From a virus: a DNA stretch of 40,037 bases. The position numbers and the translations under genes were made by a program. The stretch covers positions 1-40,037 of the IMG/VR virus record IMGVR_UViG_3300010397_001069. One strand, written 5' to 3'. Under the pieces are notes generated by a model. The model had not been told where the DNA came from. It worked only from the letters and a program-made list of their open reading frames with translations, and ran no database searches. The stretch's first letter is position 1; each line of letters opens with the position of its first letter. Of this stretch, positions 1 to 40,037 are shown piece after piece.

Positions 1-840
1 ATGGACACCCTGTTTGCTGAGTTCCTACGAGAGAAACTATACATAAAAAATCTCTCTCCGAAAACCAAAATTTCTTACAGTCAGGCTTTCAAGTGGTTTA
101 GCGGTACTGAATTGTCTAAACCTGGACTCAACGCTTTCATCTTAAAGATGCGTGAAGGCGGTCTTTCTCCAGTTACTTGCAACATCTATATCAGGGCTAT
201 GAATTCGTTTCTTAGTTGGCAGTATGAGAACGGCCACATACGTGAGCCGCTCAAAATGAAACAGCTTAAAGAAGAGAAACGAGTCAAAGAACCATTCAGT
301 GATGATGAAGTCTCAAGACTACTGTCTTACAAACCCAAGACCTTTTATGAGTGGAGACTCTATGCTCTGGTCTGCACTCTCATTGATACGGGATGTCGGA
401 TTGAAGAAATCCTGACTCTAAAGATGACGAATCTGGACTTCGATAACCTACTCGTTAAGGTGATTGGCAAGGGCAACAAAGAACGCGTGGTGCCGATGAG
501 CTTTGAGCTTCGAAAGGTCTTGTTCCGATTTCTCCAGAAGCGAGGTGATAAGTTGGGGCTCTATGTCTTCGCTAGTCGGACTGGTGGCCGGCTCTCCTAT
601 TGGAATATGACCCGCGACTTTCAGAATCTCTGTAAGAGCGTCAGTGTTCCCTACAAGCCTTTCCACTACCTGCGGCGGACGTTTGCTAAGAACTACATCA
701 CTCAAGGTGGGTCGTTGTTTATGCTTCAACGTTGCCTAGGACACGAGTCAATTACGACGACTCAACGGTATGTTTGCTTGAACGTCGAGGATCTGAAAGA
801 GACTCATTTAAGGACTTCGATTCTCAGTAGACTCAGATGA
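1..840 (+). CDS. Tyrosine recombinase / phage integrase (XerC/D-like)
   Basis: A 279-residue site-specific recombinase that would cut and rejoin DNA through a 3'-phosphotyrosine link, for integration and excision or for resolving multimers. The N-terminal SAM-like core-binding domain spans about residues 1-90, with the catalytic domain after it. The full catalytic set is visible: R133 in TGCRIEEIL, K157 in the GKGNKER beta-hairpin, H222 and R225 in HYLRR, H248 in LGHES, and the nucleophile Y257 in TTQRY. Length matches Xer-like enzymes of about 280-300 residues. The ATG is the first base of the window, so the promoter and ribosome site are unseen and an earlier start cannot be excluded. It stands alone on the plus strand and is followed by a gene-poor stretch with an inverted repeat. 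Confidence 0.93.
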   Translation: MDTLFAEFLREKLYIKNLSPKTKISYSQAFKWFSGTELSKPGLNAFILKMREGGLSPVTCNIYIRAMNSFLSWQYENGHIREPLKMKQLKEEKRVKEPFSDDEVSRLLSYKPKTFYEWRLYALVCTLIDTGCRIEEILTLKMTNLDFDNLLVKVIGKGNKERVVPMSFELRKVLFRFLQKRGDKLGLYVFASRTGGRLSYWNMTRDFQNLCKSVSVPYKPFHYLRRTFAKNYITQGGSLFMLQRCLGHESITTTQRYVCLNVEDLKETHLRTSILSRLR

Positions 841-947
841 GCTTGACCTTTGAAACAGGTAACAAGTAATCTGCTGTTGTCACGCAAACTCTGTAAGACG
901 CTCTTAACAAGCGAGGTCGGTCGGATTTCCGTGGCAAAAAAGATAAA

Positions 948-1023
948 TTGATGAATCCAACACAGTAGGCGAATAGTCCAGCATAGAAGCCAAATGACAC
1001 GAGTGAGACCCCGGATTCATCAA
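948..1023. repeat. 11-bp perfect inverted repeat downstream of the integrase
   Basis: TTGATGAATCC at 948-958 is repeated in inverted orientation as GGATTCATCAA at 1013-1023, 54 bp apart. The arms match perfectly over 11 bases. The block lies 110 bp after the integrase stop, where phages often place attP or recombinase arm sites. No known core sequence is recognised, so an attachment site is an inference. The right arm ends just before the ribosome site of the next small gene, so an operator or a leader hairpin is also possible. Confidence 0.5.
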
Positions 1024-1031
1024 AAAGGGGG

Positions 1032-1262
1032 GTGTCTTTGGCTGAACGAATCGAACCTCAAGCTCTAACCATTTCGGAGAAGGCATCCTCATTTCCTCGG
1101 ATAGCTCACTTCTTCGATGCTGCGCAGTACATCACCTTTAGAACCAGACAACTTCTTGAAGATGTTGGGGAGCTAATCGTCCGCTCCAAATTATTCTTAC
1201 TGGTCTTGCTCCAATTAATCTTAGATATTTTGCTCTTTGTGAAGATACTATCTGGTCACTAA
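1032..1262 (+). CDS. Small protein with C-terminal membrane helix
   Basis: An open frame of 76 residues with a polar N-terminal half and a strongly hydrophobic segment at about residues 52-73 (SKLFLLVLLQLILDILLFV), so the product is probably a tail-anchored inner-membrane protein. The start is either GTG at 1032 or TTG at 1038. The TTG lies 5-6 bases after a run AGGGGGG, so it has the better spacing. No family is recognised. It converges with the minus-strand 86-residue gene, whose stop is 3 bp away. Coding status is moderately supported by the membrane segment and ribosome site only. Confidence 0.5.
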   Translation: MSLAERIEPQALTISEKASSFPRIAHFFDAAQYITFRTRQLLEDVGELIVRSKLFLLVLLQLILDILLFVKILSGH

Positions 1263-1264
1263 GG

Positions 1265-1525
1265 TTAGCCTTTTCCTGTCGAGTTACTCGAAATGTATTT
1301 CTTGATTCGTCTCTCTAGCTGGTCGTCTTCAATGTAGAACAGAACATTGCCTTCTGGTGCTTGCCACAATGGAGGATCTGTATATCCAAGAGTGTTCCAA
1401 AGTACCTGTCCGAACCTCTGGTGTGTTTCTTCACAGAACTGGATAAGCTTATAGAGTGTTGAGTAAGAGAGTTCCTTACGGGGATAGTAGACTTTATTTG
1501 GTTTCATTATGATTCGTTTGGACAT
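1265..1525 (-). CDS. Hypothetical protein, last gene of HNH operon
   Basis: An 86-residue protein, mixed charged and aromatic, with a basic N-terminus (MSKRIIMKPNKVYYPRKELS) and a helical middle. The ATG sits 2 bases after the TAA of the 46-residue cysteine protein in a TAACAATG arrangement, so translation is probably coupled. An internal ATG at residue 7 is an alternative start. It is the last cistron of the minus-strand set PD-(D/E)XK nuclease, 49-residue protein, HNH nuclease, 46-residue protein. No known domain is recognised, and no terminator is evident between it and the convergent gene. Confidence 0.6.
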   Translation of the reverse strand: MSKRIIMKPNKVYYPRKELSYSTLYKLIQFCEETHQRFGQVLWNTLGYTDPPLWQAPEGNVLFYIEDDQLERRIKKYISSNSTGKG

Positions 1526-1527
1526 TG

Positions 1528-1668
1528 TTATTGCCAGCCATTCGGCACAGCTTGTTGAGGTTTGTTAGGACAGTCTTCGCTTAGGCAACTAAGACAATAA
1601 GAATCCCACCAGGAAAGCCATCCATTAGCGTCGAATGGTATCCACTTCTCGCAAGTCTTAATGTGCAT
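1528..1668 (-). CDS. 46-residue cysteine-rich (zinc-knuckle-like) protein
   Basis: Found by reading the gap between two genes. Translation from the ATG at 1668 gives 46 residues with cysteines at positions 6, 25, 28 and 33 (YCLSC motif) and many tryptophans, which suggests a small zinc-binding protein. The ATG overlaps the last codons of the HNH gene and is preceded by AAAAGAG as ribosome site. Its TAA lies 2 bases before the next ATG. The tight packing on both sides supports a real gene. A role with the adjacent nucleases is only inferred from position. Confidence 0.6.
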   Translation of the reverse strand: MHIKTCEKWIPFDANGWLSWWDSYCLSCLSEDCPNKPQQAVPNGWQ

Positions 1669-2017
1669 ACTCTTTTTGAAATTCTTTTATCGCCTCACGC
1701 TCCGTCATCATTATTCTCTCGCGCTTCTTGAGTCGCTTTACTCGGTCGGGATACGTCTTGGTAAACCATCGCTTAAATGCTTCCGGTGTCTTGTGTGCTG
1801 AGAACTCGTGATTGAAAGTATGGTGAGCTGGACAGAGTGTTACTCCGTTGTCTACCAGTAAGCGCGTACTCTTGATGCTTCTGCGAATGAAATGATGAGC
1901 TGCTAGATAGTCTCGTTTACCGCAATACAAACAAGCTCGGTCACGTTCTCGAACTAACTTGCTCCACCACTTATCAAACTTACTGATTCGCACCTTGCGG
2001 ATTTTGGAATAGCTCAT
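1658..2017 (-). CDS. HNH endonuclease
   Basis: A 119-residue HNH-type nuclease. A structural zinc site is visible as C29-x2-C32 and C62-x2-H65. The HNH core follows: AAHH at 39-42, then VDNGVTLCPAHH, then N69-H70 in FNHEF. The C-terminus is basic and helical. The family cleaves double-stranded DNA with a metal-bound beta-beta-alpha fold. In phages such genes act in packaging (near terminase), as free-standing homing enzymes, or in attack on host DNA. Here it lies far from terminase, between small genes and a PD-(D/E)XK nuclease, so a homing or accessory role is more likely. No strong ribosome site precedes the ATG. Confidence 0.88.
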   Translation of the reverse strand: MSYSKIRKVRISKFDKWWSKLVRERDRACLYCGKRDYLAAHHFIRRSIKSTRLLVDNGVTLCPAHHTFNHEFSAHKTPEAFKRWFTKTYPDRVKRLKKRERIMMTEREAIKEFQKEYAH

Positions 2018-2046
2018 TGATTTGGCCGCGCGTTCGCGACGGGCTG

Positions 2047-2196
2047 TTAAAAGCTGGTAGTCATCTTACAAACATCCGCTATCTTCCAGATAGATTCTTC
2101 TATTTCATCTCGCTGACTTGAGGTCATCAAAATATCAGCGAAAGACTTACGTAGCCGATACACAGCTTGATTGAATAGTTTTTCTCTGTCTTCCAT
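2047..2196 (-). CDS. 49-residue helical protein between nuclease genes
   Basis: Read directly from the gap between the PD-(D/E)XK and HNH genes. The ATG at 2196 lies 2 bases after the TAG of the upstream nuclease (TAGATATGG), which indicates translational coupling. The product begins MEDREKLFNQAVYRLRKSF and is predicted helical and charged throughout, with one cysteine and no clear motif. The family is not recognised. Its position suggests a small partner or inhibitor of a neighbouring nuclease, which is inference. Confidence 0.55.
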   Translation of the reverse strand: MEDREKLFNQAVYRLRKSFADILMTSSQRDEIEESIWKIADVCKMTTSF

Positions 2197-2198
2197 AT

Positions 2199-2660
2199 CT
2201 ATTTGTTAATTGTCTTCCAATGATGAATAAAGGGCTGGCTCGTAAATACGCTTTTGGGAATCAGCGCGGCTTCCTGGCAAAACTCTCCAACCTTTCTCTT
2301 AACTGGGTACTCTCTAGCAAAGGGTGCGAGGTCTGAAATACGCATAGAGTAAACGTCTATTCGGCCCCCATTCGGGAGGCCGTAAATCCAGACTGGAGCG
2401 TTGGTCTTGTTAATTGAATCTAGGTCAACACACACGTTTCCTGTCTGCTCACTCATTGAATCTAACTTGCACTCAACCGCGCTGGATTCCCACCTACCGT
2501 TTTGTAGAACCTTCATCAAAAAATCACCCTGCTTCTTAACTTCATATCTCTCTTTGTCGAGATCTACGATGTGGTAGCCGCCATTCCTAAGAGAGTCCAT
2601 TACCAGATGTTCGAACCATCTGCCTTTCTCTTTTGCTTTGACGAATGCTTCGGAGGGCAT
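2199..2660 (-). CDS. PD-(D/E)XK-type nuclease, Holliday-resolvase-like
   Basis: A 153-residue protein with the layout of a small PD-(D/E)XK enzyme: a helix with E17 (KGRWFEHLV), a strand and turn ending in D46 (KQGDF), and E63-x-K65 in AVECKLD. The rest is a beta-rich tail. Size and motif spacing fit Holliday-junction-resolvase-like or VRR-Nuc-like phage nucleases. The start has GAGGGG immediately before the ATG, an unusually short spacing, and this GAGGGG lies in one arm of a hairpin (CCCTCTCAAC / GTTGAGGGG, about 2661-2684) that could hide the ribosome site. It is the first cistron of the operon running to 1265, with a good promoter at 2813-2840. Confidence 0.72.
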   Translation of the reverse strand: MPSEAFVKAKEKGRWFEHLVMDSLRNGGYHIVDLDKERYEVKKQGDFLMKVLQNGRWESSAVECKLDSMSEQTGNVCVDLDSINKTNAPVWIYGLPNGGRIDVYSMRISDLAPFAREYPVKRKVGEFCQEAALIPKSVFTSQPFIHHWKTINK

Positions 2661-2812
2661 CCCCTCAACACAAGGTTGAGAGGGAAAAGGAACGCTCCAT
2701 CTTTCGATGAAGGGATGACCTGGAAGCGTCCCGAAATGGACGCGGAATACTTGATGGGCGGATTTTGTGGAATTGTCCCGACCTTAAACGGCTTGCTCAG
2801 TCGTCTGTAATA

Positions 2813-2858
2813 AGCATATCAAATGAGTATCAGCGGTCAATAGCAGAGCTGTGGATAA
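2813..2858 (-). promoter_or_regulatory. Promoter of nuclease operon with DnaA-type box (copy 1 of shared module)
   Basis: On the minus strand, TTGACC (2835-2840) and TATGCT (2813-2818) are 16 bp apart, a good sigma-70-like promoter aimed at the nuclease operon. An exact DnaA-type 9-mer TTATCCACA (read as TGTGGATAA at 2850-2858) lies just upstream. The 11-mer around the -10 (TTGATATGCTT on the minus strand) recurs exactly in the promoter at 7691-7701. Confidence 0.7.
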
Positions 2859-2887
2859 GTTATCTTCATGAAGTGTGGTGATTCGAT

Positions 2888-3595
2888 TCAATCTCGCCTT
2901 AAGGCTTGAGCTCTTGGTCGTAGACTAATATAACCATCCAGACTCATGTTGATATAATCATCGTTCACAAGCGAAGTGAGCAAATTATCAATCTCCTTAA
3001 CATCAAGCCTGGTTGCATCCCGGATAAACTTATAGTTTACCCTGTTTTCCTTCCCTATCACTTCTATTATGAATCGTAAAAGGCGCATATTATCACGGTG
3101 CATTGAAGCCCTAGTTGAATCATCGACAATCTCTACTGCTGATTCACGGGTAGATTCTACTTTGTTCTTTACCAACGCGATTTCACGGTCCACAATCCCT
3201 GTCAAACGCTGCCTTTCTTTCTCTCCCGCGACTCCTATTTCTTTAATGGATTCTTCTATGATTTTTGTTTTAGTTTCCTCAAGCTGTTTATCAATCTCTT
3301 CAAAACTCGCCGACATCAATTCCCTTTTCCCGATAGCCGCCTCAAGTGTTTTATCGAACATTCCTCCAACCTGAGTTTGAATGAATTGAGTCTTCTCTTC
3401 TATCTTTGTCAGCGCATCATTAGCCTTGGCTTGGAGTTGGGTACCATCTCGATAGAACTTTAACGAAGCCAAGAATCCAAGAACTGTCACAACAAGCGAG
3501 ACCACGGATAAGACCAGCACAATGTATTCAAGAAGTGAATTTGATTGTATCTGTACTTGAGCTATTAACATGGGTTGGTGATATAGATTATTCAC
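2888..3595 (-). CDS. Membrane-anchored coiled-coil protein with C-terminal winged-helix-like domain
   Basis: A 235-residue protein. One strong membrane helix lies at about residues 22-45 (YIVLVLSVVSLVVTVLGFLA). A long charged region at about 50-160, rich in E, K and Q, is probably coiled coil. The last 60 residues (MRLLRFIIEVIGKENRVNYKFI..., then a beta-wing ending in GYISLRP) look like a winged helix. No enzyme motif is seen. The start is GTG with GGAG very close; a downstream ATG at residue 9 is possible. It is monocistronic and lies before the nuclease operon promoter. A sensor or defence role can be imagined, but the function is not known. Confidence 0.65.
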   Translation of the reverse strand: MNNLYHQPMLIAQVQIQSNSLLEYIVLVLSVVSLVVTVLGFLASLKFYRDGTQLQAKANDALTKIEEKTQFIQTQVGGMFDKTLEAAIGKRELMSASFEEIDKQLEETKTKIIEESIKEIGVAGEKERQRLTGIVDREIALVKNKVESTRESAVEIVDDSTRASMHRDNMRLLRFIIEVIGKENRVNYKFIRDATRLDVKEIDNLLTSLVNDDYINMSLDGYISLRPRAQALRRD

Positions 3596-3726
3596 TCCAA
3601 AGTCAACTATCTATGTACAATGCATCATTACTCATTCGAGGGCGTTCCGCCGCGCATTTTACTATGACTCACACGGAAGATATAATCGGTTCGTCTCCGC
3701 AAGGGGATAGAAAGGTAGGGTACTGA

Positions 3727-4061
3727 CTATGAGTAAGCTCACTGCTTACTTGACGCCAATATCCCGCCGCCAATCGTGCAGGTAGCAGACGGGAAACCTG
3801 CCGCGTCAGGCTACGGCTTCTGTTACTTTGCCATAGCAACTAGCTAGGCTATGCACCATCGTAGTCCTTTAAGCAGCTTGGATTCGTTCATCTGCCAATG
3901 AGGTCTACGAAGAAATGGCCGATTGGCATACCTGACCGTAGGGTAGGTCCGACATCCAATCTGTGCACGGAATGGATAGGACTGGCACCCGTCGATAAGG
4001 GGCTGGATGGAGGGATTCCTACCAGCCCTAGAATTCCTAAGTTCAGTCGGAGGTAACACAA
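3727..4061 (+). other. Gene-free, hairpin-rich leader before the 4062 gene
   Basis: About 335 bp with no convincing reading frame. It holds several short stems: GCAGGT/ACCTGC near 3779-3808, CATAGC/GCTATG near 3832-3855, and the strongest, GGGGCTGG/CCAGCCCT near 4000-4031 with a loop of about 15 nt. A TTGACG hexamer lies near 3750. The block ends with the ribosome site GGAGG at about 4050. It may be a structured 5' untranslated leader of the plus-strand pair 4062-4974 or a small RNA. No known riboswitch class is recognised. Confidence 0.35.
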
Positions 4062-4607
4062 ATGGGATTATTCGGGCCTTCCATATCTGACCACTATGAT
4101 GGCGCTATAAGAGCGATGGCTGACGAAGTGATGAATAGCATTGCTAAAGAACGAATCTTGTACGACCGAGAACGTCTCACCACACATTTAGTTCATAAGT
4201 ATGCATTCTCTGAAATCAAACCAACTGGTTTAGACCGTGCAACTCCTAATGATAACGGAACTGAAATACTGATTCGTATTGGGGTAGAAAAGCATACCGA
4301 CGTTCCGAAATTACTTGGTCTCGAAGGGCAGTCAGTAAGTTCTGCGCCGTATGACCTCGGATACAATGATGGCTATATCGAGTACAGACTTACTCATTTC
4401 AATGCTGAACAGGCAAAAGAAGAGGTGAAGCGGATCTCGAACCGAATCATTGAACAAGAAATCCATCCGCGAAACGAGGCAGTAAGGTTAGGTAACGAGC
4501 GATTCATGCGAGAACTCAACGCCACCCTCGATGAGAAAACCCGTCAACTGAAGGCGGGTGAAGAACGAAGGTCTGCTCTGGAAGAACAGCTAAAAGATCT
4601 CAAGTAA
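4062..4607 (+). CDS. Hypothetical protein with C-terminal coiled coil
   Basis: 181 residues. The start is clear: GGAGG lies 8 bases before the ATG. The N-terminal two thirds are mixed alpha/beta with aromatic-rich stretches (MGLFGPSISDHYDGAIRAM; SSAPYDLGYNDGYIEY). The last 60 residues (RELNATLDEKTRQLKAGEER to the end) form a heptad-like coiled coil. There is no signal peptide or membrane segment. It is followed 16 bp later by the zinc-containing 116-residue gene, so the two form a plus-strand pair. No family is recognised. The position between the nuclease operon and the restriction gene suggests accessory cargo. Confidence 0.72.
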   Translation: MGLFGPSISDHYDGAIRAMADEVMNSIAKERILYDRERLTTHLVHKYAFSEIKPTGLDRATPNDNGTEILIRIGVEKHTDVPKLLGLEGQSVSSAPYDLGYNDGYIEYRLTHFNAEQAKEEVKRISNRIIEQEIHPRNEAVRLGNERFMRELNATLDEKTRQLKAGEERRSALEEQLKDLK

Positions 4608-4623
4608 AGGAGACGTAAGTCTT

Positions 4624-4974
4624 GTGAGCATACTCGATACAGCAAAGGAAGCGGTTCAACTTGTTCAGAAAATTGATAACATTGAACTCTACAAAGAAAT
4701 CCTTAATCTTCAGTCGGAAGCGATAAAGCTCGTGAGCGAAAACACCGCTCTCAGAGAAAAGAATCGTATCCTCGAAGATAAACTGAAAGTTAGGGACGCT
4801 CTAATCTTTAAGGATAATAGTTACTGGTTCAAGCGCGAAGATTCCGACGATGGGCCTTTCTGTACATTATGCTGGGACAAAGATCAGAAACTGGTAAGAA
4901 AACTTATCGACGACAACGATAGGTGGTATTGTCCGACCCACGGAAAACCTTCTCCTGTATTCTCTATCGCCTAA
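4624..4974 (+). CDS. Coiled-coil plus zinc-ribbon-like protein
   Basis: 116 residues beginning with GTG, with AGGAG upstream at a rather long spacing of about 11 bases. Residues 1-58 are a leucine-rich coiled coil. The C-terminal 60 residues contain FCTLC at about 79-83 and WYCPTHG at about 101-107, which give a four-ligand zinc site of C-x2-C and C-x2-H type. Small proteins with this coiled coil plus C-terminal zinc knuckle are widespread in bacteria and phages as uncharacterised products; this is a recollection and not a search. It is co-directional with the 181-residue gene, and the two converge with the next minus-strand gene. Confidence 0.75.
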   Translation: MSILDTAKEAVQLVQKIDNIELYKEILNLQSEAIKLVSENTALREKNRILEDKLKVRDALIFKDNSYWFKREDSDDGPFCTLCWDKDQKLVRKLIDDNDRWYCPTHGKPSPVFSIA

Positions 4975-4995
4975 TAAGCCTGCTAAGAAAATGGC

Positions 4996-5352
4996 CTACA
5001 TTCCAGGTGGATATTTCAGATCAATGCTTGAAATGAAACCCTGCGCTCGTTGACGATTGAATTGATTCTCAATGTCCTGAAATAATTTCCTTCCTTTCTC
5101 CGTCATCTCATATTTAGCTTCCGTGTTTTCGGGTAGGTCGGAAGTCACTTTTTCAACCAAACTGTTCTCGACTAATGGTTCCATATCACGTTCAGCCAAA
5201 TAAAAAAGAGCATATCGAGTAGATGGCGGAATACAAATAACCATTTGACCCGTTGAAGTCGCAATCAAGAAAAAACAATAGCCCAACCCGAGCGCATTAA
5301 AACCATTCCAAACATCACTTTCGAAATTCGCACGATGATCAATCATTTGCAT
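4996..5352 (-). CDS. Hypothetical protein with winged-helix-like C-terminus
   Basis: 118 residues from the ATG at 5352, chosen because GGGGAGGG lies 9 bases before it; a longer open frame reaches 5478 but has no such site. The N-terminal half contains a hydrophobic stretch (GFNALGLGYCFFLIATSTGQMVICI), which is either a buried beta-sheet or a weak membrane segment. The second half (LVEKVTSDL..., then YEMTEKGRKLFQDIENQF) has the look of a winged helix as in PadR/MarR-like proteins. It may be a small regulator. It converges with the 116-residue gene, 21 bp away. Confidence 0.6.
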   Translation of the reverse strand: MQMIDHRANFESDVWNGFNALGLGYCFFLIATSTGQMVICIPPSTRYALFYLAERDMEPLVENSLVEKVTSDLPENTEAKYEMTEKGRKLFQDIENQFNRQRAQGFISSIDLKYPPGM

Positions 5353-6126
5353 AAAATATTTCCCTCCCCTCTGGCGTTTCTGGTGAATCTTACCATAGAG
5401 CCACCTTTGTATCCCTCCATACCAGAGAGTACAAACATTTGAGTTATGTATCACAAAGAGTTTGGGGAACGGATGCAATCGGCGATTCTGTGCAAGGGAG
5501 GTCGCGGGTTGTCAGGTGGTCGGACAGCGCCCGCACTATCATCTGCACACAATCTAGGCTGGTTTATACTGCAACGCTCTAAAAGCAGTCCTTTGTGAAT
5601 TGTACTTGCGGCCACATTCGTGAGCCGCTTCTTCCCTCTACGCTGCCGGCGACCTACACGGACTGGCATAGTCCTTTTGCTTTTACAGGGAGACCGACTC
5701 CCACACCTGAAGCCAACAGGAATAATCGGCGTCAGAGCTACCTAGTTAAGGTAGATGTTCGGATATTATCCGCACACCAGCAACGCAGAGGGAACAATGT
5801 TTCTTGCTTAGGACGGGGAGAAAGGCATTGCACCTTTCACAGAGTTATTCTAGCGCCAATATTACCTCCGGCTCTCCTACAGAGCTGTGACTATATTTCC
5901 ACCATCCCCGACCTAAATAAAAAACTCTCTTTGAGTGGCCTGACCAGCGACGGAACAGACACACCCCAAGAGAGATCTCTATGTCGCTGGATTTCATTTT
6001 CGTTTGTAAAGGCGCTCGCGAATGCGGAGCTTGTGTAGTCAGTATAACAAGTCTGAGGACTTAGAAAAGCCCCGAAACATTGAGGTTTGAGAGCTATTGT
6101 TACTTAATTAGTCGATTTTACACGTG
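5353..6126. other. Gene-poor region with several palindromes
   Basis: Nearly 800 bp where I find no convincing gene. The open frames that exist, including 147 codons on plus at 5595-6038, have unnatural composition and no ribosome site. Palindromes are frequent: CCAGCGAC (5944-5951) pairs with GTCGCTGG (5983-5990) around a perfect AGAGATCTCT palindrome (5971-5980); CGGATA/TATCCG lies near 5761-5773; GGGAG/CTCCC near 5691-5704. TTTGTA and TACAAA, about 18 bp apart near 5405-5435, could be an operator for the gene ending at 4996. A structured RNA or a decayed gene remnant are both possible. Confidence 0.35.
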
Positions 6127-6249
6127 CTAAACGAAAGATTTTTTTAAAAGACGTTGGCGGTTATAGGCATAGAGGCGACGGGCCAGTTCGAACATAATCG
6201 TAGCTAGTAGGGAAGTAGCAAATCCTGTGATGATGGTTATCGGGTCCAT
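6127..6249 (-). CDS. 40-residue single-pass membrane protein
   Basis: Read from the gap. The frame from ATG 6249 to TAG 6127 encodes 40 residues: a hydrophobic helix at about residues 3-20 (PITIITGFATSLLATIMF) followed by a basic tail (ARRLYAYNRQRLLKKS). This is the usual layout of an N-out/C-in mini membrane protein under the positive-inside rule. The ribosome site is weak. It lies 52 bp after the 103-residue gene in the same direction, so it may be its last cistron. A phage lysis or toxin-like role is conceivable but unsupported. Confidence 0.42.
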   Translation of the reverse strand: MDPITIITGFATSLLATIMFELARRLYAYNRQRLLKKSFV

Positions 6250-6301
6250 CTGACTTTATGATTCTAACACAGCGTCACTTCTGGTCATAGCTCCGTGTCC
6301 T

Positions 6302-6613
6302 TTATTCTGAAGTAGGAAATCTCTTTGTATCAGCTTCAGAGCCAAGTTGTTCAATTTCTGTGATGCTTATTTTCTCTAGAGTATTCAAAAGAACTCTAAA
6401 AACCTTTTTCACCTCAGCTGGTGAAAGCTCTGCTGGATTAACCGGCAAATTTTGAAGCCTTCCTGTTTGATATACCTTGTCCCCGATAAGTTCTTTCACT
6501 TCGTCCCATGTAAAGATCCCCTTGCCTACAAGTAGGAATATGAGGGTAATCACTAAGTCAAACGATGCCATACCTATCGCGTTTGTTTGAATGTACTCAC
6601 CTTGGTTTTCCAT
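6302..6613 (-). CDS. Hypothetical protein downstream of EVE-Mrr gene
   Basis: 103 residues. The start is well supported: CAGGAG lies about 6 bases before the ATG. The N-terminal part holds a hydrophobic segment (FDLVITLIFLLVGKGIF at about 18-34) that could be one membrane helix or a buried helix. After it comes a charged helical region with the repeated type AELSPAEVKKVFRVLLNTLEK. No known domain is recognised. It lies 25 bp after the EVE-Mrr restriction gene on the same strand and is probably co-transcribed with it, so it could assist or restrain the nuclease. That is inference from position only. Confidence 0.7.
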   Translation of the reverse strand: MENQGEYIQTNAIGMASFDLVITLIFLLVGKGIFTWDEVKELIGDKVYQTGRLQNLPVNPAELSPAEVKKVFRVLLNTLEKISITEIEQLGSEADTKRFPTSE

Positions 6614-6638
6614 AATATGCTCCTGAGACTGCGGACAC

Positions 6639-7655
6639 CTATTTTCGGTTCGCTAGTTCTTCAAGCCAGGGAATCAATGCATTGCCTGGTCTTAGGTCGA
6701 GTCGATACGGAACCAGCCTCATTATATCCTCATCCTTATACAATTCCGGCGCGAACGTAGAGGTCGTAGTGACTATTCCTTTCGAGACGTTTGGCTTAAT
6801 ATTGAGAGTACCCACCAGCGCCCTCACTTCATCGGCTGTGACGGGTCTAGTGACCTTATATCGCTTTATCTGATCATATATTCTTATTGAGTTAACACCG
6901 TCCAAGGTTGCGATGACATCTATTCCTCCATCGCCACTCCTAGGCGTAAGAATAACTTCATAGCCGTCGCGTTCCCACGCTCCCGCGATGATCTCCTCTA
7001 GGGTGCGAGGATCTATGCTGTAGATGGCGTCAGGGTCACGTGTTATTATTCTTACAATCTCGAACCAAGCGATTCCAACTGCTTGAACAAGTTGGCCTTC
7101 TTTTGTCTTATCACCGAGGGTGAGTAGAGCCTGAAGAGTAATATCTGGCGCATCATCTTGAACTAATACACTGAACCGACTTTTAGGCGGGGATATTATT
7201 ATGGTTTCTGGAATGACTATATCTAGTCCGTGCTGCTTAACATAATCATCAATCTGATATGCCTGACTTGCGCGAAGCTCAATAACAAACAAATCATCGT
7301 ATCCGGTTGGAATCATCCTTCCTAAGTGCCTGTCTTGTTGCATCATTCGTTCAGTTATACGTGGGTCGAATCCTTGTATTCTGTTGACTGTTAACCTTTG
7401 TCGGTGACGTTCTTTTTTTCGGAAGATATCATGTTCCGGCTCCACAAAATCCATCGGAGTTTCAACGACTATACCCCGACCATAAAACTCCTTATGAGGG
7501 TGCCACCACAGATAGACCATATCTCCTTTCTTTAATTCTCTATTCGGTGCAATTTCGTACTTACGGATATCACCCTCTGGAGGAATATAGAGATCTGATA
7601 CATGTGCTGCAGTGAAGAGTATCCAATACCTCATGTTTCGGTGGCTCATATACAA
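6639..7655 (-). CDS. EVE-Mrr fusion: modification-dependent (type IV) restriction endonuclease
   Basis: 338 residues with two domains. Residues 9-155 look like an EVE/PUA-like reader: it begins RYWILFTA, followed by basic and aromatic segments such as LKKGDMVYLWWHP and FYGRGIVVE. EVE domains bind modified bases by flipping them. Residues 215-305 are an Mrr-type PD-(D/E)XK nuclease with E221 (TLEEIIAGAWERDGYEV), D246 in GDGGIDVI, and Q262-x-K264 in YDQIKRYK, the QxK variant typical of Mrr. Such fusions cut DNA carrying modified cytosine. On a phage this would exclude rivals with modified genomes. A promoter TTGTAT/TAGAAT, 17 bp apart, lies at 7680-7708, with a DnaA-type box 3 bp before the ATG. 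Confidence 0.85.
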   Translation of the reverse strand: MYMSHRNMRYWILFTAAHVSDLYIPPEGDIRKYEIAPNRELKKGDMVYLWWHPHKEFYGRGIVVETPMDFVEPEHDIFRKKERHRQRLTVNRIQGFDPRITERMMQQDRHLGRMIPTGYDDLFVIELRASQAYQIDDYVKQHGLDIVIPETIIISPPKSRFSVLVQDDAPDITLQALLTLGDKTKEGQLVQAVGIAWFEIVRIITRDPDAIYSIDPRTLEEIIAGAWERDGYEVILTPRSGDGGIDVIATLDGVNSIRIYDQIKRYKVTRPVTADEVRALVGTLNIKPNVSKGIVTTTSTFAPELYKDEDIMRLVPYRLDLRPGNALIPWLEELANRK

Positions 7656-7727
7656 CCTGTGGATAACCTGAGTTGACCGATTCTACAGGCTTGATATGCT
7701 TAATACAAAGCAACTAACCACTCTAAA
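7656..7727. promoter_or_regulatory. Overlapping divergent promoters with DnaA-type box (copy 2 of shared module)
   Basis: On plus, TTGACC (7673-7678) and TATGCT (7695-7700), 16 bp apart, drive the 7728 operon. On minus, TTGTAT (7703-7708) and TAGAAT (7680-7685), 17 bp apart, drive the EVE-Mrr gene. The two promoters interleave, so RNA polymerase can use only one at a time. TTATCCACA (7658-7666 as TGTGGATAA) lies directly before the minus-strand ATG and also supplies a weak CAGG ribosome site. Confidence 0.7.
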
Positions 7728-7925
7728 ATGGAACCTACAATCAACGAACGGTTCGTAAAACTAAGCTCTCGTGTTCCCTTCCCTGAAGACATCGCGCTAG
7801 GTGATGACATCTCGGTAGAAATCAAAGGTCGAAGCTTCATTTTCAACTGCGTAAAGCAAGAGAGCCTCGACAATCAAGATGGAACGATTGACCGAGTGTT
7901 CATCCTGAAGTCGGTCAGCGAGTAA
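7728..7925 (+). CDS. Small hypothetical protein, first gene of SSB-like operon
   Basis: 65 residues from ATG 7728, with no insertions, signal peptide or cysteine motif. The sequence is acidic and beta-rich (LGDDISVEIKGRSFIFNCVKQES, then DGTIDRVFILKSVSE), which suggests a small beta-barrel. It lies 15 bp before the 196-residue OB-like gene and under the same strong promoter, ahead of a clear terminator at 8541, so the two form an operon. No ribosome site of good strength is visible. A role with the ssDNA-binding-like partner in replication or recombination is inferred. Confidence 0.7.
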   Translation: MEPTINERFVKLSSRVPFPEDIALGDDISVEIKGRSFIFNCVKQESLDNQDGTIDRVFILKSVSE

Positions 7926-7940
7926 TTAATCATCAATCAT

Positions 7941-8531
7941 ATGATTCACAATAAGAATATTCGTGTAGACAGCATAGAGACTAAGATGGCCTCAAGCGGT
8001 AACACGAAGTACATCATTACAGAGGGAAAAGATAAGTACTACTTCTGGAGACTAGAGAAAGGCTCGGAGGGAAGTGTCTTTAATTCCTTTACAGGAATGA
8101 GCGATGCAGGAACCTTAAAGAAAGGCTCTGTAGTTCACATCGGATTCACAGAGGAAGATGAATCCTTCGTTAATAATGACGGCAAAACCATTAACTATAA
8201 GTCCAGGCATATTGTTGGTCTTAGAGAAGCGGGAGCTGACACAACGGCGTCTACCAGCCAGCCAGCAAGAAACTCTCGTCCTGGGGCAAATTCTGGCTCT
8301 ACAGAGAGTCCTAGAGAGTCAAATACAGCCTTTGGTCAGAGATTAGCGATTCACGGAATGGTCAACGGTATGCTGGCTAGTGGGAAGGCGCCGGCTGAGG
8401 TCGAAGACAGCCTTGGGGATCTGCTCGAGCTGGAAGACGCGATTGACCGGGCTTTGAAGAGTCCAAGTGAATTCTATCCCGATGATGATCCCAGTGAATG
8501 GGAAAAGGAACCTCAGTATCGACCCGAATAG
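7941..8531 (+). CDS. OB-fold-like, possible ssDNA-binding protein
   Basis: 196 residues in three parts. Residues 1-95 are beta-strand rich with basic and aromatic residues (TKYIITEGKDKYYFWRLEKG; TINYKSRHIVGL), compatible with an OB fold. Residues 97-130 are a flexible S/T/P/N-rich linker. Residues 130-196 hold a helical segment and an acidic tail (YPDDDPSEWEKEPQYRPE). A core domain followed by a disordered linker and an acidic tip is the general SSB plan, although the tip lacks the canonical DDDIPF. The function is inferred from this plan and not from a recognised family. It is the last gene before a strong terminator. Confidence 0.6.
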   Translation: MIHNKNIRVDSIETKMASSGNTKYIITEGKDKYYFWRLEKGSEGSVFNSFTGMSDAGTLKKGSVVHIGFTEEDESFVNNDGKTINYKSRHIVGLREAGADTTASTSQPARNSRPGANSGSTESPRESNTAFGQRLAIHGMVNGMLASGKAPAEVEDSLGDLLELEDAIDRALKSPSEFYPDDDPSEWEKEPQYRPE

Positions 8532-8540
8532 TAAGTTGCA

Positions 8541-8566
8541 GCCCTCTCGGAAACGGGAGGGCTTTA
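8541..8566 (+). terminator. Intrinsic terminator of the 7728-8531 operon
   Basis: GCCCTCTCG and CGGGAGGGC flank a GAAA tetraloop (8541-8562) and run into CTTTACACTTT. The stem is GC-rich and stable with one mismatch, and lies 10 bp after the stop codon. Confidence 0.85.
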
Positions 8567-8580
8567 CACTTTATGCTGGT

Positions 8581-9357
8581 TTACTTTTTGACTTGTGGTC
8601 CTATTGGATTCTTCAAAATTATGTCTACAGCGCTTTTGATATTGAATCCGGTAACTATTCCTGAATTACCCTGAATGACCATATCAGTATCTGTAAACCT
8701 ATCTTCTTTACCTTTCTCGGTAATCTTACGCTTAACAACGTACTCTTGATTTCTATATCCGCTAACTACCGCCGCGACCTTTAATGCTCTGGTGGTCTGA
8801 TCCACAAAAACTATAGGAGCACCAGAAAAACCAGGATTGTTCATTCCATCTAAAATGATAAGCATATAGTCATTCGTTGATGATGGGACTATAGCAGAGC
8901 AAATACCCTTCTTTACTAGAGGGAACGGATAGCCATTATTTATTTTGCGGCTATCAATACCTATCCCAAAAGGAAATCCAAGGAAATACATTGGTTGCGA
9001 TACAGACAGGTTCTCAGAGGTTGCTTCAAGGGGATAAGCAGGAGAAATCTGAACATCTAAAACTAATACCGCAATGTCTACTTCTTCTGGTGTTGGGAAA
9101 AGTGGTTTAACAGCAAATTGTTTCCATCCTCCTAACTGTAGAATGTCTACATTGTCTCCGTTCTTCATCCCTTTAACTAAATGTCTAGCTGTAATCAAGT
9201 ATTGTCTATCTTGAACCTCAATAGTGAACCCAGTGCCCTGATTAACGCCGTACTTGACCAAAAACACTCTGCTAAGAATATTAGAAGTTACTTCCACTTG
9301 TGCTTTGTTGGGTTGAGCAATATTCAAAAGCAATACGGCCGCTATTAGATATCTCAT
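8581..9357 (-). CDS. Secreted trypsin-like serine protease
   Basis: 258 residues with a good ribosome site (AGAGGTG). Residues 1-19 form a signal peptide (MRYLIAAVLLLNIA, with cleavage near NKAQ). The mature part carries the chymotrypsin/HtrA-like triad: H59 in LITARHLV, D94 in EEVDIAVLVLD, and S178 in NPGFSGAP. No PDZ domain follows, so it is shorter than DegP/DegS. It should act outside the cytoplasm. Trypsin-like proteases with export signals are unusual phage cargo. It could modify host surface proteins, process virion components during exit, or serve as a lysogenic conversion factor. It is flanked by terminators on both sides (8541 and 9391) and looks like an independent moron-type gene with its own promoter (GATATAG near 9380). 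Confidence 0.87.
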   Translation of the reverse strand: MRYLIAAVLLLNIAQPNKAQVEVTSNILSRVFLVKYGVNQGTGFTIEVQDRQYLITARHLVKGMKNGDNVDILQLGGWKQFAVKPLFPTPEEVDIAVLVLDVQISPAYPLEATSENLSVSQPMYFLGFPFGIGIDSRKINNGYPFPLVKKGICSAIVPSSTNDYMLIILDGMNNPGFSGAPIVFVDQTTRALKVAAVVSGYRNQEYVVKRKITEKGKEDRFTDTDMVIQGNSGIVTGFNIKSAVDIILKNPIGPQVKK

Positions 9358-9390
9358 TCAGTCACCTCTTGTTAATCGAACTATATCAAA

Positions 9391-9442
9391 AAAAGACACA
9401 GCACGAGAGTAATGGGCGCACGTTTAGAATGCTGTGTCTTTT
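9391..9442. terminator. Bidirectional intrinsic terminator, 13-bp perfect stem
   Basis: AAAAGACACAGCA (9391-9403) pairs perfectly with TGCTGTGTCTTTT (9430-9442) around a 26-nt loop. Read on minus, the stem runs into seven Ts; on plus it ends in TTTT. It insulates the protease gene from the upstream minus-strand operon. Confidence 0.75.
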
Positions 9443-9469
9443 AGTTTGTGAAGGCGTCTATAGGTGGGC

Positions 9470-9643
9470 TTAGGCCGCTACTGGCTCAGTTGGCGGAGTA
9501 GTCGGCGGCTGGTGTAGAGCTACAATCCGTGGGTCGTTCGGCACTGAAGTAATCGGACATTTAATCCGTTTATCGGTGGCGTGGACCCAGAACTTTTCTC
9601 CTCGAAGCAACCTCATTGGTGCTTTGCAGTGTGGGCATAACAT
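9470..9643 (-). CDS. 57-residue zinc-ribbon protein
   Basis: The ATG at 9643 lies after GGAAGGAGGG, one of the best ribosome sites in the window. The 57-residue product begins MLCPHCKAPMRLL, and a further cysteine appears in RIKCPIT, so there are at least three cysteines and a histidine for metal binding. The C-terminus is a proline-rich tail (PPTTPPTEPVAA). Its 5' part overlaps the 3' end of the 80-residue secreted-protein gene by 74 nt in another frame. It ends just before the bidirectional terminator. The function is unknown; small zinc proteins are a recurring theme in this genome. Confidence 0.72.
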   Translation of the reverse strand: MLCPHCKAPMRLLRGEKFWVHATDKRIKCPITSVPNDPRIVALHQPPTTPPTEPVAA

Positions 9644-9812
9644 ATGCCCTCCTTCCTTTCACTTTGAAAGGTGAGAATGGTACGGTTATGAGAATCCAGA
9701 TTTGTTCCTGGGCTACTGACACTCGTACTGGAAGCTGAGGCCGGGGATTGAACTTTGCTATCTCACCGTGAGCGGTGACGCAAAGCAGAATTACGAGAAC
9801 GAGTAGTTTCAT
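9570..9812 (-). CDS. Small exported protein
   Basis: 80 residues, starting with a clear signal peptide (MKLLVLVILLCVTAHGE, about 16 residues) after AAGGTG as ribosome site. The remaining part is beta-rich at first (VRVSVAQEQIWILITVPF) and then basic. The C-terminal 25 residues overlap the start of the 57-residue zinc-ribbon gene in a different frame, so they may be poorly conserved. The ATG overlaps the stop of the upstream 132-residue gene. The family is not recognised. It would act in the periplasm or outside the cell, perhaps with the lysis proteins. Confidence 0.6.
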   Translation of the reverse strand: MKLLVLVILLCVTAHGEIAKFNPRPQLPVRVSVAQEQIWILITVPFSPFKVKGRRAYVMPTLQSTNEVASRRKVLGPRHR

Positions 9813-10207
9813 TTTTCACCTTCTTCTTTCTGTGTTTCAGCGACTCTCTGTGCCGCTTCTTCTGGTCGGAATAGCGGCTGTGTGTACTCATCGTTATCCT
9901 CCGGTCGGAGAAACGAATTCTTGAGATTCCTCTGTGCGTTGAGTTTCTTTCGTCTCTCCAACGCTTCTTCGAAACCATCTTGGAGGCGGGAAGATTTGAC
10001 GGGCCGTGCGACCCCCTTCCTGGATGTTGACATCGCGTCAGATTTCTCCTTTGCAATGTTTGCCGGTGCCGTTTGGATCTCCCCGCCATAAACTTCGTGA
10101 AGTGCCTTATGAATCCCGACTGCCCAGTAGTGGTCTTGATGAGTTGAATCTTTGTCGAGAAACAGGGAGGCACGGTCATAGAGCTTCTGCAACGGTTTGG
10201 GAATCAC
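9809..10207 (-). CDS. Hypothetical hydrophilic protein
   Basis: 132 residues from a GTG that follows GGGAGG by 6 bases, a strong start. The N-terminal 45 residues are helical (QKLYDRASLFLDKDSTHQD; YWAVGIHKALHEVYGG). The rest is charged and low in hydrophobics, rich in E, K, R and Q, and probably disordered or coiled coil. There is no known motif. A shifted open frame of 138 codons (9763-10179) on the same strand is a compositional shadow with very high Arg/Ser/His content and was rejected. It is co-directional with the small exported protein, with stop and start overlapping by 4 bp. Confidence 0.72.
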   Translation of the reverse strand: MIPKPLQKLYDRASLFLDKDSTHQDHYWAVGIHKALHEVYGGEIQTAPANIAKEKSDAMSTSRKGVARPVKSSRLQDGFEEALERRKKLNAQRNLKNSFLRPEDNDEYTQPLFRPEEAAQRVAETQKEEGEK

Positions 10208-10334
10208 GCGATACCTCCCTTACAGATGTCAGCTAGAGCCAGCTTTTAAGTGGATTGCCGTTTACTTGGATTGAGTGCGAACGGCTTACATGGGCGTAGG
10301 TCGAAAGGAAGCGCGAGGCGTCGGATAACATACC

Positions 10335-10397
10335 CATTATGTGCGGCTAACTTTGCTGTTCACCGCTCCCGAATGGGGCGGCATTTAGCACATAATG
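10335..10397. repeat. Large two-tier palindrome in a 240-bp gene-free gap
   Basis: CATTATGTGC (10335-10344) is perfectly repeated inverted as GCACATAATG (10388-10397). Inside it CCGCTCCC (10363-10370) faces GGGGCGG (10375-10381) across a GAAT loop. The gap 10208-10446 holds no convincing gene. There is no T-run, so a simple terminator is unlikely. It could be a structured RNA, a protein-binding palindrome or a secondary replication site. Confidence 0.5.
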
Positions 10398-10446
10398 TCT
10401 CGTTATCGGATGACCGCTCCTTTTGGGCTTCGTTGCAGAACCACTT

Positions 10447-11169
10447 TTAGATGTCGATATACTTGTTCAAGACAGGGTTGAGTTTCCCCGTTGCTTTGAA
10501 CTGCTGGAACGGTGGTAGGGCTTTGAAGCTGGACGTGAAGGCGTTACTGAGGCTCCACATGCTCCGGTCCTGGAACTCGTCGTATTCGGGCTGGAAGTAG
10601 TGGTGGTGAACTGAAGGCAGAAGCTTTAAAGGCGCTAAGTGATCCACGAAGACATCGTAGATGATTCCCTTAGCCTGGGCTTCTGCGAGCTCAAACTCTT
10701 TCCACTGGTTGATGGTCTTTTGAAGCGGCTCGAAACTTCGTTGAATCCTATCGACTCCAATTGAGAGCGAGTCGATGAGGTTGAAGTTCTTGGAGTGCTT
10801 AGAGAGGACGGGTGAGAAGTCGCCTTTGAAGGCCATGTTCGAACAGACGAACACGCGATAGCCTACAGTGAGAGCGAGTCTCATTGACTTGTCGTTGGCG
10901 TTACGGATGCCAATTGCAAACCGACAGCCGGTAAAGTCGTAATCGAGTTCCATTAGTCCAAACATCTTCATGCCGTCCTGTGAGACTGCGTACTCATCTC
11001 CAGCTACGTTGATGTGCCGGAAGGCAAGAGTCTCCATTAGAGCTTCGACAATCTTGATGTGTGCGATGGGTTGGTGAGTGAGTGTGGCGGTGGGAGCGGG
11101 GATCAGCGCGAGTTCTTCACGCGTGATTCTGTTGGTTCCTCTGCCCGCGATTAAAACGCTTTCAGTCAT
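10447..11169 (-). CDS. DUF932-family phage/plasmid protein
   Basis: 240 residues with an excellent start (AGGAGG before ATG 11169). The features fit the DUF932 / phage-plasmid-like family: a mid-domain with GDEYAVSQDGMKMFGLMEL, the IGIRNANDKSMRLALTVGYRVFVCSNMAF segment (conserved N, K and C-S-N pattern), and a helical C-terminal part. The family is common in phages and plasmids near recombination genes; its biochemical role is unsettled. Here it lies upstream of small genes and downstream of a strong hairpin at 11200-11215, so it may be separately transcribed or attenuated. No zinc motif or catalytic residue is evident. Confidence 0.8.
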   Translation of the reverse strand: MTESVLIAGRGTNRITREELALIPAPTATLTHQPIAHIKIVEALMETLAFRHINVAGDEYAVSQDGMKMFGLMELDYDFTGCRFAIGIRNANDKSMRLALTVGYRVFVCSNMAFKGDFSPVLSKHSKNFNLIDSLSIGVDRIQRSFEPLQKTINQWKEFELAEAQAKGIIYDVFVDHLAPLKLLPSVHHHYFQPEYDEFQDRSMWSLSNAFTSSFKALPPFQQFKATGKLNPVLNKYIDI

Positions 11170-11199
11170 ATTTCCTCCTGGTGTTGTGAATGTGCAAAA

Positions 11200-11215
11200 G
11201 GGGCCCGAAGGCCCC
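11200..11215 (-). terminator. Intrinsic terminator/attenuator before the DUF932 gene
   Basis: On minus, GGGGCC-TTCG-GGCCCC followed by TTTTG: a 6-bp all-GC stem with a UUCG tetraloop and a short T-run. It lies between the 75-residue gene stop (11218) and the DUF932 ribosome site, so it should limit read-through from the lysis cluster. Confidence 0.85.
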
Positions 11216-11217
11216 GG

Positions 11218-11445
11218 TTATTCATCGGCGGAGTCGCCGGTTTGTTTGGGTTCCCGTATTTGAATCGACACGTTTGGGAACAGGTCGAGTTTCACGTTGA
11301 TACTGCCGTCCCTGTTTTCAAATGCCGCTCCAATTCGGTTCCAGTAGGTTCGTTCGTCTTTGCCTTTCCCCTGTTTCACGATTTGATAGACGACTAGCAA
11401 ACAACTACCGCTCCTTTCCCAGCTAAAGCTGGAGAGACACCCCAT
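11218..11445 (-). CDS. Small conserved-type hypothetical protein
   Basis: 75 residues as an open frame. The core, from about residue 24 (KQGKGKDERTYWNRIGAAF) through ENRDGSINVKLDLFPNVSIQIREP, resembles a small beta-rich family often annotated as hypothetical in plasmids and phages (pattern W-x-R-I-G-A-A-F, then D-G-S-x-N-V-x-L-D). That resemblance is from memory. The true start is uncertain: the ATG at 11445 lacks a ribosome site, while AAAGGAG lies upstream of in-frame TTG and GTG codons at about residues 16-23. It ends directly at the GC-rich terminator. Confidence 0.7.
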   Translation of the reverse strand: MGCLSSFSWERSGSCLLVVYQIVKQGKGKDERTYWNRIGAAFENRDGSINVKLDLFPNVSIQIREPKQTGDSADE

Positions 11446-11490
11446 GCAGTCTTTTTTGGACTGTTGTTTTTGTAGGGCGTCACCCCAGCT

Positions 11491-11520
11491 CCCGATTGCG
11501 TAATAAATAATCCAATCGGG
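11491..11520. repeat. 8-bp inverted repeat between small genes
   Basis: CCCGATTG (11491-11498) and CAATCGGG (11513-11520) form a perfect 8-bp stem with a 14-nt AT-rich loop, and flanking GCTC/GGAGC may lengthen it. There is no T-run. It lies between the holin-like gene stop and the 75-residue gene start, so it could be an RNA-processing or weak termination hairpin. Confidence 0.5.
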
Positions 11521-11532
11521 TGGGGAGCCAAG

Positions 11533-11730
11533 TTAGGTAGGTTGGTAACGGATGAGCTTGTCTAGTCCCAAGATTCCGCCGATTATCGCAGCGGTAATAA
11601 GGACGTAGAGGAGCGTCTGGAGGTCTGCGAGGGACTTTACATTGAATTGGTTGGTAGCCAGAACTGTGGCCATTTGCCCGATTGCTCCAGCGGCGAATCC
11701 ACGAAGGATTCTAAGTAGTACACTTTTCAT
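11533..11730 (-). CDS. Two-TM small membrane protein, candidate holin
   Basis: 65 residues from the ATG at 11730, which lies 2 bases after the TAA of the upstream frame (TTAACAATG). There is a basic N-terminus (MKSVLLRILRGF), a hydrophobic Ala/Gly-rich helix at about 10-26 (GFAAGAIGQMATVLAT), a short polar turn, a second helix at about 40-57 (LLYVLITAAIIGGILG), and a basic tail. This is the class II holin layout. It follows the lysozyme-like gene by one small cistron, which supports a lysis role. Holin function is inferred from topology and context, not sequence family. Confidence 0.65.
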   Translation of the reverse strand: MKSVLLRILRGFAAGAIGQMATVLATNQFNVKSLADLQTLLYVLITAAIIGGILGLDKLIRYQPT

Positions 11731-11732
11731 TG

Positions 11733-11984
11733 TTAATCGATTAATGATAGTTGAGTTATGAAGGTGTGAATCTTTTCTTGTTGGTAAGAGGTATAGAGTC
11801 TGCGGCATTTCGCACAGTGCTTAATTGGGAAGATGCCTTTTGAGGTTGCCACAATACTTGTTGTCCATTCGTGGGTCGAAGTGTATGGGACGTGCCACGA
11901 TTCACTGCAAGGATTCAAGATGAAGTTTCGTAGTGAGAACGGTATTGAGCCAGGTTGTGCTGGCAGGAACGACGTAATATCCAT
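11733..11984 (-). CDS. Small cysteine/histidine protein overlapping lysozyme gene end
   Basis: An open frame of 83 codons whose first 28 codons overlap the 3' end of the lysozyme-like gene in another frame. The C-terminal part (STHEWTTSIVATSKGIFPIK, then HCAKCRRLYTSY) looks like a genuine zinc-binding module, with C-x2-C and nearby histidines. The TAA is 2 bases before the holin-like ATG, a coupling pattern used elsewhere here, which supports translation of this frame. The true start may be a TTG at about residue 24. No family is recognised. Confidence 0.5.
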   Translation of the reverse strand: MDITSFLPAQPGSIPFSLRNFILNPCSESWHVPYTSTHEWTTSIVATSKGIFPIKHCAKCRRLYTSYQQEKIHTFITQLSLID

Positions 11985-12471
11985 TCAATTCTTCGATAGT
12001 CCTTTTACCTCTCGCTTCGTACTTTGCTAACAGGGAGTCAATTGCGTTAATGGCCTCTCCCATTGTGGCGAATCGTTGCAAGCCTCCTCCGGGCCGCATT
12101 ATGCCCCAGTAGTTGTTATATGGAGCGTGGGTACAACTGTATTGTTCGATGGTGCAGATTCCGATGATTGTAGACCAATATGGACTCTCCAAAATCTGAG
12201 CTGCGTAAGGTGTGAGTGGGGAACCTTTGGATTGCAGGAACAATGTGAGTTGCTCGATGGAGATTTGTTTTTCCGCCCGCGTCGAATGCCGTCCACTCGA
12301 TTGAGCGGATCTCGGTCGTTGATTCGAGGGTGGCGTGATTGGTACATAGTGTTGAACTAATAAGTTGGGGTCTTGTAATACTTCATTCTTTTGTTTGGGT
12401 GCTTGGGCGATAGCTGGTCTGAACAGTAGAAAGCTTAGGAGGATTCCTAAGAGAAGTCCTGCTCCAAACAT
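11902..12471 (-). CDS. Membrane-anchored lysozyme/glucosaminidase-like endolysin
   Basis: 189 residues. Residues 1-22 are a hydrophobic export or anchor segment (MFGAGLLLGILLSFLLFRPAIA). A linker rich in P, S, Q and R follows to about 68. Residues 70-189 form a lysozyme-superfamily-like domain: SPYWSTIIGICTIEQYSC with a likely catalytic Glu in TIEQ, then NNYWGIMRPGG, GEAINAIDSLLAKYE, and GYYVVPASTTWLNTV. The layout resembles glucosaminidase or lytic transglycosylase domains that cut the peptidoglycan glycan. A signal-anchor on an endolysin would allow Sec export without a classical holin channel. The ATG overlaps the stop of a 34-codon frame (TGATG). It is followed by the zinc protein and the two-TM holin-like protein. 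Confidence 0.75.
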   Translation of the reverse strand: MFGAGLLLGILLSFLLFRPAIAQAPKQKNEVLQDPNLLVQHYVPITPPSNQRPRSAQSSGRHSTRAEKQISIEQLTLFLQSKGSPLTPYAAQILESPYWSTIIGICTIEQYSCTHAPYNNYWGIMRPGGGLQRFATMGEAINAIDSLLAKYEARGKRTIEELNGYYVVPASTTWLNTVLTTKLHLESLQ

Positions 12472-12575
12472 CAGCCAACGCCTATTGGAAAATTTGCATT
12501 AAGTCCGTTTATAAGCCCACAGTCGCCGGTAATCCCTCTACCCCTCCAGGCGGTTTTCAGGCTTGTAATGGTCAA
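12471..12575 (-). CDS. 34-codon frame resembling a tail-fibre N-terminus (remnant or mini-gene)
   Basis: From a TTG at 12575 the frame reads LTITSLKTAWRGRGITGDCG, then LINGLNANFPIGVG, and stops in TGATG, overlapping the lysozyme start. The segment K-T-x-W-x-x-G-x-x-IT...LNANF matches the N-terminal signature of the fibre protein at 14936-15511 (MALKTWATGENLLASGLNANF), a motif common to phage fibre proteins. It may be the truncated 5' end of a lost fibre gene, or a leader peptide coupling translation to the lysozyme gene. No ribosome site is evident. Confidence 0.35.
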   Translation of the reverse strand: MTITSLKTAWRGRGITGDCGLINGLNANFPIGVG

Positions 12576-12579
12576 TAAT

Positions 12580-12849
12580 TTATTCGGTCGGATCTGCGAG
12601 AAGTCTTTCGAGAAGCAGCTTGCAAGATTCTGTGTCGCCTTGGAGTAGGTATTCGAGCACTGATTGAACTTGATGGTGAATAACAAACAAGTAAGAGGTG
12701 TTGTCCATGTTCTCGTTCTTGGCTTGTTTGATGGCTCCTGGTTTATCTAAAAGGTTGCCGCCGTGTTCAACCTGACCTTTCTCAAACTTCGGGATAAATT
12801 CATCTCCGAAGGATTGAAGGATAAGTTGAGCGAGTTCTGGGGGAGTCAT
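12580..12849 (-). CDS. Small phage protein, possibly MazG/dNTP-pyrophosphohydrolase-like
   Basis: 89 residues, helical. The N-terminal part has FIPKFEKGQVEHGGNLLDKP followed by AIKQAKNENMDNTSYLFVIHHQ. The EHGG and later E-x3-D spacing recalls the metal-binding helices of MazG-like or dATP/dGTP pyrophosphohydrolase-like phage proteins. The C-terminus is leucine-rich (VLEYLLQGDTESCKLLLERLL). The ATG overlaps the stop of the papain-like gene (TAATG). A nucleotide-pool role is a tentative reading of the motif. A shifted 71-codon frame over its 3' end (to 12471) is accepted only for its last 34 codons. Confidence 0.6.
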   Translation of the reverse strand: MTPPELAQLILQSFGDEFIPKFEKGQVEHGGNLLDKPGAIKQAKNENMDNTSYLFVIHHQVQSVLEYLLQGDTESCKLLLERLLADPTE

Positions 12850-13739
12850 TATAGTCCAGTTACTTCTTTGGCAAGGTTGAAATTAACCGTCCCGTCTGGT
12901 TTCTCGATAGCTACTCCGTAGTTGAGTGCTTTGTCCTTAATCGCTTCTTCGCTTGTAGCTGGAACGTAGAAGCCAAATTCACTTGTTCCTGCCTTCTTAA
13001 CAAATACCGTATTTCCCATAAATTCCTTTGCGACAACGACCCACCCGTCGAATGTCATATTAATAAAATAGTTCTCTCTTATGTGGTGCTCGTGGTGGTT
13101 TCCTTGGCACCAAGAAGATTTAGCGATAATACATCTTTGATTGTCGTGTGTGTGATAACCGAAAGCATAAAGATAGTGTGCCCATTCTACTGTTCCCTGG
13201 CTCGTGGGTGGAGATGGATTGGTAAGGTCTTGCCAGCCTTGGTTGTTTCCGTAGACTCCAAAGACAGCTCCCCTGTGGTCTCTTACTGCGACTGCGATGC
13301 TTACAATTCCACCGGCTGCCACACTAAAATAATTAGCTTCAATATCACTGCTTTCAGCGGCGGCTGAGATTCCTGTTTTATCCCGCATTGCAGTTTCAGT
13401 TTGTGGGTTGGGGTCTGGGGTCTCTTCTCTTGTAGCCTGTCCGAAGTTAACGATTCGAGAAACAGCATCGCGTCCATAAGCTCCTCCGCCTGGGAGGAAG
13501 ATTTGGGCGTACACATCCCTTCGAGAGTAGTCTCTGTGGTGTAGTTGCCAGTGTAAGTAACTCGTAGCTTGAGCCGTGCAGGACGATGAACCATTCTGGT
13601 TCTCGTTAGGTGGTTCGGGTAAGCGGAATTCTTGCGTCCAATCTAGAGGTGCTGCTGCGGCTGCTATAAAACCAAATTGAAAATCCCTTGGGTCTTGAGG
13701 TTGGGGAACAGCTCCCTTACCTAGTTGTGAAATATTCAT
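12849..13739 (-). CDS. Papain-like (C1-type) cysteine protease
   Basis: 296 residues. The C1 layout is recognisable: Q48 (oxyanion) and C54 in QNGSSSCTAQATS, H188 in VEWAHYLYAFGY, and a KSSW motif at 207-210 in place of the usual K-N-S-W. The third catalytic position, normally Asn, appears to be Ser here, which is unusual and may reduce activity. There is no signal peptide. The N-terminus (QPQDPRDFQFG) matches the D-x-R-D-x-x-F lead seen in bacterial and phage C1 peptidases. It sits between the exonuclease (4-bp ATGA overlap) and the small MazG-like gene in the lysis cluster. It could cleave cell-wall peptides, process virion proteins or attack host proteins. Confidence 0.75.
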   Translation of the reverse strand: MNISQLGKGAVPQPQDPRDFQFGFIAAAAAPLDWTQEFRLPEPPNENQNGSSSCTAQATSYLHWQLHHRDYSRRDVYAQIFLPGGGAYGRDAVSRIVNFGQATREETPDPNPQTETAMRDKTGISAAAESSDIEANYFSVAAGGIVSIAVAVRDHRGAVFGVYGNNQGWQDLTNPSPPTSQGTVEWAHYLYAFGYHTHDNQRCIIAKSSWCQGNHHEHHIRENYFINMTFDGWVVVAKEFMGNTVFVKKAGTSEFGFYVPATSEEAIKDKALNYGVAIEKPDGTVNFNLAKEVTGL

Positions 13740-14485
13740 CTTATGTCGGTTACTTTAATTGCTTTGCCTCGGCTCCACTTAAAACAGATTTTGCATTTAT
13801 ATTGTTGGACTCGACCGGTTTGCGTGGTGTCGGTCCCCATTTTCACAAGTTCTTGGGACCCACAGCCGGGACAGCCGTTGGGTGTATCGTAGTAAATAGA
13901 AATGTTTGGGTGGGCCTTCATCCAAGGCCGCATATGTACATAAATTTGTTCGAGTAGTTGGACATCACGCTTGTTATACCGAATCATCGTGCTCCAAGCT
14001 TTCGGGTCTCCCTTCATACATCCTTGCCAGAGATGAAACCCGGTGTGTGCGAGCTTCCGTCCGTATCCTAAGTGTTTTCCTAAATCGTCTAGTTTATTGC
14101 TTGTAAACCTGAAGTATCTGCGGGCAGCTTTTAGAGTGTCTATCGTTTTGTAAGGTGAGGGTGGCGGAAGGTTGTAGTAAGCGAATCGGGCGTTAGCCTT
14201 TTTGATGTCAAAGTCATCTCCATTATGCGCTATTAAGATGTCGGCCTCATCGAAGAGTTTCCAGAGTTCCTTTACTAAGGCTCTGTCGTCTTCGGACCCT
14301 GCCTTGTAGCCCTTAAAGTCCGGTAGAGATTTGGTAATGTACTTTCCATCAAGCCACTTGGCTGCGAAACATAACAGATACCATTCTTCCTTGAAATCGA
14401 TTACGTTGGTTTCGTATTTTTCCCAAACCCAACCAAGCGAGGGTGCTGTCTCTATATCAAATAAAAGGATATGAGGGCTGGTCAC
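13736..14485 (-). CDS. DEDD-family 3'-5' exonuclease (RNase H-like) with zinc ribbon
   Basis: 249 residues. The exonuclease motifs are present: ExoI D10-x-E12 in LLFDIETAP, ExoII in IAHNGDDFD (87-93), and ExoIII Y170-x3-D174 in YNKRDV, giving the DEDDy set. The overall layout is like the YprB / polymerase-B exonuclease group. A C-terminal zinc ribbon has CPGC at 205-208 and CKIC at 231-234, suggesting nucleic-acid targeting. The family trims single-stranded DNA or RNA 3' ends. It lies in the lysis/takeover cluster and not beside replication genes, so it may degrade host nucleic acid or act in recombination. A copy of the shared regulatory block lies 26 bp upstream. Confidence 0.88.
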   Translation of the reverse strand: MTSPHILLFDIETAPSLGWVWEKYETNVIDFKEEWYLLCFAAKWLDGKYITKSLPDFKGYKAGSEDDRALVKELWKLFDEADILIAHNGDDFDIKKANARFAYYNLPPPSPYKTIDTLKAARRYFRFTSNKLDDLGKHLGYGRKLAHTGFHLWQGCMKGDPKAWSTMIRYNKRDVQLLEQIYVHMRPWMKAHPNISIYYDTPNGCPGCGSQELVKMGTDTTQTGRVQQYKCKICFKWSRGKAIKVTDIR

Positions 14486-14510
14486 AAGGTTGTTTTGATC
14501 TCAGTATGAA

Positions 14511-14545
14511 GAATTCATATAAAGCCGTCCACAAACTTATCCACA
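14511..14545. promoter_or_regulatory. Shared regulatory block with DnaA-type box (copy 3)
   Basis: On plus, CATAT (14516-14520) is followed by AAAGCC (14521-14526) and then an exact TTATCCACA at 14537-14545. The same order occurs at 34341-34400 and, in part, at 7656-7708 and 2812-2858. It lies between the structural operon end (14548) and the exonuclease start (14485), so it could give the lysis cluster its own promoter. Confidence 0.55.
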
Positions 14546-14547
14546 GC

Positions 14548-14922
14548 TTACTTGGCAAGAAAATTGGGGAAGCCGTTGTGGGTGAGTAGGAAGTAGAAGA
14601 GCATCAAGACAATACCTACTACACCCCAGATTATTTTGTCCTGATTGCGTTCCCAGAAGGTCTGTCGACTCTCTAAGTGCAGTAGGGCTTCAATCTTTTC
14701 CTCATCGCGTTCAAGGCGAGATTCGTGCTTCATTAATTTTCCATTGGCGATATCTTGTCTGGTGTGTACTGAGGTAAATCCTTCGGTCATCTGTGTAGAT
14801 AAAGCGGTCATTTGTTGGGCGAGGTCATCCATCCGCTTGTCATCCAAAGCCTCTTTGACTGCGCGTTTTATTTTGTCCCTGTCTATATCGACCTGGGGGA
14901 CTGAATGTAATTCATCTGGCAT
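14548..14922 (-). CDS. Coiled-coil protein with C-terminal TM, XhlA/holin-like
   Basis: 124 residues. Residues 12-95 are charged and helical (KRAVKEALDDKRMDDLAQQM; LMKHESRLERDEEKIEALLH), a likely coiled coil. Residues 99-114 are one membrane helix (IIWGVVGIVLMLFYFLL). This is the layout of XhlA-type haemolysin/holin partner proteins, which anchor at the membrane during lysis. It is the last gene after the fibre genes, where such proteins usually lie. No sequence-level family hit can be claimed; the role is inferred from shape and place. Confidence 0.65.
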   Translation of the reverse strand: MPDELHSVPQVDIDRDKIKRAVKEALDDKRMDDLAQQMTALSTQMTEGFTSVHTRQDIANGKLMKHESRLERDEEKIEALLHLESRQTFWERNQDKIIWGVVGIVLMLFYFLLTHNGFPNFLAK

Positions 14923-14935
14923 TGTCGATTCGGGT

Positions 14936-15511
14936 TTAGTTATTCAAGAGAAATGTTGGCACCTTCAACCCTTGGGTAATTGAACCAGGAGTTATGGTAG
15001 ATGGTGGCGTGCCGGCAGTGATAGTAACGGTTCCGGCCAAAACTGGCTTGCTCGAAGGTGCAATCAATACGGGTCGGTTAGATAGCGTCCACAGACGCGG
15101 GGTAATGTCAGCGGTGCTGTTCGTGTTTATGCAAAGGAAATAATTTCCTGGCGGCAGCAGGATTGAACCTACCGTAGTACTGTACTCCGTATCCGCTGCA
15201 GAAATAGTACCGGTAGTTACGGCAATGAGTTTCGTCTGCCCATCCTCAGAATAAACGGTCAAGTCCAAAGTACCATTCACCGTAACCGTTCCAGCGACAA
15301 TGGTGATTTTATTAACAGTAATAGCGGAGGGAATATTCACCAACCCTACATACATCGTAGTGTTGGAATTCATTTGCTGTGTTCCCTCAGTTGGGAAGGG
15401 TCCTACTGGTATCGGTATGATTGACTTCAGGGTGCCTTCCGCCTCGGCAAAGTTTGCATTGAGGCCGCTTGCTAACAGATTCTCACCTGTAGCCCATGTT
15501 TTTAATGCCAT
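14936..15511 (-). CDS. Tail fibre / receptor-binding-type protein
   Basis: 191 residues. The N-terminus (MALKTWATGENLLASGLNAN) has the W-x-x-G-x-x-L-x(4)-LNANF signature seen at the start of many phage fibre proteins, thought to dock to the tail. The rest is beta-rich, T/S/G-rich and low in charge (TVTVNGTLDLTVYSEDGQTK; ILLPPGNYFLCINTNSTADI), as expected for a jelly-roll or beta-sandwich receptor-binding head. It is short for a fibre. It lies at the end of the tail module, 8 bp after the preceding virion gene. Host-receptor binding is inferred. Confidence 0.7.
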   Translation of the reverse strand: MALKTWATGENLLASGLNANFAEAEGTLKSIIPIPVGPFPTEGTQQMNSNTTMYVGLVNIPSAITVNKITIVAGTVTVNGTLDLTVYSEDGQTKLIAVTTGTISAADTEYSTTVGSILLPPGNYFLCINTNSTADITPRLWTLSNRPVLIAPSSKPVLAGTVTITAGTPPSTITPGSITQGLKVPTFLLNN

Positions 15512-15518
15512 AGATGTT

Positions 15519-16013
15519 CTAGCTGATGGTTAATGTCCAATCGAGCGTCAAAGTTTGACTGCTGGATTTAGTGATATTGATTGCTACTCTTGAAACCAAT
15601 ACTCCGGTATTAGCACTTGCGGTCCCGTCAACAACAATACCTGCCTCTCGATACGTTCCTGTCGTTTCAGTAGCGTTGAAGTAAGCCGTAGCGGAGGCGA
15701 CATTCGCGGCGTTCGATTTTGAGGCTAGATTGTTGCGGTAAGTTTCTGTTTGTAGCTGCGTATCAGTGGTCGCCGGGGTGTTTGTGCCGCTTCCTAAGAC
15801 TGCCTTATTAAGCAGCATCGTGTTGTCCGGGGTCGCATCTGTGAAGTTGTTGGCGACCATTGTCCAGCAAGCGGCGGTAACAATATTGTCGTATTCAAAA
15901 ACTTGTTGCTTGCCAGTATGGATATCGGTGAGAGTGAATTTGTAGTGACCTTTTAGATGAAGGTTTAGATGAAGGTTCTTTTCGTTTACTTCCTTACGGA
16001 TGTGCTTTGTCAT
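15519..16013 (-). CDS. Tail/fibre-associated structural protein
   Basis: 164 residues. It begins with a charged segment (MTKHIRKEVNEKNLHLNLHL) and has a pattern common in phage tail accessory proteins: YDNIVTAACWTMVANN, GSGTNTPATTDTQL, EAGIVVDG, then SRVAINITKSSSQTLTLDW. Such proteins often occur between the tail tip and fibre genes and are predicted beta-rich. The start overlaps the stop of the tail-tip gene by 4 bp (ATGA). A direct 12-bp repeat (AGATGAAGGTTT/C, around 15955-15978) encodes the duplicated LHLNLHLK. No enzyme motif is present. Confidence 0.7.
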   Translation of the reverse strand: MTKHIRKEVNEKNLHLNLHLKGHYKFTLTDIHTGKQQVFEYDNIVTAACWTMVANNFTDATPDNTMLLNKAVLGSGTNTPATTDTQLQTETYRNNLASKSNAANVASATAYFNATETTGTYREAGIVVDGTASANTGVLVSRVAINITKSSSQTLTLDWTLTIS

Positions 16014-17434
16014 GAGAGCGGGCTGCCGTCTAAAACAAAAGGTCTTAAGGTTCCTGACACGGCTTGTGGGCCAAGCCGGAACGAGACGGCATAATTTAAT
16101 GATTGAGCAGTAAAGGATTCGCCAACGGATATTGATTCGCTGAACTGGGCGAACTTCTGAAGCAGGATATTCTCTGTATCTTTGATTTGCTCGCCACTTT
16201 GTCTTAGTTGGTTAATGAGGAAGTCAATTAAGGTAATAGTTTTCAAGGTCGCGAGTTCAACTCGATACATTCCAACGTTCTTACTAACCATTGAAAATGA
16301 AACTCGCTGAATGAGGAAGTCTTCGCTTACGGCCCGTTGAGTCGAGTTGACGGTGATTAACTGTCCGCTGCGAAGTCCTGAATTGTAAGTGGTGAATGAA
16401 CCTTCGGAGATCTTGGCGGCGTAAGCCTCAAGCTCGGCAATAGCGAAGTCTTTCGCTTCTTGCTTGCTGGTGATTGTAGTGTCGGTGCGTGCAAACTCTG
16501 ACGCTCCGTAGGTTGCTATCGAATCCGTATCCTCGACTTGGACCAAAATGTCATATAGAGGGATTCCCGTTACCTCGACGTTATTGGTCCCTGAAGCGGG
16601 CGCTGAGGTGAACTTGATATAGGTTTCATTGAAATTCCAGAGCACATCAAAGTCTGCTTCATCGTCAAGAAAATCCACACCAACGGTTTTACCTACGCCC
16701 CCGACTGTTACTGTAGGCAGGCTGGAGAATTTATTCGAGAGCTTGAAAAATTTCTTTGTCCCGTCGCCATTGAAAGGCTCTGTGCGCGCGTCGCCTTCGG
16801 CTTCTCCACCTCGGATAAAGACTCGATTGCGAAGCTGAGAGATGTCTTCGGATACCTCCAATGAATCATAGATATAATTCGCTGAAGTATCTGAAATGCT
16901 GAAGGGTGCTGCCTCAGTATTCTTCTCAAAGAAGTGAATGTCTTTGTTGTAGTCAACGTACCAAGAATAATTGGAAAGCCTGGCAAGCTTCTGTAGAGCT
17001 TCAGTAACGCTTACTCGATTGAACGTAATAGTCTCAACCGACACTGGGGCGTTGACGTTAGTGGTGGTGAAAGTCGGAGCGTAATTGGTAACGAGGTCAT
17101 CGATAATGTCATTGATAGTCGTGCTGGTATAAGTCTCGGCAACCAGAACTCGGTTTAAGTAAAAACCATTATCAACGCACTCACATTCGTATCGAACGAT
17201 AGAGTGTCCATCAGTGACCTTACGGACTGTGAGAATTAGTCCTTTATAAACAGTCGTAGTATCTAGCAGTTCAACTGTATCGCCTACTGCGGGTGTAAAG
17301 GTAGAACCGGCGTGGTAGTTGACAGCGAAATTGAGTGTATCAACCTTCTCATTAAGGACATCTGTCATCTGCAAGGTGTTCCAAAGCACCTTACTTGTCC
17401 TGTCGGTCCCGTTTATCTTCAGAGTGATGTTCAT
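16010..17434 (-). CDS. Tail tip / baseplate hub-like protein
   Basis: 474 residues, overlapping the tape measure stop by 4 bp. The N-terminal 100 residues (LKINGTDRTSKVLWNTLQMT, then GDTVELLDTTTVYKGLILTV) match the opening of siphovirus tail-tip/hub (gp27-like or ReqiPepy6 Gp37-like) proteins: a beta domain with a Y-K-G-L-I motif. A middle domain has SVTEALQKLARLSNYSWYVD, typical of the hub fold. The C-terminal part is helical and then beta. It should form the ring at the tail end that docks the fibres. The position right after the tape measure supports this. Confidence 0.8.
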   Translation of the reverse strand: MNITLKINGTDRTSKVLWNTLQMTDVLNEKVDTLNFAVNYHAGSTFTPAVGDTVELLDTTTVYKGLILTVRKVTDGHSIVRYECECVDNGFYLNRVLVAETYTSTTINDIIDDLVTNYAPTFTTTNVNAPVSVETITFNRVSVTEALQKLARLSNYSWYVDYNKDIHFFEKNTEAAPFSISDTSANYIYDSLEVSEDISQLRNRVFIRGGEAEGDARTEPFNGDGTKKFFKLSNKFSSLPTVTVGGVGKTVGVDFLDDEADFDVLWNFNETYIKFTSAPASGTNNVEVTGIPLYDILVQVEDTDSIATYGASEFARTDTTITSKQEAKDFAIAELEAYAAKISEGSFTTYNSGLRSGQLITVNSTQRAVSEDFLIQRVSFSMVSKNVGMYRVELATLKTITLIDFLINQLRQSGEQIKDTENILLQKFAQFSESISVGESFTAQSLNYAVSFRLGPQAVSGTLRPFVLDGSPLS

Positions 17435-18819
17435 ACCTGGGCGTTGCGCATTATCGCTTTCATAATCTCTTTGCCTATCTGTTCGGCTATTCCCTCACGT
17501 CCGAGAAAAGTATTTCCGGTAAGGTTGATGACTATCGACCCAGATCCGGCCCCGGATATCGAACCGTAGGTGGAAGGCGTAAATAGTTCCGGTCCGTTCT
17601 CGCCTACGATAAACGACCGCATTGGAGAAACAGCGCCGCCAGAAGCTCTGCCGACGACATTGCTGATTGCGTTGCCGACTGAACGGCCCGCTGAACCGAT
17701 AGCAGAACCAATGCTGGATAAGGCATTTTTGACTTGGTTTATCTTGTCTATAAGCGGTTGGAAGAATGCAATTATGGAGTCGATGGCTTCACTGAAGATT
17801 ATCTTGATTCCATCCCAAGTCTGACGGAAGAATTCCTTTGCTCCGCCTACTGCGTCCATCGCATCTTTTACTTTGAGCGCCATCAAGACAAGCGCCGCAA
17901 TAAGTAAGACGATTGGATTGGCTGCTATGAAGGCTAGTACTGTTCCAAGCACTGAGAGGGCGGTAATCAAGCCGGGAAGCAGTAAGCCCAGTGAGCCAAC
18001 GACTAAGACAAGTCCGCTTATTCCAGCGGCGGCGGCTAATATGCCGGCTGCCAGTTGCGGATGTTTGCTAATCCACTCTGCGATTTTCTCGATGATGGGC
18101 GTGATCTTTGCGGCTAATTGCTCAAGTGCTGGAGCTAGCGCTTGACCAATATTCTCTTCGAGGTTTGAAAAGGTCTCCTTCAGGATTTCGCTCTTACCGG
18201 CAAGGGTGCCAGCGAACGCTACTGCTTGACCTCCGACTTTCTCTTGCAACACTCCGAGGGCTTCAAGTGGTGTCGCGGAATCCTTTATCATTATTCCGTA
18301 CTGAAGCAGGGCTCTTCCCTGTCCAGATAAGGCGAGGGTGATAAGCTTGGTGGAGGTCTCTAAGTCGAGCCCTTTGGCTCGTGCCAAATCCATCGCCAGG
18401 GCTTGCAGCTTGTGCGCTTGAGTGAGGTCGTGGGTTCGTGCGTACAGCAACGCCATTGACTTTTCAGCTTCTTCATCATCAAAGCCAAGCTGTATTGCCG
18501 CTGCGCCCGTTGCCAAAATTGCTTTCCTTGCCTCTTCGAAAGTCGGCAAGGTTTCTCCGGCAGTGGCATGAATTGCCTTTAAGGTGGCGTCCAAGCTCGC
18601 CAGCTTAACTTCCGCATCACCAAACGCTTTTACTGATGCATAAAGTACGCTGCTAACTGCGGCGAATCCCGTAGCTCCAGCAACCGCCATGCTTTTGAAA
18701 GCAGGCTGCATAGCCTGGAGCTTGCCTTTAACCTTATCCAACGAACCACCAACATTGGCGATGACTTTGCTAGCTTTGTCTTCGGCTGTTATGACTGCTT
18801 TAAGTTGTGCGTCGGCCAT
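17431..18819 (-). CDS. Tape measure protein (short)
   Basis: 462 residues, recognised by its long helical, Ala/Gly/Leu-rich N-terminal half (ASKVIANVGGSLDKVKGKLQ), hydrophobic central segments at about 255-320 (several membrane-like stretches such as GLVLVVGSLGLLLPGLITAL), and the typical C-terminal RASGGAVSPMRSFIVGENGPELFTPS motif. Tape measure length sets tail length. At roughly 1.5 Å per residue this gives only about 70 nm, a short siphovirus tail. The start overlaps the end of the GT frameshift product by 20 nt, as in lambda-like phages. Confidence 0.92.
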   Translation of the reverse strand: MADAQLKAVITAEDKASKVIANVGGSLDKVKGKLQAMQPAFKSMAVAGATGFAAVSSVLYASVKAFGDAEVKLASLDATLKAIHATAGETLPTFEEARKAILATGAAAIQLGFDDEEAEKSMALLYARTHDLTQAHKLQALAMDLARAKGLDLETSTKLITLALSGQGRALLQYGIMIKDSATPLEALGVLQEKVGGQAVAFAGTLAGKSEILKETFSNLEENIGQALAPALEQLAAKITPIIEKIAEWISKHPQLAAGILAAAAGISGLVLVVGSLGLLLPGLITALSVLGTVLAFIAANPIVLLIAALVLMALKVKDAMDAVGGAKEFFRQTWDGIKIIFSEAIDSIIAFFQPLIDKINQVKNALSSIGSAIGSAGRSVGNAISNVVGRASGGAVSPMRSFIVGENGPELFTPSTYGSISGAGSGSIVINLTGNTFLGREGIAEQIGKEIMKAIMRNAQV

Positions 18820-19278
18820 TTAATGCTTTTCGTTCGGCATCAAGCTTCTTTCGGAAGAAGTCTTTTAGCTCGTTAATGAAGAAGGTGGGTTGAGAAAGGT
18901 ATTCGAAGTAGGTCCACTTCATTTCGTAACAGAGGAAGAGGGCATCTTTATCGAATGCTATTTTTTTTTACGCTGCTCGTCGATTGAATTTAGGATGAAC
19001 TCATAGTCCTCCTCGTGCATTGCAAGAACTGTATCGAGGATGTTTTCTTTGCTGTCTCCAACCGAAACCACGAAGGTTTCAATCTTCCGGTGCGCGGTGT
19101 CTGCGATTATCTTCTTGAGGTCAACATTACCGATGTCTGCTTTGCCTGCAATGTCTGCTTTGACGGCGATGGCTTCATACATAAGCTCATCGATGAACTC
19201 TGCTTCCCGCCCTGTGATCCAGGACTTGATCTCTACCTCCGCTTTACCAACTGGCGTAATGATTTTGTGAGTATCCAT
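18800..19278 (-). CDS. Tail assembly chaperone GT fusion (programmed -1 frameshift product)
   Basis: The G frame ends CGT AAA AAA AAA TAG; the run of nine As (plus 18961-18969) is a classic slippery site. A -1 slip continues through 53 more codons to the TAA at 18800-18802: IAFDKDALFLCYEMKWTYFE, then YLSQPTFFINELKDFF and so on, ending 20 nt inside the tape measure gene. This T-like segment with its W-x-Y/F cluster and basic helix is what siphovirus gpT domains look like. The fusion is about 159 residues. In lambda the GT form binds the tape measure and tail tube, and the G:GT ratio matters. The frameshift is inferred from sequence. Confidence 0.85.
18958..19278 (-). CDS. Tail assembly chaperone G-like protein
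   Basis: 106 residues, the unshifted product. It begins MDTHKIITPVGKAEVEIKSW, is acidic and helical, and ends in DEQRKKK at the A9 slippery run. Position between the tail tube and tape measure is diagnostic. The ATG lies one base before the tube gene's stop region, so translation is coupled. It should coat the tape measure during tail assembly and be absent from mature virions. Confidence 0.85.
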   Translation of the reverse strand: MDTHKIITPVGKAEVEIKSWITGREAEFIDELMYEAIAVKADIAGKADIGNVDLKKIIADTAHRKIETFVVSVGDSKENILDTVLAMHEEDYEFILNSIDEQRKKK

Positions 19279-19279
19279 A

Positions 19280-20287
19280 TTAGGCCACGTTGTAGGTGGT
19301 AATTAGGTTTGTTAGAACGACTGAAATTGCCTTAGCTGCGGTTGCATCATAGTGCGCTGTGAATTTGATGTTTTCCTTTACAACATCATCTAACGGGCGG
19401 TCAGGAGTCAGCTCTTCAAAGGTGATTCTCGGCAAGGTAATGACTAAAGAAGGATTGGCCGAACTACCGATGGTTAAGTCAGAGCGTGTCATGGTAATGC
19501 TCATAGCGTAAGCAGTGCCGGCAGTGAACAAGTCATGGTAGGTCGTACCTGTGTAGTCAATTTTCATTGAGCCGGTAATTTCCATGAGCATCGACAGCAC
19601 ATCATTCGGGGACAGACTGCCAATGTTCATATCGGGTCTGGAGTTGTTGTTGATGGAGAGATTTAGCTCTTTCAACTTAACTGCAGTTGCACCGGCAAGG
19701 CCGGAAGTATCACTAGCAAGTTTTATAGTGATGTCCTGCTGTCGGAAATAAGAGTCAGCCGACGAGAACGATACTGTGTAATCAGCGTGAGTGGCTTCGC
19801 TCTTGGCGATAAAGCCGACTTTGGCAGTAACTAAATCATCTTGCGGGGCGCTAATTTCAAGACTGTTCACAACGGTATTGTTGTAGACGTAATCCTGAAA
19901 GTTAGGGACGCCTAGACCTAACGTAAGAGTTGGGTGCTGTGGGTTGTTTAATAAGACTGAGAAAGTGTGGTCGTAAACTGACGCGTTAGGTGCGCTCTTC
20001 GCAACCGGAGTGGAGCTTCCAAGTAGTGATTGGAGAATCCAACCGATAGTGTTTAAGCGGAGGTTAAATTCTAAGTCGCCCTCGGCTCGGGTCTGAACAA
20101 TCTCAGATCCCGTAGTCATTATTCCTGAGCCGCGAGTCTCGCGGAGCAAGGTCTTTTCTAAAACTGGTCGGATGCCTGAGGGTGTACGGGCTGGCACCCA
20201 TATAGAAGGTGTAACTGCAGTGCCTCTCGCTGCTGCTGATTCGCCGCCAATACCTAGGTTGACGCTTTCGCCTAATAAGTAGGCCAT
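19280..20287 (-). CDS. Major tail (tube) protein
   Basis: 335 residues. It begins MAYLLGESVNLGIGGESAAA and has the ARGTAVTPSIWVPA and RPVLEKTLLRETRG segments common to siphovirus tail-tube proteins, then alternating beta strands. It forms the hexameric rings of the tail tube. The gene directly precedes the G/GT chaperone and follows two tiny Lys-rich genes; the ATG lies just after a TAA (TAACATGG). At 335 residues it may carry an extra surface domain compared with the approximately 150-250 of simpler tube proteins. Confidence 0.85.
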   Translation of the reverse strand: MAYLLGESVNLGIGGESAAARGTAVTPSIWVPARTPSGIRPVLEKTLLRETRGSGIMTTGSEIVQTRAEGDLEFNLRLNTIGWILQSLLGSSTPVAKSAPNASVYDHTFSVLLNNPQHPTLTLGLGVPNFQDYVYNNTVVNSLEISAPQDDLVTAKVGFIAKSEATHADYTVSFSSADSYFRQQDITIKLASDTSGLAGATAVKLKELNLSINNNSRPDMNIGSLSPNDVLSMLMEITGSMKIDYTGTTYHDLFTAGTAYAMSITMTRSDLTIGSSANPSLVITLPRITFEELTPDRPLDDVVKENIKFTAHYDATAAKAISVVLTNLITTYNVA

Positions 20288-20288
20288 G

Positions 20289-20447
20289 TTATTTGTTGAT
20301 TAATTTCTTAAGTTTCTCTTCTGCTTCCTCCAAATCGACGGCTTCGACGGTTACGCCGTGTTCAGGAAAGTTGAACTCGATGAGTTTCTTTTTTGGTTTA
20401 GCGACATCTTCGTTTGAAGTGTCTTTCGTTTGATAATCTTTCAGCAT
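20289..20447 (-). CDS. 52-residue small tail-region protein
   Basis: Read from the gap. ATG 20447 to TAA 20289 gives 52 residues: MLKDYQTKDTSNEDVAKPKK, then KLIEFNFPEHGVTVEAVDLE, and a Lys/Glu helical end. It shares TNEDVA/SNEDVA wording and a KPKKK patch with the next small protein, so the two may be related by duplication. Both stops are tightly coupled to following starts. No family is known. Small genes between tail terminator and tail tube are common in phages and usually uncharacterised. Confidence 0.65.
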   Translation of the reverse strand: MLKDYQTKDTSNEDVAKPKKKLIEFNFPEHGVTVEAVDLEEAEEKLKKLINK

Positions 20448-20449
20448 GA

Positions 20450-20605
20450 TTATTTCTTTTTACGTTTCTTAGGTTTGACTTCGATGGAAGATTCGACTTT
20501 GCCTTCTCCGAGTTTCGCTTCTTCCCCGGGGGTGATGACATCGCCGAGCCGCAAAGAAGGAAAACGGGCTACATCTTCGTTGGTAACTGTTCTGACATTA
20601 GACAT
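20450..20605 (-). CDS. 51-residue small tail-region protein
   Basis: ATG 20605 to TAA 20450 encodes 51 residues: MSNVRTVTNEDVARFPSLRL, then GDVITPGEEAKLGEGK and a C-terminal KPKKRKKK tract. The TAA is followed by TCATG of the 52-residue gene. NEDVA occurs in both proteins. The strongly basic tail could bind nucleic acid or simply be a terminal tag. It lies 29 bp after the tail terminator gene. Confidence 0.65.
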   Translation of the reverse strand: MSNVRTVTNEDVARFPSLRLGDVITPGEEAKLGEGKVESSIEVKPKKRKKK

Positions 20606-20634
20606 GTTGTTTTTGGTTTCTGCTCAAAAGAGCT

Positions 20635-21051
20635 TTAAGTTATATCAACGTACTTGACGCATTTAAGCGTTAGTTCCGCCATGCGATAGATGCCTTCGCC
20701 GCGTTCTTCGTATTGCCATACAGACGGAACAGGCTTGACCCATTCGCACGCGGTTCCTAGAACACCTCTGATGGAAAAGGCGTCGAGCATTTCATCAAGT
20801 GCATCCTCCAAAGCGGATTCTGCTGCCTCATAATCACTCTCGTCTTTAATCGGGTAATAGACTCTGACTTTGAAGGCATAGACCCTGCGGTCGTCTGCAG
20901 TGGAGTTGTAATCACCTTCATTCTCGGAAGGTGAAACTACTGCGGCGGGGAAACCCGAAAAGGTTGAGCGGTCGGTTGAGTAAGCAACTTGGATCTTGTC
21001 GAGGTCGGTGTTGATTTTCGAGATTATTGCTGTGCGTATGGTTGAGAACAT
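20635..21051 (-). CDS. Tail terminator / tail completion protein
   Basis: 138 residues. It begins MFSTIRTAIISKINTDLDKI and has the pattern of siphovirus tail terminators: an N-terminal helix, a central PAAVVSPSENEGDY segment (F-P-A-A-x-V), a strand YAFKVRVYYPI, and a helix (EDALDEMLDAF). It would cap the tail tube and join it to the head. The order after the HK97 gp10-like gene and before the tube gene is standard. Start and preceding stop overlap by 1 bp. Confidence 0.75.
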   Translation of the reverse strand: MFSTIRTAIISKINTDLDKIQVAYSTDRSTFSGFPAAVVSPSENEGDYNSTADDRRVYAFKVRVYYPIKDESDYEAAESALEDALDEMLDAFSIRGVLGTACEWVKPVPSVWQYEERGEGIYRMAELTLKCVKYVDIT

Positions 21052-21509
21052 TAGTGAATGGAATTAAGGACTGTTTTGAGCGCACCGGTCATCTCTGTGT
21101 TGAAGAAGTCTTCGTTTCCTCTTACTGCGTCAGTGAAGAACGATTGTCTTCTAGTTCCTGGATGATGGACCACTCTGCCAAAGAACTGACCCGTACGTTT
21201 GTTTGCTAGGACTCGTTTGTTAATGACACTGATGAGGTGAGGTCTGGTGCCTTGGTCAACATAACCTGAGTATTTGGCTCTCGCTTCAACGACCGCGCTT
21301 AACGCTCCACTCATGCGGCTTGATATCAGTTGCCTCAGAGTACCGCCGCCCGACTGCCGATTGACCGGGGCGTTCTTCTTGGCATCGCCTTCGATTTTGA
21401 ACGCGGTCTTTTCAACGGCTCTGCCATATTCCCTGGTCGCTATATTGGGAGCTTTTCTAAAAGCGGCTGCGAGTTCGCCGGCATTGAGCAGTTTTATCTG
21501 GATCTCCAT
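21051..21509 (-). CDS. HK97 gp10-like head-tail joining protein
   Basis: 152 residues. The family signature is visible: KTAFKIEGDAKKNAPVNRQSG, then ARAKYSGYVDQGTRPH (HK97 gp10: Y-A-x-Y-V-E-x-GT-x-P-H), then a C-terminal helix. It acts at the connector during tail attachment. It lies in the expected place between head closure and tail terminator genes, overlapping the former by 1 bp. Confidence 0.85.
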   Translation of the reverse strand: MEIQIKLLNAGELAAAFRKAPNIATREYGRAVEKTAFKIEGDAKKNAPVNRQSGGGTLRQLISSRMSGALSAVVEARAKYSGYVDQGTRPHLISVINKRVLANKRTGQFFGRVVHHPGTRRQSFFTDAVRGNEDFFNTEMTGALKTVLNSIH

Positions 21510-21835
21510 TAGGACTTGAAAATTCTAATGATGGTTTCCTGGTGAGGTTTGTCGCCAACGCTCAAGGCTTCCGTACCAATTACTCGATACTCCACGCTGT
21601 CGATAATCACTCGGTCGGTTTCGATAATGTCTGCGACGGCAGAGAACATGAGAAAGTTCTTGCCGAAACCTCCGGGAATATCTTGAGTAATAGTGTCGTC
21701 TAAAGGCTGGACGTGGCAGGCAAGCGAAGCGATGTGAGTGGTGTAATCTCTCTTCGCTGTGGGCTGGTCTTCATCATCTAAAACGGTAGTGAGGCGGTCT
21801 ACCCTGGCTGTTTTTGTATAAAACGATTCAAGCAT
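21509..21835 (-). CDS. Head closure / head-tail adaptor protein
   Basis: 108 residues, beta-rich: YTKTARVDRLTTVLDDEDQP at the N-terminus, HIASLACHVQPLDD, FLMFSAVADIIETDRVI, then VEYRVIGTEAL. This is the small beta-barrel pattern of the SPP1 gp16/HK97-type head-tail adaptor. It plugs the portal channel after packaging. The start overlaps the connector gene's end by 8 bp. Confidence 0.75.
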   Translation of the reverse strand: MLESFYTKTARVDRLTTVLDDEDQPTAKRDYTTHIASLACHVQPLDDTITQDIPGGFGKNFLMFSAVADIIETDRVIIDSVEYRVIGTEALSVGDKPHQETIIRIFKS

Positions 21836-22400
21836 ATCGCTTGTAGCTTTTTAAGATTTCTTTGGCTTGTAGAAAATCCTGCGCTTGGGAGCTGCCTGAT
21901 TTATACGTGACGGAATAGCGTCCAATAGTCTCGCTCTGAATTTCCTTATTATCGGTGTCCTGGGAGTTTTGGTTGTTGATGATTCCTGCAACCATTACCG
22001 TAGTTGCGAAAGAGATGTCATCCGGAACGCTGCCATAGCCCCATTTTGCCGTCACAGTGATGTTTTGACGCCCTGGGATGAATCTTCTGTAGGGAAGAAT
22101 AATTCGTGTCTTAGGAGAGCGATTAGCGGGGTATACGAGGTAATCAGTAGAAGCCAATACATCGTCCCCTATCTTCACGTCCGTGACTTCGGAAGCATCA
22201 TCAATAAACATTTCATCAGTGTTATTGCCGTCATAAAGCTTGTCTGAGGCTTCTGTGTCGGCATCGCCAAAAGTACGGCCGGTACATTTTTCAATGTACG
22301 AAGTAACGGCGTCGATAAAAGACTGCACTGTTGGGTCATAGAATTCCTCAACGGTGATAAGGGCGTAGCTTTCGACTTGTTCGATTGTAGTTAGGGGCAT
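21828..22400 (-). CDS. Head-tail connector (gp6/gp15-like adaptor)
   Basis: 190 residues. An N-terminal helical bundle (TIEQVESYALITVEEFYDPT; VQSFIDAVTSYIEKCTGRTF) is followed by a beta insertion (DEMFIDDASEVTDVKIGDD) and YRRFIPGRQNITVTAKWGYG, which is typical of the gp6-like connector family, where the KWGYG-x-x-P-D motif recurs. It forms the ring beneath the portal. It begins 3 bp after the stop of the repeat-protein gene. Confidence 0.83.
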   Translation of the reverse strand: MPLTTIEQVESYALITVEEFYDPTVQSFIDAVTSYIEKCTGRTFGDADTEASDKLYDGNNTDEMFIDDASEVTDVKIGDDVLASTDYLVYPANRSPKTRIILPYRRFIPGRQNITVTAKWGYGSVPDDISFATTVMVAGIINNQNSQDTDNKEIQSETIGRYSVTYKSGSSQAQDFLQAKEILKSYKRYA

Positions 22401-22403
22401 GGA

Positions 22404-23767
22404 CTAATAGTTAGTGTAAGGATCTGATTGGTTTGAATATGGATTCGTTTGTTTTGAGTAAGGGCTAGTATCGGAGGCGAAGGGTGAGGCTGATTTCGCG
22501 TAAGGTCTGGCTTGATTCTTATAGGGGAAGTGTTTTATGCGAGCCTTGCCGGTGATGGTCTTATTGACTGGACCAGGGATAATCTTTGCTCTACCGCTAA
22601 TTGTCTGACCGACAACTTTCGTGATTCGGGTTCGGCCATCAATCGTTGCGTCGATTGTTACGCTTACTCGCGCCTTCCCTGTTACGGAATGTTCGGTTAC
22701 GACCTGGACTCGTGCTCGACCTTGAATGGTCTGATTGACTACGGCCGTTATGCGCGCAAGGCCGTCGATGGTCTGATTTAGTGACCTCTGAATGCGGGCA
22801 AGTCCATCAAGCGACTTACTATCTGTTATCTGAATCCTCGCTTGTCCGAGAATCTGGTTTGATGGAACAACTACCTGAATCCTCGCCTTGCCGGAAATGT
22901 TCTGAATCGTTGTGGCAAGGATATCAGCCTTACCGCCAACAGTTTGAACGACAGTAGTTTGTATTCGCGCCTTTCCGGTAACGCTCTGCGAACTAATCGT
23001 CTGAATCCGCGATTTGCCATTAAGGGCTTGAGACGCAATTACCTGAATCCTGGCTTGTCCTGAGATTGTCTGGTTTGCTTCCTTTTGGATTCGGGCAACA
23101 CCATCAACGGTCTGATTCTGCGTAACATTCGCCGGTGTAATATTGGCAAGGCCGGTAACATCCTGATTAACAACTTTCTGGACTCTTGCCTTACCACTAC
23201 TGTTTGGTTGCTCGTGCTTTGAATGCGAGCTTTACCACTAACGGTCTGTTGGGCTGTCGCTGTTATGCGAGCTAACCCGCTAACCGTTCGCGTGGTCGTT
23301 CCAGTAATACGCGAAACTCCGGTTAGGTTTTGGGAGACAATCTTCTGAACCCTAGCCTTTCCTGTTATGGCTTGAGAGGTAGTTGCGGTAATTCTTGAAA
23401 GACCGGCGATTGTCTGATTGACGACCTTCTGAATACGGGCGACTCCAGAAAGTGTTTGATTGACTACTTTCTGAACCCTTGCTTTACCAGTAACAGTGTG
23501 AGTCGTTGTCACGGTGACTCGGGCTTTTCCAGTTATCGTTTGAGTCGAGGTGGCCGTTATTCTGGCTACACCTTGAACTGTTTGTGAAACAACTTTTTGT
23601 ATCCGTGCCTTACCAGTAATTGTTTGGTTGGCGAGGGTCTGAATCCGTGCCTTACCGGTGATTGTCTGAGAGGTTGTAGTCTGGATTCGCGCTTTTCCAG
23701 TGACGGTCTGTGTTGTCGTTGCGAATACGGTAACTTGAACCAGTATCCTTGAAGCATTAAAGGCCAT
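22404..23767 (-). pseudogene. 14-residue-repeat structural protein, interrupted by a one-base frameshift
   Basis: The start MAFNASRILVQVTVFATTTQ is followed by about 28 tandem 14-residue units of the type QT(I/V)TGKARIQKVVN, with Gly-Lys-Ala-Arg at fixed places. The frame from 23767 holds the first 12 units and then, near plus 23196-23201, loses register; unshifted it stops at 23039 (242 residues). The -1 frame carries on the same repeat without a stop from 23200 to the TAG at 22404-22406. One missing base relative to sister repeats (CTTACCACTACTG against CTTACCACTAACNG) explains it. Restored, the protein is 454 residues. It ends in a different repeat with P-Y/F every seven residues (SASPFASDTSPYSKQTNPYS). 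A beta-solenoid fibre or head decoration is likely. Confidence 0.75.
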
Positions 23768-23794
23768 TGTATTGTGTTGCCGGCCATTGTATTG
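23762..23794. repeat. Duplicated start-codon region of the repeat protein
   Basis: GGCCATTGTATTG occurs at 23762-23774 and 23782-23794, a 13-bp direct repeat 20 bp apart. Each copy contains an ATG-GCC on the minus strand. The 23767 ATG opens the repeat-protein frame; the copy at 23787 is out of frame with it. Confidence 0.7.
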
Positions 23795-23806
23795 ACCACT
23801 AATTCA

Positions 23807-24880
23807 TTAAGTACCTGTCTGGTTAACGTCGATTGTCTGTGCCGTCCCCGGCATGGTTAGGGTTGAGCTTCGTTCTCTTTGGATAATGTCGGTGATAGCG
23901 GACCCTGTAACATCGGCTGGTGTCCCGTTCGGGTCAGTTTGTAACTTAGCGTCTGCTGTTCCTGAAGCTACGTTGTCCGCTTCGTGAATGTAGACGTTGG
24001 TTACTCCGCTCCATTCTGCGGGGTCAAAGTAAGTGTCAAAGTCCTGGAGTCCTGTTCCTGCTCCTATTGCAGTATTGGCAATGAGGTATTGTTGCTCAAG
24101 TTTGGTAGGGCTGGCGGTTTGGACGATTACAATCTTGGCATTGTAAAAATTATTTCCCCCGTTCATGTTGGAAGAACAAACCGTCGTTATCTGATAGTTC
24201 CGTCCGTCAGTTGGGGTGAAAGCAACCCGTGTTCGGGTGGCGTTAGTTGAAGTGGCAGCGCTAACAACTGTGGTGTCATCAGAGAATGAAAAGTTATCGC
24301 TTCCCCCGTCCTTCTGAAGTTTGACGGTGGTCGTGTCCATTGAAGAGGCGTTCGACCAGGACACTTCAACATAAGCGGTAATAGTCCCATCCCATTTTGA
24401 GGCATCGTACTTCCAGTATTTGGGATTAGTCAGGGCAGCCGCTGTGGTATTAGTCTTGCCGGTCTCTTGATTCCCTATTTCTATCTGTGTTTCGCAACTC
24501 GTCAGAGACGAAGCATTTTGAATAATGATTATCCTTGCGGCTTTGATTATAGCGTCGCCGGCGTTGCCCGTAGTTCCGATTGCAATCCAGGAATCATGAG
24601 ATCCACTTACGGTGATGGCAGTGCTTCTGAATCGAGTATATGCGGAGGTATTTTTTGTGACGGTCACGCTTCCAAGAGTGCCAGTGCCGTCCTTCCATTT
24701 TGCAGTTGCGTCAGTGGTGGCACTGGTATTCTTTGCCAAGACTTCTAAATAAACTGTGAGCGTTCCGTTAAACTGGCCAAGGTCAACGAGTGCAATGCCT
24801 TTTCCATCGGAATCGCCTGAGCCAACACTGGTTATTAGACCATCCTGAAAATTGATTTCGTGCCGAAGCTGCGACATCAA
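23807..24880 (-). CDS. Virion structural protein with repeated beta-sandwich domains
   Basis: 357 residues, T/S/G/N-rich and beta-rich. Two or three homologous domains can be seen: FNGTLTVYLEVLAKNTSATT ... IIKAARIIIIQNASSLTSCE ... IGNQETG, then WDGTITAYVEVSWSNASSMD ... FYNAKIVIVQTASPTKLEQQ ... IANTAIGAG, then SGVTNVYIHEADN. The shared order is Y-x-E-V strand, Asp/Thr-rich turn, R-(T/F)-x-(S/V) segment, and I-I-I-Q strand. It may be a surface-exposed decoration or fibre. Location between the capsid and connector genes, next to the repeat protein, suggests a head-associated fibre. The start overlaps the preceding gene by 4 bp. Confidence 0.65.
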   Translation of the reverse strand: MMSQLRHEINFQDGLITSVGSGDSDGKGIALVDLGQFNGTLTVYLEVLAKNTSATTDATAKWKDGTGTLGSVTVTKNTSAYTRFRSTAITVSGSHDSWIAIGTTGNAGDAIIKAARIIIIQNASSLTSCETQIEIGNQETGKTNTTAAALTNPKYWKYDASKWDGTITAYVEVSWSNASSMDTTTVKLQKDGGSDNFSFSDDTTVVSAATSTNATRTRVAFTPTDGRNYQITTVCSSNMNGGNNFYNAKIVIVQTASPTKLEQQYLIANTAIGAGTGLQDFDTYFDPAEWSGVTNVYIHEADNVASGTADAKLQTDPNGTPADVTGSAITDIIQRERSSTLTMPGTAQTIDVNQTGT

Positions 24881-25287
24881 GCCTCCGATATGAGATTGGC
24901 ATAGGCGGTCTTTACCTTGCTCTTTTGGGTGGTTGTCAAAGGGCTCGACGAATGAAGTTCAATAGAGTCAATCTTGCCGCTACCGGGGACGCTCTCGTTG
25001 TAATAGATTTTGAAATTACTCCCAGATGATTGATTAAACTGTTGAAGTTTTTCCCATAGGTCAACAACCTTGAAGCGCAGAGTCCCGGTCGGCGGGTAGG
25101 TCGGGTTGTCTGCCATTAAAGCATCAAGTAAGGACTTCTCTTGGGTACTTAACTCGCGGACGAATTCAAGGTAAGTCTCACTTCCAACATCGCCTGAACT
25201 AACCGGCTCAATGCCGATTTCATTCAAACACCGCTTCAGCATATTCCAGCGAAATCCGCCATGTACTTGTGGATAGAGGTACTTCAT
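24877..25287 (-). CDS. Hypothetical virion-module protein
   Basis: 136 residues. It begins MKYLYPQVHGGFRWNMLKRC and continues with a helical centre (YLEFVRELSTQEKSLLDALM; LRFKVVDLWEKLQQFNQSSG) and a serine-rich end. No known fold is recognised. It is flanked by 4-bp overlaps on both sides, so it is certainly part of the structural operon. The composition (few charges at the C-terminus, aromatic N-terminus) would fit a virion accessory protein bridging the two neighbouring fibre-like products. Confidence 0.6.
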   Translation of the reverse strand: MKYLYPQVHGGFRWNMLKRCLNEIGIEPVSSGDVGSETYLEFVRELSTQEKSLLDALMADNPTYPPTGTLRFKVVDLWEKLQQFNQSSGSNFKIYYNESVPGSGKIDSIELHSSSPLTTTQKSKVKTAYANLISEA

Positions 25288-25697
25288 TTAAGGGTTATTG
25301 TTTCTTTAAAGCTCTTGCCGCTAATAGTCGCTTGCCAGCCTATACAGTATGCGATGTCATGGCTGAGTTGTTCGGTCTCGCCCGTAGTCGGAACGTGGTT
25401 GAAGTTATGAGTGTGCTGGCGATAGAAAATTAAGCGGCGTAATGGATTCTCTTCAGGTAGGGTCTCGTGGCAATCAAAGGACACGCCATTGAGTTCGAAG
25501 TGTCCATCTCTCAAATCTACTAAGAGGTAGGTGTTCTCACCTGTGAGAGCAAAGCGGATAATCGGGGTCTCTTTGTCTTTCTTTAAGACATCAAAGAACC
25601 GGGAACGCGTGGGATTTATCTTGGAAACATCATCTGCGCTTTGGGTAATGATAGAACCATCTTGAAACTCACACTCGAACAGATATTTTAGATCCAT
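25284..25697 (-). CDS. Hypothetical virion-module protein, beta-rich
   Basis: 137 residues. It begins MDLKYLFECEFQDGSIITQS and has RFFDVLKKDKETPIIRFALT, ENTYLLVDLRDGHFELNGVS, and a histidine-rich loop (YRQHTHNFNH), and ends with GWQATISGKSFKETITLK. Small phage proteins with this opening and the central T-x-x-Y-x-V-D-L-x-x-G-x-F-x-x-N-G stretch recur in head modules of uncultured siphoviruses; I recall them as uncharacterised. The histidine cluster could bind metal. It overlaps the following gene by 4 bp. Confidence 0.62.
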   Translation of the reverse strand: MDLKYLFECEFQDGSIITQSADDVSKINPTRSRFFDVLKKDKETPIIRFALTGENTYLLVDLRDGHFELNGVSFDCHETLPEENPLRRLIFYRQHTHNFNHVPTTGETEQLSHDIAYCIGWQATISGKSFKETITLK

Positions 25698-25717
25698 TGC
25701 ATTGAATCGTTAATTGA

Positions 25718-25885
25718 TTAGTTGGCTTCGTTATGAGCCCTAGCCATTTTTTTCAAGTCGCCTTTGGGGAACTTTAGGAAACGGCCATCTTTTGTGCGGC
25801 AAACATACTCATCGTTGTGATCCACGGAAACCTCACAAGTCTCCATTTCTCCATCAAAGATTAAGTCAATTGTTTCTGCTTTCAT
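25718..25885 (-). CDS. 55-residue protein following the decoration-type gene
   Basis: Read from the gap: ATG 25885, AGGAG 9 bases upstream, TAA 25718. It has 55 residues: MKAETIDLIFDGEMETCEVS, VDHNDEYVCRTKDGRFLKFP, then a basic Lys-rich helix (KGDLKKMARAHNEAN). There is a compact beta-hairpin core with two cysteines. The start is only 3 bp from the previous stop. The function is unknown. Confidence 0.68.
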   Translation of the reverse strand: MKAETIDLIFDGEMETCEVSVDHNDEYVCRTKDGRFLKFPKGDLKKMARAHNEAN

Positions 25886-25888
25886 GGA

Positions 25889-26437
25889 TTAGTTCTCCTG
25901 ATATTGAAGGGTTAGTGTTACGGTCGCGGTATCACCGGCAGAAGCACCAGAAGTCTGGAGCTGAGTCGTGAGGTAGTTCGTGTAGGCAGGATTCGCTGTA
26001 GTGGAACTTGCCTTACCGGTAGCTTCAGGTCCAGTCGCGCTAAAGAACACAGCCACGCCAGAGCCAATGGAGATAGCTGAGGTCATGTTAGTGCTTAGGT
26101 TGCTGTTTGCTGACGCTGAAGGCGTGGTGTAGAGAAGCCTGTCGCCATCACCCGTACAAGCGGGGGTGCCTTTCAGAGTTAATCCTGTACCAAACGCTGT
26201 TGCGGTGTGAGCAAACAAACCGGAAAGGATCTGGTTATATGTCCCCGAGAAATGACCAAAGAGCCAGTTCTCATAGGAGTTGTTGCCGTCCGTAATCGGA
26301 GCGGCGCTGTAGGCAGTAGCTTCAGTATCACTGTTTTTCCAGTTTACGTCAGTTACGCCAGCGGACCGTGTAGTACCTTTAGCCGGAGAGCCGGTAGCGG
26401 TGCCGTGGTCACGGTCGAACGCAAAAGTTGCGGCCAT
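25889..26437 (-). CDS. Virion protein downstream of capsid, candidate decoration protein
   Basis: 182 residues, low in charge and rich in T, S, A, G and N. The opening MAATFAFDRDHGTATGSPAK, then VTDVNWKNSDTEATAYSAAP, ITDGNNSYENWLFGHFSGTY and ending VTLTLQYQEN are features of a phage structural family that I recall from uncultured-phage contigs. The family usually follows the capsid gene. It is predicted all-beta. It could decorate the capsid or form a minor fibre. It is separated from the capsid gene by 68 bp holding a UUCG hairpin, which may lower its expression relative to the capsid. Confidence 0.68.
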   Translation of the reverse strand: MAATFAFDRDHGTATGSPAKGTTRSAGVTDVNWKNSDTEATAYSAAPITDGNNSYENWLFGHFSGTYNQILSGLFAHTATAFGTGLTLKGTPACTGDGDRLLYTTPSASANSNLSTNMTSAISIGSGVAVFFSATGPEATGKASSTTANPAYTNYLTTQLQTSGASAGDTATVTLTLQYQEN

Positions 26438-26470
26438 GTATTTATTGTTTAATTAATTAAGTTCACTTCC

Positions 26471-26492
26471 GAAAGTAGGCGAACCTACTCTC
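26471..26492 (-). other. UUCG-capped hairpin after the capsid gene
   Basis: On minus, GAGAGTAGG-TTCG-CCTACTTTC forms a 9-bp stem (one G-T pair) with a UUCG tetraloop, 13 bp after the capsid stop. There is no T-run, so it is a stabilising or processing hairpin, or a leaky terminator, and not a full terminator. Confidence 0.6.
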
Positions 26493-26505
26493 GAACTAAA
26501 TTCAA

Positions 26506-27759
26506 TTAGGAAGCGGCTTGAGTCTTTAAGACGGTCACTGCGCTTGGCAAAGCCAAGACGTAACCAACACGTTCGACAATGCGAATGGCGGTCATATCTT
26601 GTTCTGCCAAATTGATGGCGGTAGAACCATCAGTGTCAGTGATAGTAGCTTCAGTCAACACTTTGACGCGCAATTGTTGCTTATCGCCAAAGATGGCAGC
26701 TTGCTTCAAGTTGCCGAACATAACGAATGGCTTGCTGTTACCAGTCGTGGTAACGGATGGCATAGCTTCAGAGAGCTCTACAGGGTAGCCCAAGATTTGA
26801 GCTGGGTTCCCTTGTGAGGCTGGGGTGAAGATGAAAGCGCCTGTACCATCGCCATTCTCTCTTAACAAACGTAGCTTTGAGAGAACAGTGCGATGCATAT
26901 AGAACTTTGCGCCATTGAGAGCGCCACTCGGGGTGGCATCAATAACAGCTTGTAGGTCTTCGACAGTTACATCCGCAGGGTCAGTGCTGGCAGTGTTTTC
27001 GATATTGACAGAGGTATTGTTGATAATACCTGTCCACGGAGAACCGGTGCCGGCGAAGAATTGTAAGTCTTCTTCTTTGGATACAGCTTCAGCGAACAAC
27101 TCAGATACTAATTGAGTGAGGTTCAACTGAGAGTCTTCTAAGATTTCGTCAGTGAACGGAACGATAGCAGCGAGTTTCTTCAACGTTTGAGTGACGAGAG
27201 AGAAACCTGGCTGAGTGGAAGTTTTCTTCGCACCCTCGTTCGTCCAGTAAACTGAAACTGAAGTGCCTAAGGCCGGAATGGTGCGGCTGTTACCTGGACC
27301 ACTAAAGGGCAGGTAACGCATATCGCGGCGAGCCAAACCATACTGGTCAGCTGCTACGCGGAGGATTTCATTCCTTAATTCGATAGGGATCAACAATCCC
27401 GCCTGAGCATCATCAGGGCTTCCACTATCGCTTTCGTTAGTGGTGAGAGCTTTTAAGGTAGCAGTGTCGTTAGCGAACAAAGCCTTCATGAAGGTCTTTG
27501 TTACGTCACGAGTTTTATCGACTTCAGGTTTGCCGGTGTCGATGGCTTTCTTGCGCTGCTCAGCAACGCCGGACATAAACTTCTCGGCAATTTGGGTTGC
27601 CATGCCGTCAATCTTTTCTTGGATTGACTTGGTGATGAGGGCTTTGACAGCGGCTTCATCAACCTCGTCGGTAGTAGCGGGAACTTCTACCTCTGGAGTT
27701 TTGGGAGTTTCAACTACCGGGGCTTCAGCTTCGGGTTGAACTTCTTCTTTGGTTTTCAT
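26506..27759 (-). CDS. Major capsid protein, HK97 fold
   Basis: 417 residues. Residues 1-115 form an acidic, Pro/Glu-rich and then helical delta/scaffold-like region that the protease should remove. The HK97 core follows: AGLLIPIELRNEILRVAADQ, then MRYLPFSGPGNSRTIPALGT, VYWTNEGAKKTSTQPGFSLV, KKLAAIVPFTDEILEDSQLN, and FFAGTGSPWTGIINNTSVNI. The A-domain and P-domain motifs are as in HK97/phi1026-like capsids. The order protease then capsid is canonical, 11 bp apart. Confidence 0.95.
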   Translation of the reverse strand: MKTKEEVQPEAEAPVVETPKTPEVEVPATTDEVDEAAVKALITKSIQEKIDGMATQIAEKFMSGVAEQRKKAIDTGKPEVDKTRDVTKTFMKALFANDTATLKALTTNESDSGSPDDAQAGLLIPIELRNEILRVAADQYGLARRDMRYLPFSGPGNSRTIPALGTSVSVYWTNEGAKKTSTQPGFSLVTQTLKKLAAIVPFTDEILEDSQLNLTQLVSELFAEAVSKEEDLQFFAGTGSPWTGIINNTSVNIENTASTDPADVTVEDLQAVIDATPSGALNGAKFYMHRTVLSKLRLLRENGDGTGAFIFTPASQGNPAQILGYPVELSEAMPSVTTTGNSKPFVMFGNLKQAAIFGDKQQLRVKVLTEATITDTDGSTAINLAEQDMTAIRIVERVGYVLALPSAVTVLKTQAAS

Positions 27760-27770
27760 TCATAGGTGAG

Positions 27771-28487
27771 TTAATTGGTAAGGTTCCGCTTTTCCTGCAA
27801 TAGGGTGCGGACTGCCCTGTTGATAATCTTTGCAGTAGATTTTTGAACGCCCTTGCTGGGAGGGGTTACGACCTTTGGTTGGGCTACAGCAGTATCGTGA
27901 CTTAGTTGTTTGGCTTCATCGGCAATTAACAATTCATTCAAAGCGTCAACGGCTTTCACAATGACAGCCTTGTTCTTAGCTGACAGGACTCGGCCTTCTT
28001 TTTGGTTCAGATGCTTTTCCAAAGATGAGGTGTCTATCCCTTTGCTTTTAGCAAGTGCCAAAGCGTTTGCAGGAACATTGACAGTAGATATTTCAAAAAG
28101 GGTATTCTGCTTTAGAGTAACTTGGTCTTGCTGGTCAACCTCAGTGACTTCATTTTGAAAGCCAACTGAAAACGCTCGCATGTATCCGCCCTTATATAGT
28201 TTGTAAATCGTATTGGCGAAGTCATATTCTTTGGCGGCGAACTGGATTTCTCCCTCGAGATTGCCGTCGCTGTTGAATCCTAAGCTGAGTGCTTTACCGA
28301 TGGCTGGCTGACTGTGGTCGTGGGCAAAAAGGATAACGGGGTTCTTCAAGTAGTCGTCGAGTTGCCATGATTTCTGGTCAACTATTTCGCCCTGTCGGTC
28401 TTCATCGGCAGTGGAGAACACTCCTCTGATGATGTGGTTTTCATCATCTATTCCCTTGATGTCCACATCAAGGTGTTTGTATTGCAT
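27771..28487 (-). CDS. Prohead (HK97-type) serine protease
   Basis: 238 residues. The herpesvirus-assemblin-like fold is indicated by GVFSTADEDRQGEIVDQKSW, then H56 in LFAHDHSQ, S107 in YMRAFSVGF, and E132 in FEISTVNVPANA, the catalytic set of the HK97 protease family. The C-terminal 80 residues are basic and helical and serve as scaffold or targeting. It trims the capsid delta domain and itself during maturation. It sits between portal and capsid genes. Confidence 0.93.
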   Translation of the reverse strand: MQYKHLDVDIKGIDDENHIIRGVFSTADEDRQGEIVDQKSWQLDDYLKNPVILFAHDHSQPAIGKALSLGFNSDGNLEGEIQFAAKEYDFANTIYKLYKGGYMRAFSVGFQNEVTEVDQQDQVTLKQNTLFEISTVNVPANALALAKSKGIDTSSLEKHLNQKEGRVLSAKNKAVIVKAVDALNELLIADEAKQLSHDTAVAQPKVVTPPSKGVQKSTAKIINRAVRTLLQEKRNLTN

Positions 28488-28516
28488 GTTGTTTGGTTAA
28501 ATTATTTGAGCTTTGA

Positions 28517-30601
28517 TTAAACGACAGGCGCTAAGACGCAGCGACAATTCACGGTTTCTGAGGCATCGCCGGAGTCATCGCCGGGGTACATGAGGCCATT
28601 AGCGAATTCTTGGTCAGTGGGGACGATTTCACCGTTGATGGCGAGGTGTGAATCTCTTGTCCGCTCATCCACGGTAGCAACCCATTCTTTTTGGGTAACT
28701 ACGGCGCTCTGATTATATGCTTCTATGAAGCCTTCGTTATTTGCAGCAGTGGATTCAGTACGGGCGATTGTATCAGAGCGATAAGTCGGGAATTCGTCGT
28801 ATACGGCGCTTACCCGGTCTGAGAGTTCAGTGATTCCTTCACCTGAATTAATGCCTTCAGCTAGCGTAACGGAGAGTTTTTCTAAGGTAGTGTCGTTGAT
28901 GGATACAGCAAAGAATTTGGCCCTGTCTTTGAGTTTTTTTTCTAGAGCGGCTGTGTATTCAAACGTCTCTCCGGTGCCAAGTAAATCAAGTGCATCTTGG
29001 CCTGATTCAGTAGCGGCGTCGGCAAGAAAAGGGAAAGCTAATTCAGCGAAAATCTGATTCTCTTTTTTCTTGTCGAATGAGATAGGTAAGGCTTTCTCTT
29101 TGCCGCTCATGACGTAATCAACAAGGTCGATTGCACCGATTTCACCTTTCTTAAGGCTTCCAAGCACCCGCTTTTTCTGTCTGACAGATTCAGCTTCAAC
29201 AGCGGCCTTGAACTTCTCGGCTCGCTTGTCGATTTTCTTATTTACAAATAGCTCATACTGCAGGCGAACGGTTTTGTCTTTAAGTAAAGATCCTTTCTGT
29301 TTCTTCTTGGGCTTTTTGAATGCCTTATAAAGGTCATCAGCCAAGCCTTCAATCATCTCTAACTTGGCTTTTAGGAGATGGCGGCCTTTGAATATCTTTT
29401 GTGAGTTATCTTCAGCAGCAAGTGGTGGCGCATTAATAGGTGAGAAGCCAAGGGGAGTATATAAACTGTCGCCTCCATCAATCGGTTCTAGGTTTAAGGA
29501 TTCGCGAATTTCATTTCGCGTAATCCACTTGTCTACACCTTGAGTGAATTCTTGGAGCTTCTGGGCGCGATCTTCAGGTGTTGGGTCGGTGAAGTCAACA
29601 TAGAAGCGTTCGCCAAAATCAGGAGTGACGAGCATTTCATTAATGACTTCGACTAAAGCGGAGATTTCTGGCTTGATGGTTTCGGACAGGAAAGTGCGAA
29701 GCCCTGAATTTGCGTTAGCTAGGTTTACGTCATCGGTCGTAATAACAGACTTCGGTACGCCAAAAGCTACTAAGATGTCGTCACGTGTGAACTTCAATGA
29801 TTCAATGTAGTCCATCTCCTTTTGGGTGACAGAGACTTGCTGGTATTGCATACCACCTTCAAGGATTCCAATTCGGGAGTTCTTGCCTCGGCCTCGATGC
29901 TTAGTGTCCCAAGCTACGCGCAGTTGGTCGCGCTGTTCTGCGTCTAGTTCATCCTCAGAAATAAGCAAAGCATCAGGACGCGCGTTGTTTAAGAAAAAGT
30001 CTCTTTGGAAACCGGTTGCGTATTCTTCTGTTTGGATGCGTGACTGTGAAGGCTTAAGAGGCGAGAGTCCGCGGTAGATATCTAGAGGATTGGGTTCTTT
30101 GAAGTGAATGATATCTGATGGTTCAAAGGTGTCCTTTGTTCCGTCGAGCTTTTGAAATTCGTATCGCTTAATGAAGGTCTGTTCGTCAGGAACGACAACC
30201 ATGAAATCAGGGCGAAGGTTCCACAGCTCAACTACCTGGCCTCTTTGGTTTCTTACCTTGTACCAAAACGCTTCCCCTGTCAGCTTTTTGTTGATTGTGG
30301 TTATCTTCCAGAATTCTGAGCGGGTCTGGAACGGATTAGGCCGGTAGAGTAAATCTAGGACTTCGTGCGAAGGAATATCTTGCACTTCTCCTTTAGAGTT
30401 GACGATTTGAAACAGCTTCAGATCAATAGCAGAAATTTTCTGCGCTATCTTATTGATGGCAGCGAAGACGTATAAGGACTTCTCGTATTGGTGGATGAGC
30501 TTGCTAGTGGCCCAAGCACCTCCGCCAAAGACCCTCGCTAGTTCTTGTAAGCCTACGAATTTTATCTTTCTACCTCCGAACAGTTTGTCTATGAATCCCA
30601 T
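28517..30601 (-). CDS. Portal protein fused to a MuF-type minor head domain
   Basis: 694 residues, much longer than a simple HK97 portal of about 400. Residues 1-400 are the portal: KSLYVFAAINKIAQKISAID, EVLDLLYRPNPFQTRSEFWK, DIIHFKEPNPLDIYRGLSPL, GILEGGMQYQQVSVTQKEMD, and GVPKSVITTDDVNLANANSG. Residues 420-560 are charged helices. Residues 600-694 are a MuF/SPP1 gp7-like domain: PTYRSDTIARTESTAANNEG, KEWVATVDERTRDSHLAING, ending in SETVNCRCVLAPVV. The portal is the dodecameric DNA entry ring; MuF proteins are usually separate. The fusion would place one MuF domain on each portal subunit. Confidence 0.92.
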   Translation of the reverse strand: MGFIDKLFGGRKIKFVGLQELARVFGGGAWATSKLIHQYEKSLYVFAAINKIAQKISAIDLKLFQIVNSKGEVQDIPSHEVLDLLYRPNPFQTRSEFWKITTINKKLTGEAFWYKVRNQRGQVVELWNLRPDFMVVVPDEQTFIKRYEFQKLDGTKDTFEPSDIIHFKEPNPLDIYRGLSPLKPSQSRIQTEEYATGFQRDFFLNNARPDALLISEDELDAEQRDQLRVAWDTKHRGRGKNSRIGILEGGMQYQQVSVTQKEMDYIESLKFTRDDILVAFGVPKSVITTDDVNLANANSGLRTFLSETIKPEISALVEVINEMLVTPDFGERFYVDFTDPTPEDRAQKLQEFTQGVDKWITRNEIRESLNLEPIDGGDSLYTPLGFSPINAPPLAAEDNSQKIFKGRHLLKAKLEMIEGLADDLYKAFKKPKKKQKGSLLKDKTVRLQYELFVNKKIDKRAEKFKAAVEAESVRQKKRVLGSLKKGEIGAIDLVDYVMSGKEKALPISFDKKKENQIFAELAFPFLADAATESGQDALDLLGTGETFEYTAALEKKLKDRAKFFAVSINDTTLEKLSVTLAEGINSGEGITELSDRVSAVYDEFPTYRSDTIARTESTAANNEGFIEAYNQSAVVTQKEWVATVDERTRDSHLAINGEIVPTDQEFANGLMYPGDDSGDASETVNCRCVLAPVV

Positions 30602-30629
30602 TATGTAAAGGTTAGTTTTCTTAGTTATC

Positions 30630-30704
30630 CACTCCCCTCCCCTATCGGATCTGCCCTGTTTTTGCGGTGGGGGAGTGCTTTTGGTATGTCTGCCTCGATA
30701 GGGG
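30630..30704. other. Crossing inverted repeats (possible pseudoknot) between terminase and portal genes
   Basis: CACTCCCC (30630-30637) pairs with GGGGAGTG (30670-30677), and CCCCTATCG (30639-30647) pairs with CGATAGGGG (30696-30704). Both are perfect, 8 and 9 bp. Their order crosses, so as RNA they form either a pseudoknot or two alternative hairpins. The stretch lies between the terminase stop and the portal start. It also contains TTATCCACT, one base off the DnaA-type box. Confidence 0.6.
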
Positions 30705-30711
30705 ATAGAGG

Positions 30712-31851
30712 TCAGATGAAAGTTAGTTTTGGTTTGGGTTTGTGCAGGGTCATGGCGTAGCGGATAGCGTCCATGCTATGCGAATAAAGGTGGTCGGGTT
30801 CGTTGATTATTTTCCCTGCCTTGTCAGTCATCCAAATGTAATTTCGGTATTCCTTAATAAGGTTGGTCGACCGTTTTGTAACTGCTATGTTTTGGGATTG
30901 AACGTGCTGAATGCCCTGGAGGACTGAGCCTTGTCCTTTGATTGAAGGAATGATTTTTACGCCGTAGGACTTAATTTCATCTATGCTTTTTGGCTCGGCT
31001 GAATCAGCTATGACTAAAGCTTTAGGTTCTTTGAGCAGGATGTCGGCTATCTGTTTGTTCGATAGCCCTTTTTGAAAAGTAATCTCATCTAGTATGAATC
31101 CATTGTTGTGGTAATAAACCGCTACTGCTGCGGTGGGGTCGTTCGTATACCCAAAGTCTAATCCATACTTCTCTAGCCTGGCTTCCTCGGGTACTGAATC
31201 AATAATCTGCCAGCCGGTGTATATGCGTGATTCGATTTCTCCTAGTTGTCCTTCACCATAGACTCGCCACCAACTCTTGTTGCCTCTACGCTGTTCGATT
31301 GACTTAACAATCTCAGGGTCCAGCGCTTCGTTATCCTTGTAGGTGGTGATGAGATGGTCTATGTCATCCCGAACTCCTTGAACGTCTGTGTAGAACCAGA
31401 ATTCGGTGGTGGGGTTCCAATCTAAGTAAACAAATTGGTTGGTTCTAACCTCAAGCTGGTTGAACGCATCAAGGGTTATGTTGTTGGCTTCGTTTATGAA
31501 AAGTCTGTCGCGCCTAGCTCCCCTTAGCTTGTCTCCGTCATCTGATGAAAAGAATTCAATCTGGCTTCCAGTCTCAAACGTGTAAATTGAATCAGTGGCA
31601 TTCCAGCGGAAGGGGTTCCAGTATCTATGCTCGTGCATGATTTTCTTGAAATCACGCATGGCGCCGCGCTTGAGATGAGGAGTGGATTCGCTAACTACTG
31701 ACGTTAGCGTCGGCTTCTTGTCGCTCTGGGCTGCGTGAATCAACAGCAGGAGTATCGAGACTGTCTTGCTTGCTGACGTTCCTCCCTGAACTGCTCGTAT
31801 CCGCGATTTCAGCTTGGCTATTTTGGTTGTCGCCGTTGTGAGTTGGAACAT
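30712..31851 (-). CDS. Large terminase subunit (Terminase_3-like)
   Basis: 379 residues. ATPase: Walker A GGTSASKT at 23-30, Walker B RLFINEAN at 116-123 with E121, and a coupling segment VYLDWNPTTEFWF. Nuclease (RNase H-like): D232 in YGLDFGYTND, D283 in LVIADSAEP, and D361 in HSMDAIRYA. It pumps DNA into the prohead and cuts the concatemer. At 379 residues it is at the short end for the family but complete. The first 54 codons, including Walker A, overlap the small-subunit gene in another frame. No ribosome site is visible, so re-initiation coupling is likely. Confidence 0.93.
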   Translation of the reverse strand: MFQLTTATTKIAKLKSRIRAVQGGTSASKTVSILLLLIHAAQSDKKPTLTSVVSESTPHLKRGAMRDFKKIMHEHRYWNPFRWNATDSIYTFETGSQIEFFSSDDGDKLRGARRDRLFINEANNITLDAFNQLEVRTNQFVYLDWNPTTEFWFYTDVQGVRDDIDHLITTYKDNEALDPEIVKSIEQRRGNKSWWRVYGEGQLGEIESRIYTGWQIIDSVPEEARLEKYGLDFGYTNDPTAAVAVYYHNNGFILDEITFQKGLSNKQIADILLKEPKALVIADSAEPKSIDEIKSYGVKIIPSIKGQGSVLQGIQHVQSQNIAVTKRSTNLIKEYRNYIWMTDKAGKIINEPDHLYSHSMDAIRYAMTLHKPKPKLTFI

Positions 31852-32191
31852 TCATGGTTGCTAATATGGGGATTGGTGCGCCGTCTGGACCGGTGAACTC
31901 ATTACGTTGAGCGAACTCATTCTTCTTCTTCCGTTCCAAGTACCATTGGGCTGCTTGCGGCTGTTTGAGACTCCTAACCACTGTGGTCCTTGCTAGCAAT
32001 ATTGGAGTTTCTTTGAGTTTCTCCTTACGCTCCGCAAACTCTGGGTGCTCTTGTTGGTAGTCGTATAGAGCGGTCTTAGAGATATCTGCATAAAGGCAGG
32101 CTTCGAGGTCCGTACAACCCATTGCAAAGGCTTCATCTAGTTTACGGAGAACTTCGTCCGTCATTACACTCGGTCTTCCTATTTCTGCCAT
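31691..32191 (-). CDS. Small terminase subunit
   Basis: 166 residues. The N-terminal DNA-binding part has an HTH: RPSVMTDEVLRKLDEAFAMG, then TDLEACLYADISKTALYDYQ, and EHPEFAERKEKL, the phage terminase small subunit (Terminase_2/HTH type). A central helical oligomerisation region (VVRSLKQPQAAQWYLERKKK) follows. The last 54 residues, rich in S, D, N and Q (SSSGRNVSKQDSLDTPAVDS), overlap the large subunit's Walker A region out of frame and are probably disordered. The ATG adjoins the previous stop. Confidence 0.85.
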   Translation of the reverse strand: MAEIGRPSVMTDEVLRKLDEAFAMGCTDLEACLYADISKTALYDYQQEHPEFAERKEKLKETPILLARTTVVRSLKQPQAAQWYLERKKKNEFAQRNEFTGPDGAPIPILATMNVPTHNGDNQNSQAEIADTSSSGRNVSKQDSLDTPAVDSRSPERQEADANVSS

Positions 32192-32911
32192 TTAGATTAG
32201 GTTAATTTTCCAGTTATCTACTTCGTGCTTCGATGGTTTAGTGAATCTCTTACTGATCCAGTCAAGGAACTCTCTTTCCTTTACGATTGCATCACCGCTG
32301 GAAAAGATTGGCGCATTGCGCTTTAACTGCTCTTTGAATTCCTTAAGGGTGTGGGCTTTAAAATCTTCCACCTCTACTCCGCCCACGTTGTATGAATTGC
32401 AGTAAACGCTGCGGAGCTGGCAGTTTTTGAGGTTGTTCCGACTTAGATTAAGCAGTTTTTGCTTTTCGTAGATGATGGGCGCATGAACTTCGTAGTCCTT
32501 GAGATTATCTACGCCGCGCTGAATGAGATAGGCTTCAGTGTTAAGCAGAGTCTCGTAGTAGTAGCCTGGGCGTTTCTTATGGTACTTGATGAGGTCAGAC
32601 GTAGTGCCTCTGTAGTAATAAGGAACTTCTGTTTGCGGGGCAAGAAAGAAGAAGTCATCATTCATCAATACAAAGGGATCAGAAATGCTGTCCTCTCTCG
32701 CAGCTCGCATTATCTTGTCTATGGCGTTAGCAGACTTTCGCTGGTGATTGTCTGAATACGGAATGTGGATTACCTTTTCTAACCAGAACGGTCGGCGGCC
32801 TATAACATAGACTTTATTGTGGGGGAAATATTGCTCTGCACTGCGGAGGCTATATCTGATTTCGTTGTCCGACCAGTCGCTTCCACTGCCCAAGATATAA
32901 ACGAGATCCAT
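32192..32911 (-). CDS. Stealth-family-like sugar-phosphate transferase
   Basis: 239 residues. The opening MDLVYILGSGSDWSDNEIRY, then LRSAEQYFPHNKVYVIG, HIPYSDNHQRKSANAIDKIM, and PFVLMNDDFFFL match the conserved CR1/CR2 blocks of the Stealth proteins (capsular polysaccharide hexose-1-phosphate transferases, related to GlcNAc-phosphotransferase). The MNDDFFF acidic cluster should bind metal and the nucleotide sugar. No signal or membrane segment is present. It lies in the packaging operon directly before terminase, which is unusual. It could modify host surface sugars or the phage's own virion or DNA. Confidence 0.8.
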   Translation of the reverse strand: MDLVYILGSGSDWSDNEIRYSLRSAEQYFPHNKVYVIGRRPFWLEKVIHIPYSDNHQRKSANAIDKIMRAAREDSISDPFVLMNDDFFFLAPQTEVPYYYRGTTSDLIKYHKKRPGYYYETLLNTEAYLIQRGVDNLKDYEVHAPIIYEKQKLLNLSRNNLKNCQLRSVYCNSYNVGGVEVEDFKAHTLKEFKEQLKRNAPIFSSGDAIVKEREFLDWISKRFTKPSKHEVDNWKINLI

Positions 32912-33091
32912 CTACTTCAGATTTAGAAATACCCCTGCCAGCTTGTACCAAAGGCGCTTAGGAAAATACTTTGGGGCCGGCTTGATTACCTTACTGACCT
33001 GGGGAATGAGTTCCTCTACTCGTTTCTTCATCTCAGCCCTGATATCCCTGCGGTATATTTGTCTGATTTTCTTATCTTGCTTTTGGCTCAT
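32912..33091 (-). CDS. 59-residue basic helical protein
   Basis: Read from the gap: ATG 33091, TAG 32912-32914 adjoining the Stealth-like ATG (TAGATGG). 59 residues: MSQKQDKKIRQIYRRDIRAE, MKKRVEELIPQVSKVIKPAP, KYFPKRLWYKLAGVFLNLK. It is strongly basic and amphipathic; the last 15 residues could lie on a membrane. It overlaps the upstream 52-residue gene by 20 nt. No family is recognised. Genes of this sort just upstream of sugar transferases may help membrane docking, which is speculation. Confidence 0.68.
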   Translation of the reverse strand: MSQKQDKKIRQIYRRDIRAEMKKRVEELIPQVSKVIKPAPKYFPKRLWYKLAGVFLNLK

Positions 33092-33230
33092 TGGCGAATT
33101 TCGGGTCTAGTTCTTTATCCTCATCCTCTTTCCACTTCAAACTTCTCAGTCGGACTTCAGCTTGATTAAATGCACTCTCTAATCCACTACGGTCGAGTTC
33201 ACGAATTTTCTTTGATTGTCTGGCGTTCAT
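33072..33230 (-). CDS. 52-residue charged protein, first gene of the packaging/structural operon
   Basis: ATG 33230 to TAA 33072 gives 52 residues: MNARQSKKIRELDRSGLESA, FNQAEVRLRSLKWKEDEDKE, LDPKFANEPKAR. It is all helical and highly charged, with a QSKKIRxL motif also echoed in the next protein (KQDKKIRQI), so the pair may be paralogous. It begins the long minus-strand operon. No ribosome site of strength and no strong promoter could be seen upstream. Confidence 0.62.
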   Translation of the reverse strand: MNARQSKKIRELDRSGLESAFNQAEVRLRSLKWKEDEDKELDPKFANEPKAR

Positions 33231-33266
33231 AGGTTTAGGTGGCCAATCGGCACGCGCTTTGTTTAT

Positions 33267-33278
33267 TGACTTTTGTCA
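33267..33278. promoter_or_regulatory. Candidate operator between divergent genes
   Basis: TGACTTTTGTCA, arms TGAC/GTCA, lies between the start of the structural operon (minus, 33230) and the plus-strand membrane-protein gene. It overlaps a TTGACT that could serve as a -35 element for the plus gene; the matching -10 is weak. Operator function is an inference from position and symmetry. Confidence 0.35.
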
Positions 33279-33302
33279 GATCACAGCTGTACTTGTACGG
33301 AC

Positions 33303-33929
33303 ATGCACATACGCTTACGAAGTCCTTTAGTCAGAATCTTGTTGAGCATCGGAGGACTGGTTCTTCTGTTGGGAGCTCTCCTAGACACGATTAGCAACGC
33401 GATTAGCATAATTACTCCCACTCTCACTTACATACTCTCCGGCGTCGTTCTCGGCGGCATCCCAATCCTTCTGGTGTTAGAGAAACGCAAGCTACTCAAA
33501 ATTTCTCATAAAGACGGCTCGACGTTCAGCATCTTAGATAGAACTGGAATTGCATCAGTGACGGCATTATTGATTGTGCTTTGGATACCGCGCCTCTTTA
33601 GCCCCCAGCCGCCTAACTTGGCACAAATGGAAGGAGGCAAACCGGCCCGCCAAGGATTACCGGCACCGAACATCACTGAAGAAGGCGGAGTAGCAACACA
33701 ATGGGGGTTTCTAGAAACTCTGAGTGGAGAACATGACGTCTACTATCCAAGGGCATTCACCGCCATTCCAAACCTCACCTTTTCCAAGAAGGTAGACAAT
33801 ATCTATTTCGAAACAAGGTATGAAATCACAGAGCAGAGGCGAGACGGTTTTAAGATAAAATTCACAGCGTTTGTCAGAGGGGGTGCAATTCAATGGATTG
33901 CGGTCGGAGTTCTAGATAAGCCTTCCTAA
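33303..33929 (+). CDS. Membrane protein with H-type-lectin-like C-terminal domain
   Basis: 208 residues from ATG 33303; an in-frame TTG at 33273 would add ten Cys/Thr-rich residues. Three membrane helices are visible: about 10-28 (LLSIGGLVLLLGALLDTIS), 31-48 and 75-92 (GIASVTALLIVLWIPRLF). The C-terminal 80 residues are a beta domain: GEHDVYYPRAFTAIPNLTFS, FETRYEITEQRRDGFKIKFT, and IQWIAVG. The pattern of P-N-L-T-F, D-G-F-x-(I/V) and W-(I/V)-A-x-G recalls H-type lectin/fibre-tip domains. The protein may display or dock a carbohydrate-binding head at the membrane, perhaps for superinfection exclusion. The lectin call is tentative. Confidence 0.62.
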   Translation: MHIRLRSPLVRILLSIGGLVLLLGALLDTISNAISIITPTLTYILSGVVLGGIPILLVLEKRKLLKISHKDGSTFSILDRTGIASVTALLIVLWIPRLFSPQPPNLAQMEGGKPARQGLPAPNITEEGGVATQWGFLETLSGEHDVYYPRAFTAIPNLTFSKKVDNIYFETRYEITEQRRDGFKIKFTAFVRGGAIQWIAVGVLDKPS

Positions 33930-34008
33930 TAAACATACGTACTGCATTCGCGACGGCTACTTAATCTGTCTTATTGTCCTAGCCCACTTCTTCGGGATTA
34001 GGATAAGG

Positions 34009-34341
34009 TTAAGTTTTATCGCCTTGGTGTATACCTATACGTTTAAGTAAATCGGGAATCATTTCTAGTAACACTTGCGCGATTCTGTATGCTTTATCCA
34101 TCCCATATGCGCCCGATTCCATCAAAATAATATGAACTTCTATACTTTGATCAGGCCAATCCGGGAGAATTTCACGTAGTCTCTCTTTTACGATTACTCG
34201 AATATCAGATGCGATAGGATAGGCTGGATAATGGGTCCATCGTCTGGTCCAAAACACAGTTCCGTATCTATTAATGTGCTTTCGGGTTTCTTGCGAAACA
34301 CCCGCCTCTCTCAGTTCAACTGCGGTCTGATAATCCATCAA
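34009..34341 (-). CDS. Hypothetical protein under shared regulatory block
   Basis: 110 residues. It begins MMDYQTAVELREAGVSQETR, then a basic/aromatic segment (FWTRRWTHYPAYPIAS), and a helical C-terminus (GMDKAYRIAQVLLEMIPDLL). No family is recognised. The ATG is preceded by CAGGG and a DnaA-type box within 15 bp, the same arrangement as before the EVE-Mrr gene, so the two may be co-regulated. It is divergent from the small zinc-ribbon operon. Confidence 0.65.
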   Translation of the reverse strand: MMDYQTAVELREAGVSQETRKHINRYGTVFWTRRWTHYPAYPIASDIRVIVKERLREILPDWPDQSIEVHIILMESGAYGMDKAYRIAQVLLEMIPDLLKRIGIHQGDKT

Positions 34342-34409
34342 AACCCTGTGGATAAACTATCGAGTGATTCTGATTCTAGGCTTAAATATGCGAATTTGAC
34401 GAGGTAGCA
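34342..34409. promoter_or_regulatory. Divergent regulatory region with DnaA-type box (copy 4 of shared module)
   Basis: TGTGGATAA at 34347-34355 is followed by GATTCTAGGCTTAAATATGCGAA near 34364-34393, which aligns with GATTCTACAGGCTTGATATGCTTAA in the 7656-7708 region (minus-strand -10 TAGAAT, plus-strand -10 TATGC). A further plus-strand promoter, TTGACG (34395-34400) and TATAAT 17 bp later, runs into the coding frame. GAGGT at 34400-34404 is the ribosome site for the GTG at 34410. Confidence 0.6.
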
Positions 34410-34625
34410 GTGACACTTTATAATGTAAGTAGTCCTACCAATAAGCCCTATCAGGCAGAACCAATCAAATGTATGAAATGTCCTGAAGAGCCACATTACC
34501 AGCTCGTGGATTGGGAAGTTACTGGTTGCACGCAAGTCGGATTACCTATTCAAACCTTGTTTGCCAACTGCTTCAAATGTGGAATGAAAACCGCTATCAA
34601 AGTATCAATGGCTTTAGAAGCCTAA
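34410..34625 (+). CDS. 71-residue zinc-ribbon protein, first of the small-protein operon
   Basis: It starts at GTG 34410, five bases after GAGGT. An ATG at codon 22 would fall between the two cysteines of the first CxxC, so the longer form is preferred. The pairs are IKCMKC at about 20-23 and NCFKC at about 54-58, with a third cysteine in VTGCTQ. This gives a four-cysteine ribbon. A near-perfect TTGACG/TATAAT promoter overlaps the first codons, which may serve the downstream genes. It begins a run of seven tiny plus-strand genes to 35587. The role is unknown; small zinc proteins are common early phage products. Confidence 0.72.
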   Translation: MTLYNVSSPTNKPYQAEPIKCMKCPEEPHYQLVDWEVTGCTQVGLPIQTLFANCFKCGMKTAIKVSMALEA

Positions 34626-34629
34626 CTCT

Positions 34630-34761
34630 ATGAAGCTCAAAACTAGAATCATCAAACTATGGAAAAAGGGTATGAGCAAGCGGGCAATAAGTATAAAGGT
34701 CGGTTGCCAGCGCTCATACGTTCAGAAAGTTATCAAAGTACACTTATCCAATCTACTATGA
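34630..34761 (+). CDS. 43-residue helix-turn-helix protein
   Basis: ATG 34630 to TGA 34761. 43 residues: MKLKTRIIKLWKKGMSKRAI, SIKVGCQRSYVQKVIKVHLS. The core I-I-K-L-W-K-K-G-M-S-K-R-A-I-S-x-x-V-G-C-x-x-S-Y-V-Q-K-V-I is a textbook minimal HTH as at the end of resolvases and transposases. It is very short for a free-standing regulator but could bind DNA as a dimer or complement another protein. The TGA overlaps the next ATG (ATGA). Confidence 0.72.
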   Translation: MKLKTRIIKLWKKGMSKRAISIKVGCQRSYVQKVIKVHLSNLL

Positions 34762-34937
34762 AACATAGAATGAACTGTAAGCACTGTGGCCGGGGATTCC
34801 TTGCGGAGCCTTGGGACAAGCACTCTCTCCTGCATACGTGCTTCAAGGCTCGGTGTGAAAAGGAAAGCGGGATCTATTCAAAACCTAATAAACAAGCCAA
34901 TGTATCAACATTATTATCGTTATCCGAAGCGGCATAA
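34758..34937 (+). CDS. 59-residue zinc-finger-like protein
   Basis: It starts at ATG 34758, overlapping the HTH gene stop. Residues 6-30 contain NCKHCGRGFL and HTCFKARC, giving C-x2-C...H...C-x4-C, a zinc-binding core, followed by a low-complexity tail. A longer frame from 34659 exists but would overlap the HTH gene entirely, so the coupled ATG is preferred. The 3' end overlaps the following membrane-protein gene by 38 nt. The function is unknown. Confidence 0.68.
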   Translation: MKHRMNCKHCGRGFLAEPWDKHSLLHTCFKARCEKESGIYSKPNKQANVSTLLSLSEAA

Positions 34938-35031
34938 CTTCTTCATCCACTCAGTCCTTCCTTACCTTATCTGTATAGCTTTTGGAGCGGGAATCGTATT
35001 ACTAGCCTTTTATCAAATGCGGCCAGTATGA
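34900..35031 (+). CDS. 43-residue single-pass membrane protein
   Basis: From ATG 34900: MYQHYYRYPKRHNFFIHSVL then PYLICIAFGAGIVLLAFYQM. A basic, tyrosine-rich N-terminus is followed by one membrane helix at about 19-37. A longer frame reaches back to 34786 but lacks a ribosome site and would run across the zinc gene. The stop TGA overlaps the next ATG (ATGA). Confidence 0.6.
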   Translation: MYQHYYRYPKRHNFFIHSVLPYLICIAFGAGIVLLAFYQMRPV

Positions 35032-35183
35032 ATCACACACATAAAACTTGGGAAGAGATCCGCGCCTGTACTATCAACTTTGGCGAGTGCTGGGACAAAG
35101 CCTGGTTGAACAAGCCTGACCGGACTGGGAATATGGACCCTCACCGGAGCCCTACTCTCGGCTATCAAAACTTCACTAATTAA
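35028..35183 (+). CDS. 51-residue hypothetical protein
   Basis: ATG 35028 overlaps the previous stop; TAA 35183. It has 51 residues: MNHTHKTWEEIRACTINFGE, CWDKAWLNKPDRTGNMDPHR, SPTLGYQNFTN. Two cysteines and two N-terminal histidines could bind metal, but the spacing fits no known finger. No family is recognised. Confidence 0.58.
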   Translation: MNHTHKTWEEIRACTINFGECWDKAWLNKPDRTGNMDPHRSPTLGYQNFTN

Positions 35184-35192
35184 CAAAGAGCA

Positions 35193-35366
35193 ATGCAACC
35201 TAAATTAAAACCGCTTAAACAAGACATATATGCCAACAAGGTCGTGGGTGTCTGCCCGAATTGCGGAAGTCCTCTCTATGGTCACTGGCAGATGTCTGGC
35301 CGTGAGGGTGAGATTATTCCGTTTATTCGTTGCCACTCCTGCGGCTACTCCGAGGCCGAAGTATGA
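35193..35366 (+). CDS. 57-residue zinc-ribbon protein
   Basis: ATG 35193 with AAAGAG about 5 bases upstream; TGA 35366. The protein has CPNCGSPLYG and RCHSCGYSE, a classic two-knuckle zinc ribbon (C-x2-C about 20-23 and 48-51) with a beta segment between. Such ribbons resemble the nucleic-acid-binding ends of transcription factors and phage regulators. The stop overlaps the next ATG. Confidence 0.75.
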   Translation: MQPKLKPLKQDIYANKVVGVCPNCGSPLYGHWQMSGREGEIIPFIRCHSCGYSEAEV

Positions 35367-35587
35367 AACCAGCTAAGACAATCTTTGGTCACTACAGCTA
35401 TCTTGCTCCAGGTGACGACCACGACAACAACAGTCAGATAAATAATCCAGATATGGTGCGTATCCGCCGGATCAGAGAGAAAGCTTTATCGGCTATATTG
35501 GCCTATGAACGCTTTATCAATAAGGCTGACCGAATGATTAAACTGGTAGAAGAGGCTTGTAAGAAAAACAATGGCTTGCCGTTTTGA
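35363..35587 (+). CDS. 74-residue helical protein, last of the small-protein operon
   Basis: It starts at ATG 35363 (ATGA overlap) in preference to an out-of-context earlier codon at 35330. The N-terminus is loop-rich (HYSYLAPGDDHDNNSQINNP), and the rest is one basic helix (VRIRRIREKALSAILAYERF; INKADRMIKLVEEACKKNNG). No known family. A TTAGTC/GACTAA stem near 35609-35626 may end the operon. Confidence 0.65.
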   Translation: MKPAKTIFGHYSYLAPGDDHDNNSQINNPDMVRIRRIREKALSAILAYERFINKADRMIKLVEEACKKNNGLPF

Positions 35588-35721
35588 GGCAATCGCTAGC
35601 GATATTCATTAGTCTGTTTTGACTAAACTGAAATCTAACCTCTATCTTGAGAGTAAAGCATATTACAGATAAATAAAAGCCCTTAAATGCTGGGGCAAAC
35701 CAGCAAGAAACAAAAACACAA
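35588..35721. other. Gap with two short hairpins
   Basis: Besides TTAGTC-TGTTTT-GACTAA (35609-35626), GCTGG/CCAGC faces each other near 35688-35705. Neither is followed by a clear T-run. No gene is seen in either strand. Confidence 0.4.
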
Positions 35722-36180
35722 ATGGAACCTGACCACTTCCACTCACCTTTATTCGGCTGTCTCCTGCGATTCAAGCGCACGCAAAACAAGAGGTACAGCC
35801 CTGGCTCAACGGCAAACCAGTATGTAAGGCAAGCCTACTGCAGAATCCATAAGATTACTCTCTGCTTTTGTGGTTGGGAGTATGGCTGGCATTACGGGAT
35901 AAGTAGTGAACCCATACTGCCGGCGCAAATACCAAGTAAGCCTGTCCTTCAATTCTCACTAGACGGAGGTCTGATAGCTGAACACCCCTCCATCGGATCA
36001 GCTTCCAGAACTGCGGGGCTCACTCCCTATTCAATCAAGTTGTGTATGCAAGGGAGAATCAGAATGGCCGGTGGGTATGTATGGAAAGCTAAAGCAGAGC
36101 CCTCAATCGCTCCTTCATCACCGCCTCCTTCGGACTCTTTGCCCCTCCCCTTAACCACTCCTGAATCCGTGTTGGCGTGA
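35722..36180 (+). CDS. NUMOD1-containing protein
   Basis: 152 residues. Residues 72-118 match NUMOD1, a DNA-binding helix module of homing endonucleases: PVLQFSLDGGLIAEHPSIGS, SASRTAGLTPYSIKLCMQGR, and MAGGYVWKA. The N-terminal 70 residues contain cysteine and aromatic residues (YCRIHKITLCFCGWEYGWHY) but no GIY-YIG or HNH motif, so no nuclease is present. The tail is Ser/Pro-rich and overlaps the opposite-strand gene at 36089. The ribosome site is weak. It may be the DNA-binding remnant of a homing enzyme or a repurposed regulator. Confidence 0.6.
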   Translation: MEPDHFHSPLFGCLLRFKRTQNKRYSPGSTANQYVRQAYCRIHKITLCFCGWEYGWHYGISSEPILPAQIPSKPVLQFSLDGGLIAEHPSIGSASRTAGLTPYSIKLCMQGRIRMAGGYVWKAKAEPSIAPSSPPPSDSLPLPLTTPESVLA

Positions 36181-36361
36181 TTGTGTGAGTAACTGAGCTT
36201 CGGACTTCTATCTCAAGATTGCTTGCTGGTCCTGGCTCGCATTGGTGCTGACGGAACGTGCGAATGGCTAGTACACCTGCCTCGTATAGCGTGTCGGCCT
36301 GAACCTCAACACTATGACGCAAGCCCGATGTATCCACGAATGAGACGATGCAGATAGCCAC
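36089..36361 (-). CDS. Small hypothetical protein of environmental-bacteria type
   Basis: 90 residues from GTG 36361. MAICIVSFVDTSGLRHSVEV, then QADTLYEAGVLAIRTFRQHQ, LEIEVRSSVTHTITPTRIQE, and KSPKEAVMKERLRALL. I recall a family with this S-x-x-D-x-x-G-x-R-H-S-V-E-V...L-Y-E-A-(A/G) layout as a frequent hypothetical protein in Acidobacteria and Proteobacteria; this is from memory. It may thus be a host-derived cargo gene. The end overlaps the plus-strand NUMOD1 gene tail by 92 nt in antiparallel. Confidence 0.68.
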   Translation of the reverse strand: MAICIVSFVDTSGLRHSVEVQADTLYEAGVLAIRTFRQHQCEPGPASNLEIEVRSSVTHTITPTRIQEWLRGGAKSPKEAVMKERLRALL

Positions 36362-36454
36362 GCGGCTAAAATATCATTTTCGATTATTTTCGACAATTCA
36401 GAGCGCCAGGTTTGGGCGGGAACAACGCCGATACGTTTTCGTACATCTTAGCGA

Positions 36455-36484
36455 GGGGTGAGTGAACCACCCCGTATATATAAT
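36455..36484 (+). promoter_or_regulatory. Promoter with operator-like palindrome
   Basis: TATAAT at 36479-36484 is a consensus -10. In the -35 region there is no TTGACA but the palindrome GGGGTG-AGTGAAC-CACCCC (36455-36473). A regulator binding here would control the two small genes that follow. ATTTTCGA is repeated twice near 36377-36393, upstream. Confidence 0.6.
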
Positions 36485-36502
36485 GAAAACGGAGAAAACA
36501 CT

Positions 36503-36589
36503 ATGGAACCGAATGCAACGCCTGACGGCGCTCTTATCTACTTCACAGGTAGAACTTGGAACCGGATACCTCGCTTCAACTTCAAGTAA
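36503..36589 (+). CDS. 28-residue leader-type peptide
   Basis: GGAG lies 8 bases before ATG 36503; TAA 36589. It encodes MEPNATPDGALIYFTGRTWN and RIPRFNFK. The next gene starts inside it at TTG 36556 in another frame. This could be a translated leader whose translation affects the downstream membrane protein. Confidence 0.45.
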   Translation: MEPNATPDGALIYFTGRTWNRIPRFNFK

Positions 36590-36774
36590 AGTTTATTGTT
36601 TCGACGCTAGTTGGAGTCTTAGTACTCTTGGGATTGACACTTTCAGGGAAATTCGGCGGTTTACAGTTCACAGCCGCCCTAATCGCCCTAACATACACTT
36701 GGTCAGAAGTCTTCTTTCAGATAGCAGACGAACGCAACGACTACTTCTTCAAACTTCCTCGGATCTTCGAGTAA
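36556..36774 (+). CDS. Small two-TM protein
   Basis: 72 residues from TTG 36556, six bases after AGG. Two hydrophobic helices: about 10-32 (VKFIVSTLVGVLVLLGLTLS) and about 37-55 (LQFTAALIALTYTWSEVFF), with an acidic/polar C-terminus (QIADERNDYFFKLPRIFE). It is a candidate holin, superinfection-exclusion protein or toxin. The gene is followed by a strong terminator at 36827. The frame starting at 36462 shadows it. Confidence 0.62.
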   Translation: MEPDTSLQLQVKFIVSTLVGVLVLLGLTLSGKFGGLQFTAALIALTYTWSEVFFQIADERNDYFFKLPRIFE

Positions 36775-36826
36775 ATATACACAGACTACATTGAGTTACC
36801 TGGAACTCTTCAAGTGAAAACCCGGG

Positions 36827-36848
36827 ACCCCGCCCAGTGCGGGGTTTT
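36827..36848 (+). terminator. Intrinsic terminator
   Basis: CCCCGC (36828-36833) and GCGGGG (36839-36844) flank a CCAGT loop and run into TTTTGCATTTTT. It is a strong stop for the plus-strand unit 36503-36774. Confidence 0.9.
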
Positions 36849-36863
36849 GCATTTTTATAGGGA

Positions 36864-37215
36864 AGCTCCCCTCGAACTTAATCAAGAGGAGCTACAAAAC
36901 TGACGGACCAAGCAAAATCTTCCTAGTACAGGGCCGTACCGCTTTCAACCATTGGGTAGTTTGAAATCAGAAGACCTAACACCGAGCTACCCTGTCACTC
37001 GGCATTCCCGCAAGCTAACTCATTATCTTGAGTCTCTCCAATACGGGCTCTGCCTTTTTAACAGGTCGGGGCTTATTCCGTCTTGAAAGACATTATAGCA
37101 AACTGGATAACTGTGCAGGATACAAGGGACTGGCTGTGTACAGGCTCGGTCGCTTGAGCGTCATCTTAGCTCTCACAAATGTTCTCTTCGGATAGTATCT
37201 CCAATATGTCATATG
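36864..37215. other. Gene-free stretch with hairpins
   Basis: About 350 bp with no convincing gene. AGCTCCCCTC (36864-36873) faces GAGGAGCT (36886-36893); GGGTAG/CTACCC enclose about 40 nt near 36955-36994; GGCTCGGTCGCTT at 37143-37155 has an exact inverted partner at 37588-37600. A folded RNA is possible, but I could not fit any tRNA or known RNA. Confidence 0.35.
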
Positions 37216-37401
37216 CTATCTGTAAATTCTGTCATACTCTGATTCACCCTCTGCAATGTCGTTCAACTTCGCAAGCACGTTCACTGTTTGTCGTCGGTTA
37301 TAATTGTCTTTAGCCTTAACTGCTATTTCCATTCCCTCTCTCAATGTCTCAAACTCACTCTCTTCTATCTGAAACTTAAAAATCTTCTTATACTTCTTCA
37401 T
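37216..37401 (-). CDS. 61-residue helical regulatory-type protein
   Basis: 61 residues from ATG 37401 (MKKYKKIFKFQIEESEFETL), chosen for GGGAAGG seven bases upstream; longer frames to 37497 have no ribosome site. The body REGMEIAVKAKDNYNRRQTV then NVLAKLNDIAEGESEYDR is helical and charged. A promoter TTGCAA/TATGTT (17 bp) lies near 37420-37448, with a DnaA-like box further upstream. It sits beside the candidate origin, so a copy-control or partition role is possible, but no known family is recognised. Confidence 0.6.
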   Translation of the reverse strand: MKKYKKIFKFQIEESEFETLREGMEIAVKAKDNYNRRQTVNVLAKLNDIAEGESEYDRIYR

Positions 37402-37487
37402 CTGACGACCTTCCCTATTAAACATAGAAAACTCACTCGACCTTTGCAAACACTTAGAACCCCCGAAAACTGGAACAAACACCCAAA

Positions 37488-37666
37488 CTATCCACAACCT
37501 TAGCTGCTGAACTCAGAACAAATCCTGTGCATAACATCAACAAACTCACCATCACCAAAATAATCATCTTCTGCTTGAGCGTAGCGAAAGCGACCGAGCC
37601 GCACACTGGCGCATAGTTATCCATCAGACGGACGGCGACTTTTAGCCGGACGGCTGTGGATAACTA
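37488..37666. other. Candidate replication origin: DnaA-type boxes and palindrome
   Basis: Within 180 bp: CTATCCACA at 37488-37496 (one mismatch to TTATCCACA), TGTGCATAA at 37526-37534 (exact TTATNCACA), and TGTGGATAA at 37655-37663 (exact). The 10-mer TAGTTATCCA (37614-37623) is perfectly inverted as TGGATAACTA (37657-37666), enclosing two GGACGGC repeats. The block is gene-free and lies between a small helical protein and the relaxase-like gene. Alternatively it is a regulator's operator array. Confidence 0.5.
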
Positions 37667-38029
37667 CATCACTCAATTTCTCTGATTCCTGTCTTAGAAC
37701 TTGGAAGTTCTATAAGTAACAACAAACGGCCCGTGCCGTCGAATTGAGTTCGCCCTTCAGACGGATTTGGGTGCGCTTGTAGCGCCAACCCAAGACCCCG
37801 CTCCCTGATAACCGATATCAAGAATCCTCGTACTACCCGTCAGTCGTTCTTTTGAATTCTCTGAATCCAAACCCATCTTCGGAACGACGTATCTCAGCGA
37901 CCAACGGAAGCGGAAATCGAGAATCATTTTCCCGCCCTCCGTCATAGAGTTTGATAGTTTGTAACTTTATTAGAAACCGACTTTAACAAGACAAATAGTG
38001 CTTGGCGGTTTGTACAAAGTTTGTACTCG
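37667..38029. other. Mostly non-coding stretch before the relaxase-like gene end
   Basis: It contains a long imperfect hairpin, TTGGGTGCGC against GCGCCAACCCAA (37767-37793), and two TTTGTAC repeats (GTTTGTACAAAGTTTGTACT, about 38008-38027) close to the stop of the relaxase-like gene. Only one small frame (37757-37927) is plausible. A nic site or oriT could lie here, but no known nic consensus is recognised. Confidence 0.4.
37757..37927 (-). CDS. Possible 56-residue protein
   Basis: The frame from ATG 37927 follows GGAGGG by seven bases, the only support. It reads MILDFRFRWSLRYVVPKMGL, then DSENSKERLTGSTRILDIGY. It has mixed composition, no motif, and its 3' end lies over the TTGGGT hairpin. 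It may equally be non-coding. Confidence 0.3.
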   Translation of the reverse strand: MILDFRFRWSLRYVVPKMGLDSENSKERLTGSTRILDIGYQGAGSWVGATSAPKSV

Positions 38030-38836
38030 TTATTGGTAGCGATTTGCGAGCTCGTCAAATGAGTAAACAGCCCCTAAAGGACTGGCCAAAATGCTATTCG
38101 TGGGGTGGTTGGTTATCCAGTCAACGCAGGTGAAAAGACACATCTCTCCGGTGCGTGCTTCTTGTATTAATCCTGCGATAGCCTCTCCTCGTTTCTTTTG
38201 TTTATCCAGTCGGGTGGCTTCCTTCTCGGCGGGGTCCTTGATGAACTTCACTGACAGGTCTTTGCAGTAGTCCTGGACCACAAAGATGACGTGGAATGGT
38301 CGCTTAAGGTTCTGGCTGTAGCGTTCGTACTTCTCAATCTTGCTGCGCAGGATAGAGGTACCCTCACTTCCTCTGTCCGCCTCCAAAAAGAACTCGGCTT
38401 CCCCGAATCTAACGTACCTATCCGGCTTTAGCTGGAGCCGTTCCAGCGTCTCGCTGCGCGGTACGCCCCAATGTGTGAACGTCCCCCAGTACGCCGTGAA
38501 GATGTCGGCGCACATTATCTCGTGCTGGTAGAGGTCGAATTTAAGTCTGTCGGTATCAGGAAGCATCCAGAGGTCGGGATACTCCTTGTAAGGTGAAGGG
38601 TGACGCTTAAGTTCAGGCTTCTTTCTTTTTCCGCGCCTGTCTTTTGCCGCCGCTAGGTCCCGAAGGATTCGGAGCGTCTGTTGATACCCTGGGGGATACT
38701 GGTACTGCGAACCTGACTTGTAGATCTTCAAAGGACTCGTTGCGTGAGGGTACGCTATCCGTGCGAGCTGCTGGGCGGTCATCCGCTTTTCGAGTTCGAG
38801 GGCTCTTAGTATTATGATGCGTTGGTCGAGCGTCAT
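38030..38836 (-). CDS. Replication-relaxation (relaxase-like) family protein
   Basis: 268 residues from ATG 38836 (a TTG at 38908 would add 24). The N-terminal winged helix reads RIIILRALELEKRMTAQQLA, RIAYPHATSPLKIY..., QQTLRILRDLAA. The C-terminal domain has the family's core: KPDRYVRFGEAEFFLEADRG, SEGTSILRSKIEKYERYSQN, PFHVIFVVQ. E-A-D-R-G-x-E with a following K-x-x-x-Y resembles a restriction-like fold and is the hallmark of the Replic_Relax family of plasmids and integrative elements. Nicking activity is reported or presumed for some members and not shown here. It overlaps the TraG-like gene by 224 nt in another frame. Confidence 0.8.
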   Translation of the reverse strand: MTLDQRIIILRALELEKRMTAQQLARIAYPHATSPLKIYKSGSQYQYPPGYQQTLRILRDLAAAKDRRGKRKKPELKRHPSPYKEYPDLWMLPDTDRLKFDLYQHEIMCADIFTAYWGTFTHWGVPRSETLERLQLKPDRYVRFGEAEFFLEADRGSEGTSILRSKIEKYERYSQNLKRPFHVIFVVQDYCKDLSVKFIKDPAEKEATRLDKQKKRGEAIAGLIQEARTGEMCLFTCVDWITNHPTNSILASPLGAVYSFDELANRYQ

Positions 38837-40037
38837 CTGGTGTTTTGTATATCGGATTCTTATAAATCTGTTCAAGGTAGGGTTTGATATCGACTTGGAT
38901 ATCCGCAACGTCCGGCACCCTTACCAACATCGGTTGTTGTTTTGGCTTCTTGATAACGCAGTGCTGCTTTCTCAAATTTGATAGAGCATAAGAAACGTCC
39001 CTATCCTTAAGCTCACCTCCGTACATTGCCTTTACGGTTTCGAGTCTCTCGGCAGCATCGGGCTGGAAGAAGGCTACTTTAATTTTGCAGAGTTCTTTGA
39101 CTGCTTCTGAGATGTAGGGGTCTTCAAACTGTCTCCAATACTGGTGTGCAAGTACCACGCGGAGGCCAGACTTGCGCTTATAAGCAAGAAGGTCTGCCAG
39201 ATTTCGGTTGGCATATCTGCCGGCTTCGTCGAGGTAGAGATAATATACCCCACGCCAATTCCCAGCCCGAAGCCTGTCAATAGCAGAGATAATTTCATTG
39301 ATGATTAGTGTTCCAAGTAAGCGAGTGTGGATGGGTTCAAACCCGAACCCTGAATAAAGATTGACTAGAATTACCCACCTGTCTGCTATCAGTCTAGCAA
39401 AGTCTATCCCTTCAGTGTGGGAGAGCATTGTGGATAACGTCGGATGGAATAGTGGCTCAAGCCTTCTGACTGTAGACTGAAGCTCGTTTAAGTACATTGC
39501 CCTAGACTTGAAGACTTCCTCCAGAGCAAGGCGGTGTCTATCGGACTCGTCGCTCTGCTCAAGGATCTTCACACGTTGGTAAATGTATCCTGGCTCTGTA
39601 AAGTACAGTGAATCAGCGAGTGTGGCTTTAGCGCTCCACAAGACGGAAATGATGGCTGTTAAGTAACGTTGAATTCGGGCTGTTTCAGCAGCGTCCCGCA
39701 CGTTAAACAAAACGCGGAAAGTATCCTGCAAATTCGCTATGCTTACTTCCTTGTATTTTCCCAGCGGATTGATGGGAGCAACCTTGTTGTAGAGGTATCT
39801 ATGATGCGCGTCTATTACTAAAACTTTCTCGTGCTTCTTTTTGGCGCAGTAAGCTAGAACTTTGTACATCGTATCCCCTCTATCGGAGGGGTCAAAGAAT
39901 ACAAGCCCATTTCCTCGGTCGATATCTCCGCGAATCAACCACTCAAGGAATTTTGATTTACCTTCGCTCGTGGTCCCGATTATGTGAAGGTGAGACTGCC
40001 GAGCTTCTTCAGTAATAGTGAGGTCGGAACCATCCAT
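38613..40037 (-). CDS. VirD4/TraG-type DNA-translocating ATPase (5' end at window edge)
   Basis: 474 residues visible. Walker A GTTSEGKS at 21-28, Walker B VYYLYLDEA at 264-272 (D270, E271), and a sensor-like AHQYWRQF (Q299). Other segments such as VFFDPSDRGDTM, NLYSGFGFEP and RNLADLLAYKRKSGLRVVLA fit the coupling-protein/HerA-FtsK ATPase core. No membrane helices are present in the visible part. Coupling proteins often have an N-terminal membrane domain, so it may be truncated by the window edge, where the ATG lies at the last base. The last 75 residues are disordered (Pro, Ser, Arg, Lys-rich) and overlap the relaxase-like gene. It should pump or recruit nicked DNA. Confidence 0.85.
   Translation of the reverse strand: MDGSDLTITEEARQSHLHIIGTTSEGKSKFLEWLIRGDIDRGNGLVFFDPSDRGDTMYKVLAYCAKKKHEKVLVIDAHHRYLYNKVAPINPLGKYKEVSIANLQDTFRVLFNVRDAAETARIQRYLTAIISVLWSAKATLADSLYFTEPGYIYQRVKILEQSDESDRHRLALEEVFKSRAMYLNELQSTVRRLEPLFHPTLSTMLSHTEGIDFARLIADRWVILVNLYSGFGFEPIHTRLLGTLIINEIISAIDRLRAGNWRGVYYLYLDEAGRYANRNLADLLAYKRKSGLRVVLAHQYWRQFEDPYISEAVKELCKIKVAFFQPDAAERLETVKAMYGGELKDRDVSYALSNLRKQHCVIKKPKQQPMLVRVPDVADIQVDIKPYLEQIYKNPIYKTPDDARPTHHNTKSPRTRKADDRPAARTDSVPSRNESFEDLQVRFAVPVSPRVSTDAPNPSGPSGGKRQARKKKEA

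Follow-up and report, generated by a model that had tools for sequence, protein, structure and literature searches.

A predicted VirD4-like ATPase and a candidate MOBC-type relaxase form a conserved, overlapping operon in a lineage of temperate HK97-type phages

The pairing of a VirD4-like ATPase with a replication-relaxation protein is of a kind already known from Bacillus phages and from MOBC/VirD4 modules. The combination has been described in Bacillus phages (PMC9703825, PMC9658697), where a T4SS-like or FtsK-like ATPase accompanies a replication-relaxation protein as gp17-gp18 of the tyroviruses (Bacillus phages Thrax1-5) and likewise in Novomoskovsk and Bolokhovo, and a Replic_Relax protein has been reported in phage Kirov too (PMC9703825, PMC9658697, PMC10454425). 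In the tyroviruses both genes belong to a gp11-18 block that also encodes ParM (PMC9703825). The Replic_Relax family (PF13814) is grouped with the MOBC relaxases (PMC5357655), enzymes that have a catalytic domain of the PD-(D/E)XK restriction-endonuclease type (PMC12857230). MOBC relaxases such as TraX of pAD1 and MobC of CloDF13 are partnered by VirD4 coupling proteins. A comparable gene set, consisting of a serine integrase, a MOBC relaxase and a VirD4-type coupling protein, makes up class 8 of the streptococcal integrative and mobilizable elements (IMEs; PMC5357655). Both kinds of element move by conjugation and do so without capsid genes.

The 40,037 bases analysed here (the window) make up an entire IMG/VR record, which is classified as linear. 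Its terminase, portal, head and tail genes, baseplate hub genes included, all lie on the minus strand from ∼15 to 32 kb, and PHROGs matches confirm the major head protein, portal, both terminase subunits, tape measure and integrase (Table 1). With HK97 major capsid, portal, terminase and tail genes and an integrase all present, the record has the gene set of a temperate HK97-type tailed phage. Like the MOBC/VirD4 elements it combines a candidate relaxase of the PF13814/PD-(D/E)XK type with a VirD4-type partner, and like the class 8 IMEs it adds an integrase, so that integrase, relaxase and coupling-type protein all stand beside virion genes. It differs from these elements in its phage structural module and in that no VirB4 was found in it. 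The tyroviruses and related Bacillus phages are larger and, in the tyroviruses, ParM/RHH genes sit beside the pair, whereas the window belongs to a lineage of 40-kb HK97-type siphophages in which a DUF932 gene is present, the two genes overlap at length and several relatives encode a primase close by. In open-licence papers we found no description of the pair as a conserved, long-overlapping operon in small HK97-type temperate phages, nor of a soluble ATPase and a frequent primase accompanying such an operon.

Table 1. Coordinates of the features discussed, as positions in the window
Feature	Position	Strand	Evidence
Tyrosine recombinase (integrase)	1..840	+	PF00589 2e-31; phrog_1 3.5e-45
DUF932-like protein	10447..11169	-	PF06067 4.9e-4 (below gathering score)
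Tape measure protein	17431..18819	-	phrog_28 8.7e-25
Major head protein, HK97 type	26506..27759	-	phrog_10 3e-60
Portal protein fused to head-morphogenesis (MuF-like) domain	28517..30601	-	phrog_2662 6.4e-134
Terminase large subunit	30712..31851	-	phrog_2 7e-31; 688-bit homologue in pair-bearing record G785
Terminase small subunit	31691..32191	-	phrog_4102 7e-22
Replic_Relax (MOBC-type) relaxase candidate	38030..38908	-	PF13814 1.8e-9, 38.4 bits versus cut-off 25.3
ATPase C-terminal tail / relaxase N-terminal region overlap, two frames	38613..38836	-	224 nt with ATG start
VirD4/TrwB/TraG-type ATPase	38613..40037	-	PF10412, PF12696 and phrog_5156 matches; 474 aa as read

Both members of the pair were recognised by family searches, with all Pfam matches above gathering score. 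The ATPase matches TrwB_AAD_bind (PF10412, 3.9e-7), TraG-D_C (PF12696, 6.1e-6) and phrog_5156 (2e-13), and when it is aligned with ATPases from plasmids, genomes and phages its Walker A (G21/G26/K27) and Walker B (D270-E271) residues are invariant or nearly so, which bears out the earlier assignment to the VirD4/TraG type. The assignment of its neighbour as a replication-relaxation protein is equally upheld by the PF13814 match, and the EADRGSE core on which it had been based includes E176 and D178. These two residues form the putative active site together with D163, K190 and Y194. In an alignment of 20 viral sequences P162, D163, E176, E182, K190, Y194 and Y197 are invariant and D178 is conserved to at least 90%; in a mixed alignment of 24 sequences D163 is kept in all, E176 in 20 and K190 in 17, and D163 and E176 are present in all six of the closest phage relatives (K190 in five). 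AlphaFold models of the relaxase are of low confidence (mean pLDDT 48–53), and Foldseek with this low-confidence model returned no significant match. The better modelled part of it, residues 160–211, has a strand-strand-helix-strand core as in PD-(D/E)XK enzymes, and D163, E176/D178 and K190 all map to this core.

The two reading frames are co-directional and overlap, as had been described. Translation from the TTG at 38908 gives a relaxase of 292 aa, and translation from the in-frame ATG at 38836 one of 268 aa. The overlap with the ATPase is 296 nt for the longest ORFs and 224 nt from the ATG; in the six closest relatives the corresponding overlap (longest-ORF starts) is 104–287 nt.

The ATPase runs to the end of the record, and its relatives start ∼50 residues earlier. 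The record therefore probably ends inside the ATPase gene, with ∼50 N-terminal residues of the window copy likely missing, and the genome, which had been called complete, may not be. Hydropathy analysis predicts no transmembrane segment in the N-terminally incomplete window ATPase; since its N-terminus is missing, the absence of an anchor rests on the relatives, and by hydropathy none of the six closest has an N-terminal hydrophobic segment. Most ICE-type homologues do show a predicted N-terminal transmembrane segment. The VirD4-like ATPase of this lineage thus appears to be soluble and to lack a membrane anchor. As to a channel, VirB4 is likewise missing from the DUF932 regions examined, apart from one weak match to an ATPase already counted as VirD4-like, and without VirB4 the window lacks the complete mating-pair apparatus of an ICE.

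The pair sits right at one end of the record, and both record ends coincide exactly with an ATG, which points to a record trimmed to gene coordinates; we therefore asked whether the pair is an edge artefact. With the window ATPase, the relaxase and the integrase as queries, scans for close relatives among viral and genome contigs gave no matches, and profile and DUF932 queries were therefore needed. Most of the nearest portal homologues, from 52 viral loci, are without the pair, PF13814 being absent in 46 of their records. Two PF10412 signals among these portal-sharing records were rejected as not VirD4-like, one being an exonuclease-FtsK fusion (G013) and the other (G017) resembling it. The portal-sharing records had thus raised the suspicion of an edge artefact, which the DUF932 group overturned.

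The ATPase profile brought in record G739, which has the portal, capsid, tail and DUF932 genes in common with the window (56% identity for the DUF932-like protein) and the gene order VirD4, Replic_Relax, DNA primase, terminase, portal. The DUF932 gene as query retrieved 495 viral relatives. A relaxase profile search of 50 whole DUF932 phage records found a match in 14, and in 13 of these a VirD4-like ATPase adjoins or overlaps the relaxase; in G780 the relaxase signal lies inside the same 772-aa frame as the ATPase. In G736 the relaxase frame is 41271-42257, another ORF first taken as the relaxase having proved spurious. In G739, G779 and G785 the pair lies upstream of terminase and portal, with order and orientation as in the window, so it also occurs near terminase genes in other contigs, a check that the sequence-only reading had proposed. 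The six closest ATPase relatives (G766, 51% identity; G779, 41%; G786, 37%; G785, 35%; G787, 33%; G764, 33%) all belong to the 14 relaxase-bearing phage records, each overlapping its relaxase. No relaxase match was obtained in the remaining 36 of the 50 records, many of which are fragments, and the operon may therefore not be essential to the lineage.

The maps agree as well. The minus strand of the window reads ATPase, relaxase, terminase, portal, head, tail, DUF932, with small plus-strand genes between relaxase and terminase and the integrase at the other end of the record in the opposite direction. G779 has the order of the window, with a homologous integrase at its end, again in opposite direction, and in G764 a homologous integrase lies 2 kb beyond the ATPase and is divergent from it. 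Judged by gene order, window, G764 and G779 are circular permutations of one map, in which ATPase and integrase are divergent across the two ends of the window, and this map fits a prophage opened between ATPase and integrase. No att repeat was found between the record ends; the longest shared word is 15 nt, one copy of it inside the integrase gene. As the same pair recurs in the same order and orientation in phages that share the DUF932 gene, and as their maps agree, we conclude from these comparisons that a temperate-phage lineage, for which the predicted DUF932-like gene is a marker, has conserved the ATPase/relaxase pair as an operon at a fixed genome position. The recurrence at the same place in other records of the lineage also argues strongly against the chimera considered earlier.

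Further pairs were found in a large phage and in cellular genomes. In Bacillus phage SP8 (SPO1-like) a VirD4-like gene overlaps a downstream gene for a 274-aa PF13814 protein (4.7e-13); SP8 differs from the window in being a large phage (139 kb) with an ATPase of 906 aa, distant in sequence. SPO1-like phages are lytic, and a conjugative role of the SP8 pair therefore seems unlikely. The SP8 Replic_Relax protein (L080, 5460-6284) is a clear one, annotated as hypothetical only. An Embleya plasmid encodes ATPase and Replic_Relax protein, in this order and on one strand, beside genes for PrgI and an ATP-binding protein. In Acidobacteriota 12 ATPase loci have a Replic_Relax gene as neighbour, again in this order, and in Patescibacteria 17 of 21 Replic_Relax loci have a VirD4-like ATPase within the fetched 15–20 kb, nearly always immediately upstream; integrase, T4SS pilin and VirB4 genes occur there too, and no phage structural genes were detected near the Patescibacteria pairs. 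These ICE-like loci match the window in gene order and strand, often with overlapping genes, but their ATPases are mostly larger and membrane-anchored, unlike those of the window lineage, and in several VirB4, pilin or integrase genes are nearby. That the pair is known from conjugative plasmids and ICEs, as had been stated, is right in so far as those pairs are conjugation-type modules, and falls short in that the combination is not confined to them, being already described in Bacillus phages.

At least one VirD4-like ATPase similar to that of the window is present in 375 of 380 Patescibacteria genomes sampled versus 19 of 296 from Acidobacteriota. A Replic_Relax protein is present in only 38 of the same 380, so most Patescibacteria ATPases must serve in something other than partnering MOBC relaxases. 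Portal homologues of the window are found mainly in Patescibacteria, the integrase gives similar scores in Acidobacteriota and Patescibacteria, and the window ATPase sits on a long branch; together the homologues of these three proteins gave no consistent host assignment.

What the pair does in a phage we infer from its sequence, and this applies to nicking, translocation, origin use and the replicative role alike. On balance, and with modest confidence, we favour the view that it starts replication of the phage's own DNA by rolling circle, much as a relaxosome would. In such a mechanism the Replic_Relax/MOBC protein, as a PD-(D/E)XK-type nickase, would open a single strand of the phage DNA, excised and circular, at a putative origin; the apparently soluble VirD4-like ATPase would load onto whichever strand is nicked or displaced, act there as a DNA translocase and drive unwinding or strand displacement; and priming of the second strand would fall, in many relatives, to a phage primase whose gene is close to the pair. 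Such a gene, for a CHC2-type or a DNA primase, is indeed present near the pair in G739, G736, G760, G764, G771, G779, G783, G789 and G796. A use in phage replication is probable because there is no transfer channel and the ATPase seems to have no membrane anchor, and the absence of VirB4, the unanchored closest ATPases and the primase near the pair in relatives together favour a replicative role. The same observations agree with the earlier reading, which ranked a replicative or mobilisable role above self-transmission. Counting against replication, neither a primase nor an origin was found in the window, and the pairs of plasmids and genomes are conjugation-type modules.

The region beside the pair, where a candidate origin had been proposed, did not bear that proposal out. 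In 36800-38030 we found neither iterons nor any hairpin whose perfect stem reaches 8 bp, and at the proposed origin (37.4–38.0 kb) iterons are absent and hairpins do not exceed chance. Coding density is low in 33300-38000, with many short overlapping plus-strand ORFs (Zn-ribbon, HTH-like); in relatives this position holds a primase gene. For the short genes codon usage is uninformative.

A different use of the same proteins would be helper-dependent mobilisation, in which the relaxase nicks the excised phage genome and the VirD4-like ATPase hands the DNA to the T4SS of another element, the prophage doubling as an integrative mobilizable element. The window's integrase, MOBC relaxase and VirD4-type protein correspond to the IME class 8 set (PMC5357655), the pair is found in Patescibacteria ICE-like loci alongside VirB4, T4SS pilin and integrases, and two pair-bearing phages, G736 and G796, have ATPases with N-terminal hydrophobic segments. 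We nevertheless consider it rather unlikely, as the closest ATPases are without a predicted anchor, VirB4 is missing and no oriT was recognised. We found no support for the transfer function earlier suggested for the pair. A combined reading, with virion packaging and relaxase/coupling-protein transfer via a helper type IV channel as two exits and the same operon also starting replication, seems to us improbable. The description of the window as a phage-plasmid or phage/ICE hybrid survives as far as a mobilisation-type pair in a phage is concerned, but finds no support as to plasmid status: an integrase is present, and no partition (ParM/ParA/RHH) or plasmid Rep gene was found among the window ORFs scanned, a set that covered part of the small ones.

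That lack also bears on the idea of a post-replicative role, be it in segregation, in the processing of concatemers or in keeping the prophage extrachromosomal, as has been proposed for the tyrovirus block. The joint presence of ParM, T4SS-like ATPase and replication-relaxation protein in that block (PMC9703825) and an FtsK-like fusion in a related phage would suit such a role, whereas the missing ParM/ParA/RHH gene and the integrase speak against it, and we give it a low probability. Hardly credible is an origin of the pair in flanking host or ICE DNA, through an over-extended provirus call or a chimeric assembly: its place at the record edge, the ATG ends as in gene-trimmed proviruses and the commonness of VirD4-like ATPases in Patescibacteria genomes would allow it, but in independent phage records from other samples the nearest relatives of the two genes form the same operon, likewise placed, and the ATPase is 33–51% identical to phage proteins versus ∼25% to the genome homologues compared.

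The lineage offers a testable case of MOBC enzymes as phage replication initiators and of a VirD4-like motor that has neither membrane anchor nor channel; if helpers can also mobilise relatives, phage genomes would move by two routes. A relaxase/coupling-ATPase operon that tailed phages maintain connects the modules of conjugation with those of phage replication.

Several further genes were observed in the window and its relatives. A Stealth_CR2-like gene (32192-32911; capsular sugar phosphotransferase family, below gathering score) lies beside the terminase genes, and several portal-related phages have conserved it; the accessory region from integrase to DUF932 contains genes for a Mrr-type restriction endonuclease (6639-7655) and a trypsin-like peptidase (8581-9357). 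In six relatives a second VirD4-like ATPase is encoded near the relaxase on the same strand (G739 3805-5094, G771 5230-6621, G783 5160-6398, G789 38592-39809, G755 48486-49769 and G760 48153-49442), in G739 and G771 directly downstream.
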